From contig NC_092330.1 of the NCBI RefSeq assembly GCF_036785885.1, positions 10,202,525 to 10,266,524 on the forward strand: DNA of 64,000 nt, read 5' to 3'. Shown piece by piece: positions 1 to 64,000 of this stretch. The notes beneath the pieces are model-generated. The model saw only the letters and a program-made list of their open reading frames with translations. It was not told the origin of the DNA and did not search any database. The position numbers were made by a program, and so were the translations under genes. How positions within the stretch are numbered: the stretch's first letter is position 1; the number at the start of each line of letters is the position of its first letter. The stretch comes from Coffea arabica (lineage: Eukaryota; Streptophyta; Magnoliopsida; Gentianales; Rubiaceae).

Positions 1-1451
1 CCATATTTTCATAGGGTTTCAAGGTAGGTATATCAAGATGCCCTCTTTTCTTTTAATATTTGCATAAGAGTGGATTTAGGGCTTGATTTTGGTAGTTTTC
101 ATAAGAAATTTCATGGTTTGAGTGGTGATTCAAAATTTTCAGTTTTGATGGTGAAATTTTAGCTTTTATATGATGCTTTGAGCTTGGTCAGGATTTAGTA
201 GTTTTGCTATGTGAATCTTCTAGCTTTTACAAGTTATTTTGGCTTGCTTATGGAAAATTTCAGCTTGTAGTTGAAATTTTCAGCTTAGGATTTCAAATTT
301 TAGCTTTGTTGTGATTGATTTTGAGTTAGAAAATTTGATATTTTGAATGGTTTTGTGGCCTTAAACAAGTGTACTTTATAGCTTGTAACTTGTGGTTATG
401 ATTGAGGTTGGATTGATATGAATGTTGGTGTTGAGTTTGGATGGAAAAGTTAAGAAAATAAGAGGAAGTATTGCTGAAAATTTTCCCGCAGAAGACTCTA
501 AACAGTCTTGAAAAATCTGTTATATCTTGATGTAGAAAAATCCAAATTGAGTTTCGCTTATTGCATTTGAAACTAAATTTAGAATGCATTCTACCGTGAA
601 AATTTCAGAAATTTTCTCAATTCCTATGAATATCTACGATTTTTCAAAGTTGACTGAATTTTCACACCTGCTCTTTTTTTCTACTTGATGAAGCAGCAAC
701 TTGAAACTAGAATTCGACTGATTTATGGACAGAAAAGTATAAATATGTATTCTGGAAAATTGTAGTCTTTTCAATCTATTTTCCAATGGTATAAATTTTA
801 TAAATTTTGGACTTAAGAAACTTGCGATATGATTTTTCAAACAATGTCGTGCAAAACTAGAGAAAATTCTGTTTCTTAAACTTGTTCTTGCTTCCATTTC
901 CAACTTTAAGTTGGAGTTGTTAAATCATTTTGAGCTTGGTTTTATGAGTGGAATTGAGATTTAAATGAAAGGAAATGAGTTTCTTCAAATCATTTTAGGT
1001 CGGATAATTTTCAACTTTGTATTTTGAAAGTCTTGTTCTAATTTCTTCAAACATTTGACTATAATCGATGCTCTTGTACTCCAAATGACTTTTGCAACGT
1101 TGATTTAGTAAGCACATGAGGTTTCTTCCTCGATTGCAACAAGAAAATATTATATTTTGATAGTTTATACTGGCATAAAATTTGTAAATTGATGCATTTT
1201 CTAAATGAAGTTTTGAAACCTCAATTTCTTCATGTATTTTGGCTTTGTATTGCTAGTTTTTTAATATAGTATATGATCACAGGACTTGAGAGAGTTCAAG
1301 AGGACGAACCAGGGTTAAAGTGAAGGGTTTGAATTGATTGGTGAGTGTTCCAATTCATGTTATTTGATTATGTGTAACTTGAGAAAATGCTATTATTTGC
1401 TTAAGTGCTCTCCTTTGAATGACTGTTGTGATTTTCTTATGTTGTTAATCT

Positions 1452-4400
1452 TGTGACAGCCCCACCTCCCCCTAAGATGAACCAAAGGGTTCGGCAGACC
1501 GCCTGCCCGGCTCTCGCCGGGACTCAGTCAAACCTCCATCAAAACTGAAATAAAACTACAAGAATCAAAACGAAATGGAAGGGCCGCCGCCATGCAGGAT
1601 CCGACCAAATACAAGAAACTTTGTTTGCCATGAAAGAATGTACATTCCCGAATACATATGTTACATAAACATGAGGAAACACTTTATAATATACACATTA
1701 GTAAGTTTACAAATCCAAAAGGAAACATTGTATTAAGATACATTTAGGGTTTCCAATTTTGACGAGGAGCTATACCAAAAGAATCAAAAGAATTTCTAAC
1801 TAGCTCAACTCATTCCTCAAAACATTGAAGTTCCAAAAGATGGTTCCCTGTAGAGAAAATAAGGATAACGGAACAGGGTGAGCTAAAAGTTCAATGAGGT
1901 GCCCAAAATAATAACAGTCAAGAACCAAAGAACTTCATGCTCAATTAATCACATAAGTGTAGCAAATAAGGAGAGGAACAAAACAACTTAGATAAAAGGA
2001 TACAGGTGGCTCTCAGGAGTCAAACTCCCCGTTGCAGTACTTGATCCAACTACGTTGACCCTCCGTCAACTTTCAAATAAGGAAACCAATCCAGTAGAAT
2101 ACCACTTTAACGTCAAATCCCGTTCACCAATCATACCCCTTACCGGACCCGAACGCCAAACAGGAACAGGAATGGTAATACTCGAGTATACCGGAATCAA
2201 GAGTCTCAATACCCAAAGATTCCCCCAGGAACAGGTACCCAAGGATTGTCAATTATCTCGACCAAGCCCTTGCTGGCTCGATTTAATTAACTCCCCATGA
2301 GGCTGAGCTCAAGTTTAACAGGACGATCGTTGGACACATTTCCAAACGATCTCATAACAAGTGTAAGTAACAAGTTCAAGTACATAACAAGTACAAGTAA
2401 TAGATTCTAGTTCGTTCAGTACAGGCAAGAGAACAAGTGTGATAAAGTACACTCTCATCTCATATAAGATAAAAAGTCAGGAAAGATATTCAAATAGCAA
2501 GTTGCAAGTACAGAAAACCAGTTTAGCAATAATTCAGGGGAGTGGTGCACTCACCTGATCAAACAAGGATAATTTCAAAAGTTTCCTTCCCAAGTATGGC
2601 TTTACTCGCCGGCACCTCCTAGAACAATCAAGGCAAACACTTAAGACTGGACTCCAAGACCTAATAAGTGGAATTCGCAAGTAAAACTCGATTACAAGTC
2701 AGGTGCCTATCCAAATGAACCATTAATTTAAAGCGAAGAGATGACTTTGGAGTGAAAAGATAACGATTAGTCCTAAAGGCATGAACAACCTCAAAACCCT
2801 ACCTACAATGACTGACCAACTCCAAATTTGAAGTAGAAAATGAAAGTAAGATCGATACTAGGAAAACAGGATTTTCCAGTTTCGCGCAACCCTATATGAA
2901 AAATCATATCTCAAGTTTTATAAGTCCAAAATTAGTAAAAGTTATACCTTTGGAAAATACATTCAAAGGGCTATAACTTTCCAGAGAACACCCTCATAAG
3001 ATTCAGAACGCAAGTCATACAAATTCAAGCCTCAAGTTGCTGCTTTATCCAGTGAAAGACAGAACAGGTACAATATTTCAGTCAACTTTGAAAAATCACC
3101 ATAAATGGTACAGACATAAACAGGGTCTAAAATTTATACGGTTTATACCCTATGAATCTAGTTTAAAACGCAACAAACAGAACTCAATTTTGACATTCCT
3201 ACATCAAGATATAGCAAATTTCCCGAGACTGTGCAGAAGCTCCGCGAAAATTTTGACAGCATTTCCATTGTCTTTCTTTACTTTCCAACCAAACCTCAAC
3301 ACCCACAAATCACAAGCTATCAAACACCTTTAATTAGAGCCACAATAAGGCTTGAATACGAGTCATAAACCGAATCCACATATCACTAGAGTAAAATCAT
3401 ATGGAACGTATAAGTGCAAAATCAAACTAGGACATATGCGGAAACGAAGTTTGCGTGGGAAAACAAAAGGCAGATTTGCTGTTGCTTAGCGGAATTAACA
3501 CAACTGAAGCTATCCTTGTCGAATTGAGGTGTAATTTACACCGTTTCGAAGCTAAGAGAAAGGGCTACAATGTTGAAGAAGGCTACTCAGTCCAGTTTGC
3601 AATGTATCTAGGTCAAATTTACCAAAACAACCCCAGATTTTCCAGTTTGAAGTTTACTATGAAATGCAACCAGCAGTCGTGATTCATTCACTCATATCTC
3701 AGCACCTACGACTCCAATTCAAGTGATTCCAAAGCCATCTGAATGCTAAGATACCAGGCTATAAATGTTAAGAAGACATCAATAACTAAATCAGTAGTAT
3801 TCCCAGTCAACCTAACCAATTAGCAAAGCTGATTATCAGTTTCAGACAGAAACAGGGCAGCAGGGGTGTTTCAATCTTTTCACAGGCTACATTGCTCCGA
3901 TTGGGCTGAAATTTTTCAGGCAACTATAAAACATCATCCTCTACAACTTTCATGTTTTGTACTAAGGCTAGTTCAGCCTCTAACATGGTGAAATAGAACC
4001 GGACAGAAGCAGGGCAGGTTATCATCCAAGCTGGAATTTATGCTTACAAAGCAGAAATTTCTTTAGGCCAAGTAAACTAGCATCTAAACACTAGCTATTT
4101 CACATATCAAAGCTATCAAACCATAACTAATCATAAATCTTCATATTAGGGCAGAAAATTCACCAAGAAACTGAAATTTTCCATAACACCACTTCCTTCA
4201 TGAAATTTTTCTATAAAACTACATAACTCACAACTCTAAACCATCCCCTAACAATTAATTGAAGTAAGAAGAAAGTTCTTGGTAACATACCTTAAAATCC
4301 CAATAAAAATGATAGCTTGATGTTTCCCTTTCAAAAACAACACCACCAACCTCTTAAATCCTCCCTATCAAGAAGTTTTTATGGAGTACTTTGATGTATT

Positions 4401-4920
4401 AAAGATTGGAACTCAAGATTTGGCTTGGATTGGCAAGACAAGATGAAGGTTTTTCCTCTCTTTTTTCCTCCTCAATAGCCGGCCAAGAAGCATGAAGAAT
4501 GAAGATAATTTTGGTCATTTTTTGGTATTTAGTAAAGGTGATGAATAGTAGGTCAAAGTCATCCTCCAATAGTTACTTGACACTTGTCCATTCCTATGCT
4601 TGATCTCATCCTTTTGTCTCTCCTTACAAATTAATCTAACTAACCTCTAATTATCTCCTAACACATAGTAAATGAATCTCTTAATGCAAAACTTAACCTA
4701 ATTGGCCGAATTTTATCGAACTTACCGCATTAGTAGGTCCCACATCCGGTATATACTCTTAAAAGCTCATGAACTAACTTATACTAGAAAAATACTTTTA
4801 AAAACCCTATTTACTCATAAACTTATTTAGAAAATTTTTTCCTAATAAAGAAATTGCATAAAATGCGTGTAATTAAATAAAATAAGGTCTAGAAAATAAG
4901 AAAATTCATGGGTTCTCACA
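1452..4920 (-). mobile_element. Solo LTR, Tekay/Del-like family, nested in the LTR above
   Basis: On the plus strand it starts TGTGACAGCCCCACCTCCCC and ends GGGTTCTCACA. These are the reverse complement of the LTR ends TGTGAGAACCC and GGGGCTGTCACA seen at 52067-54967. It is flanked by a perfect 5-bp duplication, AATCT, at 1447-1451 and 4921-4925. There is no internal region, so it is a solo LTR left by LTR-LTR recombination. It carries the conserved 19-bp near-palindrome at 2174-2192. The short open frames inside it are not genes. Confidence 0.88.
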
Positions 4921-5739
4921 AATCTACTACGAACGCATGTTCACATTGCATGAATGCGTGATAAATGTGCAAGAATGTAGGCTGATGTGTACTTTATCGC
5001 ATCAGCTGAACTGAGCTTAACCCTATTCTGGCATCCTATCCGAGACCCGCCATTTGCGAGGTCGGATTAGCTGGATAGCTTTGGGTTTATAATTTACCAA
5101 TGTTAAGTGCAAAACTCAAAACTCTTTGTCGAAAGGTCTCGAGTACAATGTTTAATGTTTAATGTTCAATGAGGGGATTGTTGATTTTTCGGAGTGTAGA
5201 CACCAAAATTTCATTTATTTTATTCAATTTTAGCTTTATTCTTGTTTTATTTTATTTTATTTTATTTTTATTTTAATTGATAGTTAATGTTCTTTTTTTT
5301 TTATAAATTAGGTTTATCATTTTCATTTATAAGGTGATTTTGCATTAAATTTCTAAAAAAGGAAAAATTTTCACAAAAATTCAAAATTTGTCTTTAAACC
5401 TTTTAGATTCATTTTTTTAAGATAAATAAAATTGTGCAATGCATTTGCAATTAGGAGTTAACATTTTTTTTGTTGTTTATCTAAATTGATTTTGGAAAAC
5501 ATATATAATAAATAAATAAAAATAAGAAGATAAGTGTAATAGGAGATTATTAGACAAGTGTATTAAGGGATCATTAGACAAGTATATTAGGGAAATATTA
5601 GACAAGTGGAGTACATGCAAATAGGATAAATGTTCTCATTCTTGGTTGACAACACACGCAAGGGTGGTTAAGTGGCTAGACACTTGAAAGTCTAGGATAA
5701 TCTAGAAAATTTGGGAAACAAAAAAAAAAAAAAAAAAGA

Positions 5740-6560
5740 GGGGCGGCTAGAAGGGAAACTAAGGAAGAGAACGGGAAAGAAACAAGCTAGAGAGTCTTGG
5801 GCTGAGGGAGGAAAAGAAAGCTAAGGTAAGAAACAAAGAAAAAGGCAGCGAGAGGAAGAGCAAGATTGAACAAAGGCGGGGCTACGGGCTGGAGGAGAAA
5901 AAACTGGGAAAAAAGAAAGGGGGGAACCAAGAAAAAAACTACGGGCTTGAGGAGAGAAAAACTAGAAAAGAGATTGGGAGAGGGTTGTGAGGAGCTTTGG
6001 GAAGACAGGAAAAAGAGAATGGCGGCTGGGGGTTGGAGGAAAAAAGCTACGAGAGCTGGCGGTGAAGCTTTGGGAAGAAGAAGGAAACTGAAAACAAAAA
6101 AAACAAGGGAAGCTACGGGCTGAGGAACCAATAGAGGGAGAGGAAACCAAAGAGAGCAAGGAAAAATCTGGAACTAAGCAAGGAAAATCTGTGAAAAGTT
6201 TACGGGCAAGAAACCAGAGGAAGAAAGGCAAGAGAGAGGGAAGAGTTTCGAGGGAGAAAGGAGAAAAAGCTTGGGGGAAATCTGGAAAAAGGAGGAAAAC
6301 CAGAGAGAAAAGCTACGGGTAAGAAGAGAGGGAGGAGATTGAGAGAAGGTGGAGGCTGCCAAGAAAAAAAGAAAGGGAGAGGGGCTGTGGAAGGAAGAAA
6401 CCGAGAGAGCAAGACAGATTGCTGAGGAAAAACAAAGGAAAAGAAAAGGAAGAAGGTGGCGGCTGAGTAGGGAAAAGCAAGGAAAAGAAAGAAAAGAGAG
6501 GAGAAAAGAGGCGGAGCAAGAAAGACACAGAGAGAGGAGGGAAAAATAGAGGAAAAAGGA
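5740..6560 (+). repeat. Purine-rich (GA) strand-asymmetric tract
   Basis: Roughly 800 bases are dominated by A and G on the plus strand, with recurring CTACGGGCT or CTACGGGTA words at about 5880, 5940, 6113, 6200 and 6312. The open frames across it, on both strands, have composition-driven Lys/Arg/Glu or Ser/Phe/Leu content and are not genes. It sits within the large LTR-type element and may be a leader-like or triplex-prone region. Confidence 0.7.
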
Positions 6561-8186
6561 GATCAAAAGAAAATTTTTGCTGGAAGAAACCCAGGGCTCA
6601 GGCTGATGAATCAGCCTGATTCGTCTCCAATTTCTGATCATATTTCCGATTTTCAGGGAGGTCTCTTCATTTCTGCAATATCCTGGACTGCAATGGAGAA
6701 GTTTTTGTTCAGAAACAATTCGGGGAAAACAACTCCAAACCTGTTGAATTGAAGCTTCAATTCGCGGCACCGTCAGTCCCTGGAGAAAATTTTGCAGCTT
6801 TCCACCAGTAGCTTTTTCGCACTTGAATCTGCTTATCTTACCGTGTCACGTGTTGTTCCGTCGTTTAAAACATCAGAGGTAATCTTTAAACTCTCTTCCG
6901 TCATACAAGTTCGGATTTATGACAGATTTCTTCCTTTTTGCTCTCTGCATTTTGTGTTCTTCCTTTGCTGTTTTATCTCCATTTTTCTGTTATAATCTTG
7001 CGATAAAGTGTAGCATTTGATCTGTTTGACGTTGGGAGTTGCATCTTTAGGTTTTTTTGGTTCAAAGTTGATGTTTGGTTGGATGTTTTGTTTGATGAAA
7101 TTGTGGTGGGCATGAAACCCAGAAACGTTGCAGAGAAAGCTAATAAAGAAGAAAGCTTGCTTCGATGCTCTGCATGAAAAATTCCAGAAATTGCACTTTA
7201 GCCCTAATTTTTCAACTAATGCCACTATGGACCAGAAAATTGGAAAAATAATTATTTTTGTCCTTTAACATGTTATTTTTCTTTGATATGATTTAATGTG
7301 ATTTTTGGATCGATTTTTAGTGAATTTTAGGATGAAATTTGAGGTTTAATAGTTTTGAGAGATTTATGATTTTGATTTGGATTTTTAGTGAAATTTTGGG
7401 TATTTTTGTTGTTTAATTGTAACAAATGGTTTTTCATTTATTTTTTGTGAATTTTAGTTTTGTTTTGGTAGGTTTCATTCTTAAGCCATTAATTTTAATT
7501 TATTTTAATTAGACCCCTAATATTTGTAATAATAACAATTTGACCCCTCAAATTTCTTTAATTACTTCAATTGGGTCCTTGTTTGTTTTAATTTATTGAA
7601 TATGGGTTGTTTATTTTTATTTGAATGATTTGATTGATTCAATTTCATATTTATTTCCATTTCATGTGATTATTTGTTAATTAAAGCGATGTCTTGACCC
7701 TTTTTCTTTGTTTTGGAGGGTAAATAAGGAAAACTTCACTTCATTAGGTCACCAATTCAAATGAGGTGTACTCTGCTCTTTATTTTAATTTTACTTGATC
7801 CTATGTGCTCCTATGTGACTTTATGTGCGTAATTGCATGCTTTTTGAATGTTTTTATTTCATTTATTTATTTAGTCACTTTAATTGTTTTGATTTTGTAT
7901 ATTTATTTTAATTTTTATTTGGAAGACAATTAAATGCCACAATTATAATAGTTAGGTTATTATTTCATTTTATTTCATTTTTTTCCCTTTTAAATTGTAG
8001 TTAGGGCCCCCAAATGTAATAGTTAGGGCTTTATTTGATTTATTTGCTTTGTGTGCTATGCATGCTTATGTGTTTACGTGTTACTCGCTTTCTTAGGGCC
8101 TTTTATCTAAATATCATATTTATGTGCTATGTGCTATATATGATTTATGTGTTTATTTGCTTTATTATATTTTACATGATTTATTT

Positions 8187-8320
8187 GCCAACGCTAGTTG
8201 TAGCCCCCTTTTCTTCCGATTTCACACTAGTCCAACGCTAGTTGTGGCCCTCCTCTCCGATTTCTCACTAGTCCAATGCTAGTGAGAATTTATAAACATG
8301 GGCTAGTCCAACGCTAGACT
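8187..8320 (+). repeat. Short tandem repeat with CCAACGCTAGT core
   Basis: The words CCAACGCTAGT, CCAATGCTAGT and CCAACGCTAGA recur about four times at 8188, 8232, 8273 and 8307, with CACTAGT between them. The unit is about 40-45 bp. It lies in the large LTR-type element. Confidence 0.65.
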
Positions 8321-10097
8321 CTTGGGAACCATCCACACGTTAGATCATGTTTGTGTGACAAAGCACTACATTTCATGCATAGTTTCTACTTTTGTAGGTT
8401 TTTTTTTTATTTTGCATGACATTCCCCTTATATGTATATCCCTTATCCCATATTTTCCTTATATGTATATTCCTTACCCCTTATGTATGAATCATGACAT
8501 TAGACTTGCATTTCATTTAAGGAAAGTTAGAACTAGGTTAGATTATTTTGCTTGATTAGATATGAGAAATACCCATCGAATATGGGATATGGACAAATAT
8601 GATTTTCTAGCCTTAGCACGCTCGTATTCCCTCTATTAAAGGGAAAATTAAAGTCACGAATTTTAGCCCCCGCACCCGTTATGATGCATTCCTTTAGGTC
8701 ATATATATTTGTATAATTATTATTTTCTTTTATTTTTCTTCGGGTCTCATATTTTTGCATATTCGTGACCTCTTCAAAGAGTCACTCTTGGGCATCACAA
8801 TTAATGTGATTTGCACCAATCAAGCTTTTGAAGAGATATTCCGACCCCCGACATCTTCCTAGGTTTAGGTTTTTGCATCCATATAGTGACATCAAAATGT
8901 GATAAATTCCTAAGTTAAAATAAGAAAATTTTTTGACTAAATCACACAACTAGCTTGGCTAGATTGAAAGGGTACCTTGGATTTTATCCTTGCCTTCCCT
9001 TTCTTCAAATGTGACTTCCGGCCTCTTTTCTCTTAATTTTCGCAAACTTGAAGTCGTTTAAAAAGGGTTTTCTCTACTTTTTCTTTAAAAATTCATTTTA
9101 GGTGACTTGGTACATTTTAACTCAATACCAAGTGATGACTCCTATTTTTTTCTTAAAAACCCTTTTTAAACTATTATTTTTGGATTAAAATCGTTGCACT
9201 TTAAGTCCCATTTAGGCCCATTTTCTTTATTTATTTTCTAAAAATCAAAAACTCCTTTTTACTCAAAATAAATCAAAAACCCATTTTTCAATCAAAAATT
9301 TATTTTTCTAAACACATTACATTTTCATTTAAAAATGGGGCGTGACACGGAGGGCATAAGGTAAATGTTAAATGAGGGGATTGTTGATCTTTTGGAGGAC
9401 ATAAGGTGGGAGTTCGGAGGTTATAAGGTGGTAAAATGTAGGGGATTGTTTATTGGTAGTTATAAGGTGAATATTGCTCCTTGTGAGCCCGTATCCTTTT
9501 AATGTTTAAATTATTGTTCATTCTTGTATTTACTTGAACGAATGAATGAATGCACGCATGAATGTTATTGTTTATCAAGTATTTTACGCTGAAAGATTCC
9601 TATCACAATTAATTGCTCCACTACTAGTTTCTAAAGTTGAGTATCGATTTACTTGAACCTATATTAGTTGGGAAAACGTGCTTACATGTTAAATTGTGTT
9701 ATTCTCTTATTTTGCTTGTTTACCTGGAATGCTCACTGGACGTAAGCTCATCCCACGTTTTGTTTTCCTTAATAGGATTCGGATCTGAGAGTGCTGAAAA
9801 ATACTGTTGGAATGTGTTGAGAGACTTTAAGTTTTTATTTTAGTAGAAATGACTGTAGTGTATATATTTTTGGGTTGTAATTAAGATAGGCGCCAAATGA
9901 TGAATCTTTTGTACGTGAACCTATGTATTAGCTTGTGGATGTATGCAAGTGTTATTTTGGGGTGTAATGAATATTATTTTGTTTAGTTTAGAAATTTCAA
10001 GTAATTCTTGCTATGGATTGTAGTGAGTCATAGCGAGAGTTGGGCAGACGGTCCGCTGACCCCTCTAGTTTGCCTTTGGGGAAGTGGGGCTATCACA

Positions 10098-10163
10098 GAT
10101 GATCACATGAAAAAGGTTAGGGATAATTTCAGAAACCTTCCTTGAGTCTTCTGACAATTTCAC
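10098..10163. other. Left piece of an old foldback-type element
   Basis: AGGGATAATTTCAGAAACC followed by TTCTGACAATTTCAC resembles the ends of common plant MITEs. Matching inverted sequence with an AGGAGAGGTTCGTGAGATTT core is seen near 11850-11875. The element is interrupted by the solo LTR at 10164-10944. Confidence 0.4.
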
Positions 10164-10944
10164 TGATACGAACCCTGCCAACTCTATGACAAAACCTATA
10201 AGAGACAAGTTCAAAAATTTAGAATATGGTATCACAGTTTGATGAACTCCAATGGATGAGTTGATGATGATATGATGAACTCCAATGGATCAACCATTTT
10301 ATGACTTGAACATGAACCATCGGGACCTAGTTTAGAGTAGCGGATTATAAACGATCAAGGACAATTAGAAGAGTAGGATAATACCACAATCTAGTGCATT
10401 TCTAAATTAATAAATCAATTGAAACTCAAGAATCTTCTTAAGTATTCAAGTTTGGAACTCTTGAACAAGAGACTCGCGAAACACAAAGTATTGCTGAAAT
10501 TTTCTTAATTCATCATTCACTATGAAAAACATTGACACTTAAGGCTTTATATAGCTTTTACAAAACTCAAAACCTAACTCAACTATAACTAAGACTTAAC
10601 CTAAGTTCGGCTAAGAATAACAACCCTAACTTGACTCAACTAACCTAACACTAATTCGACTCCAACATTGGTCCGCATAACCTTTAGCCGTTTATTCAAC
10701 CAAACTAACAACTTAAATTAATTCCAAACTAACCCTAGTTATGCAACCAAAATTGTTGGAATTAATTTAGAGAATGACAACATAAATCCTAATAACAATT
10801 AAAACCAATAAACGAACTAAAACATTGGAAGGGATCCGGATGTGATGAACTCCAATGGATGATTTGATGATGATGTGATGAACTCCAATAGATCAACCAT
10901 TGATACGACTTGAACATGAACCATCAGGGCCTATGTTCACATCA
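10164..10944 (-). mobile_element. Small solo LTR
   Basis: A 781-bp block starts TGATACGAACCC, ends TTCACATCA and is flanked by a perfect 5-bp duplication, TTCAC, at 10159-10163 and 10945-10949. The host MITE-like sequence continues on both sides. On the minus strand it carries a TATATAAA box (10546-10553), so its transcription orientation is minus. A direct repeat of about 90 bp occurs inside (10236-10327 and 10842-10931). No coding sequence is present. The superfamily is not assigned. Confidence 0.72.
10546..10553 (-). promoter_or_regulatory. TATA box of the small LTR
   Basis: TATATAAA on the minus strand, followed downstream by GCCTTAAGTGTCAATG. This is the only clear promoter-like signal in the element and supports the minus orientation. 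Confidence 0.5.
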
Positions 10945-12107
10945 TTCACTTAGCTCCCCTCAAATTTGAAAACTTACTAAAATATCTATAATGCCCTCTA
11001 CTTTGTAGACAATTTTAAATTTAAAGCAATAAATTTACAAAACCCAAAAAAATCTATTTTCTATCTCTTATTTATTTTGGCTTCTCTCTTTTCTAGTTAA
11101 CATAACCTCTTTTTATTATCTTCACTTTTGTGGATATTAGCAAATTGAGATTACAAAATCAATAAAGGGAGTAGATTATATGTCAAACTAGAAGGAAATG
11201 AAGAGACTTGCAGTGATAGAGAAATATATAATGAAATTGATGGTTGAAATAGAAAAAAAAATAAAGATGTGGAATTTGTCATATTTTGTTTGTTTTCAAG
11301 AAAAATTTTTATAAAATGTCCATAATTACATAAGAATTTCTTTTAGTAGATTAGAAATTTTAATTATGATATTATTGTGGAGGTAGAATTTATTCTTTAC
11401 TTCAGAAATATTAATATTTTTAAAGACATAGAAAGGTTGTAATAGTGGTTCTAGATCAGATTAACTTGTATTTAAAAAGTATTTGAGCATTGATATTTAA
11501 TTTGGAGGATAAAATTAGTTGTCAATGGGGTTTTTGTGTGTGTATTTTTTTTTCTTTTTTTCACGTGGTAAGTATTGATACTATATATACAATTTGGGAT
11601 CGACGGTTACTTAATTTTAGAACTTATGCTTGGATGGTTATTAAAGATTAGACTTACTGATTTGTGCAACGTGTGGAAGAAAATGATTGAGTGTAATATA
11701 TTTTTCTTTCTTAGTTTTGTACAAAAGGGAAATTTAGGATTTTTGTGAGAAAATTTATCTTGTTGGACCTACAAGGTTACTAAATAATAAATGTAAGGGA
11801 GGTATATGTAATTTTTAAAATTTGAGGGGAGTTCTATGTAATTGTTAAAAATCTTAGGAGAGGTTCGTGAGATTTTAATTGATTGTTCCATCTTGAAAAC
11901 TATAGAGATTTTACTTTTAGAAACTTGAAATGCATAGACACTACTATTTACATGCTCATTTGTAATTGAAAAACTTCTATTGCTAAATTAATCTGTAAAT
12001 TAAAAAATTAAGATTCTTAAGCACTTGTAAATTGTTTAAAATATTCTCTTCTAAATGGAGATATTTTTCTCCTTTTTTTTTTTACTTTGTCAACGTACAT
12101 TACTTAG

Positions 12108-12195
12108 GGGAGGGGATCGGTTGAGTTGATTTCGAAAGGGAAAGAAAATGTAAACGAGAGGTCCCATGTTCGAACTCTCCCACACACACTAAAGG
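12108..12195 (+). repeat. tRNA-like SINE head, copy 1
   Basis: GGATCGGTTGAGTTGA (A-box-like), followed about 40 bases on by ATGTTCGAACTCTCCC (B-box-like), suggests the head of a tRNA-derived SINE. The same sequence is at about 27222-27298 in the paralogous block, so it predates the duplication. It does not fold as a functional tRNA. Confidence 0.45.
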
Positions 12196-12210
12196 GGAGG
12201 AAAAAAATAT

Positions 12211-12684
12211 GGGCAAATTTCACTTTACCCCCCTATGGTTTAGCATTTTTTTACATTACCCCCCTATAGTTTCAAAAGCTACACATAACCCCCTTATGGT
12301 TTGGATTAAAGTGTCAAAGTGATGGGAACGATCATTCATAACGGAGTCACCTAAAATGTCAAAAATACCCTTATGTAAAGTTGAAAATTATTTGTTAATC
12401 AAGGGGGGTCATGTGTATATTTTGAAAACCATAAGGGGGTTATATGGTAAAATATTAAACCATAAAGGGGTTATATGGTAAAATATAAAAATCATACGGG
12501 ATTAATGTGTCATGTATTTATAAGGGTAATTTTGACATTTTTAGAAGTTTCGTTACGAGTGACTATTTCCGTCACTTTGACACTTTAATCCAAACCATGA
12601 AGGGGTTATGTATAGTTTTTGAAACCATAGGGGAGTTATGTAAAAAAAATGCAAAATCACAGGGGGGTAAAATGTAATTTACCC
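12211..12684. mobile_element. Foldback MITE, Mutator-like, with 9-bp target duplication
   Basis: The ends are GGGCAAATTTCACTTTACCC and, inverted, GGGTAAATTACATTTTACCC. The inverted arms extend for well over 100 bp each, so most of the 474 bp can fold back. It is flanked by a perfect 9-bp duplication, AAAAAATAT, at 12202-12210 and 12685-12693, as Mutator-like elements make. The paralogous block near 27304 lacks it and shows an AT repeat there, so the unoccupied locus is in the same window. Confidence 0.9.
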
Positions 12685-13362
12685 AAAAAATATATGTTAT
12701 TTAGAACTATAAGAAGAATCAAATAAACTTAATAAACAAGGGCATTGTTGTCCAATGGGCATATGGGGGTGTTGATTTAGCCCCTCCCAGATAGAAATTG
12801 TTGAAGTTGACCAAAACAACAAGGACTAGAAAACAACGGCAATCAAACATTGACTAGAACAATATAATTCTTTTTTCAAAAAGAAATTAAAAAAAAAAGA
12901 AACTAAAATTTATATAGAAGTGTAAGAATAGACATGTCAATTGGACCTTATAAGCCAAATTTGACAGACACGAGTTCAACTCATTTCATGTAAAACAGTA
13001 TTTAAATCTAACCTCAACACAACTATTCTGACAAATATTTAGATCCATCCTCAACTCAATTAACTAAGTTTTGGGTCAAGTTTATATCCTCACTTTTGCT
13101 TCTTAGATTCCTACTTAATCGTATGTAATACATTCACTAAGCATGACCGTTTAGTGTAGTATATTGTATTTCACATGATTTTCTTTATCCCATCCTTTTA
13201 CAATGTACATTATTGCCATTAAATAAATTATTGTTTTATTATCAAAAAATCAAAATTAGCCTACATAAGAGAGTAATAATAGGAAAGAATCTGGAATTTA
13301 TATTCATAATTAACATCAGTTGTTCTTTAAATACTACCATCATACAGATATTAGGAGGTAGT

Positions 13363-13700
13363 ACAAAATTGAAACCTTAAAATGATTTGCTTATTCACTT
13401 AGGTTTTGTCAGTGTAAAAACTACTACCGTGTCTATTACAAAAGACAAAACTAGTTGCCAAATGGCAATGGTTAATAATTTCACATAAGCATTAATGACA
13501 TATAACAAATTAAGAATCAGTGATGAAGAAGTTAGCCGTTGATAATAAAACAGAATCACCTTTCTATATAAATGAAATTAGAGTTTTTTTCACTTTCACA
13601 TTCAGAGTTTGAAATCCTAGATTGATAATTTAGGAATGGAAAGCGTATGGAAAAGGGAGGAAGGATTTAGGGGAAAAAAAATTAGATAGTAGAGGTTCAC
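13363..13700. other. Intergenic, no feature seen
   Basis: AT-rich sequence between the dispersed repeat and the spaced short repeat. I see no coding sequence or repeat structure here. Confidence 0.5.
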
Positions 13701-13731
13701 CAACGTGCATTATAGGGGCCTATGTACATAT

Positions 13732-14045
13732 ATGAGATTGGACAAATGAAACTCGTTAAAGCGAAAATAAGTGACTGTAATTTAAATTTGCATGGCCTCT
13801 CTATGTAAATGCGATTGGACGGTTCGACAACTGAAGTGCAATAAAATGAGCCGTCTAAAAAAATGAGATTGGACAGTAAAGACCCACAAAAGCACGCTAC
13901 CGGTTGATAAGATACAGAGTCGCATTTTCACATGAATGAGATTGGACGATCGGGACTCACTTAAGAGCATAAAAGTAGCCCGTTTATACAAATGAGATTG
14001 GACAAGTGAGACCCACTAAAGTGAAAATAACTGATTATATGTAAT
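13732..14045 (+). repeat. Degenerate tandem repeat with ATGAGATTGGAC core
   Basis: The core ATG(A/C)GATTGGAC occurs at 13732, 13809, 13863, 13936 and 13992, usually followed by a GAC(C/T)C-type word and CACTAAAG. Spacings are 77, 54, 73 and 56 bases, which suggests a pair-based unit of about 130 bp. A related piece, TGGCCCCTCTATGAAAAT, follows near 14056. Confidence 0.7.
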
Positions 14046-14226
14046 TTGAATTAGCATGGCCCCTCTATGAAAATATCCTGGATCGGACTTATATTTGTAA
14101 GTGGAGCCTAATAGGATAATTGTTCTTGGGTCTACTATACATTACATTCGGCCGAATCCTTGGCATTTTAACCCTGATCCAATAGGAGAATACCTTTTGG
14201 TCAAACAAATGCCCTACACTCCCAAC

Positions 14227-14599
14227 TAGGGTTGCAAACAAATTAAATCGACTCGCGAACTCAAACATCGAGATCGAGCTGATCAAGTCGAACTCGAATT
14301 CGAATTTGAATTCAAAAATATTAAATTCGTTAACTGATGATTATATATATATAGTTTATTTTAAATGTAAAATTACACACATATATATATTCCTAATATT
14401 TTATTATTTTATTATAAATTATTATTTTATTCATTTATAAAAAATAAAATAATTATTTGTTATATTTTTTAAGCTCAAGCTTGACCTAAATATTTTGAAC
14501 TCGTCAAACTCAAGCTCGAGTTCAAATTTTATAAAATTACGTTGAGACTCGACTCGATTAGACCGATACTCGATTCGACTCAATTCGTTTGCATCCTTA
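14227..14599. mobile_element. hAT-like MITE
   Basis: The ends TAGGGTTGCAAACAAATT and, inverted, TAAGGATGCAAACGAATT are typical of plant hAT-type non-autonomous elements. The 8-bp flanks CTCCCAAC and CCCCCAAG match at 6 of 8 bases. The inside has paired ACTCGAATTCGAATT and CAAGCTCGAG-type words. No transposase is present. Confidence 0.7.
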
Positions 14600-15600
14600 C
14601 CCCCAAGCCTAAACTTTTCAGGATTGAGAGTAGAATGATTGAAATAAATGTAGCAAGAACTAGAGTTGGTATTGAAAAGAAAACCCAAAATCAAGTAGGT
14701 GCCAAAATCTAACTGGAGGACAGGAGTTCATAAGTTACTAGAACTCAAAACATAATGGAGGAGAGGTAGGAACAATTGCAGGAGGTAACAGTTGCTCATA
14801 GGTACCAACCGTTCCGAAAGATTGATGGTCAAGATTTGATCAATAATGTAAGGTTCAGATTATATCTTGTATATTGTTTAACATCATTTTTCATATCATG
14901 TATGAGATTCACAAAATTTTATTCTATAATTACACGTTATTGAAAGTGAATTATATTATATACACACAAAATTACATTTTGTGCATTTTACACAAAATCG
15001 GTCTGAACGATTTTTCTGATGATTGTTTGGACCCAATGTCCAAACATAATTGACAAATACTGTGAACTTGATTTTGTAAAGATTATTGAAAGAAAAAGTT
15101 TTTCCAACTCCCAAAAAATGATGTTTATTTTCCAAATGAGGCTGCTTGCATTTCAAAAATACAACTTTTGGAAAGTACACATTTTATGAATGCGACTTTT
15201 GAAAATTCTTTGTATTACGAGTTATTTTTTTTAATGGCCTATTTTACATTTCACATGCTAACCTTAATCACTTTGATTACTTCAGCCAAAAAAAAAATTA
15301 TAAAATATTTTGCCTGCACATGCTAACCTTAATCACTTCAATTAACCTTTAATCAGACTGATAATTTTTCATGACTTTTTTTTTTCTTTACATTGAACAT
15401 GCTAACCTTAATCCTTTTGATAATCCAAGCTTAACCAGGTTGATTATTTCAGCATAAAGTCCCTGGTGATATCTATTAATCAACCAAACCGATGTTTCCT
15501 GTCTTTAAGTCAAGGCTGATAGTTTAACTCATGTACAGAACTGAAAAAGGGATCCTAGGTACATGTAAAAAGTAAAAATATGTATAAACTCCTTTTAATT
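14600..15600. other. Intergenic region downstream of the host gene
   Basis: No gene was found. Three imperfect copies of CATGCTAACCTTAATC occur at about 15256, 15319 and 15401, spaced about 63 and 82 bases, each followed by TTGATTA-like sequence. These form a small degenerate tandem repeat. The other open frames are random. Confidence 0.5.
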
Positions 15601-15958
15601 CACAGCTTAATGCATTAATAGGTTACCCTCAAACATAAATTTACAAGAATTAGACCAAACAGTCAGCAAGTACAGGATAAGATCTCGTTCTGTCTGATTT
15701 AGCACTGTCCAGAATATAAACTTGAAACTATATAAGAGATGAAACCTGACACAGTTTTGCAAAACCACAACACTGATTCTAAACTACACTGCTGAAAAGC
15801 TACGATTACAAATTTTGTCAATAACTATATACTTAAATGCCAATTAAAGATACAAGTGTTTCCAGTACCAAGGTCTCAACTGTTATTGTACAGAACCTCT
15901 TATTCCTACAACTGAATTTCTACGTTCTAGTCAGTTGATGTGCCTCACCTTACTCAAT

Positions 15959-18900
15959 CTAGGACCTCTCTTCATCCGATTGAGATGGTTGTACATCAAC
16001 AAAAAACTCCTCCACTGAAATGAAAATGCAAGAATTAGGGAAACAAATGCTGTAGTCTAGATGAAAGCTCTGAAGTAAACGAGTTTAAGCAGTTAGAACA
16101 AGCTGACCTGGAGAACTTTCAGGCTTACCTATATCCTCTTGCTCGGGAGAATCAAGCAAAATATCAGAATCGGATGGCAAAAAGGGGGAACCAGGATAAT
16201 TTCCAAGAGGTCCTAAATCTGCATATTTTCAAAGAAAAACATATAGTTTAAATCATCAGCATATGATACCATTGAAGAAGTAGAAATATGATGGCCATAA
16301 GTAGCATATCAAACGGCAATAAATAGGATATCATATGAAGGCTACATCATTACCAGCAACGCAATGTGTTGGAATCTCAAAACCAACTTGGAATTTAAAC
16401 ATAAAATATAGTTTCAGGAGAAAATCAAGACTTTTGAGCATTTACAAAATGCACATTGTATCCCGCCTAAAAGAAAAAAGAATAGGGTTCATATTCTCAT
16501 ACCATTTTATTTTCAGACGAGCATGCAATCAAAATTGGGATGCACATTTCAAGCGTTTCATGATCAATCGCTAAAGACTACACCTAAGAAACTATTCAAA
16601 GGTCTCTAGATTCCAAGGTGAACAATAGCTGTAAATTACGGACAAGAATGACTCTTGAGTATGAGAAAATTATGCAGGGATCTCAGGGTAACTTCTAATT
16701 GTACAGCAGAGAACAGAGAGTAAAAGATTTTCATCCAACTGTAAGACTACAAATTTTGGTCTATGACTGGTCATGGGAAAATAAGTTTCACAACGGCAAC
16801 TAGAAATAAGGTAGCCCAGAATGCTAGTGTATGAGAGTCATGGGCATTGTGCTCCTCCCCAAAGGTTAATCTTACTATTTGGCGGTCACATTAGTATTGG
16901 ACTCCTTCCCAAATGTTGAGCCATTACTTGGCAATCACGCTGTTGTTGGGCTCCTCCCCCAAAAGCTAACCCATGCACTTCCTGGAGGTTTCTTCTTTGG
17001 GCAGAAAAGGAAAATATATAACTGCAGAAGCAATGTGAATACCACTTGGCTCCTCAAAGATTCTGACATATTTCACCATTAAAAGGTTTATAAAGTGAAA
17101 TCATTTAAACTACTACATATCAAGGATCAATGTTGTCCTAGTAAACCAATTCTCTTCACCAATAAACTTGACGTCTATTTTTTAATGAAGCAGGGGTTCA
17201 CGACACAAAAGAGTGAAAAGACACAAAACATTTAATAATTCTTTAGTTCTTATCATTAAAAAGACATACCTCCTAAGTTTGACAAATCTGCTGTTAAGTC
17301 CGAAAGGCTGAAGTTCCAGGGGATCTGAGCCAACGATCTAAGAGAATCTCTTGAGTTTCCGTTTCCGTTATCTTGAGGAAGTTGCAATCCAACTGAACTT
17401 GCCACATCAGATGTAAATGCCGTATCAAGTGCTGATGTATCAACTCCCATTCCTGACATTTCCGATGCCGTGAAGGGAAAATGGCCACTGGATGCTACTG
17501 AAGTAGGGCTTACAGGCATCTCTGACATTGATGACATCGCACTACTTGGTGCGATAGCAGCTGGTACATCAGCAGCCCCGCTGTCCATGACCATCCTGTA
17601 GAAAGAACAACTGTACAGTAAGTAGAAGCCTCGGACACATATTATGCCATCCTCAATTGGAAAGAGAAAAAGAAGAGGGAAATGGGCAATGCAATATTAT
17701 GTACAGAAACCAAAGTTGAAAAGGAAGGTATTAACAAGTTAATGTGCATAAAATCTTGATACCACATGTTGAAAAAATTTTTACAACTTGAAGCACAATG
17801 GAGAACTTTACAGAAAACCAAAAAAAGAACCAACATATATACAGGGGGAAAAAATAAAGCACCAAAAAAAAAAATCTCACTCATTTCCAGCATTTATCCG
17901 CATGGGATGGAAGTTGCCTGGTGCAGGCACGCCATTAACCCCATGAGGGCTAGATATTCCACAGGCCATTGGGTCAAGATGAGGTTGACCAGTAACTGAC
18001 ACTGGAGGCGGTTGTAAGACAGGGTATCCCATTGGTAATGTGTTGCCTGCACTGCAAAGAAGTGGATTTAAATACATTCCTAACACATTATTTTTTAGAA
18101 TGTTTCAAACATCTGCAGAAAGCTATTAACAAAGAAAAATCACTTCATTCAACTCATAATTCCTGAATGCACTGAAAAGCAATGAGAACATTAGTTAATG
18201 AAGAGAACAGGGGGCATGAGAAAAATTGCATTGACTAGCACAATCTAAAGGGTGACAAAAACTAAAGAAGTCAAAGATAAATCCATATTCTCAACAAGTC
18301 AAGATCATGGACAAGAAAGACCAAGTTAAAACAAAGCAGAAAAGCTATTAATCCATAAGACTCTATTTGAACCAATTAGTTTACAATCCCAGAATATGAA
18401 GCACAAACACTCAAGGAGAGACATGTAATAAATTGTACACAAATTTTATTCTTCTCTAAGTTTAATACTCTTAGAGAGTACAGTTACATAGGGGCCATGT
18501 GAAGGATGCATAGAAGAATACATATGGCACAAGCTTGGTAGACATATAGCATTCTTTTTCCTTTCAGAAAGGTTCTACATAGATCAGTACCAAGATTCCA
18601 AGAATTTATTTTCCTTTAGCAAAAATCTGAGCAATTAAAGTTTTCAAGTGTTAAGTTCATTCAAACTAATTGGCACTATTCGGTACTAACATTTCCTCTA
18701 CAGACTGATCTTAATTAGTCGATTACTTGTCATGTCCTCATCTCTTCATAAATCCAGTGCAAGCCTCTCAATGTGATGCCACATTCATGACTGAGTCTAC
18801 AACAGCCCTTAGATCTCACAATAAGGCTAGACTTCTAGTTCTTTGGAGCTTTGTCATCAAAGACGGAGCCAGAAGTTTTTCTATGGGGGACAAGATTAAA

Positions 18901-21900
18901 TATCAAATGAATAGTGTATTGCAAGTTGCATCATAAAAACCTTGCAATTTTTTGTTGGAGGAAAATTTTTATCTTAAAAGGATTTCTTTAAAAACTTTCA
19001 AATTTCTAAAGGGTTAAACAAATTTCTAGATCATTGGGGTTGGTGGCCGCTCCATAGCTCCATCTTTGTTTGTAACAGATCAAGGGGGGGGGGGGGGAAA
19101 GAAAAGAAGAAATGTAGTTGGGCATGTCAGCATAGGCTATTTATTTCAATCAAAGCAACTTGTTCAAAGATAGGAAATTTCCAGCACCAAATTACTTTAG
19201 TTTAATGTTCTCAAAAAAAAAAAATTTCCCGCAAGCCATAAATCCTACTAAATTGTGTGGTCAAAAGCAATCATTTTGACTTCAATATCTTGTGAATTTG
19301 ACAAAATGCGCACCCCATAACATCTCCAAATAAGTAAAGAATCTATTGGCTGATAATCATTGAATGATATCTTTACCTGGCATGGGATGAATCCCATTCT
19401 GTATAGGAGCCAATGGAATTTTTGGAGGTGGAGGATACTTCATGAGATTAAACTGATGAACAAGCAAGTGATTGAACAAGGTTATCTGTTTCTTCAATTT
19501 AAGCCTGATGTAATAGGCCCGAAAAAAATCAGCATTCTCTTCTTCCAACTTCTGCCATACTGTATACCAAAAGATGGAATAAGTAATCAGCTAAAAGACC
19601 AAAACCAATCATCTGTTTGGAAATAAGGGAATCTGCAATATTTGCTTAATATTGTTGTATCACCACAAGGGGAATAAATCATCACTCATGATCTTTATAA
19701 ATGAAGAAAAACTACAATAAAAACACATTCAACTAACACTTCATAATATGCAGTCAGAGAACGACTCATACAGGAATTATTTGTATAGTAGTGCAAATCA
19801 GACAACTATAGACCACAATAAAACCTTCACTGATAGCTTCACACCTACCCAAAGTTGTAAAGCCAGGATCTATCCTTGCACGAGTCAGAAGTGTTTTCAC
19901 CACTTCATCTCTATTCATGTACAACTGAAGGCAACGTTCTATTAAGTTCTGGACCTACAGGAGACCAATTTATGCGATCAGTTTAGATAATCTTTCAGGT
20001 TCCCTATGAAACACAGTTTGAACAATTGATGAAGCAAACAGAAACATAGAGAATTCCTTACAAGTTCAATGTCCTGACGTTGAACCTTCCTCCCATCACT
20101 ACTGGACACTGAAACTGAACCTGAATCTGCTATAGGAGCTTCTGTTGCATTATTCTGTTGGTCATTTTGGGACTCCTGTGACATCTGGGTTGAAGGTTGT
20201 AATTCTTGTGCATTTGGAGAATCCTGCAAAAAGTTTCTTCATCTGATTACCAGGGAAACCTACTCAAACATCCAGATGATATCAAGCCAATGAAATGTAT
20301 ATCAATAGGCAGCATTCGATTCCTTTGTTCAAGTTGAATACATAAAATATTCTTAAAAAAAGGAACAAGAAAATCATGAAGTAGGAACAATAGATCAAAG
20401 AATATGATCCTCATGAACAGGGAACCAAATAATTACTCTATCAGAATCAACTCCTGAGCAGTAGGAAAATATCATGCAGTTCAATAGATCAAAGAATGCT
20501 TTACAGTTGAAAGACTTCTGGAATAATCACAGCCTTTTTTTATTTTAGGGTACTTTTGTCTCTTAAGTTCAGCAAAAGTAGCATAAAATCTATCTTATGT
20601 TGTTTATCCATTGACCAAGAATTATCCATAAGCTGTTTGTTCTAAAGAGCCAAAAAACATCTAGCAACTTTGGCTGACTTTAAACATCTTAGCATCGCGA
20701 TTCCTGCAGTCCTATTTACATTGTTTTCCATCATAAAGTGGGAAAGATAATCTCTCAGATGCCATTCCAATGGATATTTTTAATACTAAAATAAACATTT
20801 TATAGTCCGGATATCAATTTATTTATGTAACAACTTTCAAATAATACTAGCTACACACGTCTCTGTGAATTCTTGTGTTGGTACAAACATTTACATGAGA
20901 AATTTTGTAATTTCAGCAATCAGATAAAGTATCCTTATCCAAGTCTCCTCTATCAGACAATATATCAATTAGAAGTTGATTGTATATTTTGGAGGTACAA
21001 GTAGAACAAATAGTTAAAGGAAGCAGTTAATCTTCTATTCATCAGATATTTACACAACCTGCTAGACTAGTAAGTACAAAGCATCAAACTCTCATAACTC
21101 TGGACCAGAGCTGCTAAAAGTTTGCATCATGCATCCATCTTTCATTAACATACATTGAGGAAATATCCAAATATTATTACAACCTAATATAGGTGCCAAA
21201 GATAATGCATAATTGACAACAATATGGCACCAGAATGACAGGACATACTGTTTCCTACAATTCAAAAGCTAGTGAAGAAATGCAGTGGACCACCATGACA
21301 TTGCATCAAAAGCCATAAAATGCTGTCTTCCTATTGATTTGGCTAACCATTTGCAATATCACCAACAAAATGCAATGACATGCAGATAGAAAGAGTCGGA
21401 TTGGATCCTTCACATCGGAACTCTCCATCTTTACATCTAAATCAATTCAAACACTTCTCCAGTCATCTTCTCTTATAATACTTACATATGAATCAATCAC
21501 AGACCCTTACAATATGCTCTTGATTTCACATGGCAGATAGATATGAATTAGCAGAACTGTAGCTTTGGGCAACACAACCTCATCGTTTGCATATGAAATT
21601 ACGACCATGGCATAAATAAGATGGACCCCTGTGGATGGGAGCTCATTCATCAAGATCTTTACAGATTGATTATGAAAATTAATCATAACTGAAAATGGTG
21701 CTCAAAGTTTATTCTCCACTATTATTCTTGGTTTCAAAGGCCACATGCAATAAATTCTATGCAATAAGATATCACACTTCAAGTTCTGAACTGGGTAAAT
21801 GTATGAGACATTATGAAGCATATAACATCGCCACGATTAACAAAACAACATTGTTCCAATGCACTATGATCCTTCCAAGATAACAAACAATTATTTGCTC

Positions 21901-22096
21901 CTGAATGTTTGTGGTTATCCAATTGTCTGTGGCGATCATAGGAAAACTGATTCACCGTACAAAGGCAGGAGGAGCTGATTGCAGCAGGTCAAGAACTGGA
22001 CAAGATTTTGTGAGTCTTTATGGCACCCAAGCTAGATGTTCAGTAATTACCATCAAAATCTCTATTGAAACAATCAATTACCTGCGAGTTTTTCAT
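15959..22096 (-). CDS. Conserved plant protein of unknown function (367 aa, 8 coding exons)
   Basis: Coding exons, 5' to 3' on the minus strand: 22096-22082, 20223-20062, 19954-19849, 19559-19377, 18046-17881, 17595-17270, 16218-16129, 16014-15959. All junctions are GT/AG and the reading phase is kept throughout, giving 1104 nt with the stop. The start ATG at 22096 gives MKNSQ, which joins DSPNAQEL in phase; no better Met is present in the second coding exon. Residues 1-59 are Gln/Ser/Asn-rich. Residues 60-150 form the best-conserved-looking core (CLQLYMNRDEVV, then VWQKLEEENADFFRAYY, then a PPPPKIP segment). Residues 156-320 are Pro/Ser/Gly-rich and low in complexity, and the C-terminus is acidic. 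From memory this fits the plant family listed as UCP009193, some members of which carry a doubtful 'angiotensin-converting enzyme 2' label; no peptidase motif is visible. No signal peptide or membrane segment is seen. The function is unknown. Confidence 0.85.
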
Positions 22097-22237
22097 CTTA
22101 ACTAATTCTAAGTTGACAACATCTCTCCAAAAAGCCCCAGCATCTTAATATAAGTTGTAAAAGTTTTCTGAGTTCACCAGTACAACAAGTTAGTTGCTTC
22201 TAATGGATCAGGAACAACTACTTGAAGCACTTTGTAC
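22082..22237 (-). other. Exon 2 of the host gene: 5'UTR plus start codon
   Basis: An acceptor at 22238-22242 (CTCAG on the minus strand) and a donor GTAATTG after 22082 bound this exon. Only its last 15 nt are coding. It contains an upstream ORF (22143-22108). It is absent from the broken copy at 42994-48152, where the sequence jumps past it. Confidence 0.7.
22108..22143 (-). promoter_or_regulatory. Upstream ORF in the host-gene 5'UTR (11 codons)
   Basis: ATG at 22143-22141 opens an 11-residue frame (MLGLFGEMLST) ending in TAG at 22110-22108, 11 nt before the main ATG. It could lower translation of the main frame. Its role is inferred from position only. Confidence 0.45.
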
Positions 22238-24805
22238 CTGAGAAAAAGAAAGATGCTGTAAATTATTATAATCCACCGGAGAACATGGAGAACTATAATC
22301 TCTAGTTAAATTGAAGAGAGAAATTCCACAAAGAGAGAAGGAAAACAAATCATTTGGCTAAGGCCAAAATCTACCCAAAAACACAAAAATGAGAAGAATA
22401 ACATAGAAAGACACAGAGAGGATAAAAGTCCCAACTGGATACACTTAACCGGACCGAAGAACCATCAGAGGTCTTTAGCCAACCATACATATATATTTTT
22501 TCCTTAGCAAGCTGAATAATCAGCACTCAGTATTACTTAGGCCTGTTGTTGTTTCGTGTGCCATTTTTAGCCAGCAGCAAAAATTTGACTACCAGAAAAT
22601 CTGTTCAAAACTTTGGGCTAACAAAGTTTTAGCTGCCATTTTGTGAATGTTCAAAACAATATAACTGCATTTGCTTTAATTGGCACTGCCTTAATGTAGC
22701 ACAGCTCGCAGTCATGAACTCGGAAAAGTGGCCAATCAAATGCATCATGGGCAGCCTCCAGCTCATAGTGTCAGGCTAGAAATACTGAAGTACATTATTT
22801 TAAGTGCCCAGCAACTAGTCAAGAAAACAATACCAGATCTCTAATCAACATCTATGCATTAATACTCAACAAAAACATAATTGGCACAGTCCAATTCTGT
22901 GAATCCCTCATTTTACATCCCCTTAAATGTGAATGGTCAATAGGATGACATAAGATCAAGTCGAAAGCATAAACCTTTGAGCATTATTTGCCAAAGCATT
23001 TATTTGTATTTAGGCCTCAAGTTGAAATCAACAATTAGCATAAAATCAACATAAAGGGGTGCCAACAGTTGTTAGTAAAGCATTGATTCTTGTAGACACC
23101 AAAATTTTACCAATTCATTTTATTTTTATTGTTATCTTTATTTTTTTAAGTTGTTTAGATGAAATCATTTTTACTTAATTGGTTTTCTTTTGTAGGAAAG
23201 TGAAGAAAGGAAAAGAAAGAAAATGGAAGTGAAAAAAGATTTTTGCAAAAAAAAAAAAAATCAGAAATGAATTTTTGGATAAATGAAATTTTTTGGGAAG
23301 ATATTTGGGCCCAATGGGTACCCAAGTATTTCCCAACATTTCCTATCAAATAATGGGTACAATTGGGATGCATCCCATTTTACGCCCAACATCAAATTAC
23401 AATACCCATCCCGCCCAAAGTCCCTTTGGGCATGGGTAGCCCATTGGGACTTGGGACAAATTGCCACCTCTAGCCTCAACTAAGTGGAATATAATTTGAT
23501 TTATGTCTTATCTTTTGGTTCATATCCATTATTTTAACACTTCCAGAAATCAAATAATTCTTCTTCATAGACATAACACATTTTAAACTTTCTCTGTCTT
23601 ACATTTTCACCGTGTAAATCACGTTCTTCATTTCCACTTTCTGTGAAAAGCTTCTTAAGGGTAGAGGCACAAAAATGTACCACATCTCGCATCTAAAAAA
23701 ATCACATAATAAAGAATCTGTGGCATCATAAAATCCGAAATCCCCCCACTTCCAGAAAATGTTTTCATTTTCAACTCAAACAAATTCCTATTTTCATCTA
23801 AACTTGCTGTTGAAATTAAAGAAAAAAGGAAAAGAACCTTGACAGTCGTACAAAGGCAATTAGTTGAATCAAACCCAACACAACTCCTGGCAATAAGTAT
23901 ACTACATCTAAATTCTTAGGTAACTACCAGCTCCAAATTGGTTTAAAAAACTCAAGCACTCTGACATCTGGCAGTTATAAACTTGACAGTCATCAAGTGC
24001 CATGTGATCTCCTTTTAGCTCAGTTAAACAATCAGACTAGTAGTCAAAAAATCGAAATGGAGGAAATTAGCATAGGCAAAATCTAGCTAGTATTTTTACA
24101 GACAATAAAGAGTGGCACAAAAATTAGCAAATCCATGAAGTCAAAAAATAGTCTCCAAACCATTCAAATTTCATGTTTTAAAATTGAGTAGTCAAAATCA
24201 TCATTCTAAAACAAAATTAAGCTCCTAACAATCAGGTATACGGTTATTCTCCAACAGCTTTCCAGATAACCAGTTGTTTTCATTGCCAAATTTCTGACCT
24301 GTATACAGTTTCTATAATCTATTTTTTTTTTTTAGAAATCAATAGCTATTTAACCAAACAAACTGAAGAACAACATAAAACATGAGATTTTAAAAAACCC
24401 AAAAAATCTTTCTCCATGTTTGTGCACATACACTTTTGTCCTTTCTAATTTTTTCTTTCACTTTCAAGACTTTTAAACAGCCAACAAACAATTATAATAC
24501 CACAACCAACCCAACAAACAGCTTAACAAGATTGCAGCTTTACAGTCTTCATCCGAAAAAAAATAACAAGTTCCAAAATTACGAAACTTTGACAAATCAA
24601 ACAGCAAGTATGAGAGGGTCTTTAGCCTCCTTCCTTTGGGAGCCAAGAAAAAACAATTTTGTAGCACTAGGAATTAATGACAAAGACATTAAAAAGACTC
24701 AGATGGGCAGATCTAATCAAACTCTCAAATGCACAAATAAAGCAGTAAACTTTCTGCAAGACTAAAAAAGTCCAAAATTTTGCAGAACCCAATAAGAATA
24801 CTCAC
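22238..24805 (-). other. Intron 1 of the host gene, with transposon remnants
   Basis: A long intron of about 2.57 kb in the 5'UTR. At 23091 it has TGTAGACACCAAAATTT, the same start as the large LTR-type element at 5195, but similarity lasts only about 50 bases. At about 23290-23474 it has a piece rich in TGGGTACCC-like words ending TTGCCACCTCTA, which inverted (TAGAGGTGGCAA) is a common hAT end. The rest is unremarkable. Confidence 0.55.
23290..23474 (-). mobile_element. hAT-like element end (fragment)
   Basis: The terminal TAGAGGTGGCAATTTG on the minus strand, followed by repeats of CCCAATGGG and GGGTACCC words, matches a widespread plant hAT non-autonomous type. A clear partner end with an 8-bp duplication was not found, so it is probably truncated. 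Confidence 0.45.
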
Positions 24806-25046
24806 CCAAAGAATTAATTTTGAAGCTCCTTCATTCAAGAAACTAAAAGGGTTCTTTCCGACCCCAGCTGGCAGTAGAATTCTCAATTCAAACAAACTTA
24901 AATTTCAAAGAACAATCAAAAAAAAAAAAGAAAAAGGAATCTGAAGGGTAAGGGCCTTAGAAAATGAAGAAGAAGAAGAAGAGGGGTTTGGTCTGAAGAA
25001 GCAGAAGTGTGTTAGGGGATAAGAAGAAGCATAATAAGATAGATTT
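24806..25046 (-). other. Exon 1 of the host gene (non-coding 5'UTR), approximate 5' end
   Basis: The donor GTGAGTATTC follows CTTTGG at 24806. Upstream lies the CT-rich sequence typical of plant leaders (TTCTTCTTCTTCTTC complement at about 24966-24981). Short ATGs here run into stops, so it is untranslated. The same exon and its donor are kept in the broken copy at 47934-48152. The transcription start is not defined, and no convincing TATA box is seen near 25070-25100. Confidence 0.55.
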
Positions 25047-25919
25047 CTCTTCTCACATTTGACAAATTAACTGAAAAATGAATTTCTACGTTACTTACTG
25101 GCTTTTGACAACCGTACGGAGTAAAAAGGCCTTTGGAAAAGCTGCTCTATTTTGAATTCAACTGTTTCTAAAATTACAGTTCAATATTTTTAAATTTTTT
25201 AATTTTGAAAGGAAAATTTTGAATCATGTGTTAATCTGCGATTTGTTGGGGGCTTTTTTAGTCTGTTTCGGTGTAGCTAAAATTGGTGGAGTAAGCAAAA
25301 GTCAAGTAACGGAAAATAAAGGACCTTTTGGTTGCAAGTTTGGTTAATAAAAATAGGTTGGATAATACATGGAAAATTAGTGATAATTCCTCTAAATATT
25401 AAAAAAATTCTTTCTTATGTCTAAATTGTTATTGTCTAACTAACTATTTTTCTATAAAATTCTCATGACAAAATGAAACAAAAAACTTTGAAGTTTTCCT
25501 ACTTACAAACCATTCGGAAAGACAAACATAATTAATTTTCTTTCATTTTTGTCACACTTTCCCTTCTAATCTTACATTATTAGTTTTTAACTTTTTTTGT
25601 GCAAAGTATAATTAGCCTATGAAATCGAACCAACAACCATGATGATGATGGGTACTGCATACAAATTAGGTCGATTATTACTCTTGGTTTAGACATTGTT
25701 TGTTTATAATTTTGAGTCGTTATAAGATGATTATAAATTGACTATATAAATACCTTAATTTAATTATTTAGAAAACAAAATAAATTCTAAATTTATTTGA
25801 ATTTGTTATATTCCACAAAAATATAAATCGCAAAGATATGGAAGCAAACAAAACAGCTTTGAAACTAATTTTAAGAGTATCAATAAGGTGATCTTGCTTA
25901 TGCAAAATATCAAACACTA
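25047..25919. other. Upstream region of the host gene
   Basis: AT-rich promoter-side sequence. No coding region is seen. I could not identify a convincing TATA box or regulatory cluster. Confidence 0.4.
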
Positions 25920-26199
25920 AAGCCTATTTGATAACCTAATTCAGCACTTAAATTTAATGGAATCAGATCTTAATATATTTAGACCGTTTGATAATCAAAA
26001 ATTGAACATATGAATTAATTAAGTGGGACTAAATTTTCTAGGCAAAACTTACTCTCAAAATTAAGTGATAACCTATTCACTTATCACTAAATATGATATA
26101 CACTCAAATGTATTAGATTTAATACTGAACAATTTAATAATTTAATAGATTCAAATTTCAAATTCAAATTTCAGACTTCAGTTTTATCAAACACAGCTT
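25920..26199. mobile_element. Probable hAT-like MITE
   Basis: The ends AAGCCTATTTGATAACC and, inverted, AAGCTGTGTTTGATAAAAC pair imperfectly, and the inside is AT-rich with TTCAAATTTCAAATTCAAAT near the right end. These 'TTTGATAA' ends are common among plant MITEs. The target duplication is unclear. Confidence 0.5.
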
Positions 26200-26319
26200 A
26201 AATCTAAATCCTATTGATTAGTGCTATGAGGTTGCAAAGTATACAAATATAGAAAAAGAGGGGCGGAATCCACACCTCATATATTTATTAAACATTAATG
26301 CCCTTAGTTTTTATACAAA

Positions 26320-28027
26320 TATAGACTTACAGTGATAGAGAAATAAATAATGAAATTGATGGTTAAAATAAGAAGAAAAACTAAAAATGTGGAATTTATA
26401 ATATTTTATTTGTTGTCAAAAAATTTTTTTATAAAATGTCAATAATTACATAACAGTTTCTTTCAATGGATTAGAAATTTTTTATTATGATTTTATTGTG
26501 GAGGTAGAATTTATTCTTTACTTTTAAAATATTAATATTTTTAAGGGCATAGAAAAGTTGTAATGGTAATTTTAGATCAGATTAACCTGTATTAAAAAGG
26601 TATTTGAGCATTGATATTTAATTTTGGGGATAAAATTGGTTGTCAATGGGGTTTGTATATGTGCATGTTTTTTTCTTTGTTTTTCGTATGGCAAATATTG
26701 ATAGTGTATATCCAATTTGGGATCGACAGCTAATTAGTTTTAGAATTTATGTTTGGATAGTTATTAAGGATTAGGCTTGCTGATTTTTGCAAAGTATGGA
26801 AGAAAATAATTGAGTATACAATATTTTTCTTTCTTAGTTTTGTACAAAAGGGAAATTTAGGATTTTTGCGAGAAAATCTATCTTATTAGACCTACATTGT
26901 TACTAAACAATAAACGTAAGCGAAGTATTTATAATTTTTAGAACCTGAGGGGAACTCTCTGTAATTGTTAAAAACCTCATAGGAGATTTGTGAGACTTTA
27001 ATTGATTGTTCCATCTTGAAAACTATAGAGATTTTAATTGTAGAGACTTGAAATGCATAGACACTGCCATTTATATGCTCATTTGTAATTCAAAAATCTC
27101 GATTGCTAAATTTAACTTTAAATTAAAAAAGTTAATATTCTTGTAAAATGTTTAAAATATTCTCTTCTAAATGGAAATATTTTCTCCATTTTTTACTTTG
27201 TCAGCATACATTACTTACGGAGAGGGATCGGTTGAGTTGATTTGAGAGGAGGGAGGGAGCGTATGTGAGATCCCATGTTCGAATCCTCCCACATACACTA
27301 AAGAATATATATATATATATAGATATATATATATATAGATATATTACTTAGAACTATAAGACGAATCAAATAAACTTAATAAATAAGGGCGTTGTTATCC
27401 AACGAGTATATGGGATGTGGGTTTAGTCCCTTCCAAATAAAGTTGTTGAAGTTGGCCAAAACAACAAGAACTCGAAAACAAAGGCAATCAAACATTGACT
27501 AGAACAATATAATTTCTTTTTTCAAAAAGAAATTAAAAAAGAAACTAAAATTTATGTAGAAGTGTAAGAATAGACATGTCAATTGGACCTTATAAGCCAA
27601 GTTTGAGAGACCTGAGTTCAACCCATTTCATATAAAATAGTATATAAATCTAAACTCAACACAACTATTTTAACAAATATTTAAATCCATCCTCAACTCA
27701 ATTAACTAAGTTTTGGGTCAAGTTTACATCCTCACTTTTGCTTCTTAGATTTCTACTTAATCGTATGTAATACATTCACTAACCATGCAAGTTCTAGTTA
27801 TTTGCGACCATTTAGCGTAGTATATTGTATTTCACATCATTTTCTTTATCCCATTCTTTACAATGTACATTATTTCCATGAAATAAATTATTGTTTTATT
27901 ATCAAAAAAATTCAAAATTAGCCAACATAATAGAGTGATAATAGGAAAGAATCTCGAATTTATATTTATAATTAACATCAGGTGTTATTTAACCACTAAC
28001 ATCATACTGGTATTGGGAAGAAGTAGA
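26320..28027 (+). repeat. Dispersed repeat block, copy 2 (paralogue of 11200-13362)
   Basis: It aligns along its length with 11200-13362 and carries an AT dinucleotide repeat (27305-27344) near the spot where copy 1 holds a MITE. It includes the SINE-head-like sequence at about 27222-27298. No coding sequence is present. The flanks outside 26320 and 28027 do not match copy 1. Confidence 0.85.
27305..27344. repeat. AT microsatellite
   Basis: Mostly (AT)n, interrupted by G at two places. It occupies the spot that carries the MULE MITE in copy 1. Confidence 0.8.
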
Positions 28028-28283
28028 AACATGCACGCAGGTTACAGGCACAACATATTTCGGGCCTATTGGCATTGATTAAAGAATTCCCTTTGCCCTT
28101 TTTTATACTCTGCACCATAGAATAATGTATAAGTTTTTTTGTGCTTAATATTTAAGTCGATCCTAAATTTGGCTGCATTTGGTATCAGTTCAGCTTAGCT
28201 CACTTCGGAATCGGGTCTAAGTTTTAAGCTCAAACCAAAGTCAACCCATTTTCTTTATTAGGTTCAACCAAAATTTTGACCTG

Positions 28284-30296
28284 TGATAAGTGTATATTTT
28301 GAATGATTTAAGTGTGTTTTATTATTTTGTTTTGATATGTTTTATTCACTTTTATAGTTAATGAACTAAGTTTCTAGTCAAGTTATGCATTTTGTGATTT
28401 AAGTGTCAAAAATTGCATTTCTATGGATTAAAGTGATGAAAATTTCAAATTTTTTTAGGTTTAATGATTAAATCGTCAAATGAAGTTAAGTGAGAAGATA
28501 TTTGGATGATTATTGATGATTTGAAGTAATTTAAAAAAAATATAAAGTGCCAAATACTCAAAAGAAGAAATGCAATCAAGAATAAAAGAGGAAAAGTTTG
28601 ACAACTTTGACAGCTGTTGGTATTTCAACTATATCCTGAGCTACACATATCAAATTGAGATCATTCTTGAGCCATTTTTAAGCTAACACATAGCTCTACA
28701 TTTCTTATGAGACACTAAAATTCAAGTAATGAGTTTTGCTAGTCAAAATATCAAATATATTGTTGGTCATTTTTGTTATCGAAAGCTGAAATAAAGTTGT
28801 GACCAATCAAGGGTATGTTGGTCATTAATTAGTTTACCGAGCTTCAAATTGGATGATTCTTAAAGCAGTGAAAGCTAACTCAAAGAACTGCAACTTTTAT
28901 GTTTTGCACAAGAGTTAGTTCAGCCTCTATCCTCTAGAAATTTTCAGTTGAAGTTGTTAAAAAAACAGAGAAAAGTTAAAGACGGACTAGAAATGAGAAA
29001 ACCTGCAAAAGAGAAAAATGTGGGGTAAATACGCGACCTTAGCCTGTATTTTCTTAGCCTGGATTTTCTTCAATTGCGGCTGCAATTTGTGTTTTGTTCA
29101 TACAAGCTTTTTGATCCATTTTTTTGCAAGAAATCTGGTTGGATATGAGCAAACAAGCATGGAAACTTATAGAAATAACCTTTGGATGTTTCAAGAGGCA
29201 AATTTGCCAATTAGAAATAACTGATCTTGAGCTTTAATTTCTCTATAAATAGGGCTTTTGTTGAACTTATTTGATATCTTTTGGAAGACTAGAGACACTA
29301 CCAAAATGTAATCTTCACTAATTTTTCTTAATTCATTAGTTTACATAGGTTAGTATAGTTTTATTCTATCTTGTATTATGCTAAGCAAGGATGATGATTG
29401 AGGTTTGAAGATAGAGAAGATATTGCTCACATGTGACAAGGGGTTTCATCTCTTTAACTCTTGTATTTGAATCTTATGTTTAGTTATAATAGAAGTAGGG
29501 TCATTTCTTTCATGTTTTGCTAAAGTTTATGTTTAGAATTATGGATGAACTTTCTATATCTTGCTAGTGATGTTTATTTGGTGATATTATTTTAAACAAG
29601 TCATTTATCACTTTTGCTTTACTAATCATGATTAACCGCCCAATAATTGTGATAATCTTAAAGTGTTAAGTTTAAAATGAGAATTGGGATTTAACACTAG
29701 TTCAAGAAAGTGCTAAACTTAGGAGTTCACTCACGAGAATAGAGGAGCACCTTTGTGGTTTTAGTGACTTGTTTTATATAATTTCATAAAAGAAATAAAC
29801 TTGTAGTTAATTTCATAACCACAAGAGTAGGTATAGTTTAGTTACAAGTATAGTTGATTCATTACGAGAGTAGGTTTCACATACATTAGAAAATTACACC
29901 ATAACTAGCTAAGATAATAGCATTCACTCAATTGGTAATTTCATTTGCAAAAGTAGTGAGAAATTCCATACCTCTAGGAGTTTTTTATTGTTATTTGTAT
30001 TACTTTTATCTCATGTTTATAGTATATATTTAATTTCTTGCACTTGTGATATTCTAAATAATAAAACAATTCAAAAACCATCGGTAATTGATATTCTTCC
30101 CTGTGAATTCGACCCTTAATATCCTATATTTAATCATGACCTGTATATTTGAAGAAAATCCCATGTGGGTTATTTAGAACTTTATAAATGTAAAACTTGA
30201 TTGTGGAATGAGTTTAATTGTTATATGCATACCCCACACTCGCCAACCTAATTTTTATTTTGTAATTTCTAAAATTACCAATTATACACTTTATAA
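28284..30296 (+). mobile_element. Probable LTR of an unclassified retrotransposon
   Basis: It starts TGATAAGTGTATATTTT and ends near 30296 in ATTATACACTTTATAA, which inverted resembles the start. A TATAAATA box lies at 29244-29251. Near 30103 is CCCTGTGAATTCGACCC, a word I recall close to the end of LTRs in several plant elements. No duplicated flank was found and the last bases are altered, so the boundaries are tentative. No protein coding region is present. Confidence 0.45.
29244..29251 (+). promoter_or_regulatory. TATA box in the LTR-like element
   Basis: CTATAAATAGGG is a strong plant TATA context, followed about 30 bases later by an A/C-type start region. It supports the plus orientation of the element. 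Confidence 0.5.
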
Positions 30297-31031
30297 TGGA
30301 TTCATCAAGTCATAAAATAAGAGAAACATCAATATTTGTTCCAAAATTTACATCAAAAGAGGATACAAAACGCGAGTAACTCAAAACCTTAAAAGAAAAA
30401 TATCCAAAATTAATGAAATATGTAAAAAAAAAAAAAAGATATCAGAGATTGATAAAAATAAAGGACTCGTATATGTAGGATATAATGCTAAGTAAGCACA
30501 TACGAAAACTAGAGTAGGACATCAATGATTTAAACGCGGTGTTTATGCAAATCAGTAAATTAATCTTCCCTACTTAAAAAAAGAGAGAGAACTATGATTA
30601 ACTGCACGAGTCACTCAACCACTAGGGTTGATCCAGTGGCCAACTTTCAGATTTAGAGTTTGAATTTTGGGTGTGACAGTTAAGGATGGGAAGAATGTGA
30701 AAATGGGTGGAAGGATAGGAAAAAAAAAACTACACAGGTCACTCAAAAGTCAAAAGTACCTAGTTTTTGCAAGTAAAAAGATGCCATAAATTGATATATA
30801 TATATATATATATATATACACATGTACTTCCTTGAATATCAGGCACAAATTCCTTTCTTAAAATAATTTTTCAAAAACTCTTCTCTCAAAACAAATCTCA
30901 TAAAAAGCCCATTTAAACATTTGCATAGATTGGAAAGAGAAGGGGTGGGACTAATTTTGAAGCCACGATCTCAAATTAGGTTAAAACTTTAGATGACTTT
31001 TGTCACACTTTTTAATTTGCTATAGACTTTT
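30297..31031. other. Intergenic, with a TA microsatellite
   Basis: No gene seen. An (AT)n tract lies at 30794-30818. A weak tRNA-like stretch (GGTTGATCCAGTGGCC, then GAGTTTGAATTTTGGG) near 30628 may be an old SINE piece, but its B box is poor. Confidence 0.45.
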
Positions 31032-31341
31032 GGGTAAAAAATAAAAAAATCCCCTGTGATAAATGCCTGATATACTAAGCAAAAGATAGCTCAAAAAAAT
31101 CATTTGTTTTATTCTCTAAATAGAGAGAATTGAGGGTTAAGGGGTAGAATAGGTATATTTGATAAAAATTAGATATAAATTTTTTTTTAGGTTCCAATAA
31201 ATAATTTCCGTTAAGTTTAATGGATTCCGTCACCTTTACAATTTAGTTCAAAACATGAGGCGTCGTGTTGTATATTTTGAAATCATAAGGGGCTTTTCTG
31301 TGTATTAGACTTATCTCGGAAGGTTTTTTTATTTTTCACCC
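31032..31341. mobile_element. MULE-type MITE, same family as 34944-35306
   Basis: The ends GGGTAAAAAATAAAAAAATC and, inverted, GGGTGAAAAATAAAAAAACC are flanked by TAGACTTTT (31023-31031) and TAGACATTT (31342-31350), a 9-bp duplication with one mismatch. The subterminal words (TGTGTATTAG, CATAAGGGGCTTTT) are shared with the element at 34944. It is 310 bp and non-coding. Confidence 0.82.
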
Positions 31342-31424
31342 TAGACATTTATCACACACACTTGCATGGTGCAGCCTCCGCTGCATTGTCCTTCAAAAAA
31401 TTTCTTCAAAATGTAACTTTATTA

Positions 31425-32083
31425 TAGTAAAATCTCTATAAATTAATTTCCTTTATTAAATGATAATTTTTTCAGTCTCAACTTGTGGTAACGCGCTAAA
31501 TTAATAATTTTGATAAGTTAATAATAAGATAATAATTTTTTTTTGAAAAACCTTATGTAACTCTTTGATTCCATTCATATCATAAATTAATATAATTCAC
31601 TAACATACATATTATATTTTTCATAAAATATGAGTCTATTATTGATTTATGAACACCTTTTAGATGCAAAGCCATAGTTTAACAATGACATATGTAAGAA
31701 AACTTTGAACTTGTTTATTATAAGAAAACTTCCCTGTCATTTTTATACATATTGAAGTTAATTTGATTCATTATATGAAGTAGACATCTATAATTTAGTA
31801 TTTTTAAATCTTTTTGACCTCTTGCTAATAGAAAAATGATATCTGTTATATACATATATTGAAGATATTAATAGAATTAAATTATACTTGCAAATCAAGT
31901 ACATATGAATTGGTTTATACTTCTTAGACTTTTAGCCTTCTTTTATTAATAGAATAATTCATACTCTTATAAAAAAATTTTATATTCATATTTGCATTTA
32001 TTAATTTATGAATTAATTAATACTTCTTTAAATTAATAGAATTTATATGATACCAAAACTATTAATTTTTAGAGATTTTACTG
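31425..32083. mobile_element. Emigrant/pogo-like (Tc1-mariner) non-autonomous element
   Basis: The left end TAGTAAAATCTCTATAAATT and, inverted, the right end CAGTAAAATCTCTAAAAATT match the well-known plant Emigrant/Lemi1 terminus CAGTAAAACCTCTATAAATT. Both sides are flanked by TA, the expected duplication. At 659 bp with no transposase frame, it is a deletion derivative. Confidence 0.82.
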
Positions 32084-32743
32084 TACTTCGAATCCGACCA
32101 CCCCCACTTGGTCCAACTTACATGTAAAAATTGAGTTTGAGAGGTCATGGAGACGGAGAAGGTACAACTTTAACAAACCAATAGCATTTTCTAAGCAATT
32201 TTCCCAATCAAGGGGTCTAAGAAAATGATTGCATGCAAGAATGCAATCTGAAAATTGTCAAGTTGTTTATTGTTGTTTAACTAATACATTCCCATCCTAG
32301 CTCCCACATATTGTTCTGCATTATATTTTATGTTTGATGTTGGGGTTCTCAATCATTGTGGTCCCACCTCCCAGATCTGCCTTTGCCCATCCTGCTCATC
32401 CATTTCATTTTAAGAGATCCTACAGAGATCGCCAGGATCACAATAGCCCATGAACAGAATCAAATTTGTATATGCTTTGAATTAAAATCTTTGCCTGCAG
32501 ATATTTTAATTGCTTTCATGCATTTTTTTTTACTTAAAATGTTTTATCTAAAAAGGCAAGTCTTAACTAATAGTAACCTGTAAAGAAAATCTCAAAAATA
32601 ATTGTTGGCAATTATTTTTTTTATGTGATACTCGTGGTACACTGGATCCCCACATTGATAGGGAAAAAAAAAATAATTATGTTTATATGGTAGATTATTT
32701 GTGATAATTTTTTGAAAAAATAGTGCAACACTTTTTTTTCATA
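32084..32743. other. Intergenic, no gene seen
   Basis: The open frame at 32356-32583 has no recognisable motif and no supporting gene structure. I see nothing firm in this stretch apart from the flank of the next element. Confidence 0.4.
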
Positions 32744-33897
32744 AAGTAAAAGATCTGGGGATCCCCTAAACTATCACCGTTGTTAAGTTTTGGCCCCCGA
32801 TCTAATTTTTGTCTCCGATGAGCCCCTAAACAATAAAAAATGCATAGTTTAAGTGCTTCCGGTCATTTTATGTGTGAGTCAAGCCGGAAGCAAATGACAT
32901 TATTGTCCAACCATATTTGAAGTATCAAGAAAAGTATATATCTCTCTCTCCAGCTAATGATTTCATCTACAGGTTTAAGTAATTGTTGAAGTGGCGGAAG
33001 CTGGATTTGTTATTATTATTATTACTCAAACGTCTATAGTTATTTTATCATCCACCAAATCCAGACAATCAACATCAATAGTTTGTTCCTTTTTTTTTTT
33101 TTTTTTAGTTCAAAAGCTTAAAGTGAGCTGCAAAAGGAAGACAACAATTCAACTTGTCTGCTTACAACTTCAATGCTTGCAAAACATGAAGAGATCCAAA
33201 AATTCACCGATAGGTCATAGTGCTTCCTGAGTTAGATTGTTAATTAGGAGTAGAAGAAGAGGATAGCATCTCCATGAGCTTCTTGTCCCGTCTTTCCATG
33301 GCCACATCCCAAACGTCGTTATCGATGTGCTTCGGCCAGCCATGGCTGGCTTTGTGGATAAAGTCCTGAGCATTCCCCATCACGAGAAGCATGCCAACTA
33401 TGATTTCCAATGGTAGAAATGCTTCCAATACCACCCATGCTATTTCCGCTACCACTACCACCAAGATGCTTGATTGGCTGGGTTGCTAGCCGCTGTGTTG
33501 TTCCCCACACCGCTAGTAGAGCTTTTGCTTGCAAAGGTTGGATTCTATCTTTAGGTACAAGGAGATTATTGGTAAAGGGTTCAAGGTGAAGATGGTCTAA
33601 TGCTTTTTTATTAGAAATCTGTCTAATGGATCTAAAAGGGTTCAAGGTGAAGATCTTATGCTTTTTTTTTTGTTAGAATTCTTGTCTAATGGATCTAATG
33701 CTAATTCTGGTCCTGATGTTTCAATTATAGTTGGACGAAATTGCCCTTTGATTCCGGCTTGACTTCGGTATAAAATGATTGGAAGCACTTAAACTATGCA
33801 TTTTTAATTATTCAGGGGTTCATCGGAGATAAAAATTAGATCGGGGGCCAGAACTTGACAATGGTGATAGTTTAAGGGCTCCCTAGGTTTTTTACTC
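32744..33897. mobile_element. MULE with long terminal inverted repeats and gene-like cargo (candidate Pack-MULE)
   Basis: Inverted arms of about 140 bp: 32744 on reads AAGTAAAAGATCTGGGGATC, and the far end inverted reads GAGTAAAAAACCTAGGGAGC. Both continue through AAACTATCACC, the CCCCCGATCTAATTTT word and GTTTAAGTGCTTCC. A perfect 9-bp duplication, TTTTTCATA, flanks it (32735-32743 and 33898-33906). The middle (33240-33645, minus strand) is GC-richer with gene-like codons and no transposase, as expected if a host gene piece was captured. Within the cargo a word containing GGGTTCAAGGTGAAGAT is duplicated about 60 bp apart (33576 and 33636). Confidence 0.82.
33240..33645 (-). pseudogene. Captured gene fragment inside the MULE (parent unknown)
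   Basis: Two overlapping minus-strand frames carry protein-like sequence. One has Gly/Ser/Asn-rich residues then SWHASRDGECSGLYPQ. The other has QDFIHKASHGWPKHIDND, then VAMERRDKKLMEML. The most natural reading shifts from the first frame to the second near 33350-33400, which suggests an indel or a splice remnant. I do not recognise the parent gene. It is probably not translated as an intact protein. Confidence 0.45.
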
Positions 33898-33906
33898 TTT
33901 TTCATA

Positions 33907-34943
33907 TGATGTATGTGAAATAAAAAAATGGTTGAAAAATATATTAATATTATAAGTGAATAAAATTATGCAAATAATTCACGATGCAAAAAAGATGAGT
34001 ATATAACTAGTTTGTTGGGAGTGGGATACAAATTGGAACATATATTATAGCAGCCTAAGGGATTTGTCGTACAATTGCAGACGTGACTGACAAGAAGATA
34101 GGATTCATTGAGTTACAAAGACCACTCTAGTTGCAGGTCAAAACAGCCAAGTACATCTCAATTGCAGACCTGACCGAAAACAAGACAAATTGGCTTGCCA
34201 AAAAAAAAAAAAAAAGAAGACAAATTGGCTTGCAAAAGTGAATCAGGCATAATCTTACATGGATTTGAACTTCAAGACGCATATAATAAAATTGAAATTT
34301 GAAATTCGAATCCATTAAATTACTAAATTGTTAAGTATCAAATCTGATATAATTGAATATACATCATATTAAATGATAAGTAAATAATTCATAATTTATT
34401 TTTGAAAACAAATTTTGCATGAAAATTCAGTACCAGTTAATTAATTAAAATGTTTTATTTTTAGTTATTAAACGTATTTGAACATGTTAAGATCTAAACT
34501 CATTAAATTTAAATACTAAATTAAATTATTCAGCATGGCGTTAGTGTTGCTGATGACATTGAATTTGTATAGGTTTACAGAAACATCAACCAACTACAAC
34601 CTGGTACTATGCACAATTGCACAGGCTAAGAACCAAGATAGCTAGAAAAGAATAATCTTAGAAGGAGAACATTGAATTTCCTCTAAATTAATAGATTAGG
34701 ATATGGAATGCCAAAGATATTAGTAATAATATTAGAATCTTATTAACCATTACTTCTTATCTATTCATAATCAATGCAGATCTAACATTAATCCAACAAA
34801 TAGAAAGAAAAAGATTGCTAATCTTTCTATTGTTGTCGTATATAATAATTGAGTATACGAAAACAAACAACATTAAACTCTTCGAACTATCCAATACTTG
34901 GATAAAGTCAACCCAAAGTATATGAAATCACAAATAAAAGAAA
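33907..34943. other. Intergenic, no feature seen
   Basis: AT-rich with a poly-A run at 34200-34214. CAAATTGGCTTGC(C/A)AAA occurs twice (34186 and 34222). No gene is supported. Confidence 0.45.
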
Positions 34944-35306
34944 GGGTTAAAAACAAAAAAATCCCATATGGTATACCTAATACACAGAAAAGCTCCACGT
35001 AATTTCAAAACATACAAAACGACACCAGATGTTTTGAAATAAATTGTAAACTAATAGAATTCGTTAAACTTAACGAAAATTACGGTTTCGGTTGTTAAAC
35101 TTACCGGATTCCATGAAATTTACCGTTAAATTTATCGGATTCCGTTAAATTTTTCGTTACGTTTACCGGATTCTGTTAAATTTAACGAATTCTGTTAGTT
35201 TACCATTTAGTTCAAAACATGAGGTGTCATTTTGTATATGTTAAAATCATAAGGGGTTTTTTTGTGTAATAGGTATACCACAGGGTTTTTTTTTTGTTTT
35301 TAACCC
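34944..35306. mobile_element. MULE-type MITE, same family as 31032-31341
   Basis: The ends GGGTTAAAAACAAAAAAATC and, inverted, GGGTTAAAAACAAAAAAAAA are flanked by a perfect 9-bp duplication, TAAAAGAAA (34935-34943 and 35307-35315). The middle (about 35050-35200) repeats GTTAAA(C/T)TTA(A/C)CG-type words six or seven times. It is 363 bp and non-coding. Confidence 0.88.
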
Positions 35307-35315
35307 TAAAAGAAA

Positions 35316-36511
35316 CCAACAAAATACGGAGCCATAAACTAAGGCAATCCCCAAAAATTCAAGTACCAAGAACAATATCACTAAAAAACAAAGAGACAGA
35401 AGACGCAAATTCCTTCACCAGAACAATGGCAGACACCAACCAACCAATAAAGCAAAAATATTCACCTTGGCAAAGCAGAATTCTTATGAAATTTACCACA
35501 GCAACAAGCAATCTTTACAAATACCAAATGCTGCGAATTATATTAGACCTCATATATATAAATCTAGACGGAGTATAACAATTGTAAAGTTAATCATACT
35601 TTTTGCCTCAATGTTGCTAATAGCTGAAGAGGTAGTAAGATTAAAGGTTAGTCCAGTATATACAACTGAACAACTGCCATAATCAATGGCAAGATTTGTA
35701 AAAACATTATTTGATTTGTTAAACCAACAAGATTTAGGATACCAAAATGGTCTATAGCTGCATTCACATTCAGCGGCTGCTATTCCATTATTGGCTGGCA
35801 TACCTTAACTACCATTACAGCCATAACCTCTGCAAATACAAAAATGTGGAATGGATTCAGAAATCAATTTCTAGACATTGGTAGCACAATAATCATTTTG
35901 AAAGCCTAAATTTGATTGCATGTGGCCTTATTAAACAATATGAGCACTTGCACCTAGAAGTGAAAAGAAATTGAAATCAGAAAAGTATATAATTCCACGG
36001 ATAAATTTTCTGGAAACAGAATAAGGCGTCTCTCCCAAATTTCTTACAAGTAGATGTAGAAGATGAAGTAGACAGAGAATTGCTACACGGAGAGACACTG
36101 GCATATTTTAATCTGATGCTAATAAATTTTCCACTTGGTCTTTAATGAGGTTTTTTTTTTTTTTTTTTTGTCAATTATCATCATTTACACCTACTCCTAC
36201 TATAACTTATTCTAGGAGGGGTTAAGTTGGGATTAAGTTGGGGTTAAGTTGAGAACTAAAAGATGGGAGGGGACAATATTTCTGGCCTTACTCATTATCA
36301 ACCCTTCTGAGGCTTCTGATTTAGAGGTAAATAAAGATTTAATTTTCATGTTAACTTTTTAATGTTTTACGCGCATTGTTATCGATTTGGGATTTTGTTT
36401 TTAGGTTCTGGGAGATTTAAAAACTGGTAAAAATGTGAAAGGTTCAGATATATCAGACAAGAATGATGGTGGCGATTTTTAAATTAAACAAGAGGTTCAG
36501 ATATATGAAAC
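35316..36511. other. Intergenic; possible degraded coding fragment near 35600-35830
   Basis: The minus-strand frame at 35550-35801 has a Cys/Trp-rich stretch (ECECSYRPFWYPKSCWF) that looks less random than its surroundings, but I do not recognise it and see no gene structure. The rest is AT-rich, with a T run at 36151-36170. Confidence 0.35.
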
Positions 36512-37426
36512 AAGAGGGAGTTTTTAAATGAACTTCTCAAAGGATGGATTTTTGAGTCTCTTCCCAAAGGATGAAAAACACACCCAAGGAAATAGCTATT
36601 ACTTTGTTCGTGTGATAGAGGAAACCCATAAAGAGCTGATATGTTATGGGCAATTTCTTTTTTTTTTTTTTTACTTTCCCGTATTTAATTTATGTTAAAT
36701 ACAAAATGGTGCTAGTTTTCTTTTCGTAAAAATATTAGTATATCACTTTTTAAATTTTACATATAATTTATGTATTTAACATAAATTATATGATTCAGAG
36801 TAAAATGCCTATAAATAACTAATACTTTATTCATGTAATAGAAGAAACCCGTAAAGAGTGGATAATTTCTTTTTTTACTTTCACGTATTTAATTTATGTA
36901 AAATACAAAACCTACTAGTTTCCCTTTCGTAATAATATTCGTGTAGCACTTTTTGAATTTCACTTATAAACATTTATGTATTTAATATAAATTAAATGAT
37001 TGAAAGTAAAATGCTCATCAATAACTAGTACTTTATTCATATAATGAAAGAAACTCGTAAAGAACTGATATGTTATGGACAATTTTTTTTTACTTTCAAA
37101 TACTTCATTTATATTAAATACAAAACATGCTAGTTTTCCTTTCGTAAAAATATTTGTGTAACGGCTTTTAAATTTTATTTGCAAACATTTATGTATTTAA
37201 CATAAATTAAATGATTCAAAATAAAATGCCCATAAAAACCTGGTATTTGGTTCATGTAATAGAGACAAGCCATAAAGAGTTGGTACTTTATGGGATATTT
37301 TTTTAAAAAAATATTTAATTTATGTTAAATAGATAACCTACTAGTTTTTTTTATGGTAAGAAATTACTGTAACACTTTTTGAATTTTTAAAAACCCTTTG
37401 GGAAGTTAGTTTGAAAACTCCCTCTT
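36512..37426. mobile_element. Inverted-repeat-bounded element with four internal tandem units
   Basis: The left end AAGAGGGAGTTTTTAAATGA and, inverted, the right end AAGAGGGAGTTTTCAAACTA pair over about 30-35 bp (both continue ACTTC(T/C)CAAAGG). Inside are four units of 206-223 bp starting at about 36591, 36814, 37020 and 37234. Each has a TACTTTATTCATGTAATAGA-like start and ends with a TTTATGTATTTAACATAAAT-like stretch. No clear target duplication and no ORF are seen. The superfamily is unknown. Confidence 0.65.
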
Positions 37427-38309
37427 TTTGGGAATTTATTCAAGAATTGTTATATCAGGGGTAAATTTGGAATTTAATTGCATTTAATTCCGAAACATTC
37501 ATCAAACCAAGCATCAGGAATTGGAATGATGCTAATTTCAATGTGTGAACAAAGTTAGATATTGGAATGAAAAGTTTAATTCCAAAATCAAAGTTTATGA
37601 TTTCATTTCCATTTCCGATTCCAATCTGTGAAACAAATACCCCCAAGTGTTATTGTCAATATCCCCTCAAATATTGGGGCACGGAAAAGACACAAAGAGT
37701 AACCTCTGGGATTAATACTGGAAAAAAAATTTAAAAAAATTCATAATCACCAAGTAGTAGCATAACCGACTGAAGCAATTTAATGAACACTTGTACTACA
37801 AGCATGTAAAAGACTGACCGCTTGACTAGTTAACATATCTAGTCTATGCGGGAATGGGGAGGTTTTCAATCGAGTTCTGATTGCTGACGTGGCGGGCTTC
37901 CATTGGTCGATTGGTGGTCGTCTGCTTCGTGTGAATTCGCTCGCGTGAATTTGTCGTCCAGCCGATTGTTTCTTTTCTTTGTTTTGCTTGGACGTCTGGC
38001 TTGGAAGTCTGCCGCTAAATTCTGGCCCCACGTGCCTTTGGTTTTTTTCCTTTTCTTTTTTTTATTGGATTGGAAGTGCTTTGTTATTGGAAAAAATTGG
38101 CAGCTCAATAACAAGCACTTCCAAATGGCATTGCCAGTAATTATACTAACATAACTTGTTATTGGAAGTGCTTGTGCTTGAAAGTGCCATAAAAAAAGAC
38201 GTGCCAGTTATTGGAACTGCTTGTTATTGGACGTCAAAATGGCAGCTTGTTATTGATTCCCCGCTATTAATTGTTATTATTTATTTATTTATTTATTATT
38301 TTGGCTCCA
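37427..38309. other. Intergenic; possible MITE at about 37457-37648
   Basis: GGGGTAAATTTGGAATTTAA at the left and, inverted, GGGGGTATTTGTTTCACAGA at the right enclose GGAATTGGAATG-type words, as in some plant MITEs, but the ends pair poorly. From 38020 to 38250 the word CTTGTTATTGGA and close variants recur several times. Confidence 0.35.
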
Positions 38310-38850
38310 TTTTTTTAACCCAATAAATCGCATTTACTTACCAATTTTTTATAGTTAATTGTTAATAACTAATTAATAGTGTCTTTTTTTACCCAACAAA
38401 TCACGTTTAATTAATAACTTTCTTGCAATTATTAACAAAAAATGAGCTTTTTTGTGCTTGTCCAAAAAATCACATTTAATTACCTTTTTTTCAAAATTTA
38501 TTAAAAAATGTCCTCTTTTACTTTGGGTTGGCCAACAAATCTTTAATTACAATTTTTTTGCAATTAATTTCACCGAAATTAAGTTATACTTTCACAGTTT
38601 TATTGCTTGATAAATCACATTTACTTACCTGTTTTTATAATTATTAATATTTTTTTTACCTAACAAATCGCTTTTAATTACCAATTCTGTGTAGTTATTA
38701 GCCAAAATTTAGCCTCTTTTTTTTTGCATGCCAATCAAATCACATTTGGTTGCCTTTTGTAACAATTAATTGTTAATTAATTCATTAATAACGTTACTTT
38801 TTTGTTGCCTAACAAATCACAATTAATTACCAATTTGTTGCAATTAATTG
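38310..38850 (+). repeat. Degenerate minisatellite, about 8 units of 55-80 bp
   Basis: The consensus core CCAACAAATCACATTTAATT, followed by ACCAATTTTTTGCAATTAAT and a T-rich tail, recurs at about 38320, 38391, 38461, 38531, 38608, 38657, 38729 and 38808. Units differ by many substitutions, so the array is old. Confidence 0.7.
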
Positions 38851-41800
38851 TTATTTAATTGATATGTCTACCTTGCTCCAGCTTCAGAAAACGCTTCTCA
38901 CTAGTCTTTTCTTCTTTGCTTTTGGTAGTCTTAATTAATTGATTCGTAATTAACTACTTTTCTAAATTAACATGCTTAATTACCAATTCTTTGCAATTAA
39001 TTATGGACCATTTGTTTGTAGCCGGTATTTTGTTTGTTTGGTTTTGATGCATACTTTCTCGATTTCTTCGTCCGCCGCTTCACACTTCTTGTCACCAGCC
39101 TCTTTTTGTTGACGGTTGATTGTACCTGAGCTGTTCACTATATTACCCATCCCTTCTGACTGCATTTACGCTTCCACTCAAAAGCTCTTGTAGTCTTTTT
39201 GTCCTTTACTTGGGGTTATGTCTGTAAATTTGCAAAAAAATAACTTTTCCCCTTTGTCAGCCATTAGCTCTTTTGCTCCCATTGATTGACATTGTTTTGT
39301 GTTTTGCATTTGCACAATGGTTATGCAGTTTCTCTGGCTTTCCACACCAGATTTTCTACTGATCATCATCATGATCAGTGGTAACGGTGCATCTACTGCT
39401 TTCTTTTCCCTATTCTATTGCTCTTGTTTCTTTGCTAGACAGAAAGACCTACCTCATAAGTATTGTTTTTCATTTTCTTTAGCTATTTTGAACCTTCCTT
39501 TTTCCCAATTTATTGGTTTGGTTTTAGTTTGCGCTGGTGTTGCCGTTGCTGCTTCCTGGTGAGCATGTTGGTTTTACGCTTCGCTTTCCTTTGTTTTTCT
39601 CTAATTCTTCAAATATTTCGGAATTGCTGTCATACTGCTTTGTTTCTTATTTCTTGCTTGCTTCTCTGTTTTTCTCAAGCACTGGTTCGATCATTTTAAT
39701 TTTTTTCTGTCCCTTCAAAATTATTATCACCGAATCAGCTTCTCTTTTTACTCTCCTATTTTTTTGTCACCTTTCTTATTATCTTTTACATGATCGTGGT
39801 TTCTTTGATAGCTTCTGCTATTATTCAGTTGTGCGGTGTTGGACTTCTTCATGCACACTGGTTAGTTATTCCAATTTTGCTTTTCTTTTACTCTTTTCTC
39901 TATATTCTATCCTTTAATTTGTACATCCTTGACATGCATTTTCTGATGCATTAGTACTTGCATCCTTGACCATCAATTGTTACTTTTTTTTGGACCACAA
40001 TTTTTTGTGTGATCTTGTAGATCACTCACTATTTTTTCATCTGACTACTCACAGGTTTTATCTTCTCACCTTTGTTTTCCCTTTTTTTTTTTTTAGTGTA
40101 AACAGGAGGACTCGAACCCGAGACCTCTTGCTTACACTCCCTCCCCCCGTACCACCCAACCCAATCCTTCCCCCCTTCCCTTTTTTATGTATAATTTCTT
40201 CCTTTTTTGCTTGCCATAACTTTTCTGTATAATTCTTTTTTTTTTCTTTTGGGAGCCACAAAAAATCTCCCTTGGCCTCTAAGAAGAGGAAATAAAAGGG
40301 TGTTCCAAAAAAAACAGGCAAGTCTCCTTAACTCGCTAAACATATCATGATCTGTTAATATTTTGTTTTGTTTTCTTATTACCTAGATCGACATGATTTG
40401 CATATCTTGAAGACTAATGCATATCTTGAAGAAGGAAAGAATAGTTCAGTTTTTGGCAAAATGTTCACTTCAGGTTTGCCTTTGGTTTTTTTTTCCTGGC
40501 ATTTTTTTGCTGATCATTCCTTGGCTAAAAGCAACAAATCACCTTTCTCCCTTCCTTTGTGTCCTTTGCATGTTATACTTTTGGATTTTATTACAAAAGG
40601 AATATATTCAACTTGAAAAAGTATTGCATCAGTATGAACTGGATGTGAAATTTTGGAAATGCATTTTAGATGTTTAGTGCTTAATGTTTGGTTATTAATT
40701 GGGAAACACAATTTCTTCACTTCATGCTAATCCTTATGCTTTATTGTCATTTTCTTGTTCCTTACTGTGGTCTCACATATCCTATGATAGATTTGATGGT
40801 CTAACATATTAATTATTTATGCCCTCTCATAAGTTTCAAATGTTTGTTGTAGCTTGAGATGTTAAGATTTGCGAATTTTTTTCTTAAGGTGAGCATTGTA
40901 TCGACTCTCTGTCTTTTTCCCATAGAGAAAAGTTAATATGATTTCATTTTTCCTTTTATTTTTCCTAATAAATTTGATTTTTCTGATATTTATTTATACT
41001 AAATTTTTGTTAGATAAAGGAACAAAGCAAAAAGGAGGCTAATTTTTACATTTAGCCTTAATGGTATGTTTTTTATGTTTTAGTGTTCTCTTCATTTTTT
41101 TCTTAGCATTTTACTATAATTTTCTGGTCACTTTACCCTATTTACTATTCTTGGAAAAAGTGGAGTATGAAATTTTGTTAAGATACTGCATTTCCTTTTG
41201 ATTTAGAGTCAGTTTCTTTAGTATTTTACCTATTTTAGTAAATTCATCACTAAGAGGTTGCAAGTCTTCTTTGGCTGCTCCATTCATTTAAGATCTTTAG
41301 TCCAGGTTTAATAGCATTTGTTTTCACCCTATTTCATTTTAAGTTATGATTACTGATGAAATCATTACAAATTTTTTCTCTACTTTGATGGTGTCATTTT
41401 TGAATAACTCTTTAGATGTAGTAATTTCTAAGAAAATGATGTACATTGGCTGATTGGAGCTTTTGTTACTCGCTGTCCTGTCCCTCCTAATGCTTTCATG
41501 TTTGAGTAGTCGGAATGATGTAACTGAAATGGCTAAAAGAACCTTAAGATAAGATCTTTGTATGTAGAAAAAAAATGTTCATGTGCTCCATCCCAATTGT
41601 AAGTTTAAATATTGCCGCCCTAAATTTCTAGCCAAATTGTGTATAGTGGGGAATGATCAATAGGTGGTGATTACTCCTTAGCTTCTCCACCTTTTCTCAA
41701 TTAGGCAACTAGAATTTTCTAATACCTTTATGTAAAAAAGAAAATAAAAATCTAAGAATTACATAGAGAATAAATTGCGTTTCAGGATTTAAAAAATAAA

Positions 41801-42961
41801 CTCTAACAAATACCAAACTAATATATTGAAATTTCTCTGTAGCTTTTGCTTGATTTTTTGGAGCTTTTTGTTTTGTCATTGAGCTTTTTAAGAAAGAAGA
41901 GAAAATTTTCTTTCAGCTTAAATTGATGTCCTATGTTCATTCATGTTGTCTTGGCGAAAATGTGGCATGAATGAAATATAACTACATGATTTATAGGCTC
42001 GAATGCATATGTTGTTTTTGATTTTCTGTTCTTTATTTATACCTAGCATTCATGTTTGAGAAAAAATCGGCTGGCAGGAGGTATTTATCCAAATAAGATG
42101 GTGGCTCAAAATGCATCTGCTGTTTATTGGCTTTCTATTCTTTATTTATATATCCAACATTAATGTTTGAGAAAAAGTTGAATGGCAAGAGGTATTATTC
42201 AAATATATTGGTGGTTCAAACTTAGGAGTAGGGAATGTGTTCTTGGCGACTTTGTTTTATATTTCATGCTTTAGTATTTCCTTACAATTTTGCCATGAAG
42301 TGTGGCAAAAACTAGGGATGCGTTACCTGTGATTTAACAAGATTGTCATTGTACTATTTACACAAAATGTTATTAAATTTCAATATGATTCCTTCTTGGC
42401 AGATCTGATTGATAGTTAGATAGCTGGAACTTGGAAGCTAATGGAAGCTCATGGAATTTTGTCATGAATGCTTGATACTTTGTTTTATCCTTTCCAATAT
42501 CTTTACCAAAAGTCATTATTTACTTCAACAGCCACTTGCTATAGTATAGATATCAAACTGTGTGATGATTTTTTTTTTTTTGAAATTTTGACCACTAATG
42601 CATAGTTCCACTATAATTGGCTAATTGAACGCGACGCTAGATAAGAAAAGTCGAGAGGCATTTTTTAGATATAGCAGTTAATATTTCTGGATGAATGTAT
42701 CTTATATCTTAAATTTTACTTTTCACAGCTAATGAGATGCATCATACAATTGGAGAGCTTATCTCAATTATGTGTGATTATGCTCTTCAACTTTATTAGT
42801 ATTATTTCTTTTCTTAATTGAAATGTTGACAAAATGCTTCATTATCTACCTCATATAGAAAATGATAAAAAAATAATTTTTAGTTGGAAAATAAAGCCAA
42901 TGAGGGCTCTGGTCATATTAACCTTTTAACTTCCTACTGGGCATGTTAAACTTGTAACTTC
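38851..42961. other. Long non-coding stretch, probably the body of the Helitron-like element
   Basis: Pyrimidine-rich from 38880 to about 40600, then AT-rich. The open frames (for example 39299-39917) are Phe/Leu/Ser-rich by composition and show no domain. Apart from a SINE at 40082-40180 no known family was recognised. If the 3' end at 42993 is a Helitron terminus, part or all of this stretch may be its non-autonomous body, but no 5' end was found. Confidence 0.4.
40082..40180 (-). mobile_element. tRNA-derived SINE (minus strand)
   Basis: On the minus strand it reads an A-box-like GGATTGGGTTGGGTGGTACGG region (40147-40167). A perfect B box, GGTTCGAGTCC (40108-40118), follows, then CTCCTGTTTACACT and an A tail (T run 40082-40094 on the plus strand). 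The order head, boxes, tail is that of a short plant SINE. It is not a functional tRNA gene. Confidence 0.65.
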
Positions 42962-42993
42962 ACACCGCACATAGTGCGGTGTTCCTCTCCTAG
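42962..42993 (+). mobile_element. Helitron-type 3' terminus
   Basis: A 9-bp stem, ACACCGCAC / GTGCGGTGT, around an ATA loop is followed 11 nt on by CTAG and then T. That is the canonical Helitron 3' end (hairpin, short spacer, CTRR, insertion before T). Sequence similar to the host gene begins immediately after it. The 5' TC end was not located, so the size is unknown. Confidence 0.7.
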
Positions 42994-45900
42994 TATGTAA
43001 CAAAGCATCAAACTCTCATAACTCTGGACCAAAGCTGCTAAAAGCTTGCAACATCCATCCATGTTTTATTAACATTCATTGAGGAAAATATCCAAATATT
43101 CTGACGACCTAATAGAGGTGCCAGAGATAACGCATGATTGACTAGAATATGGCACCAGAATGACAGGGCATGCTGTCTCCTACAATTCAAAAGCTAGTGA
43201 AGAAACGCAGATGGACCAGCAAGACACTGTACCAAAAGCCATATAATGCAGGTCTTCCTATTGATTTGGCCTTCCCTTTGCCAAATCACCAATAAAATGC
43301 AATGACATGCAAATAGAAAGAGTGGGATTGGATCCTTCATATGGGAACTTTCCATGTTTAAATCTAAATCAATTCAAACACTTCTCAAGTCATCTTCTCT
43401 TGCAACACTTACATATGAATCAATCTCAGACCCCTACAATATACCCTTGATTTCACATGATAGATAGATTTGAATTAGCAGAAAGGTAGCTTTGGGCAAC
43501 ATAACCTTGAGATGGACCCTGTGGATGGGAGCTCATTCATCAAGATCTCTACAGATTGATTATGAAAACTAATTATTGTGACAGCCCCACCTCACCCTAA
43601 GGCAAACCAAAGGGTTCGGCGGACTGCCTGCCCAACTCTCGTCAGGACTACGGAGTCCATTCCCACAAATCCAACATAGTACGCGCGAAAGGATCTAAAG
43701 AAAATGAACAATCGGAAACTACATATATTTTCATTGGAGTCTTGAACAAATTAACATACAGTACAATCCGAGGTACTCATACTACACAAAATACAATTAG
43801 GGCTTCGTTTTCAAAAGAGCAAGTAAAATTAGGGTTTCCAACCATTGAGGAGCAATACAAAATATCTAACTAGCTCAACTTAGGCTTCAAAGTCACGGTT
43901 CCAAAGAGTGGTTCCCTGTAAGGAAAACAAAGGTAACAGAAAGGGATGAGTTTAAGCTCAATGAGGTACCAAACATATAGGGATAAAATCATGGCCTTTC
44001 ATGTTGAATCAATCAGATACATATACCGGATATACGGAAAGCATTTAAACACCATGGTTCAAAGGAAAAGGATACGAGTGGCTCTCAGGAGCCAGATTTC
44101 CATTTGCAGTACTTGATCCGGACCCGTTGACTCTCCGTCAACGTAATTAGAACCAACATGTCCGTAGATCCCACTTTACACCAATTTTCGTCCACCAAAC
44201 ATACCCTTACCGGGCCCGAACTCCAAACAGAAACAGAAGTGCTAATACTCGAGTATACCGGAATCAAGAATCTCAATACCCAAAGATTCCCAGAACAGAC
44301 TACTGTGGTTCGTTATCTAATCGACCAGGCCCTTGCCGGCCCGACTTGAGTCACTAGCCACAGGTGTTGAGCTCAGAGGTCACAGAAAGGTCATTGGATA
44401 CCAACCTCCAAACGACGTCCGAACAGATTCAGATACAGTTAACAGACTATACACAGTAAATAGGCATAGGGACAGACAAGAGAGCGAGTGTGATAAAGTA
44501 CACCCTCGTCTCCAACAGAATAAATAGATAGTACAGTCATTCAGATCACAGATTGCAAGTACAGAAATCAAGTTAAGTAACAAATAAGGGGAGTGGTACA
44601 CTCACCAGTTCAGGTACAGGTACTTCCAAAAATTTTCACTCAAAGTGGCCTAATCACCGTGAAACCCTAAGAATAACAAAGGTAAAACAATTGACATTTC
44701 TTCATCCAAAACCGAGTAAATAGGATGCATAAATGAGGTTCGATTACTAGTCAGGTACCTCTCCAAATTATATACTAGTACGAAAAATAAAAGACGGCTT
44801 AAGAATAAAAGAAAACGGTTGGTCCTAAGGACATACATGACCCCAAAACCCCTCACTCCTCTCAAAATCATACTTACAATGGTATACTAGCTCATATCTC
44901 AAGGTGAAATTGAAAGCGAGAATAATTCCAAGAAAACAGAATTTTTTCCAGTTTTGCACACCCCTAATTGAAAATCATATCTCAGGATTATTAAGTCCAA
45001 AATTGATAAAATTTACACCGTTGGAAAATAGACTCAAAGGGGTAAAATTTCTCAGAAGACACATTTAGAAGATTCAGATCACAAGCCAATCAAATTCGAG
45101 CCTCAAATTGCTGTCGTAACCAGAAAAGGCAGAACAGGTATACAATTTCGGTTAACTTTGAAAAATCACCATAAATCCCACAGACCAAACCAGAGACTGA
45201 AATTTACACGGTTCATAGCCCTGTGAATCTAGTTTAAAACACAACAAACGGAACTAAATTTCGATATTTCGACACCCAGATATTGCAGATTTCCCAGAAC
45301 TGCTCCGGGGTTCCTGCGAAAATTTTAACAGCGTTTCCCCTTGTTTTTCTTACTTTTCACCCTACAATTCAACACCAAATTCAACCCAAATCAACCACAA
45401 CCTCAAATATAATTCACAAGCTATTAAAAACATCTAATTAGGGTCACAATACCCTTCATATATAGTCAGTTACAACACAAGGTTAATAATGTAACCAAAA
45501 ACCAATTTAAAAGACAATAGGCCAAACAGGCAGGTTTGACGTCTCTCGATTTTTTGATCGCAACCTAAGCTAAGCTTATCGGATTGGGGTGTAATTTATA
45601 CCATTTCGAAGCTAACAGAAAGGGTTACAATGTTACAGAAGGTCACTCAGTCCAGTTCATAGTGGAACCAGGTCAAAAATGCAGTATACTAAACCAGAAC
45701 CGCAAAAACAGGTGAACAAACCGCATTCTGGTTAACGAACTGTAATTCAGGCTACCTAAATCCAAATCAAGTGATTCCAAAGCCATTCGAAAGCTAAGAC
45801 ATCAGGCTAAATTTCTTCAGAAGGCCTCAACAACCAATTCAGAAGTATTCTCAACCAAAATAGCCAATTACAGAAGCAATTCTCAAGTTCGGGTAAAAAC

Positions 45901-48152
45901 AGGGCAGCAGGGGTATTTCAGTCTTTTCACAAGCTACGCTACTCTGATTGGCCTGAAAATTTGCAGGCATCTCTAAAATATTATACCCTACAACTTTCAT
46001 GTTTTAACCCAAGGCTAATTCGGCCTCTAGCTATGATGAACAGTGCCAGGCAGAAAGGGGATAATCGAAACCCTAACTTCCGAAATTTCCGTTCAATGCG
46101 GAAATTTTTCGCAATTAACCACCACTCACATAGTCTAGCTTCATTTTAGATCATTTCCAACCATCATACATGGCCACACAATAATAATCATATGAAAACA
46201 GAAAAATCACAAATAAATATAAAACTTCACCAATTTCATCCAAAAATTACAAAATAACCACTAAAATCATCACTTAAGCTCACATTAATCACTAATTAAG
46301 CATTATTGAAGAGAGAAAAGGAGTTCCTCCACCACTCACCTTACCAAGTCAAGAAAGAAGCAACTTAACACCTTAAGCTTCCAAACCACTTCACAACCAA
46401 GCTTAACTCCACCAAACTAAGAGGTTTTATGGAGTAATTGGAAGATTAATCGGTTTAATTGAAAGATTGGGCAAGATTGAAGACAAGATTGTGGAGAGTT
46501 TTCTTTTCTTTTGTTGCTTGAAGAGGCCGGCCAAGAGAGGGAGAAAAATGGTGAATTTTTGGTGAATTTTGATATTAATTTGGTAAAGGCATGAATAGTG
46601 GTCAAAATGGCAAGATTTAATCACATGGTGACACTTGTCACCCCATTAAATGCATGAATATCCTTTTGTTCCCTCTCACTCTAATCCATAAGGTATCCTC
46701 TAATTATCTCATAGCACCCGATAATTTAAGTCCAGCATCCAAAACTTAAATTAGTTGGCCGAATTTTTCCGAACTTTTCGCACTAGCGGGTCCCACGTCC
46801 GGTATACACTCTTAATTTCTCAAAAACTAACCGATACTAGAAAAATCATCTAAAAACTATATTTACTCATAAAAATTATCTAGAAAATTTTTCTAATAAA
46901 GAAAATGCAGAAAACAAGCCATTAAATAGAATAAAACCCTAGAAAATGAGAAAATTACGGGTTCTCACAATCATAACTAAAATGGTGTTTAAAGTTTATT
47001 CTCCACTACTGTTATTGGTTTGAGAGGCCATACGCAAAAAATTCTCTGCAATAAGATTACACATACTAAGATGTCACAGTTCAAGTTCTGAACTGGGTAT
47101 GCATATGAGAAGTTATAAAGTATGTAACATCACCAAGATCAACAAAACAACATTGTTCAAATGCACTATGATCCTTCCAAGATAACAGACAATTATTTGC
47201 TCTCGAATGTTTGTAGTTATCCAATTATTTGTGGTGGTCACTGGAAAAATGATTCACTGTCCAAAGGCAGAAAGAGCCGATTGCAGCAGGTCAAGAACTG
47301 GACAAGATTTTGTGAATCTTTATGGCACCCAAGCTAGAAGTGCAGTAAACAAAATTAAGCTCATAACAATCAGTTATACAATTATTCTCCAATAACTTTC
47401 CCAGATAATCAGTTGTTTACATTGCCAAATTTCTGACTTGTATACAGTTTCTATAATCTATTTTCCGGAAATCAATAGCTATTTAACCAAACAAACTGAA
47501 GAACAACATAAAACATGAGATTCAAAAAAAAATCTTTCTCCATGTTCGTGCATATACACTATTGTCCTTTCTAATTTTTTTCTTTCACTTTCAAAACTTT
47601 TAAACAGCCAACAAACAATTATAATACCACAGCCAACCCAACAAACAGCTTAACAAGATTGCAGCTTTACAGTCTTCATCCGGAAAAAAAATAACAAGTT
47701 CCAAAATTACAAAAACTTTGACAAATCAAACAGCAAGTATGTGAGGGTCTTTAGCCTCTTCCTTTGGGAGAGAAGAAAAAACAATTTTCTGGCACCATAA
47801 ATTAATGATGAAGACATTAAAAAGATTCAGATTGGCAGATCTAATCAAACTTCTAAATGCACAAATAAAGCAGCAAACTTTCTGCAAGGCTAAAAAAGTC
47901 CAAAATTTTGTAGAACCCAACAAGAATACTCACCCAAATATTTAATTTTGAAGCTCCTTCATTCAAGAAACTAAAAGGGTTCTTTCCAATCCCAGATCGC
48001 AATAGAATCCTCAATCCAAACAAATTTAAATTTCAAAGAACAATCAAGAAAAGGAATATGAAAAGGTGAGGGCCTTGGAAAATGAAGAAGAAGAACAGGG
48101 GTTTGGTCTGAAGAAGCAGAAGTGCGTTAGGGGATAAGAAGAAGCATTGTAA
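42994..48152 (-). pseudogene. Broken copy of the host-gene 5' region, split by a solo LTR
   Basis: 42994-43576 matches 21080-21683 (intron 2), 46970-47345 matches 21677-22055, and 47346-48152 matches 24215-25046 (intron 1 and 5'UTR exon 1). The step between 22055 and 24215 removes exon 2 with the start codon and uORF, plus most of intron 1. The donor of exon 1 (GTGAG at 47929-47933) is kept. No coding exon remains, so it cannot make the protein. The small frames in it are chance. A solo LTR fills 43577-46969. Confidence 0.85.
43577..46969 (-). mobile_element. Solo LTR, Tekay/Del-like family, in the pseudogene copy
   Basis: It starts TGTGACAGCCCCACCTCACC and ends GGGTTCTCACA (the inverted LTR ends). 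The flanks ATTAT (43572-43576) and ATCAT (46970-46974) agree at 4 of 5 bases. The intact gene reads straight through this point (AATTAATCATAACTG near 21677), which shows the empty site. It is about 3.4 kb with no internal region. The conserved 19-bp palindrome is at 44241-44259, with one base changed. Confidence 0.87.
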
Positions 48153-48839
48153 GATTAGTCTTGTTTGGATTGTAGTTTTTTTTTTTTTTGAGTAAATGGT
48201 CCAAAAGGTCACTAAACTATTAAAAATGGTACCCTTTGGTCACCAAACTTTTTTTGTGGCCCAAAAGGTCACTAAACTCACAAAAACGCGCCAGCGGAGT
48301 TATTTTACCGATATTCAGCGATTTCTCATCTGGTGGCATAGGCAATGTGGAGTGGAGGAATATAGTAAAAGGGCAAAAATGTTCGAAAGGTTATTGGAAC
48401 AAGTGAAGCCATAGATTGTTTCATTCCCAAAGTTGACCAACTTCCACCCATAGATTGAGTTCATCTTCTCCGGCGGTAAAAATAGTGACTGTGACCACCT
48501 GTAAACCAAATCAAAAGGCAAATAACGAGATTTACAGCCTAAACCCATCTCAAAAACACGAACAGCCAAGGAAATTGTGAAGCTAGTGATTTCAATGGAC
48601 TGGGTGAAATGACCCAGAGATGAGTATGCTGATCCATACACGATGTATGGTAAGTTGTTATAAAATTTGTTTTGGTGAAGAAGATTGTTGGTAAAAGATA
48701 GTGCAAAGTCTGGAAATGTTAACACGAAATGCAAAAATGTCGAAGAGGTTTTAAGGTTTAATGGGTTATTTTATATAACAAATGGGGCATGAAAAGGACA
48801 TGAGAGAATGGTCCTCCCTTTTGTCGTTGTGGTAGGTTA

Positions 48840-51157
48840 TGTGACGGCCCCACCTCCCCCTAAGGCGAACCAGAGGGTTCGGCGGCCGCCTGCCCAGCTC
48901 TCGCCGGGACTCAGTCACTCACTACAGTTCTCAACCCAATTACAATATAAATCTCAAAATTATCTCAAATTCTCCAATGATTACATATTACAAATGCAGC
49001 GGAAACTGATTCCAATCGTGGAACGTATACTTACATCCATATCAATTTCAAATATTTACACAAGACCAACTCATACATAAAATAGATCCAAACTTAAACT
49101 GTACACGATATAAGCCATCCAGTCACGTGAATAAGCACTCCAAGCTTTTCTTCACCTTGAGCCCTGTGGGGGGGGAAATAAAACATTTTTGGGGTGAGCT
49201 AGAAGCTCAGCGAGTAACCATTAAAATCAGTAATCAATTCAGTTTCACAGTCGTTCATTTCAGTGATGTCATGATTTCAAGATCAAATGTACATTTATTG
49301 CTTTCGTGAGCCAGCGAAATCGTTGTACTTAAACACCCAACGCTCCAAACAAACATTAAACAGTAAACAGTCAGTGGGGGAGCCATTTGCTCTAGATGAA
49401 CAGTACACAGAGGTGGAGACGTTGGTGTTCAGCACACGAATTCCAAGCACTCATTTAAGCCAAAACATGTCATGGGCCACATGCAAGCACTCATGATATG
49501 CAATCAAGTAAATAGTGCAAGAAACGGTTCATAAGAAGCTTTAACAATAGTTTGGGGTCACTCACCTCCACGGCTCAGAAATCATCCATTCAGCAAGCTC
49601 CAAGTAGTACTAGTACAGGTCAAGCTAGGAAAAAGTTCGAAAATGAAGGTTAAGCTCAAAATCAGAAAAATAGTTTTGACGTCATTTTGCGGTAATGGTG
49701 TCAATTTCACTATGATTATCGGATGGGGGTGTAAGACCCACCGTTTCGAAGCTATGAAACAGGGCTACAACAATGTAGAAGGCCACTCAATCCAAATCCT
49801 AGCACAACTAGGTCAAATATGCCAAAAATACCAAACCAGAACCACCAAAACAGGTTCACAAATCACACAATGCTGTAATGAGTCCAACTCAGTGTATACA
49901 GGTCCAAATGCTGAAATTCCAAAGGCATATGTTATCTAAGACATCCATCTACATTTCCTCAGAAGACACCAACAACAAAATCGAAACCAATTCCAGTCAA
50001 AACAAACGATTACAAGCGCAGTTTTCACATTCTGAGCAACCCAGATCAGCAATAGTAAAATCGACATATCTCACTCTACACTAATCCAAATGACCTGAAA
50101 TTTTTCAGGCACTTCAAACTCATCAATACCTACAACTTTTATGTTTTGAGAAAAGTCCAATTCGGCCTCTAACCCTATGATCTAAAATCGGACAGAATTA
50201 GGGGTTATGAACCCTAACTTTTCACAATTAATTCCAAACCCAAAATTGATTGCAAATATCAACAATTCACACCTACTAGTGTCATTATAGGCCATTGCCA
50301 ATCATCATAAACAACCACACCATCATAATCCAATTAAACCAGAAAAATCATCAATAAAATAAAAACTTCACTAAATCACTTCAAACCAAGATAAAAACCA
50401 GAAATTTCAGCACTTTAATCACTAATAAGCATAACTTAAGCTTCATTAAGTGCAAGAGGGAATTCACACACCACTCACCTAGTAACCAAGAGAGATAGAG
50501 ATATTGGACACCTTAGCTCTTCAAACAAACTTCACTAAACTACCTACTAGCACCCAAGGAAGGAATTTTATGGAGTAAAAACTAATTTAGGCAAGTAGTT
50601 TGGATGATTTGAGCTAGGAATTTGCCAAGATGTTGAAGAGTTTTGTCTTTCTTCTTGCTAGAGAGGGCCGGCCATCCAAAGGTAAGAAATGGTGATTTTT
50701 GGGCAATTTTTAAGATATTTAACCTTTGGTCAAAAAAAGTCAAAAATTGGAATAGTAAATCTTAAAGTAAAACCAATAAGAGGGTGACACTTGTCACCTC
50801 ATTAATGCAATCTTATCACTTCCTTTTTCCTCTCACATCAATCAAATCTCACTCTCTACTTATCTCTTAACACCCGATAAATTTTACACAGTATCCGAAA
50901 CTTAACCTTATTGGCCGAATTTTTCCGAACTTTTCGCACTAGTGGGTCCCACGTCCGTTGTTTATCCTTAATTTTTCAAAAACTCTCCAATACTAGAAAA
51001 ATCATCTAAAAACTCTATTTACTCATAAAAATTCCTCAGGAAAAATTTCCTAAGCCAGGAAATGCAGAAAACATGCTATTAAAGGAAATAAAACCCTCGA
51101 AAAAGATTAGGATTTTTTTTACGGGTTCTCAAACTCTTTTTTTTTCGGGGCGTCACA
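48840..51157 (-). mobile_element. Solo LTR-type insertion with variant terminus
   Basis: It starts TGTGACGGCCCCACCTCCCC and ends GGGGCGTCACA, flanked by a perfect 5-bp duplication, GGTTA (48835-48839 and 51158-51162). Most of the body resembles the other minus-strand LTRs, including a CGTTTCGAAGCTATG-like stretch near 49743. The usual GGGTTCTCACA end is replaced by GGGTTCTCAAACTC plus a T-rich tail and GGGGCGTCACA. It also lacks the conserved 19-bp palindrome, so it is a different subfamily. It is 2318 bp and non-coding. Confidence 0.85.
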
Positions 51158-51393
51158 GGTTACAAGGGGTCTTACATTCACATGTTGTTAAGCTAAATTA
51201 ATTAGGCAGAAAAAATGTGAATTTTGTTGTATCTGTTGACCAACTAAGGTATAATAAAAGGGGTTTTGTGTGGGGATTAGAAATGAACCTGTATTGAAGA
51301 CTTAAAAACTAATTTCTGATTGTAGTTTTTATTAAGATTGGGTTTCTATCAATTAACAATACCTGCCACTGTTTGATCTTTGTGATGTAGAGC

Positions 51394-52066
51394 ATGGATG
51401 CTTATTATTTTCAATTAAGATGTAGCATGGTGGTAGAATTCAAGGGGATAAATATAAGATCTATGTTGGTGGAGAGGTAGACTATTTTGATCTTTGTGAT
51501 GCCGATAGGATGTCAATGCATGAGATTAACGCTATGGTGAAAAAGTGTGGCTACAACAACGATGTCATCTTGTACTATTATCTTGATCCAAGAAGTGATA
51601 TCAACAATGGATTGAAAGAACTCCAAACTGACGAGCATATTAGACAGTTTTGTAGTTGGGTGGAGCAGTTCAAGTTGATGGAAGTGATATGCAACCATGT
51701 TCCAGAAGATGAGGTGTTAAAAATTCAAACAAAAACCATTGGAAAGCCACCAGATGTGCACAAGTCTACAGTGATAATTCAGGAAATTGATGATGGGGAT
51801 GAAGGTCAAACAATGAATGCATGTAATCATAAATTTGTCAAAACCTCACAATCTGTGAAGAAAAGGGGTTATATTCCGCGAAGATGGGCTGCTTTAGAGT
51901 GGAAGGATAGCACTCTACAAAAATAAGCAGTGCATGGAGCTACTGACCAAGGTGATACATCTACAATTGCAGCAGGCTTGCGCTCAACTTCTGGAGATGG
52001 TGAACCGATTGACTTAGAGAGAATTCAAAATGGGGGAGAAGGAGGCGAGTGTGATGATGGTGATGG
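51394..52066 (+). pseudogene. MuDR-like transposase N-terminal (PB1-like) fragment, decayed and interrupted
   Basis: From 51426 the frame reads HGGRIQGDKYKIYVGGEVDY and continues through MSMHEINAMVKKCGYNND, then a YYYLDPRSDI segment and WVEQFKLMEVICNHVP. This is the PB1-like N-terminal domain that I know from plant Mutator-type transposases. Upstream, TAG replaces an expected Trp and the frame from ATG 51394 is shifted. A TAA at 51924-51926 cuts the following region, which otherwise stays in frame and acidic to 52066, where the Tekay element enters. No MULE catalytic or zinc-finger domain remains in the window. It is not functional. Confidence 0.75.
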
Positions 52067-52311
52067 TGTGAGAACCCTCATTTTAAAACACAATTTCCTC
52101 AATTAATTGCCTTATTCTAGGATTTAAATCATATATTATATGCCCTTACATTAGCTTTTCTAGGTGTTACAATAATTTTCATGCATTACACTTCATTCCT
52201 TTTTACTTGAAGAAAAAAACATTTTTCTTGAATTGATTTTAATTATACACCACTTACATTTTACCAAGTGTCTTTATATTAGTGGTAGAAATCTTACATG
52301 TAGGATTATAG

Positions 52312-52473
52312 GTGTTAAAGAATTATTGGTGCACTTGGAAAGATTAGTTAGAAGTGTTAAAGTATTATTGGTGCACTTGGAAAGATTAGTTAGAAGTGTT
52401 AAAGTATTATTGGTGCACTTGGAAAGGTTAGTTAGAGGTGTTAAAATATTATTGGTGCATTTGGAAAGGTTAA
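52312..52473 (+). repeat. 42-bp tandem repeat in U3, four units
   Basis: Units start at 52312, 52354, 52396 and 52438 with GTGTTAAA(G/A)(A/T)ATTATTGG, each followed by TGCACTTGGAAA. The 3' LTR has three units (60963, 61005, 61047). They sit upstream of the TATA box, in enhancer position. Confidence 0.92.
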
Positions 52474-52570
52474 GACACCATTAGTCAAAGATTAAGAGAG
52501 AATTGGACAAGTAAGTGGACATGTGGCAAAATCCTAGCCAAGCATCTTGTTGGAACCAAGATTAGAAGAC

Positions 52571-52578
52571 TATATAAA
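52571..52578 (+). promoter_or_regulatory. TATA box of the 5' LTR
   Basis: GACTATATAAACTAGCC is a strong plant TATA context, repeated exactly in the 3' LTR at 61180-61187. Transcription would begin roughly 30 bp downstream. Confidence 0.65.
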
Positions 52579-54969
52579 CTAGCCAAAGCCTTCTTTTTTT
52601 CTTGAGTGCTGGCCGAAATTCTGGTTCAAGAGAGAGAGAAAAAGTGAGCCACATAATCTTGTTTTCTTACTCTAGCAAACCAAGAACAACAATCAAGAGA
52701 GAAAAAAAAAATCTGAATTAGTGAGAGAGTTCCTACAACTCCAAGTGCTTGATCCAAGCTTGAGGACTTACTTTGGTGAAGTGATTTTGGTGATTCAAGC
52801 TCACTATAAGAGAGGTATATGTTCTTTAAATCCTTGTTTTGATGATAGATCATGCACTTGAAAGTGTTAATAGCAAAGATACAAGTTGTTTGGTTGAGAT
52901 GTTGAGTTAGTTTCTTGAAGTAAATAAGTAGTAGCTAGGTTTCTTAGTATGCATACCAAGTGTATGATGAAATGTTTGATTCTTGTTCATGTTTGTTTAT
53001 GAGGTATTATTATGTTTTAAACCTCTTTTGAGCTAGAACTACCACTTGATATGATGATTGAGTAGAAAACATGTAAGGATGAAGATTGAACAAATGTTGA
53101 AAAGTGTAGGCTGGTTGCTTTGTCTAGGCTGGCCGGTTCTTGTAGGAGGGATTTCCCCTCAATCTTGTTGTTAAATTGTGTCCTAATCAAGCCTAATAAA
53201 CTAAGTTAAATATTGGTTAAGCCTATGAGCAAGTTGGAATGGAGTTGAAGCAAGTAAAGTGGTAATTTTGAACCATTAGTAGACTGTTTTAGGACTCTTG
53301 TAGTTATGGGATCATTATGGCTACCTTAGATCGTGTTGTATATTATATTGTGAACTCCATTGATTCTAAGTGACTTGAATCCTTGTATATGATTACTTGA
53401 GGAGTGAATTGGGTGAATTTGGATCAAAACTAATGAAGTTAGCCCTAGAACTAGAGTAGTTTGGTATAGGATTAATGTTGATCCAGGGTTGGAAAAACAG
53501 CCACCTTGTCTGAATTACTGTTGTTGATAGGAGATGAACCACGGTGTGATCTTGGTACCGTTGGAAAGCCCTTCGAGTCTAGTTTCCAACGTCACTGACG
53601 GCACCTAATTTCGACTTTTCTACAGTGAGTTATGACCGTTTTCCTAAGACTGCCAGGGCATGACTGTGCAACCCGAGAAGAAATCCTTAAGCATAATTGG
53701 AACTTTTCTTTTGCCAAACTTTCATGCACCTACTAAACTTGTTTTCTCATGAACTTTTACCATAGTTTGGACCTTGTTTGCATGACGGATTAAGTAGCTT
53801 AGACTACTCACTTGGTCTCTTATTAAGCCTAACCTAGTGGGGCATGAATCTAATTGTTAACGATTTCACTCGCTGCCCTAGGTTTGGGAAACGAAGGTGA
53901 CCGTAACTAAGACGTTTGACATCGATTGCTTCTTTTGATTGACAGGTGAGTGTTCCACTACCTGCTACCTGCTTATGTGAAATATTTGAATACTTGATTT
54001 ACGACTGTTTGAGCCAAACCCTGATTTGATAAAAGTGGAGGCGAGGGTGTACTTTATCGCACTCGTCCTCCTTCATTTTCACTGAGGCTCTGTATACTGT
54101 TATTGTGAAATGTGAATTCTCTATATGTGACCGTGCTTGAGTTGTTTGGGTGACATCCCATCTACTACTACTACTGTTTGGGTACCCAACCTCATAGGCG
54201 AGTCGGTTCTATCGAGCCAGCAAGGGCTTGGTCGAGAAGGCCGATAAACCTTGAGGACTGTTTACTGTTCACTGAAACCGGTATACTCGAGTATTACCTA
54301 ACTACTGTTTATGAAGTGCGGGCCCGGTGGGGGGTTGATTGGTGGACGGAGACAGGTGAAAGTGGTGTTCTACGGACTAAATATTCTGTGTATACAAGTG
54401 TTGACGGAGTGTCAACGAAGACATTTATGATCAAGCTCAAGGGAATTTTGGTTTTTGAAAGCCACCCGTATCCTTGAATTGAATTGTGGATTAATTGTTA
54501 TTGCATCAGAGGGTATTTACTTGATTACTCTATGCCTTAATTTGACTATGTGTTTACTTGTTTTACTTGGAACCTCACTGAGCTTTAGCTCACCCCACTC
54601 CCTTTGTTTTCCTTAACAGATCGGGGATGGACTAACGGTCAAGAGCTTGCTTAGCTTTGTTTTGCTTGAACTTGTAAATTTTATTAAGATGACTTTACCT
54701 TTTACTGTTGTAAGCTTGAATTTCTAAGTTTGACTTATGTTATGAAATTGTAGTATGAAGTGGTAAGTGTGACTCTTAGCTTGCCATATTAAGTTTGGAA
54801 AGTTGATTGATAGTTATGTGTTATTAGGGTTGTATAATTTAATTTGAAGTTATTTTCCCAGTTATTTTGAGTTGCTAGTTCTTTGATCGACTGAGTCCCG
54901 GCGAGAGCTGGGCAGGCAGTCCGCTGATACCCTAGGGTTCGCTCTAGGGAGAGGTGGGGCTGTCACAGT

Positions 54970-54981
54970 TGGTATCAGAGC
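54970..54981 (+). other. Primer-binding site (initiator Met-tRNA)
   Basis: TGGTATCAGAGC begins two bases after the 5' LTR end and is the standard plant retrotransposon primer site complementary to the 3' end of initiator Met-tRNA. It fixes the LTR boundary and the plus orientation. Confidence 0.93.
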
Positions 54982-55085
54982 CTAGGTTTGAATTAGCCTG
55001 GGCAAATTAGAAATTTCCGATTTGAGGGTTATATTTCATTATTTTTCCTTAAGAGTACTAAAGTTTATCTACACTTTTGTGTAGG

Positions 55086-55607
55086 ATGGACGGACCTAGC
55101 GGCCATAGTGATAGTCCTGTTGGTGAGAAGCCCCAAGGAGTACTCCCCATGATTAAGTATCAAATCCGGTCCGGAGGAGCTAGAGTTTATTGGAGCCCGT
55201 CAAACCGCTATAGGCGTTGCAAGTGCCGTCTTACTTATGCCTACCCTAATGAAGTAGTATTGGCGGTGGTAAAAGAGCGTAAGGAGCTTGCCAGGGATAA
55301 TGCTAGGCTTGAAGCCGAAGTGAAGCAACTAAAGGAAGCCAATAAGATGCAAGCCGAGCGGCTTAAGGACCTCGAGTATGATAACGTCGAGGGCCAAGAA
55401 AGGATTGACGATCTTTGCGCACAGTTGGAGGAAACTCAAGAACGCATGGTGACTAGGACCATGAAGGTGAGGACTAGGGCGGAGTCCATTCTGAATGTTT
55501 GTGACGACCTTCTAGGAGAAGCAAGTGATGAGGCTTCTTATATGGATATTGGCTCAGAAGATGAACCTATTGAGAGTGGGGGGTCAGCTAGTCCCGCCAC
55601 TGACTAG
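55086..55607 (+). CDS. Extra coiled-coil ORF upstream of gag (173 aa)
   Basis: This frame lies between the primer site and gag-pol. I chose the ATG at 55086 (MDGPSGHSD); the open frame extends only slightly further upstream and has no earlier ATG. Residues 1-50 are mixed, with Arg/Tyr-rich segments and a CKC at 45-47. Residues about 58-128 form a long charged coiled coil with heptad Leu/Val/Ile spacing (ELARDNARLEAEVKQLKEAN). Residues 141-166 are acidic. It has no Gag, protease, polymerase or chromodomain motif. Possible roles are nucleic-acid or capsid-related binding, or transcript regulation, but none can be shown. The intact frame in a young element suggests it is translated. It is separated from gag by 461 nt and lies in a different frame. 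Confidence 0.7.
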   Translation: MDGPSGHSDSPVGEKPQGVLPMIKYQIRSGGARVYWSPSNRYRRCKCRLTYAYPNEVVLAVVKERKELARDNARLEAEVKQLKEANKMQAERLKDLEYDNVEGQERIDDLCAQLEETQERMVTRTMKVRTRAESILNVCDDLLGEASDEASYMDIGSEDEPIESGGSASPATD

Positions 55608-55821
55608 GTCTTCACCATTTGGCTAGGATAGTGGATGATTTTGACATTGTACATAGACAGGTTAGGGGATGTGGTGACCTGGTGGTTGTATAGCTCCTTT
55701 TGACTACTTGTGTTAGGTTTTGCTTGGTATGACTATATCTGTACTTTTGAGGGCTCGTACTTTCTATTGTGGTCTCGTTATCTTGTAAGTGACTACTATG
55801 CGCCTTTTAATGTATAATACT

Positions 55822-55907
55822 TTGACTGTTGACCTTGATCTTTGACTGTTGACTGTTGACTGTTGATCGTTGACTTTTGACCTTTGACTTTAACCTTGGC
55901 TTTGACT
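55822..55907 (+). promoter_or_regulatory. Cluster of nine W-box cores (TTGACY)
   Basis: Nine TTGAC(C/T) hexamers occur in 86 bases, spaced roughly 7-21 bp, just before the gag start. TTGAC(C/T) is the core bound by plant WRKY factors, which respond to defence and stress. The pattern also looks like a local (TTGACTG)n expansion, so its function is an inference. Confidence 0.5.
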
Positions 55908-56068
55908 TTATTCCGTCATTAATTTTAACTGCGGTGCATTTCACTTGCTTATCGTGATTCCAATCTTGATTTCTTATGTGACTTTTCATTATATGTAATC
56001 ATCTTTCGTATATCATATTCGCTCACCCGATTAGTTGTCATACTTGGGCACTAGGCCATTGAGTAATA

Positions 56069-59000
56069 ATGGAAACGAGACAAAGACGTACTCGGGGCCG
56101 TGGACGAGAACCCAGGCAAGTCCAAGATCAAGGGGAGGAACAAGGTTCGGTGGCGAATCAAAACCAGGAACCCCGAGGTGATGGAGGGGACCAAGTAGCA
56201 ACAGCTATTAATCGAATGACTGATTTGTTGGCCCGCTTGGTTGACCAGCAGGGTCAAGTACCTGGTAACCAACAAAGGGACCCCGAAGTAGGCGAGGATA
56301 GGGCCCTGGAGCGGTTTCAAAAGTTTGCCCCTCCAAAAATTCTTGGAGGACCTGAACCCGAAGTTGCCGAGAATTGGTTCGAGCGAATGGAGGATATATT
56401 CGCCGCGTTGCATTACTCTGAAGAGAGGCAAGTTACCTTTGCCGTTTTCCAGCTGGAAGGCGCGGCCCGTTCCTGGTGGAACGTAGTAAGGGCCAAGTGG
56501 GAAAGGGAGCAAACCCCACGTACCTGGTTAAACTTCACGAGGGAATTCAATGAGAAATTCCTCCCACCCTTAATTCAGGAGAAAAGGGAGGATGAGTTCA
56601 TTAAACTGCGCCAAGGCACTTCAAGTGTGGCAGAGTATGAGACGCAGTTCACCCGACTTTCCAAGTTTGCCCCAGAATTGGTGGTAAGTGAGCAAAAGCG
56701 TATAAGGCGGTTTATACAAGGTTTGAATATAGAAATCCAAAAGGATTTGGCTGCCGCTCAAATTGACACCTTTAAGGATGCGCTTGAAAAGGCTCAACGT
56801 GTGGAGCAGGCCCGATCTCAAGTTCGGACCTTTCAGGCTAAGAAGCGTGGTGCACCCACCAGTACTCCTGGCCGAAGTGATCAGAATGTGCCACCTCCGA
56901 AGTTTGGAAAGGGTACGAGTGGAGCCCGAATTGCGGGGACACCAAGAGGTGGAGCTTCTTCTAGAGGAGCTCAAGGTGGAAGGGGACAGGGACAACAGAA
57001 AACTGTCTCCCTAGGAGTTCCCGCACCCACCACACGTGTAAGCTGTGGATATTGTGGTAAGCCAAATCATACCGAAGACAATTGCTGGAAAAAGTTGAAA
57101 AAGTGCCTTGTTTGTGGAAGTTCTGAGCACCAGATTGCCACTTGCCCTGTTAAGAATCGTGACGGGAACGTGGGTACCCAGTCGGAAAAGTCAAACCCTA
57201 AGCAACCTACCGCCAGTGCTAGTCGACCCAAAACCTCTGCTAGGGTTTTTGCTTTGGACCACCGGCGAGTTCCGGATTCATCGGAAGTAGTGGAAGGTAC
57301 GATCCCTATATTCCACCGCTTAGCTAAACTTTTGATTGACCCTGGGGCAACCCATTCTTTTGTGAATCCTGCCTTTATGTGTGGTATTGCTGTGAATCCT
57401 GTTAAGTTGCCATATGATTTAGAAGTGAAAACACCCACTGGGAGTCAAAGCCTGATTACCAATATGGTCTATAAAAATTGTGAGATTTGGGTAGGAGAAC
57501 GGAAGTTAGTGGGTGACTTGATAAGTTTAGACCTTAAGGGATACGATGTAATTATAGGCATGGATTCGCTAGCCCGTTATAACGCCCAATTGAACTGTAA
57601 AACAAAGGTGGTAGAATTCTCGATACCCGGAGAGGCAACTTTATGGTTGGACGTGAGGGGTAGGTTAGCCTCGTCTGCACTTGTTTCGGGAATCCGAGCC
57701 AGAAAGTTGTTGAGTAAGGGGGCGCAAGGCTACTTAGCCTTCTTAATTAATACTCCTGGAGATAAAGTGAAACTGGAGGATGTTGTAGTAGTGAATGAAT
57801 TTCCTGATGTCTTTCCCGATGAGTTGAAATCGATGCCATCAGAAAGGGAAATAGAATTTAAGATCGATTTAGTACCTGGAACTGCTCCCATTGCAAAAAC
57901 GCCATACCGAATGGCCCCTGCCGAACTTAAAGAGTTGAAACTGCAGTTACAAGATCTGTTAGAACGAGGGTTTATTCGAGAAAGTGAGTCACCGTGGGGG
58001 GCACCAGTGTTATTTGTTAAGAAAAAGGATGGTAGTTTAAGACTGTGCATTGACTATCGTGGCCTAAATGATGTTACGGTGAAAAATAAATATCCCTTAC
58101 CACACATTGATGAATTGTTTGACCAACTACAAGGGGCAGTAGTTTTCTCTAAGTTGGACTTGAGGCAAGGCTACTACCAGTTACGAATTAGGCAAGAGGA
58201 TATACCGAAGACTGCCTTTAATTCCAGATATGGTCATTTTGAGTTCGCTGTGATGCCTTTTGGTTTAACGAATGCCCCTGCTGCATTTATGGATTTAATG
58301 CATCGAGTCTTTAAACCCTACTTGGATCAATTTGTTGTAGTATTTATCGATGATATTTTGGTGTATTCCAAGACTCGAGAGGAACACGAACGGCATTTGA
58401 GGATAGTTTTACGGACCTTAAGGGAACATCAGTTATTTGCCAAGTTTAGCAAATGCGAGTTTTGGTTGGAGCAAATTTCTTTTCTAGGGCATATAATATC
58501 TAAAGATGGAATTTCTGTGGATCCAGTGAAAGTGGAGGCTGTAGCTGAGTGGAAACACCCGGAAACCCTGACTGAGGTCCGTAGTTTTCTAGGTTTAGCC
58601 GGGTATTACCGTCGGTTTATCAAAGATTTCTCCAAGTTAGCCGGTCCTTTAACCGACCTGACCAAAAAGCATGGTCAATTTGTCTGGAATTCTAAGTGTG
58701 AATCTAGTTTTCGGGAATTGAAGAAAAGGTTAACGTCGGCACCTGTTTTAGCTTTACCAAATGGGAGAGATAGTTTTACGGTATATACGGACGCCTCAAG
58801 GGAAGGTTTGGGGTGTGTTCTAATGCAAAACGGGAGTGTAATTTCCTATGCCTCTAGGAAGTTAAAACCTCACGAGCGAAATTACCCCACTCATGACTTA
58901 GAACTGGCCGCTGTAGTTTTTGCATTAAAGAAGTGGAGGCATTACTTATATGGAGTGACGTTTGAGGTGTATACCGACCATAAGAGTTTGAAATACCTAT

Positions 59001-60706
59001 TCTCTCAGAAGGAGTTAAACTTGAGACAGCGTCGGTGGGTGGAATTTCTTGAGGATTATGACTGTACAATTAACTATCACCCAGGCAAGGCTAATGTTGT
59101 AGCGGACGCTTTAAGCCGACAAGTGCAAATAGCTGGATTGATGGCTAAGGAATGGAATTTGCTGAAGGAAGTGAGTGAATGGAACCCGCGATTAGACCGA
59201 CAGAGGGTAATTTTCTGCAATATTACAGTAAGATCTGAATTGTTGGACCGCATTAAAGAAGCTCAAAGGAATGACCGGATGGTGCAAAAGTGGACAGAAA
59301 AAGTACAAAAAGGAGAGTTACAAGACTTTACCGTGAGTTCCGAAGGTATCTTAAAATTTCGTGATCGGATAGTGGTACCACAAGATGAAGTGATAAAAAG
59401 GGATATTTTGGAAGAGGCACATCGGTCCAAGTATACAGTACATCCTGGGAGTAGTAAAATGTATCAAGATTTGAAAAGGTTGTATTGGTGGGATAAGATG
59501 AAGAAAGAAATTGCTCAGTTTGTCCAAAAATGTTTGGTGTGCCAACAAGTGAAAGCTGAGCATCAAAAGCCTTCAGGTCTTCTGCAACCTCTGGAGATCC
59601 CCGAGTGGAAATGGGAACATATTACTATGGATTTCGTATCAGGATTACCCCGTACCCAGAAAGGTCACGACGCCGTTTGGGTAATAGTAGACAGGTTGAC
59701 CAAGTCTGCTCATTTCTTACCCGTAAATATGAAATATTCTATGGAGAAATTGGCCCAACTATACATGGATGAGATTGTGAGGTTACATGGAATCCCTGTA
59801 AGCATTGTGTCTGATAGAGACCCACGATTTGTGTCTCGTTTTTGGCAACAATTACAAGGAACCTTAGGGACCAAGCTGAACTTTAGTACTACCTATCATC
59901 CCCAAACTGATGGACAATCGGAGAGGACCATTCAGACACTTGAAGACATGTTGAGGACCTGTATTCTAGATTTTGGTGGAAGTTGGGGACAATACATGGT
60001 TTTGGTTGAATTCGCATACAATAATAGTTACCATTCTTCAATACAAATGGCACCGTATGAAGCTCTCTATGGAAGAAAGTGCCGATCACCAATATTTTGG
60101 GATGAAGTAGGAGAGAGAAGAGTTTTAGACCCAGTTGCAGTACCATGGATCGAGGATGCGTATGAGAAAGTGAAAGTGATACGTCAGAGGCTTCAGACAG
60201 CGCAAAGTCGACAAAAGAGTTACGCTGATAATCGACGAAAGGACTTGGAGTTTGAGATTGGGGACAAGGTATTCTTGAAGGTTACGCCACTTCGAAGTCT
60301 CACGGCAGGAAAAGGAAAGAAGCTTCATCCAAGATACGTAGGACCATTCAAAATCCTTCAACGAGTTGGAAACGTGGCATATCGATTGGAGTTACGAACA
60401 AGTCTATCCAGGGTTCATGATGTATTTCACGTGTCCATGTTGAAAAAGTATTATCCAGATCCCACTCATATACTGAAGCCAGAGGAAATTGACATTGATG
60501 AATGTTTGACCTACGAGGAAAGACCAGTGCAAATCTTAGATCGAAAAGTGAAGGAATTGAGGACTAAGCAAATACCCTTGGTAAAGGTCTTGTGGAGAAA
60601 CCATGAGGTGGAGGAGGCTACTTGGGAAGTGGAAGAGGACATTCGCGCCAAATACCCTAAGCTATTCAATGATGAAGGTGAGAATTTCGAGGACGAAATT
60701 CTTTAA
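56069..60706 (+). CDS. Gag-Pol polyprotein, Tekay/Del clade Ty3 retrotransposon (1545 aa, intact)
   Basis: This single frame encodes capsid, protease, reverse transcriptase, RNase H and integrase, used to copy and insert the element. Gag fills residues 1-360, with a capsid-type region at about 80-245. Two CCHC zinc knuckles follow (C326-C329-H334-C339 and C346-C349-H354-C359). The protease site is DPGATHS at 424 (usual form DSGA). The polymerase motif is FIDD with Asp at 761-762. RNase H has Asp at about 908 in YTDAS. Integrase has an HHCC zinc site (first His at about 1118) and the triad D1188, D1249, E1285 (D-35-E). A chromodomain-like end at about 1484-1532 ([20 protein letters not shown]) fits the Tekay/Del group, whose proteins I know to end this way. 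No stop or frameshift interrupts it. Antisense and small overlapping frames are shadows. Confidence 0.95.
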
Positions 60707-60717
60707 GGGGGAGAGAG
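60705..60717 (+). other. Polypurine tract
   Basis: AAGGGGGAGAGAG directly precedes the 3' LTR start (TGTGAGAACCC at 60718) and overlaps the gag-pol stop codon. It is the expected primer for plus-strand DNA synthesis. Confidence 0.9.
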
Positions 60718-61355
60718 TGTGAGAACCCTCATTTTAAAACACAATTTCCTCAATTAATTGCCTTATTCTAGGATTTAAATCATATATTATATGCCCTTAC
60801 ATTAGCTTTTCTAGGTGTTACAATAATTTTCATGCATTACACTTCATTCCTTTTTACTTGAAGAAAAAAACATTTTTCTTGAATTGATTTTAATTATACA
60901 CCACTTACATTTTACCAAGTGTCTTTATATTAGTGGTAGAAATCTTACATGTAGGATTATAGGTGTTAAAGAATTATTGGTGCACTTGGAAAGATTAGTT
61001 AGAAGTGTTAAAGTATTATTGGTGCACTTGGAAAGGTTAGTTAGAGGTGTTAAAATATTATTGGTGCATTTGGAAAGGTTAAGACACCATTAGTCAAAGA
61101 TTAAGAGAGAATTGGACAAGTAAGTGGACATGTGGCAAAATCCTAGCCAAGCATCTTGTTGGAACCAAGATTAGAAGACTATATAAACTAGCCAAAGCCT
61201 TCTTTTTTTCTTGAGTGCTGGCCGAAATTCTGGTTCAAGAGAGAGAGAAAAAGTGAGCCACATAATCTTGTTTTCTTACTCTAGCAAACCAAGAACAACA
61301 ATCAAGAGAGAAAAAAAAAATCTGAATTAGTGAGAGAGTTCCTACAACTCCAAGT
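60718..61355 (+). mobile_element. 3' LTR (5' part) of the Tekay element, cut by an insertion
   Basis: It matches 52067-52746 at every position I compared, except that one 42-bp unit is missing (638 against 680 bp). It stops at CTCCAAGT, where a minus-strand LTR begins at 61356. The rest of this LTR must lie beyond the window. The near-identity to the 5' LTR means the element inserted recently. Confidence 0.93.
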
Positions 61356-64000
61356 TGTGACGGCCCCACCTCCCCCTAGGGCGTACCAAAGGGTTCAGCG
61401 GGTCGCCTGCCCAACTCTCGCCAGGACTCACTCACTATGGAACTCGAATCATGTATATACATCCATAGACAATAGATGCTCAAGTAAAAGATAAGAAACT
61501 TCTACACACCAGAAGTCTTCAAAGTTTTTACCATTCAAGTACAACCATCGAATATACAAGGGTTCTCATTCCTCATACAACCAGCCCGTGCCAAGCACTA
61601 GGGCGAGAACCATTACAAGGCCAAAGAACTAGATCAACTAGACTATACAGAACTCTCGTCCTTGCTCGCCTTCCCCTGCTAAGGAAAACAATTGACGTGG
61701 TATGAGCTAAAAAGCCCAGTGAGGTTCTATATACATAAACAAGTAATTAAACAAGGAACATTAGTCATGTAATAACAATTAATTCAGAAAACTTTATGTA
61801 TAGTTCATGAGTGGTTGGGACTTATTACAGGTATGGAGCATATCACAGGTATAACACATGATTTCATGTTGGCATTTTAGCATGGAACAATTATCGTGAT
61901 ACACGGTAACCATATACTGAAGGATACGGTGTTCCGGTGGAACTTTGTCGGTCCTCTGCACCTTATAACTTCCGAATCCCCACGGTTGACTGGCCATCAC
62001 CTTATCCCTCCAGTGGTAATACTCGAGTATACCGACGGTTGTCCAGGGTTCCAACCTACCCGACCGAGCCCAGTCCTGGCTCGAGTAGGTCGGTAACCGA
62101 GGCGGGGCCCAAGTTCAGCTTAGAGCTTACAACATGCACAACTAACCAAGTAAATCGGTAAACGGTAAATGGTAAAATTCATCAATTGAATAGGTCGAAT
62201 GAGGTAAAGTACACACTCGCCTAACAATGATGGACAACTTCATATAGCATGTGATTCATGATAATTAAGTAATCAAGTGGACACTTAGCACGTAAGCAAT
62301 ACAAATTGATTTCATGGGAGCATGTAATTCACGGATATCACGTAATCACATAAATTGGAAATCGAGTAAACAGATAGTCAAGTAATCAGGTAGTCACAGA
62401 AAACACGGGTATATAGAACACTCACCTATTTACGCACAACAACGTGCAAAATATCCTTTCGGATATTATCTTTAGTCACCGAGAAAACCTAAGATTAAAT
62501 GAAAAGAATATTACCACTCATTTGTCACAACCAATTAGGTGCAATCAAAGAGACTCGTCACATGATGAGTAGAACGTATAAAAAGACTTTAAAGTAGAAC
62601 GTGGACATTTGGACTCGTGGATAAAAAATAACTAGGGTTTCATAGACCACACATAAAACCAACTCAAAAGGGTTATAAAATTTTCTAATGGAAACACTTG
62701 AACTAAAGACAAATCAAAATCCAACTAGATAGACTAGGAAATACCATTTTCGGAATCGTTTATGTGGTTGAAACTTATCTTATATTCAAGTAGATATTAT
62801 AGACTAATTGTCTTAATGAAATTCATGAAAAAGAGAGGACAAAATACTCAAGAAAATCCTAAACTACTCCTCTTTATTTGGTAAGAGTAAGTAAACATTT
62901 GGAGTTTCCAATTGAAGAAGGATCATGTTTTTAAGATGGAAAAACGGTCATAGTATTTTACAAGTTCAAATAAACCTTAGCTTTCGGGCGAAAATTTGGG
63001 TAGCATGCCCTTTGTGTTTACCTAATTTTCCAGCCATTTTGGCTTCATTATTTTTCCTCAACCACAACCCAACATCACACATAAGCAATTCAAGTCAAGA
63101 GCCGTTCCATAGGCTCACAATATCATAAGAATAAGAAATACAGAAATAACAAGTGCAGAAATTCAATTTAGCAAAAGACAGATTTGACGTATGAAAGCGG
63201 AAATAACTTATCCGAGGCTACGCTTATCAGATTAAGACGCAACCTATGCCGTTTCGAAGCTAAGACACAGGGCTACAGTGTTCATGAAGGTCACTTAGTC
63301 CAGTTTCTAATGTAACTTGGTCAAATTCTCAAATTACTAAACCAGAAATCAATTCGTCGGCTGTTTAAATACATTACACTGTAATGGACATATCTCAGAG
63401 TACACAAGTCCGAATCAGGTTTTCTTAGAGGCATTTGAAAGATAATTCAGAATACTACAACTTTCATGTTTTGGCAAAAAGCTAAATCAGAATGAATACT
63501 AGTCAAAAAAAACGTGATAAACTGGACTTAACTGATGAAACGGACTGCTGGGAAATTTTTAAAATAGTGAGGGTATTTTGGACTTTTCACAACCTACGTT
63601 GCTCCGATTGAGCTGAAATTTTGTGGACAACTATAAAATATCATTCTCTACAACTTTCATGTTTTATGCCAAGCCAAATTCGGCCTCTAACTAGGTGATA
63701 TAGAAACGGGAAGAACTGAATTTTCAAGTCCCTGAAATCTGGAAATTCTTGAAATCAAATGCTAATTTCTTTATTTTTAGCTTGCTTCACCATCTTAACT
63801 TCCCATATTAAACTTTAAACATCAAAGCCCCAAATTTTAAGCACTAGAAAAATCATAGGAAAGCTGAAAAATATTCCAATAAAATGGAAAATCATGACCC
63901 AAGCCTCTATTTCACCACATACCTCAATAATTCAACCATATGTGACATATTTAACGACTAATCGTGAATTTAATCGGAGAGTCAAGGTTCCAGCATGTAT
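61356..64000 (-). mobile_element. Minus-strand LTR (partial) nested in the 3' LTR
   Basis: It starts TGTGACGGCCCCACCTCCCC, the inverted LTR end, directly after the host LTR's CAAGT (61351-61355), the left half of a likely duplication. It carries the 19-bp near-palindrome at 62015-62033 and AAGTACACACTCG near 62207, and runs past the window end. Whether it is a solo LTR or part of a full element cannot be seen. No coding region is present in this stretch. It is younger than the Tekay element. Confidence 0.88.

What the first reader, a model, noticed from the sequence alone, without database searches (positions are those of the whole stretch)
55086..55607. Extra coiled-coil ORF before gag in a young Tekay-clade element
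A 173-residue intact frame with a long charged coiled coil and an acidic tail lies between the primer site and gag-pol. I know of no standard Tekay/Del gene in this position. Its survival in an element with near-identical LTRs and an intact polyprotein suggests selection or very recent movement. It may be a lineage-specific accessory protein.
Basis: partly seen in the sequence, partly recalled or inferred. Interest (0 to 1): 0.72.

Follow-up and report, generated by a model that had tools for sequence, protein, structure and literature searches.

The report
Conserved extra gene in plant retrotransposon
A large family of jumping genes in this plant genome carries, in front of its usual genes, a small extra protein gene that natural selection has kept intact and that is probably read from a spliced message, which makes it a likely but untested helper of the element.

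Summary
The 173-codon frame is real and is a gene. In the window's own 1.2 Gb genome 150 colinear relatives were scored (a cap) at 63-100% protein identity. Of 60 fetched copies, 52 align ungapped over all 173 codons. For 41 distinct intact copies omega is 0.296; omega = 1 fits about 206 log-likelihood units worse. Constraint is somewhat weaker than gag's. Relatives whose gag is only 63-67% identical carry a homologue at 31-38% identity in the same place, 4 of 4 tested. Recent movement therefore does not explain the open frame.

New anatomy: a branch-point-like TACTAAA, a pyrimidine-rich tract and TGTAG|G end one base before the ATG; the AG is kept in 50 of 52 copies. A donor-like GT in the LTR, kept in 13 of 13 alignable copies, closes an ATG-free stretch. 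The frame is probably translated from spliced mRNA; no transcript was available.

Tekay 5' extra frames are already published for sunflower and grasses, so the position is not unprecedented. My searches listed neither this protein family nor its spliced leader. Function is unproven.

The parts
52067..54967 (+). 5' LTR, about 2.9 kb; ends read from TG...CA, the primer site and the 3' LTR copy
   Evidence: 681 bases at its start match 60717-61355, 639 sites with no mismatch plus one 42-bp gap
52571..52578 (+). TATA-like box TATATAAA; transcription start inferred near 52600
   Evidence: sequence; TATATAAA in L095, L098, L099, mostly TATTTAAA or similar in the other eight aligned copies
52600..52814 (+). 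inferred exon 1, an ATG-free leader from the LTR (start approximate)
   Evidence: no ATG in the window and in 10 of 11 aligned copies, L106 has one; 4.3 expected from composition; it lies in the longest ATG-free run of the LTR, 298 nt
52815..52816 (+). inferred splice donor, GAGAG|GTATAT
   Evidence: GAGAGGTA identical in 11 of 11 aligned copies; of two partly aligned ones L109 keeps it and L111 has GAAAG|GTAAGT; 7 of the 20 fetched did not align; third best of 182 GT sites with a rough recalled matrix
52815..55084 (+). inferred intron, 2270 nt, contains the primer site
   Evidence: inference from donor and acceptor; holds all 43 ATGs of the unspliced leader
54970..54981 (+). primer-binding site TGGTATCAGAGC
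   Evidence: sequence; match to initiator tRNA-Met recalled
55056..55084 (+). inferred 3' splice site: branch-point-like TACTAAA, pyrimidine-rich tract, TGTAG
   Evidence: each base 81-100% identical to the window in 26 other intact copies, TGTAGG 100%; AG in 50 of 52, no other AG at -20 to -4 in 51 of 52
55086..55607 (+). additional ORF (aORF), 173 aa
55149..55253 (+). aORF residues 22-56: basic core with W36, C45, C47, Y53
   Evidence: residues 1-60 alone find all four diverged homologues, E 1e-7 to 1e-11
55248..55535 (+). aORF residues 55-150: one long helix, coiled coil over 58-124
55524..55604 (+). aORF residues 147-173: acidic tail, low-confidence in the model, weakest constraint
55628..55830 (+). 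conserved non-coding part of the spacer before gag
   Evidence: ten 20-nt blocks 0.82-0.99 identical to the window over 32 copies; no RNA-structure signal
56069..60706 (+). gag-pol, one 1545-aa frame
60705..60717 (+). polypurine tract
   Evidence: sequence
60718..61355 (+). 3' LTR, first part only; broken by another LTR at 61356

Best explanation
The frame is a genuine accessory gene of a Tekay-type chromovirus family. Shown by comparison: it is conserved in length and frame, is under purifying selection somewhat weaker than gag's, and is shared with clearly distinct relatives. Inferred from conserved sequence: it is translated from a spliced subgenomic RNA in which a short ATG-free leader made from the LTR is joined one base upstream of the aORF start codon, while unspliced RNA keeps the primer site and serves as genome. 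Inferred from composition and fold: the product is a dimeric or oligomeric coiled-coil protein with a basic, cysteine-bearing N-terminal core that could bind nucleic acid, and an acidic tail. Proposed role, least certain: it acts early and in trans on the element's own unspliced RNA (nuclear export, stability or loading into Gag particles), in the manner of retroviral Rev or the CERV protein of Cer1. I give about 0.97 to the coding-and-selection claim, 0.7 to the splicing and 0.25 to the Rev/CERV-like role.
For: Selection: median pairwise dN/dS falls from 0.355 (dS 0.05-0.1) to 0.174 (dS 0.8-1.5); heterozygosity by codon position 0.160, 0.144, 0.356. ML omega 0.296, lnL -6824.8, against -7030.6 for the best omega = 1 fit over eight kappa values. 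By region the JC ratio is 0.124 in the coil and 0.368 in the tail. Depth: homologues upstream of gag in 4 of 4 diverged leaders tested, 76.6-90.9 bits against at most 22.7 for 100 shuffled queries; the non-coil residues 1-60 alone reach E 1e-7 to 1e-11. Linkage: 37 of 40 DNA-matched copies have gag within 1.5 kb downstream. Splicing: acceptor AG 50 of 52, TAGG 48 of 52; near-invariant context; donor GT in 13 of 13 alignable copies of 20 fetched; donor at the end of the longest ATG-free run of the LTR; an AG four to five bases before the start codon in 4 of 4 diverged leaders. Fold.
Against: No transcript or ribosome data were available. A whole-genome search for the predicted exon junction with up to one mismatch found two places, both unrelated DNA, so no processed copy supports the junction; an RNA without the primer site is not expected to leave one by normal reverse transcription. 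The donor is only moderate (A at +5), and two better-scoring GT sites lie downstream at 53946 and 54763. One aligned copy (L106) has an ATG in exon 1; L091 has lost the acceptor AG and in L074 it is shifted by one base. The AG at 56053 before gag is lost or shifted in 5 of 32 copies and has no clear pyrimidine tract, so how gag is translated past many upstream ATGs is unexplained. aORF dN/dS exceeds gag's in all five bins over 23 copies, e.g. 0.220 against 0.169, and on ten matched copies 0.464 against 0.418. 6 of the 52 full-length copies have internal stops; 2 of the 4 diverged homologues have stops inside the matched stretch. The role itself was not tested.
Confidence: 0.7

Rival explanations
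1. The protein is a cytoplasmic Gag partner, particle-assembly factor or RNA chaperone rather than a nuclear regulator; it works by coiled-coil contact with Gag or RNA.
For: Same conservation data; linked to gag in 37 of 40 copies; the long helix is a natural interaction surface.
Against: Not tested directly. Two copies (L029, L035) carry an aORF last third 72% identical to the window while spacer and gag are 86-96%, so part of the aORF seems to be exchanged independently of gag.
Confidence: 0.25
2. The protein counters host silencing, for example by binding double-stranded or small RNA or by acting on chromatin of its own copies.
For: The sunflower study suggests a role of Tekay aORF proteins in RNA-silencing modulation, from weak structural similarity of grass aORF proteins to a DRBM protein (PMC11728184). 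The N-terminal core is basic.
Against: No dsRNA-binding or other known domain here; the model has no resolved fold besides one helix.
Confidence: 0.2
3. The aORF is translated from the unspliced RNA by internal initiation or shunting, and the conserved sequence before the ATG is a translation or packaging signal, not a splice site.
For: No transcript shows splicing; no genomic junction copy; gag too must be reached past many ATGs, so the element may have some internal initiation.
Against: The conserved block has the order and spacing of a plant 3' splice site with an AG-free zone upstream, and the ATG-free leader ends exactly at a conserved donor-like site.
Confidence: 0.25
4. The open frame is a by-product of recent amplification and is not functional.
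For: The window copy is young: no LTR mismatch over 639 sites, and two further genomic copies of the frame are identical.
Against: omega 0.296 over 41 copies with a 206-unit likelihood difference from neutrality; homologues at 31-38% identity in other Tekay-type elements.
Confidence: 0.02

Closest known systems
5' additional ORF of Tekay group 2 in sunflower, Tekay 13-2 (PMC11728184; abstract, passages and section 2.5 seen)
   Same: Forward frame between 5' LTR and gag of a Tekay chromovirus, conserved through its group (500 of 523 elements in the paper), no known domain, some well-predicted helices.
   Different: 402 aa, 15.9% proline and 92.5% predicted disorder there, against 173 aa dominated by one helix here. 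Sequence similarity could not be tested because its letters were not available to me. The passages seen do not mention splicing for it.
5' additional ORFs of grass Tekay-type elements (RIRE3, RIRE8, Retrosat-2, maize Tekay, Sb7), as cited in PMC11728184
   Same: Same position and orientation; nuclear localisation predicted there; long helix in the models of maize Tekay and Sb7.
   Different: The paper finds no amino-acid similarity between them and the sunflower protein; relation to this protein not tested.
CERV of Cer1, a Ty3-type element of C. elegans (PMC10309623, passages seen)
   Same: Accessory protein from a spliced mRNA of a Ty3-type element, with a predicted leucine zipper; consensus acceptor sequences precede its predicted initiator ATG in related species.
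   Different: 517 aa from five exons overlapping the polyprotein; structured G and M domains; nuclear export role shown by experiment. No homology claimed here.
Spliced subgenomic RNAs of EVADE and Ogre (PMC12786077, passages seen)
   Same: Plant LTR elements that use splicing to express part of their proteins.
   Different: There the splicing concerns gag-pol; here it is inferred to express a separate accessory frame from an LTR leader exon.

Membership tests
Tekay (Del) chromovirus | gag-protease-RT-RNase H-integrase order in one frame | tested here: met
Tekay (Del) chromovirus | chromodomain at the integrase C-terminus | tested here: inconclusive
   Chromo at residues 1488-1532, E 5.3e-5, but 23.5 bits against a cut-off of 25.1
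Tekay (Del) chromovirus | clustering with reference Tekay elements in RT and integrase trees | not tested
Tekay 5' aORF (as a kind) | forward frame between primer site and gag, conserved in most members of the family | tested here: met
Tekay 5' aORF (as a kind) | sequence or structural similarity to the sunflower or grass proteins | not tested
Tekay 5' aORF (as a kind) | nuclear localisation signal | not tested
   only net charge was computed
GRF-type zinc finger with coiled coil | zf-GRF or another curated zinc-finger domain match | tested here: not met
   not among the families listed for P0001, for the 25 families shown over 27 members, or for three diverged homologues
Rev/CERV-like export regulator | made from a spliced RNA of the element | tested here: inconclusive
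   conserved splice-site-like sequences; no transcript, no junction copy
Rev/CERV-like export regulator | self-association | tested here: inconclusive
   coiled-coil prediction only
Rev/CERV-like export regulator | nuclear, binds and exports unspliced genomic RNA | not testable with these tools
   needs experiments

The most novel reading that the evidence does not exclude
Plant Tekay chromoviruses contain an old, vertically kept Rev-like regulatory gene: a coiled-coil RNA-binding protein made from a spliced leader mRNA that governs the fate of the unspliced genome. Plant Ty3-type elements would then have the two-phase, splicing-controlled expression programme known from complex retroviruses and Cer1.
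Probability: 0.2. Interest if true: 0.85.

Novelty: new variant of a known kind. Interest (0 to 1): 0.6.

Why it matters
Tekay elements are among the most abundant parts of many plant genomes, and reviews leave the origin and function of extra frames in such elements open (PMC7264820, PMC11728184, parts seen). This case offers codon-level constraint measured over dozens of copies, and a specific splice junction that one RT-PCR or one long-read data set can confirm or reject. A large published survey counted extra frames only from 250 codons up (PMC6317226), so genes of this size fall below its threshold. If the protein handles the unspliced RNA, plant Ty3-type elements would share an expression strategy with complex retroviruses.

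Tried and rejected
Degenerate GRF zinc finger plus coil: suggested by the RC-x-C core; rejected, no such Pfam match listed. Known domain by sequence: only generic coiled-coil matches, below cut-offs in Pfam and of helical or coiled-coil chains in the PDB. Homologues outside this genome: pattern matches but no confirmed relative in viral contigs or genome contigs; neither is a plant collection, so this says little. Acceptor before gag: the AG at 56053 is kept in 27 of 32 copies, without a clear pyrimidine tract; not accepted. Conserved RNA structure in the spacer: z between -0.05 and -1.58 against column shuffles in four stretches; not supported. Genomic copy of the spliced junction: two one-mismatch hits in unrelated DNA, none in the fetched DNA. 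A structure search of the model was not run because its confident part is one helix. I looked for Tekay relatives without the aORF; the four diverged leaders that I could fetch carry it.

Full report
What was checked. The frame at 55086-55607 translates to 173 residues without a stop and lies between the primer site (54970-54981) and a 1545-codon gag-pol frame at 56069-60706. Pfam finds gag, protease, RT, RNase H, integrase, an SH3-like tail and a chromodomain match just below its cut-off, the order of a chromovirus. The Tekay label was not tested against reference sequences; it rests on architecture and long LTRs. The LTRs agree over 639 sites without a mismatch, with one 42-bp repeat-unit gap, but only the first 681 bases of the LTR can be compared, because the 3' copy is broken at 61355 by another LTR.

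The genome. The window is part of a 1.198 Gb genome in 131 contigs. My hits fell on contigs C1 to C22 and once on C35; for 21 of C1 to C22 a length was shown, 40.5 to 77.3 Mb. Published Coffea arabica assemblies have 22 chromosomes and about 1.1 Gb (PMC10805892 passages; PMC12307819 start of abstract), so C. arabica is a reasonable guess. I did not test it and nothing below depends on it. The DNA search scored 40 copies of the frame out of 1140 candidates. The protein search scored 150 of 7914 candidates at 63-100% identity; each row covers at least 151 of the 173 residues, and 94 of 150 show no stop by my count. Both are lower bounds by the tool's own statement.

Selection. I fetched 60 copies: 40 from the DNA search and 20 of lower identity picked among rows without stops, a biased choice. 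Of the 60, 52 align over all 173 codons without a gap and 51 of these end in a stop codon at the same place; 46 have no internal stop and 41 are distinct. Dropped before the counts were 8 not full-length or gapped, 6 with stops and 5 duplicates. Pairwise dN/dS (Nei-Gojobori) falls with depth: median 0.558 for dS up to 0.05, 0.355 at 0.05-0.1, 0.295 at 0.1-0.2, 0.296 at 0.2-0.3, 0.264 at 0.3-0.5, 0.228 at 0.5-0.8 and 0.174 at 0.8-1.5, as expected of old constraint with neutral decay on the youngest branches. Heterozygosity by codon position is 0.160, 0.144 and 0.356. A codon model on the 41 gives omega 0.296, lnL -6824.8; the best fit with omega 1 over eight kappa values is -7030.6. Against gag: over 23 copies with both regions alignable, aORF ratios are higher than gag's in each of five bins (0.376/0.227, 0.300/0.213, 0.239/0.169, 0.220/0.169, 0.228/0.197), and for ten copies with both intact, of 17 examined, omega is 0.464 for the aORF and 0.418 for gag. 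The aORF is thus constrained, but somewhat less than gag. By region the JC ratio is 0.331 at residues 1-21, 0.175 at 22-56, 0.124 at 57-124, 0.106 at 125-146 and 0.368 at 147-173. Neutral simulations from the window copy at a p-distance of 0.235 keep 56% protein identity, and 105 of 3000 stay open; a real copy at 0.231 (L078) keeps 70%.

Depth. A gag search scored 117 of 30003 candidates. All four contain a homologue of the aORF at 31-38% identity, E 3e-27 to 9e-22. L114 and L115 are open over 178 residues; L116 has a stop after 167 residues, before the end of the matched stretch, and L117 has stops inside. Bit scores are 76.6-90.9 against at most 22.7 for 100 shuffled queries, and the non-coil residues 1-60 alone give E 1e-7 to 1e-11 in all four, so this is not a coiled-coil artefact. 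Invariant over ten aligned proteins including three of the diverged ones are, among others, Y25, Q26, W36, C45, Y53, V57, V58, E64 and C139. In all four leaders an AG stands four to five bases before the start codon. The gene therefore predates the split of these families.

Anatomy of the protein. In the window copy residues 22-56 are basic (+7) and hold C45 and C47, residues 58-124 score as a coiled coil with asparagines at core positions 72, 86 and 100, and the tail is acidic (-8); the register is the same in 41 of 41 copies. AlphaFold2 from the single sequence gives one helix 55-150, mean pLDDT 74.4, pTM 0.38, with the N-terminal part unresolved. No curated domain passes its cut-off (in one search only the first member's table shows cut-offs), and PDB searches return helical or coiled-coil chains.

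Expression. In unspliced RNA starting near the TATA-like box, 43 ATGs precede the frame. Directly before it stand TACTAAA, a pyrimidine-rich tract and TGTAG|G, then ATG. These 30 bases are each 81-100% identical to the window in 26 other intact copies, the last six 100%, while positions in the middle of the leader fall to 12-50%. The AG is present in 50 of 52 full-length copies and in 17 of 19 of the most diverged ones; no other AG falls at -20 to -4 in 51 of 52. Upstream, the longest ATG-free stretch of the LTR (52521-52819, 298 nt) ends at a donor-like GAGAG|GTATAT at 52815. I fetched this region for 20 copies. In the 11 that align well GAGAGGTA is identical, and 10 of the 11 have no ATG in the inferred exon. 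Two more align in part: L109 keeps the same site, L111 has GAAAG|GTAAGT there. Seven do not align and say nothing. The donor is third of 182 GT sites with a rough recalled matrix; the two better ones have 30 and 42 ATGs before them. The simplest reading is a spliced mRNA with an ATG-free leader joined one base before the aORF ATG; the 2270-nt intron would contain the primer site, so only unspliced RNA could serve as genome. This is inference. A whole-genome search for the junction found only two unrelated one-mismatch places. I found no convincing acceptor before gag, so gag translation remains unexplained.

Mechanism and rivals. I commit to an accessory protein expressed from spliced RNA. For its action I rank handling of the element's own unspliced RNA first, by analogy with Rev and CERV (PMC10309623, passages), then a Gag partner, then a silencing antagonist as suggested in print for Tekay aORFs. 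None of these was tested. Two copies (L029, L035) match the window at 91-92% in the first third of the aORF, 84% in the middle, 72% in the last third and 86-96% in spacer and gag, which suggests recombination inside the gene.

What is known. Tekay 5' aORFs are published: sunflower Tekay group 2 has a 402-aa one in 500 of 523 elements, and grass elements have others without amino-acid similarity to it (PMC11728184, abstract, passages and section 2.5). Vicient and Casacuberta (PMC7264820, first of three parts read) note frames upstream of gag in general. The survey PMC6317226 (passages) counted extra frames of at least 250 codons. A review says plant LTR elements generally lack introns, with Ogre and EVADE as exceptions (PMC12786077, passages). 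My nine answered paper searches (open-licence PMC papers, of which I saw listings and the parts named here) showed nothing that describes this protein family or a spliced leader for it. Steinbauerova et al. 2011 was not read.

Verdict. It is a new variant of a known kind, with a sharp and cheap test for its expression.

Noticed in passing
window 61356 onward and L041:881-4966: The 3' LTR is interrupted by about 4.1 kb that begins with an LTR end of a related family in reverse orientation. The LTR resumes at L041:4967 with about 92 bp present on both sides, followed by a second internal region, 99.97% identical over the 3.5 kb compared.
   Followed up: partly
G000:C10:28772893, 28781529, 28790165: Three copies of the frame spaced exactly 8636 bases apart, as in an LTR-internal-LTR tandem array.
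   Followed up: no
window 52306-52472 and 60957-61081: A repeat unit of about 42 bp in the LTR upstream of the TATA-like box; the two LTRs differ by one unit and by nothing else over 639 sites.
   Followed up: partly
L029, L035: Mosaic copies: the last third of the aORF is 72% identical to the window, the first third 91-92% and the spacer behind it 86-90%.
   Followed up: partly
window 55628-55830: Non-coding spacer behind the aORF is conserved (7 of 10 blocks of 20 nt at 0.90 or more) without an RNA-structure signal; a packaging or other cis signal is possible.
   Followed up: partly
window 51510-51926: A 138-aa open frame just upstream of the element, in the DNA it lies in; by eye like a piece of a transposase-type gene, not searched.
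   Followed up: no
window 12210-12685, 34943-35307, 36590-37387: Two imperfect palindromes (73-76% identical to their own reverse complement) and a tandem repeat with units of about 215 bp.
   Followed up: no
window 1451-1530, 43576-43649, 48840-48919: Short stretches that match, in reverse orientation, the last 80 bp or so of this element's LTR; longer LTR-like similarity extends from them to about 4921, 46970 and 51106.
   Followed up: no
L112 and L113 (C1 and C2): The two chance junction hits are one homologous pair, 96.5% identical over 2 kb, as might be expected of homoeologous chromosomes.
   Followed up: no
L111, donor position: A diverged LTR copy has GAAAG|GTAAGT where the window has GAGAG|GTATAT: the sequence changed but stayed donor-like.
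   Followed up: no
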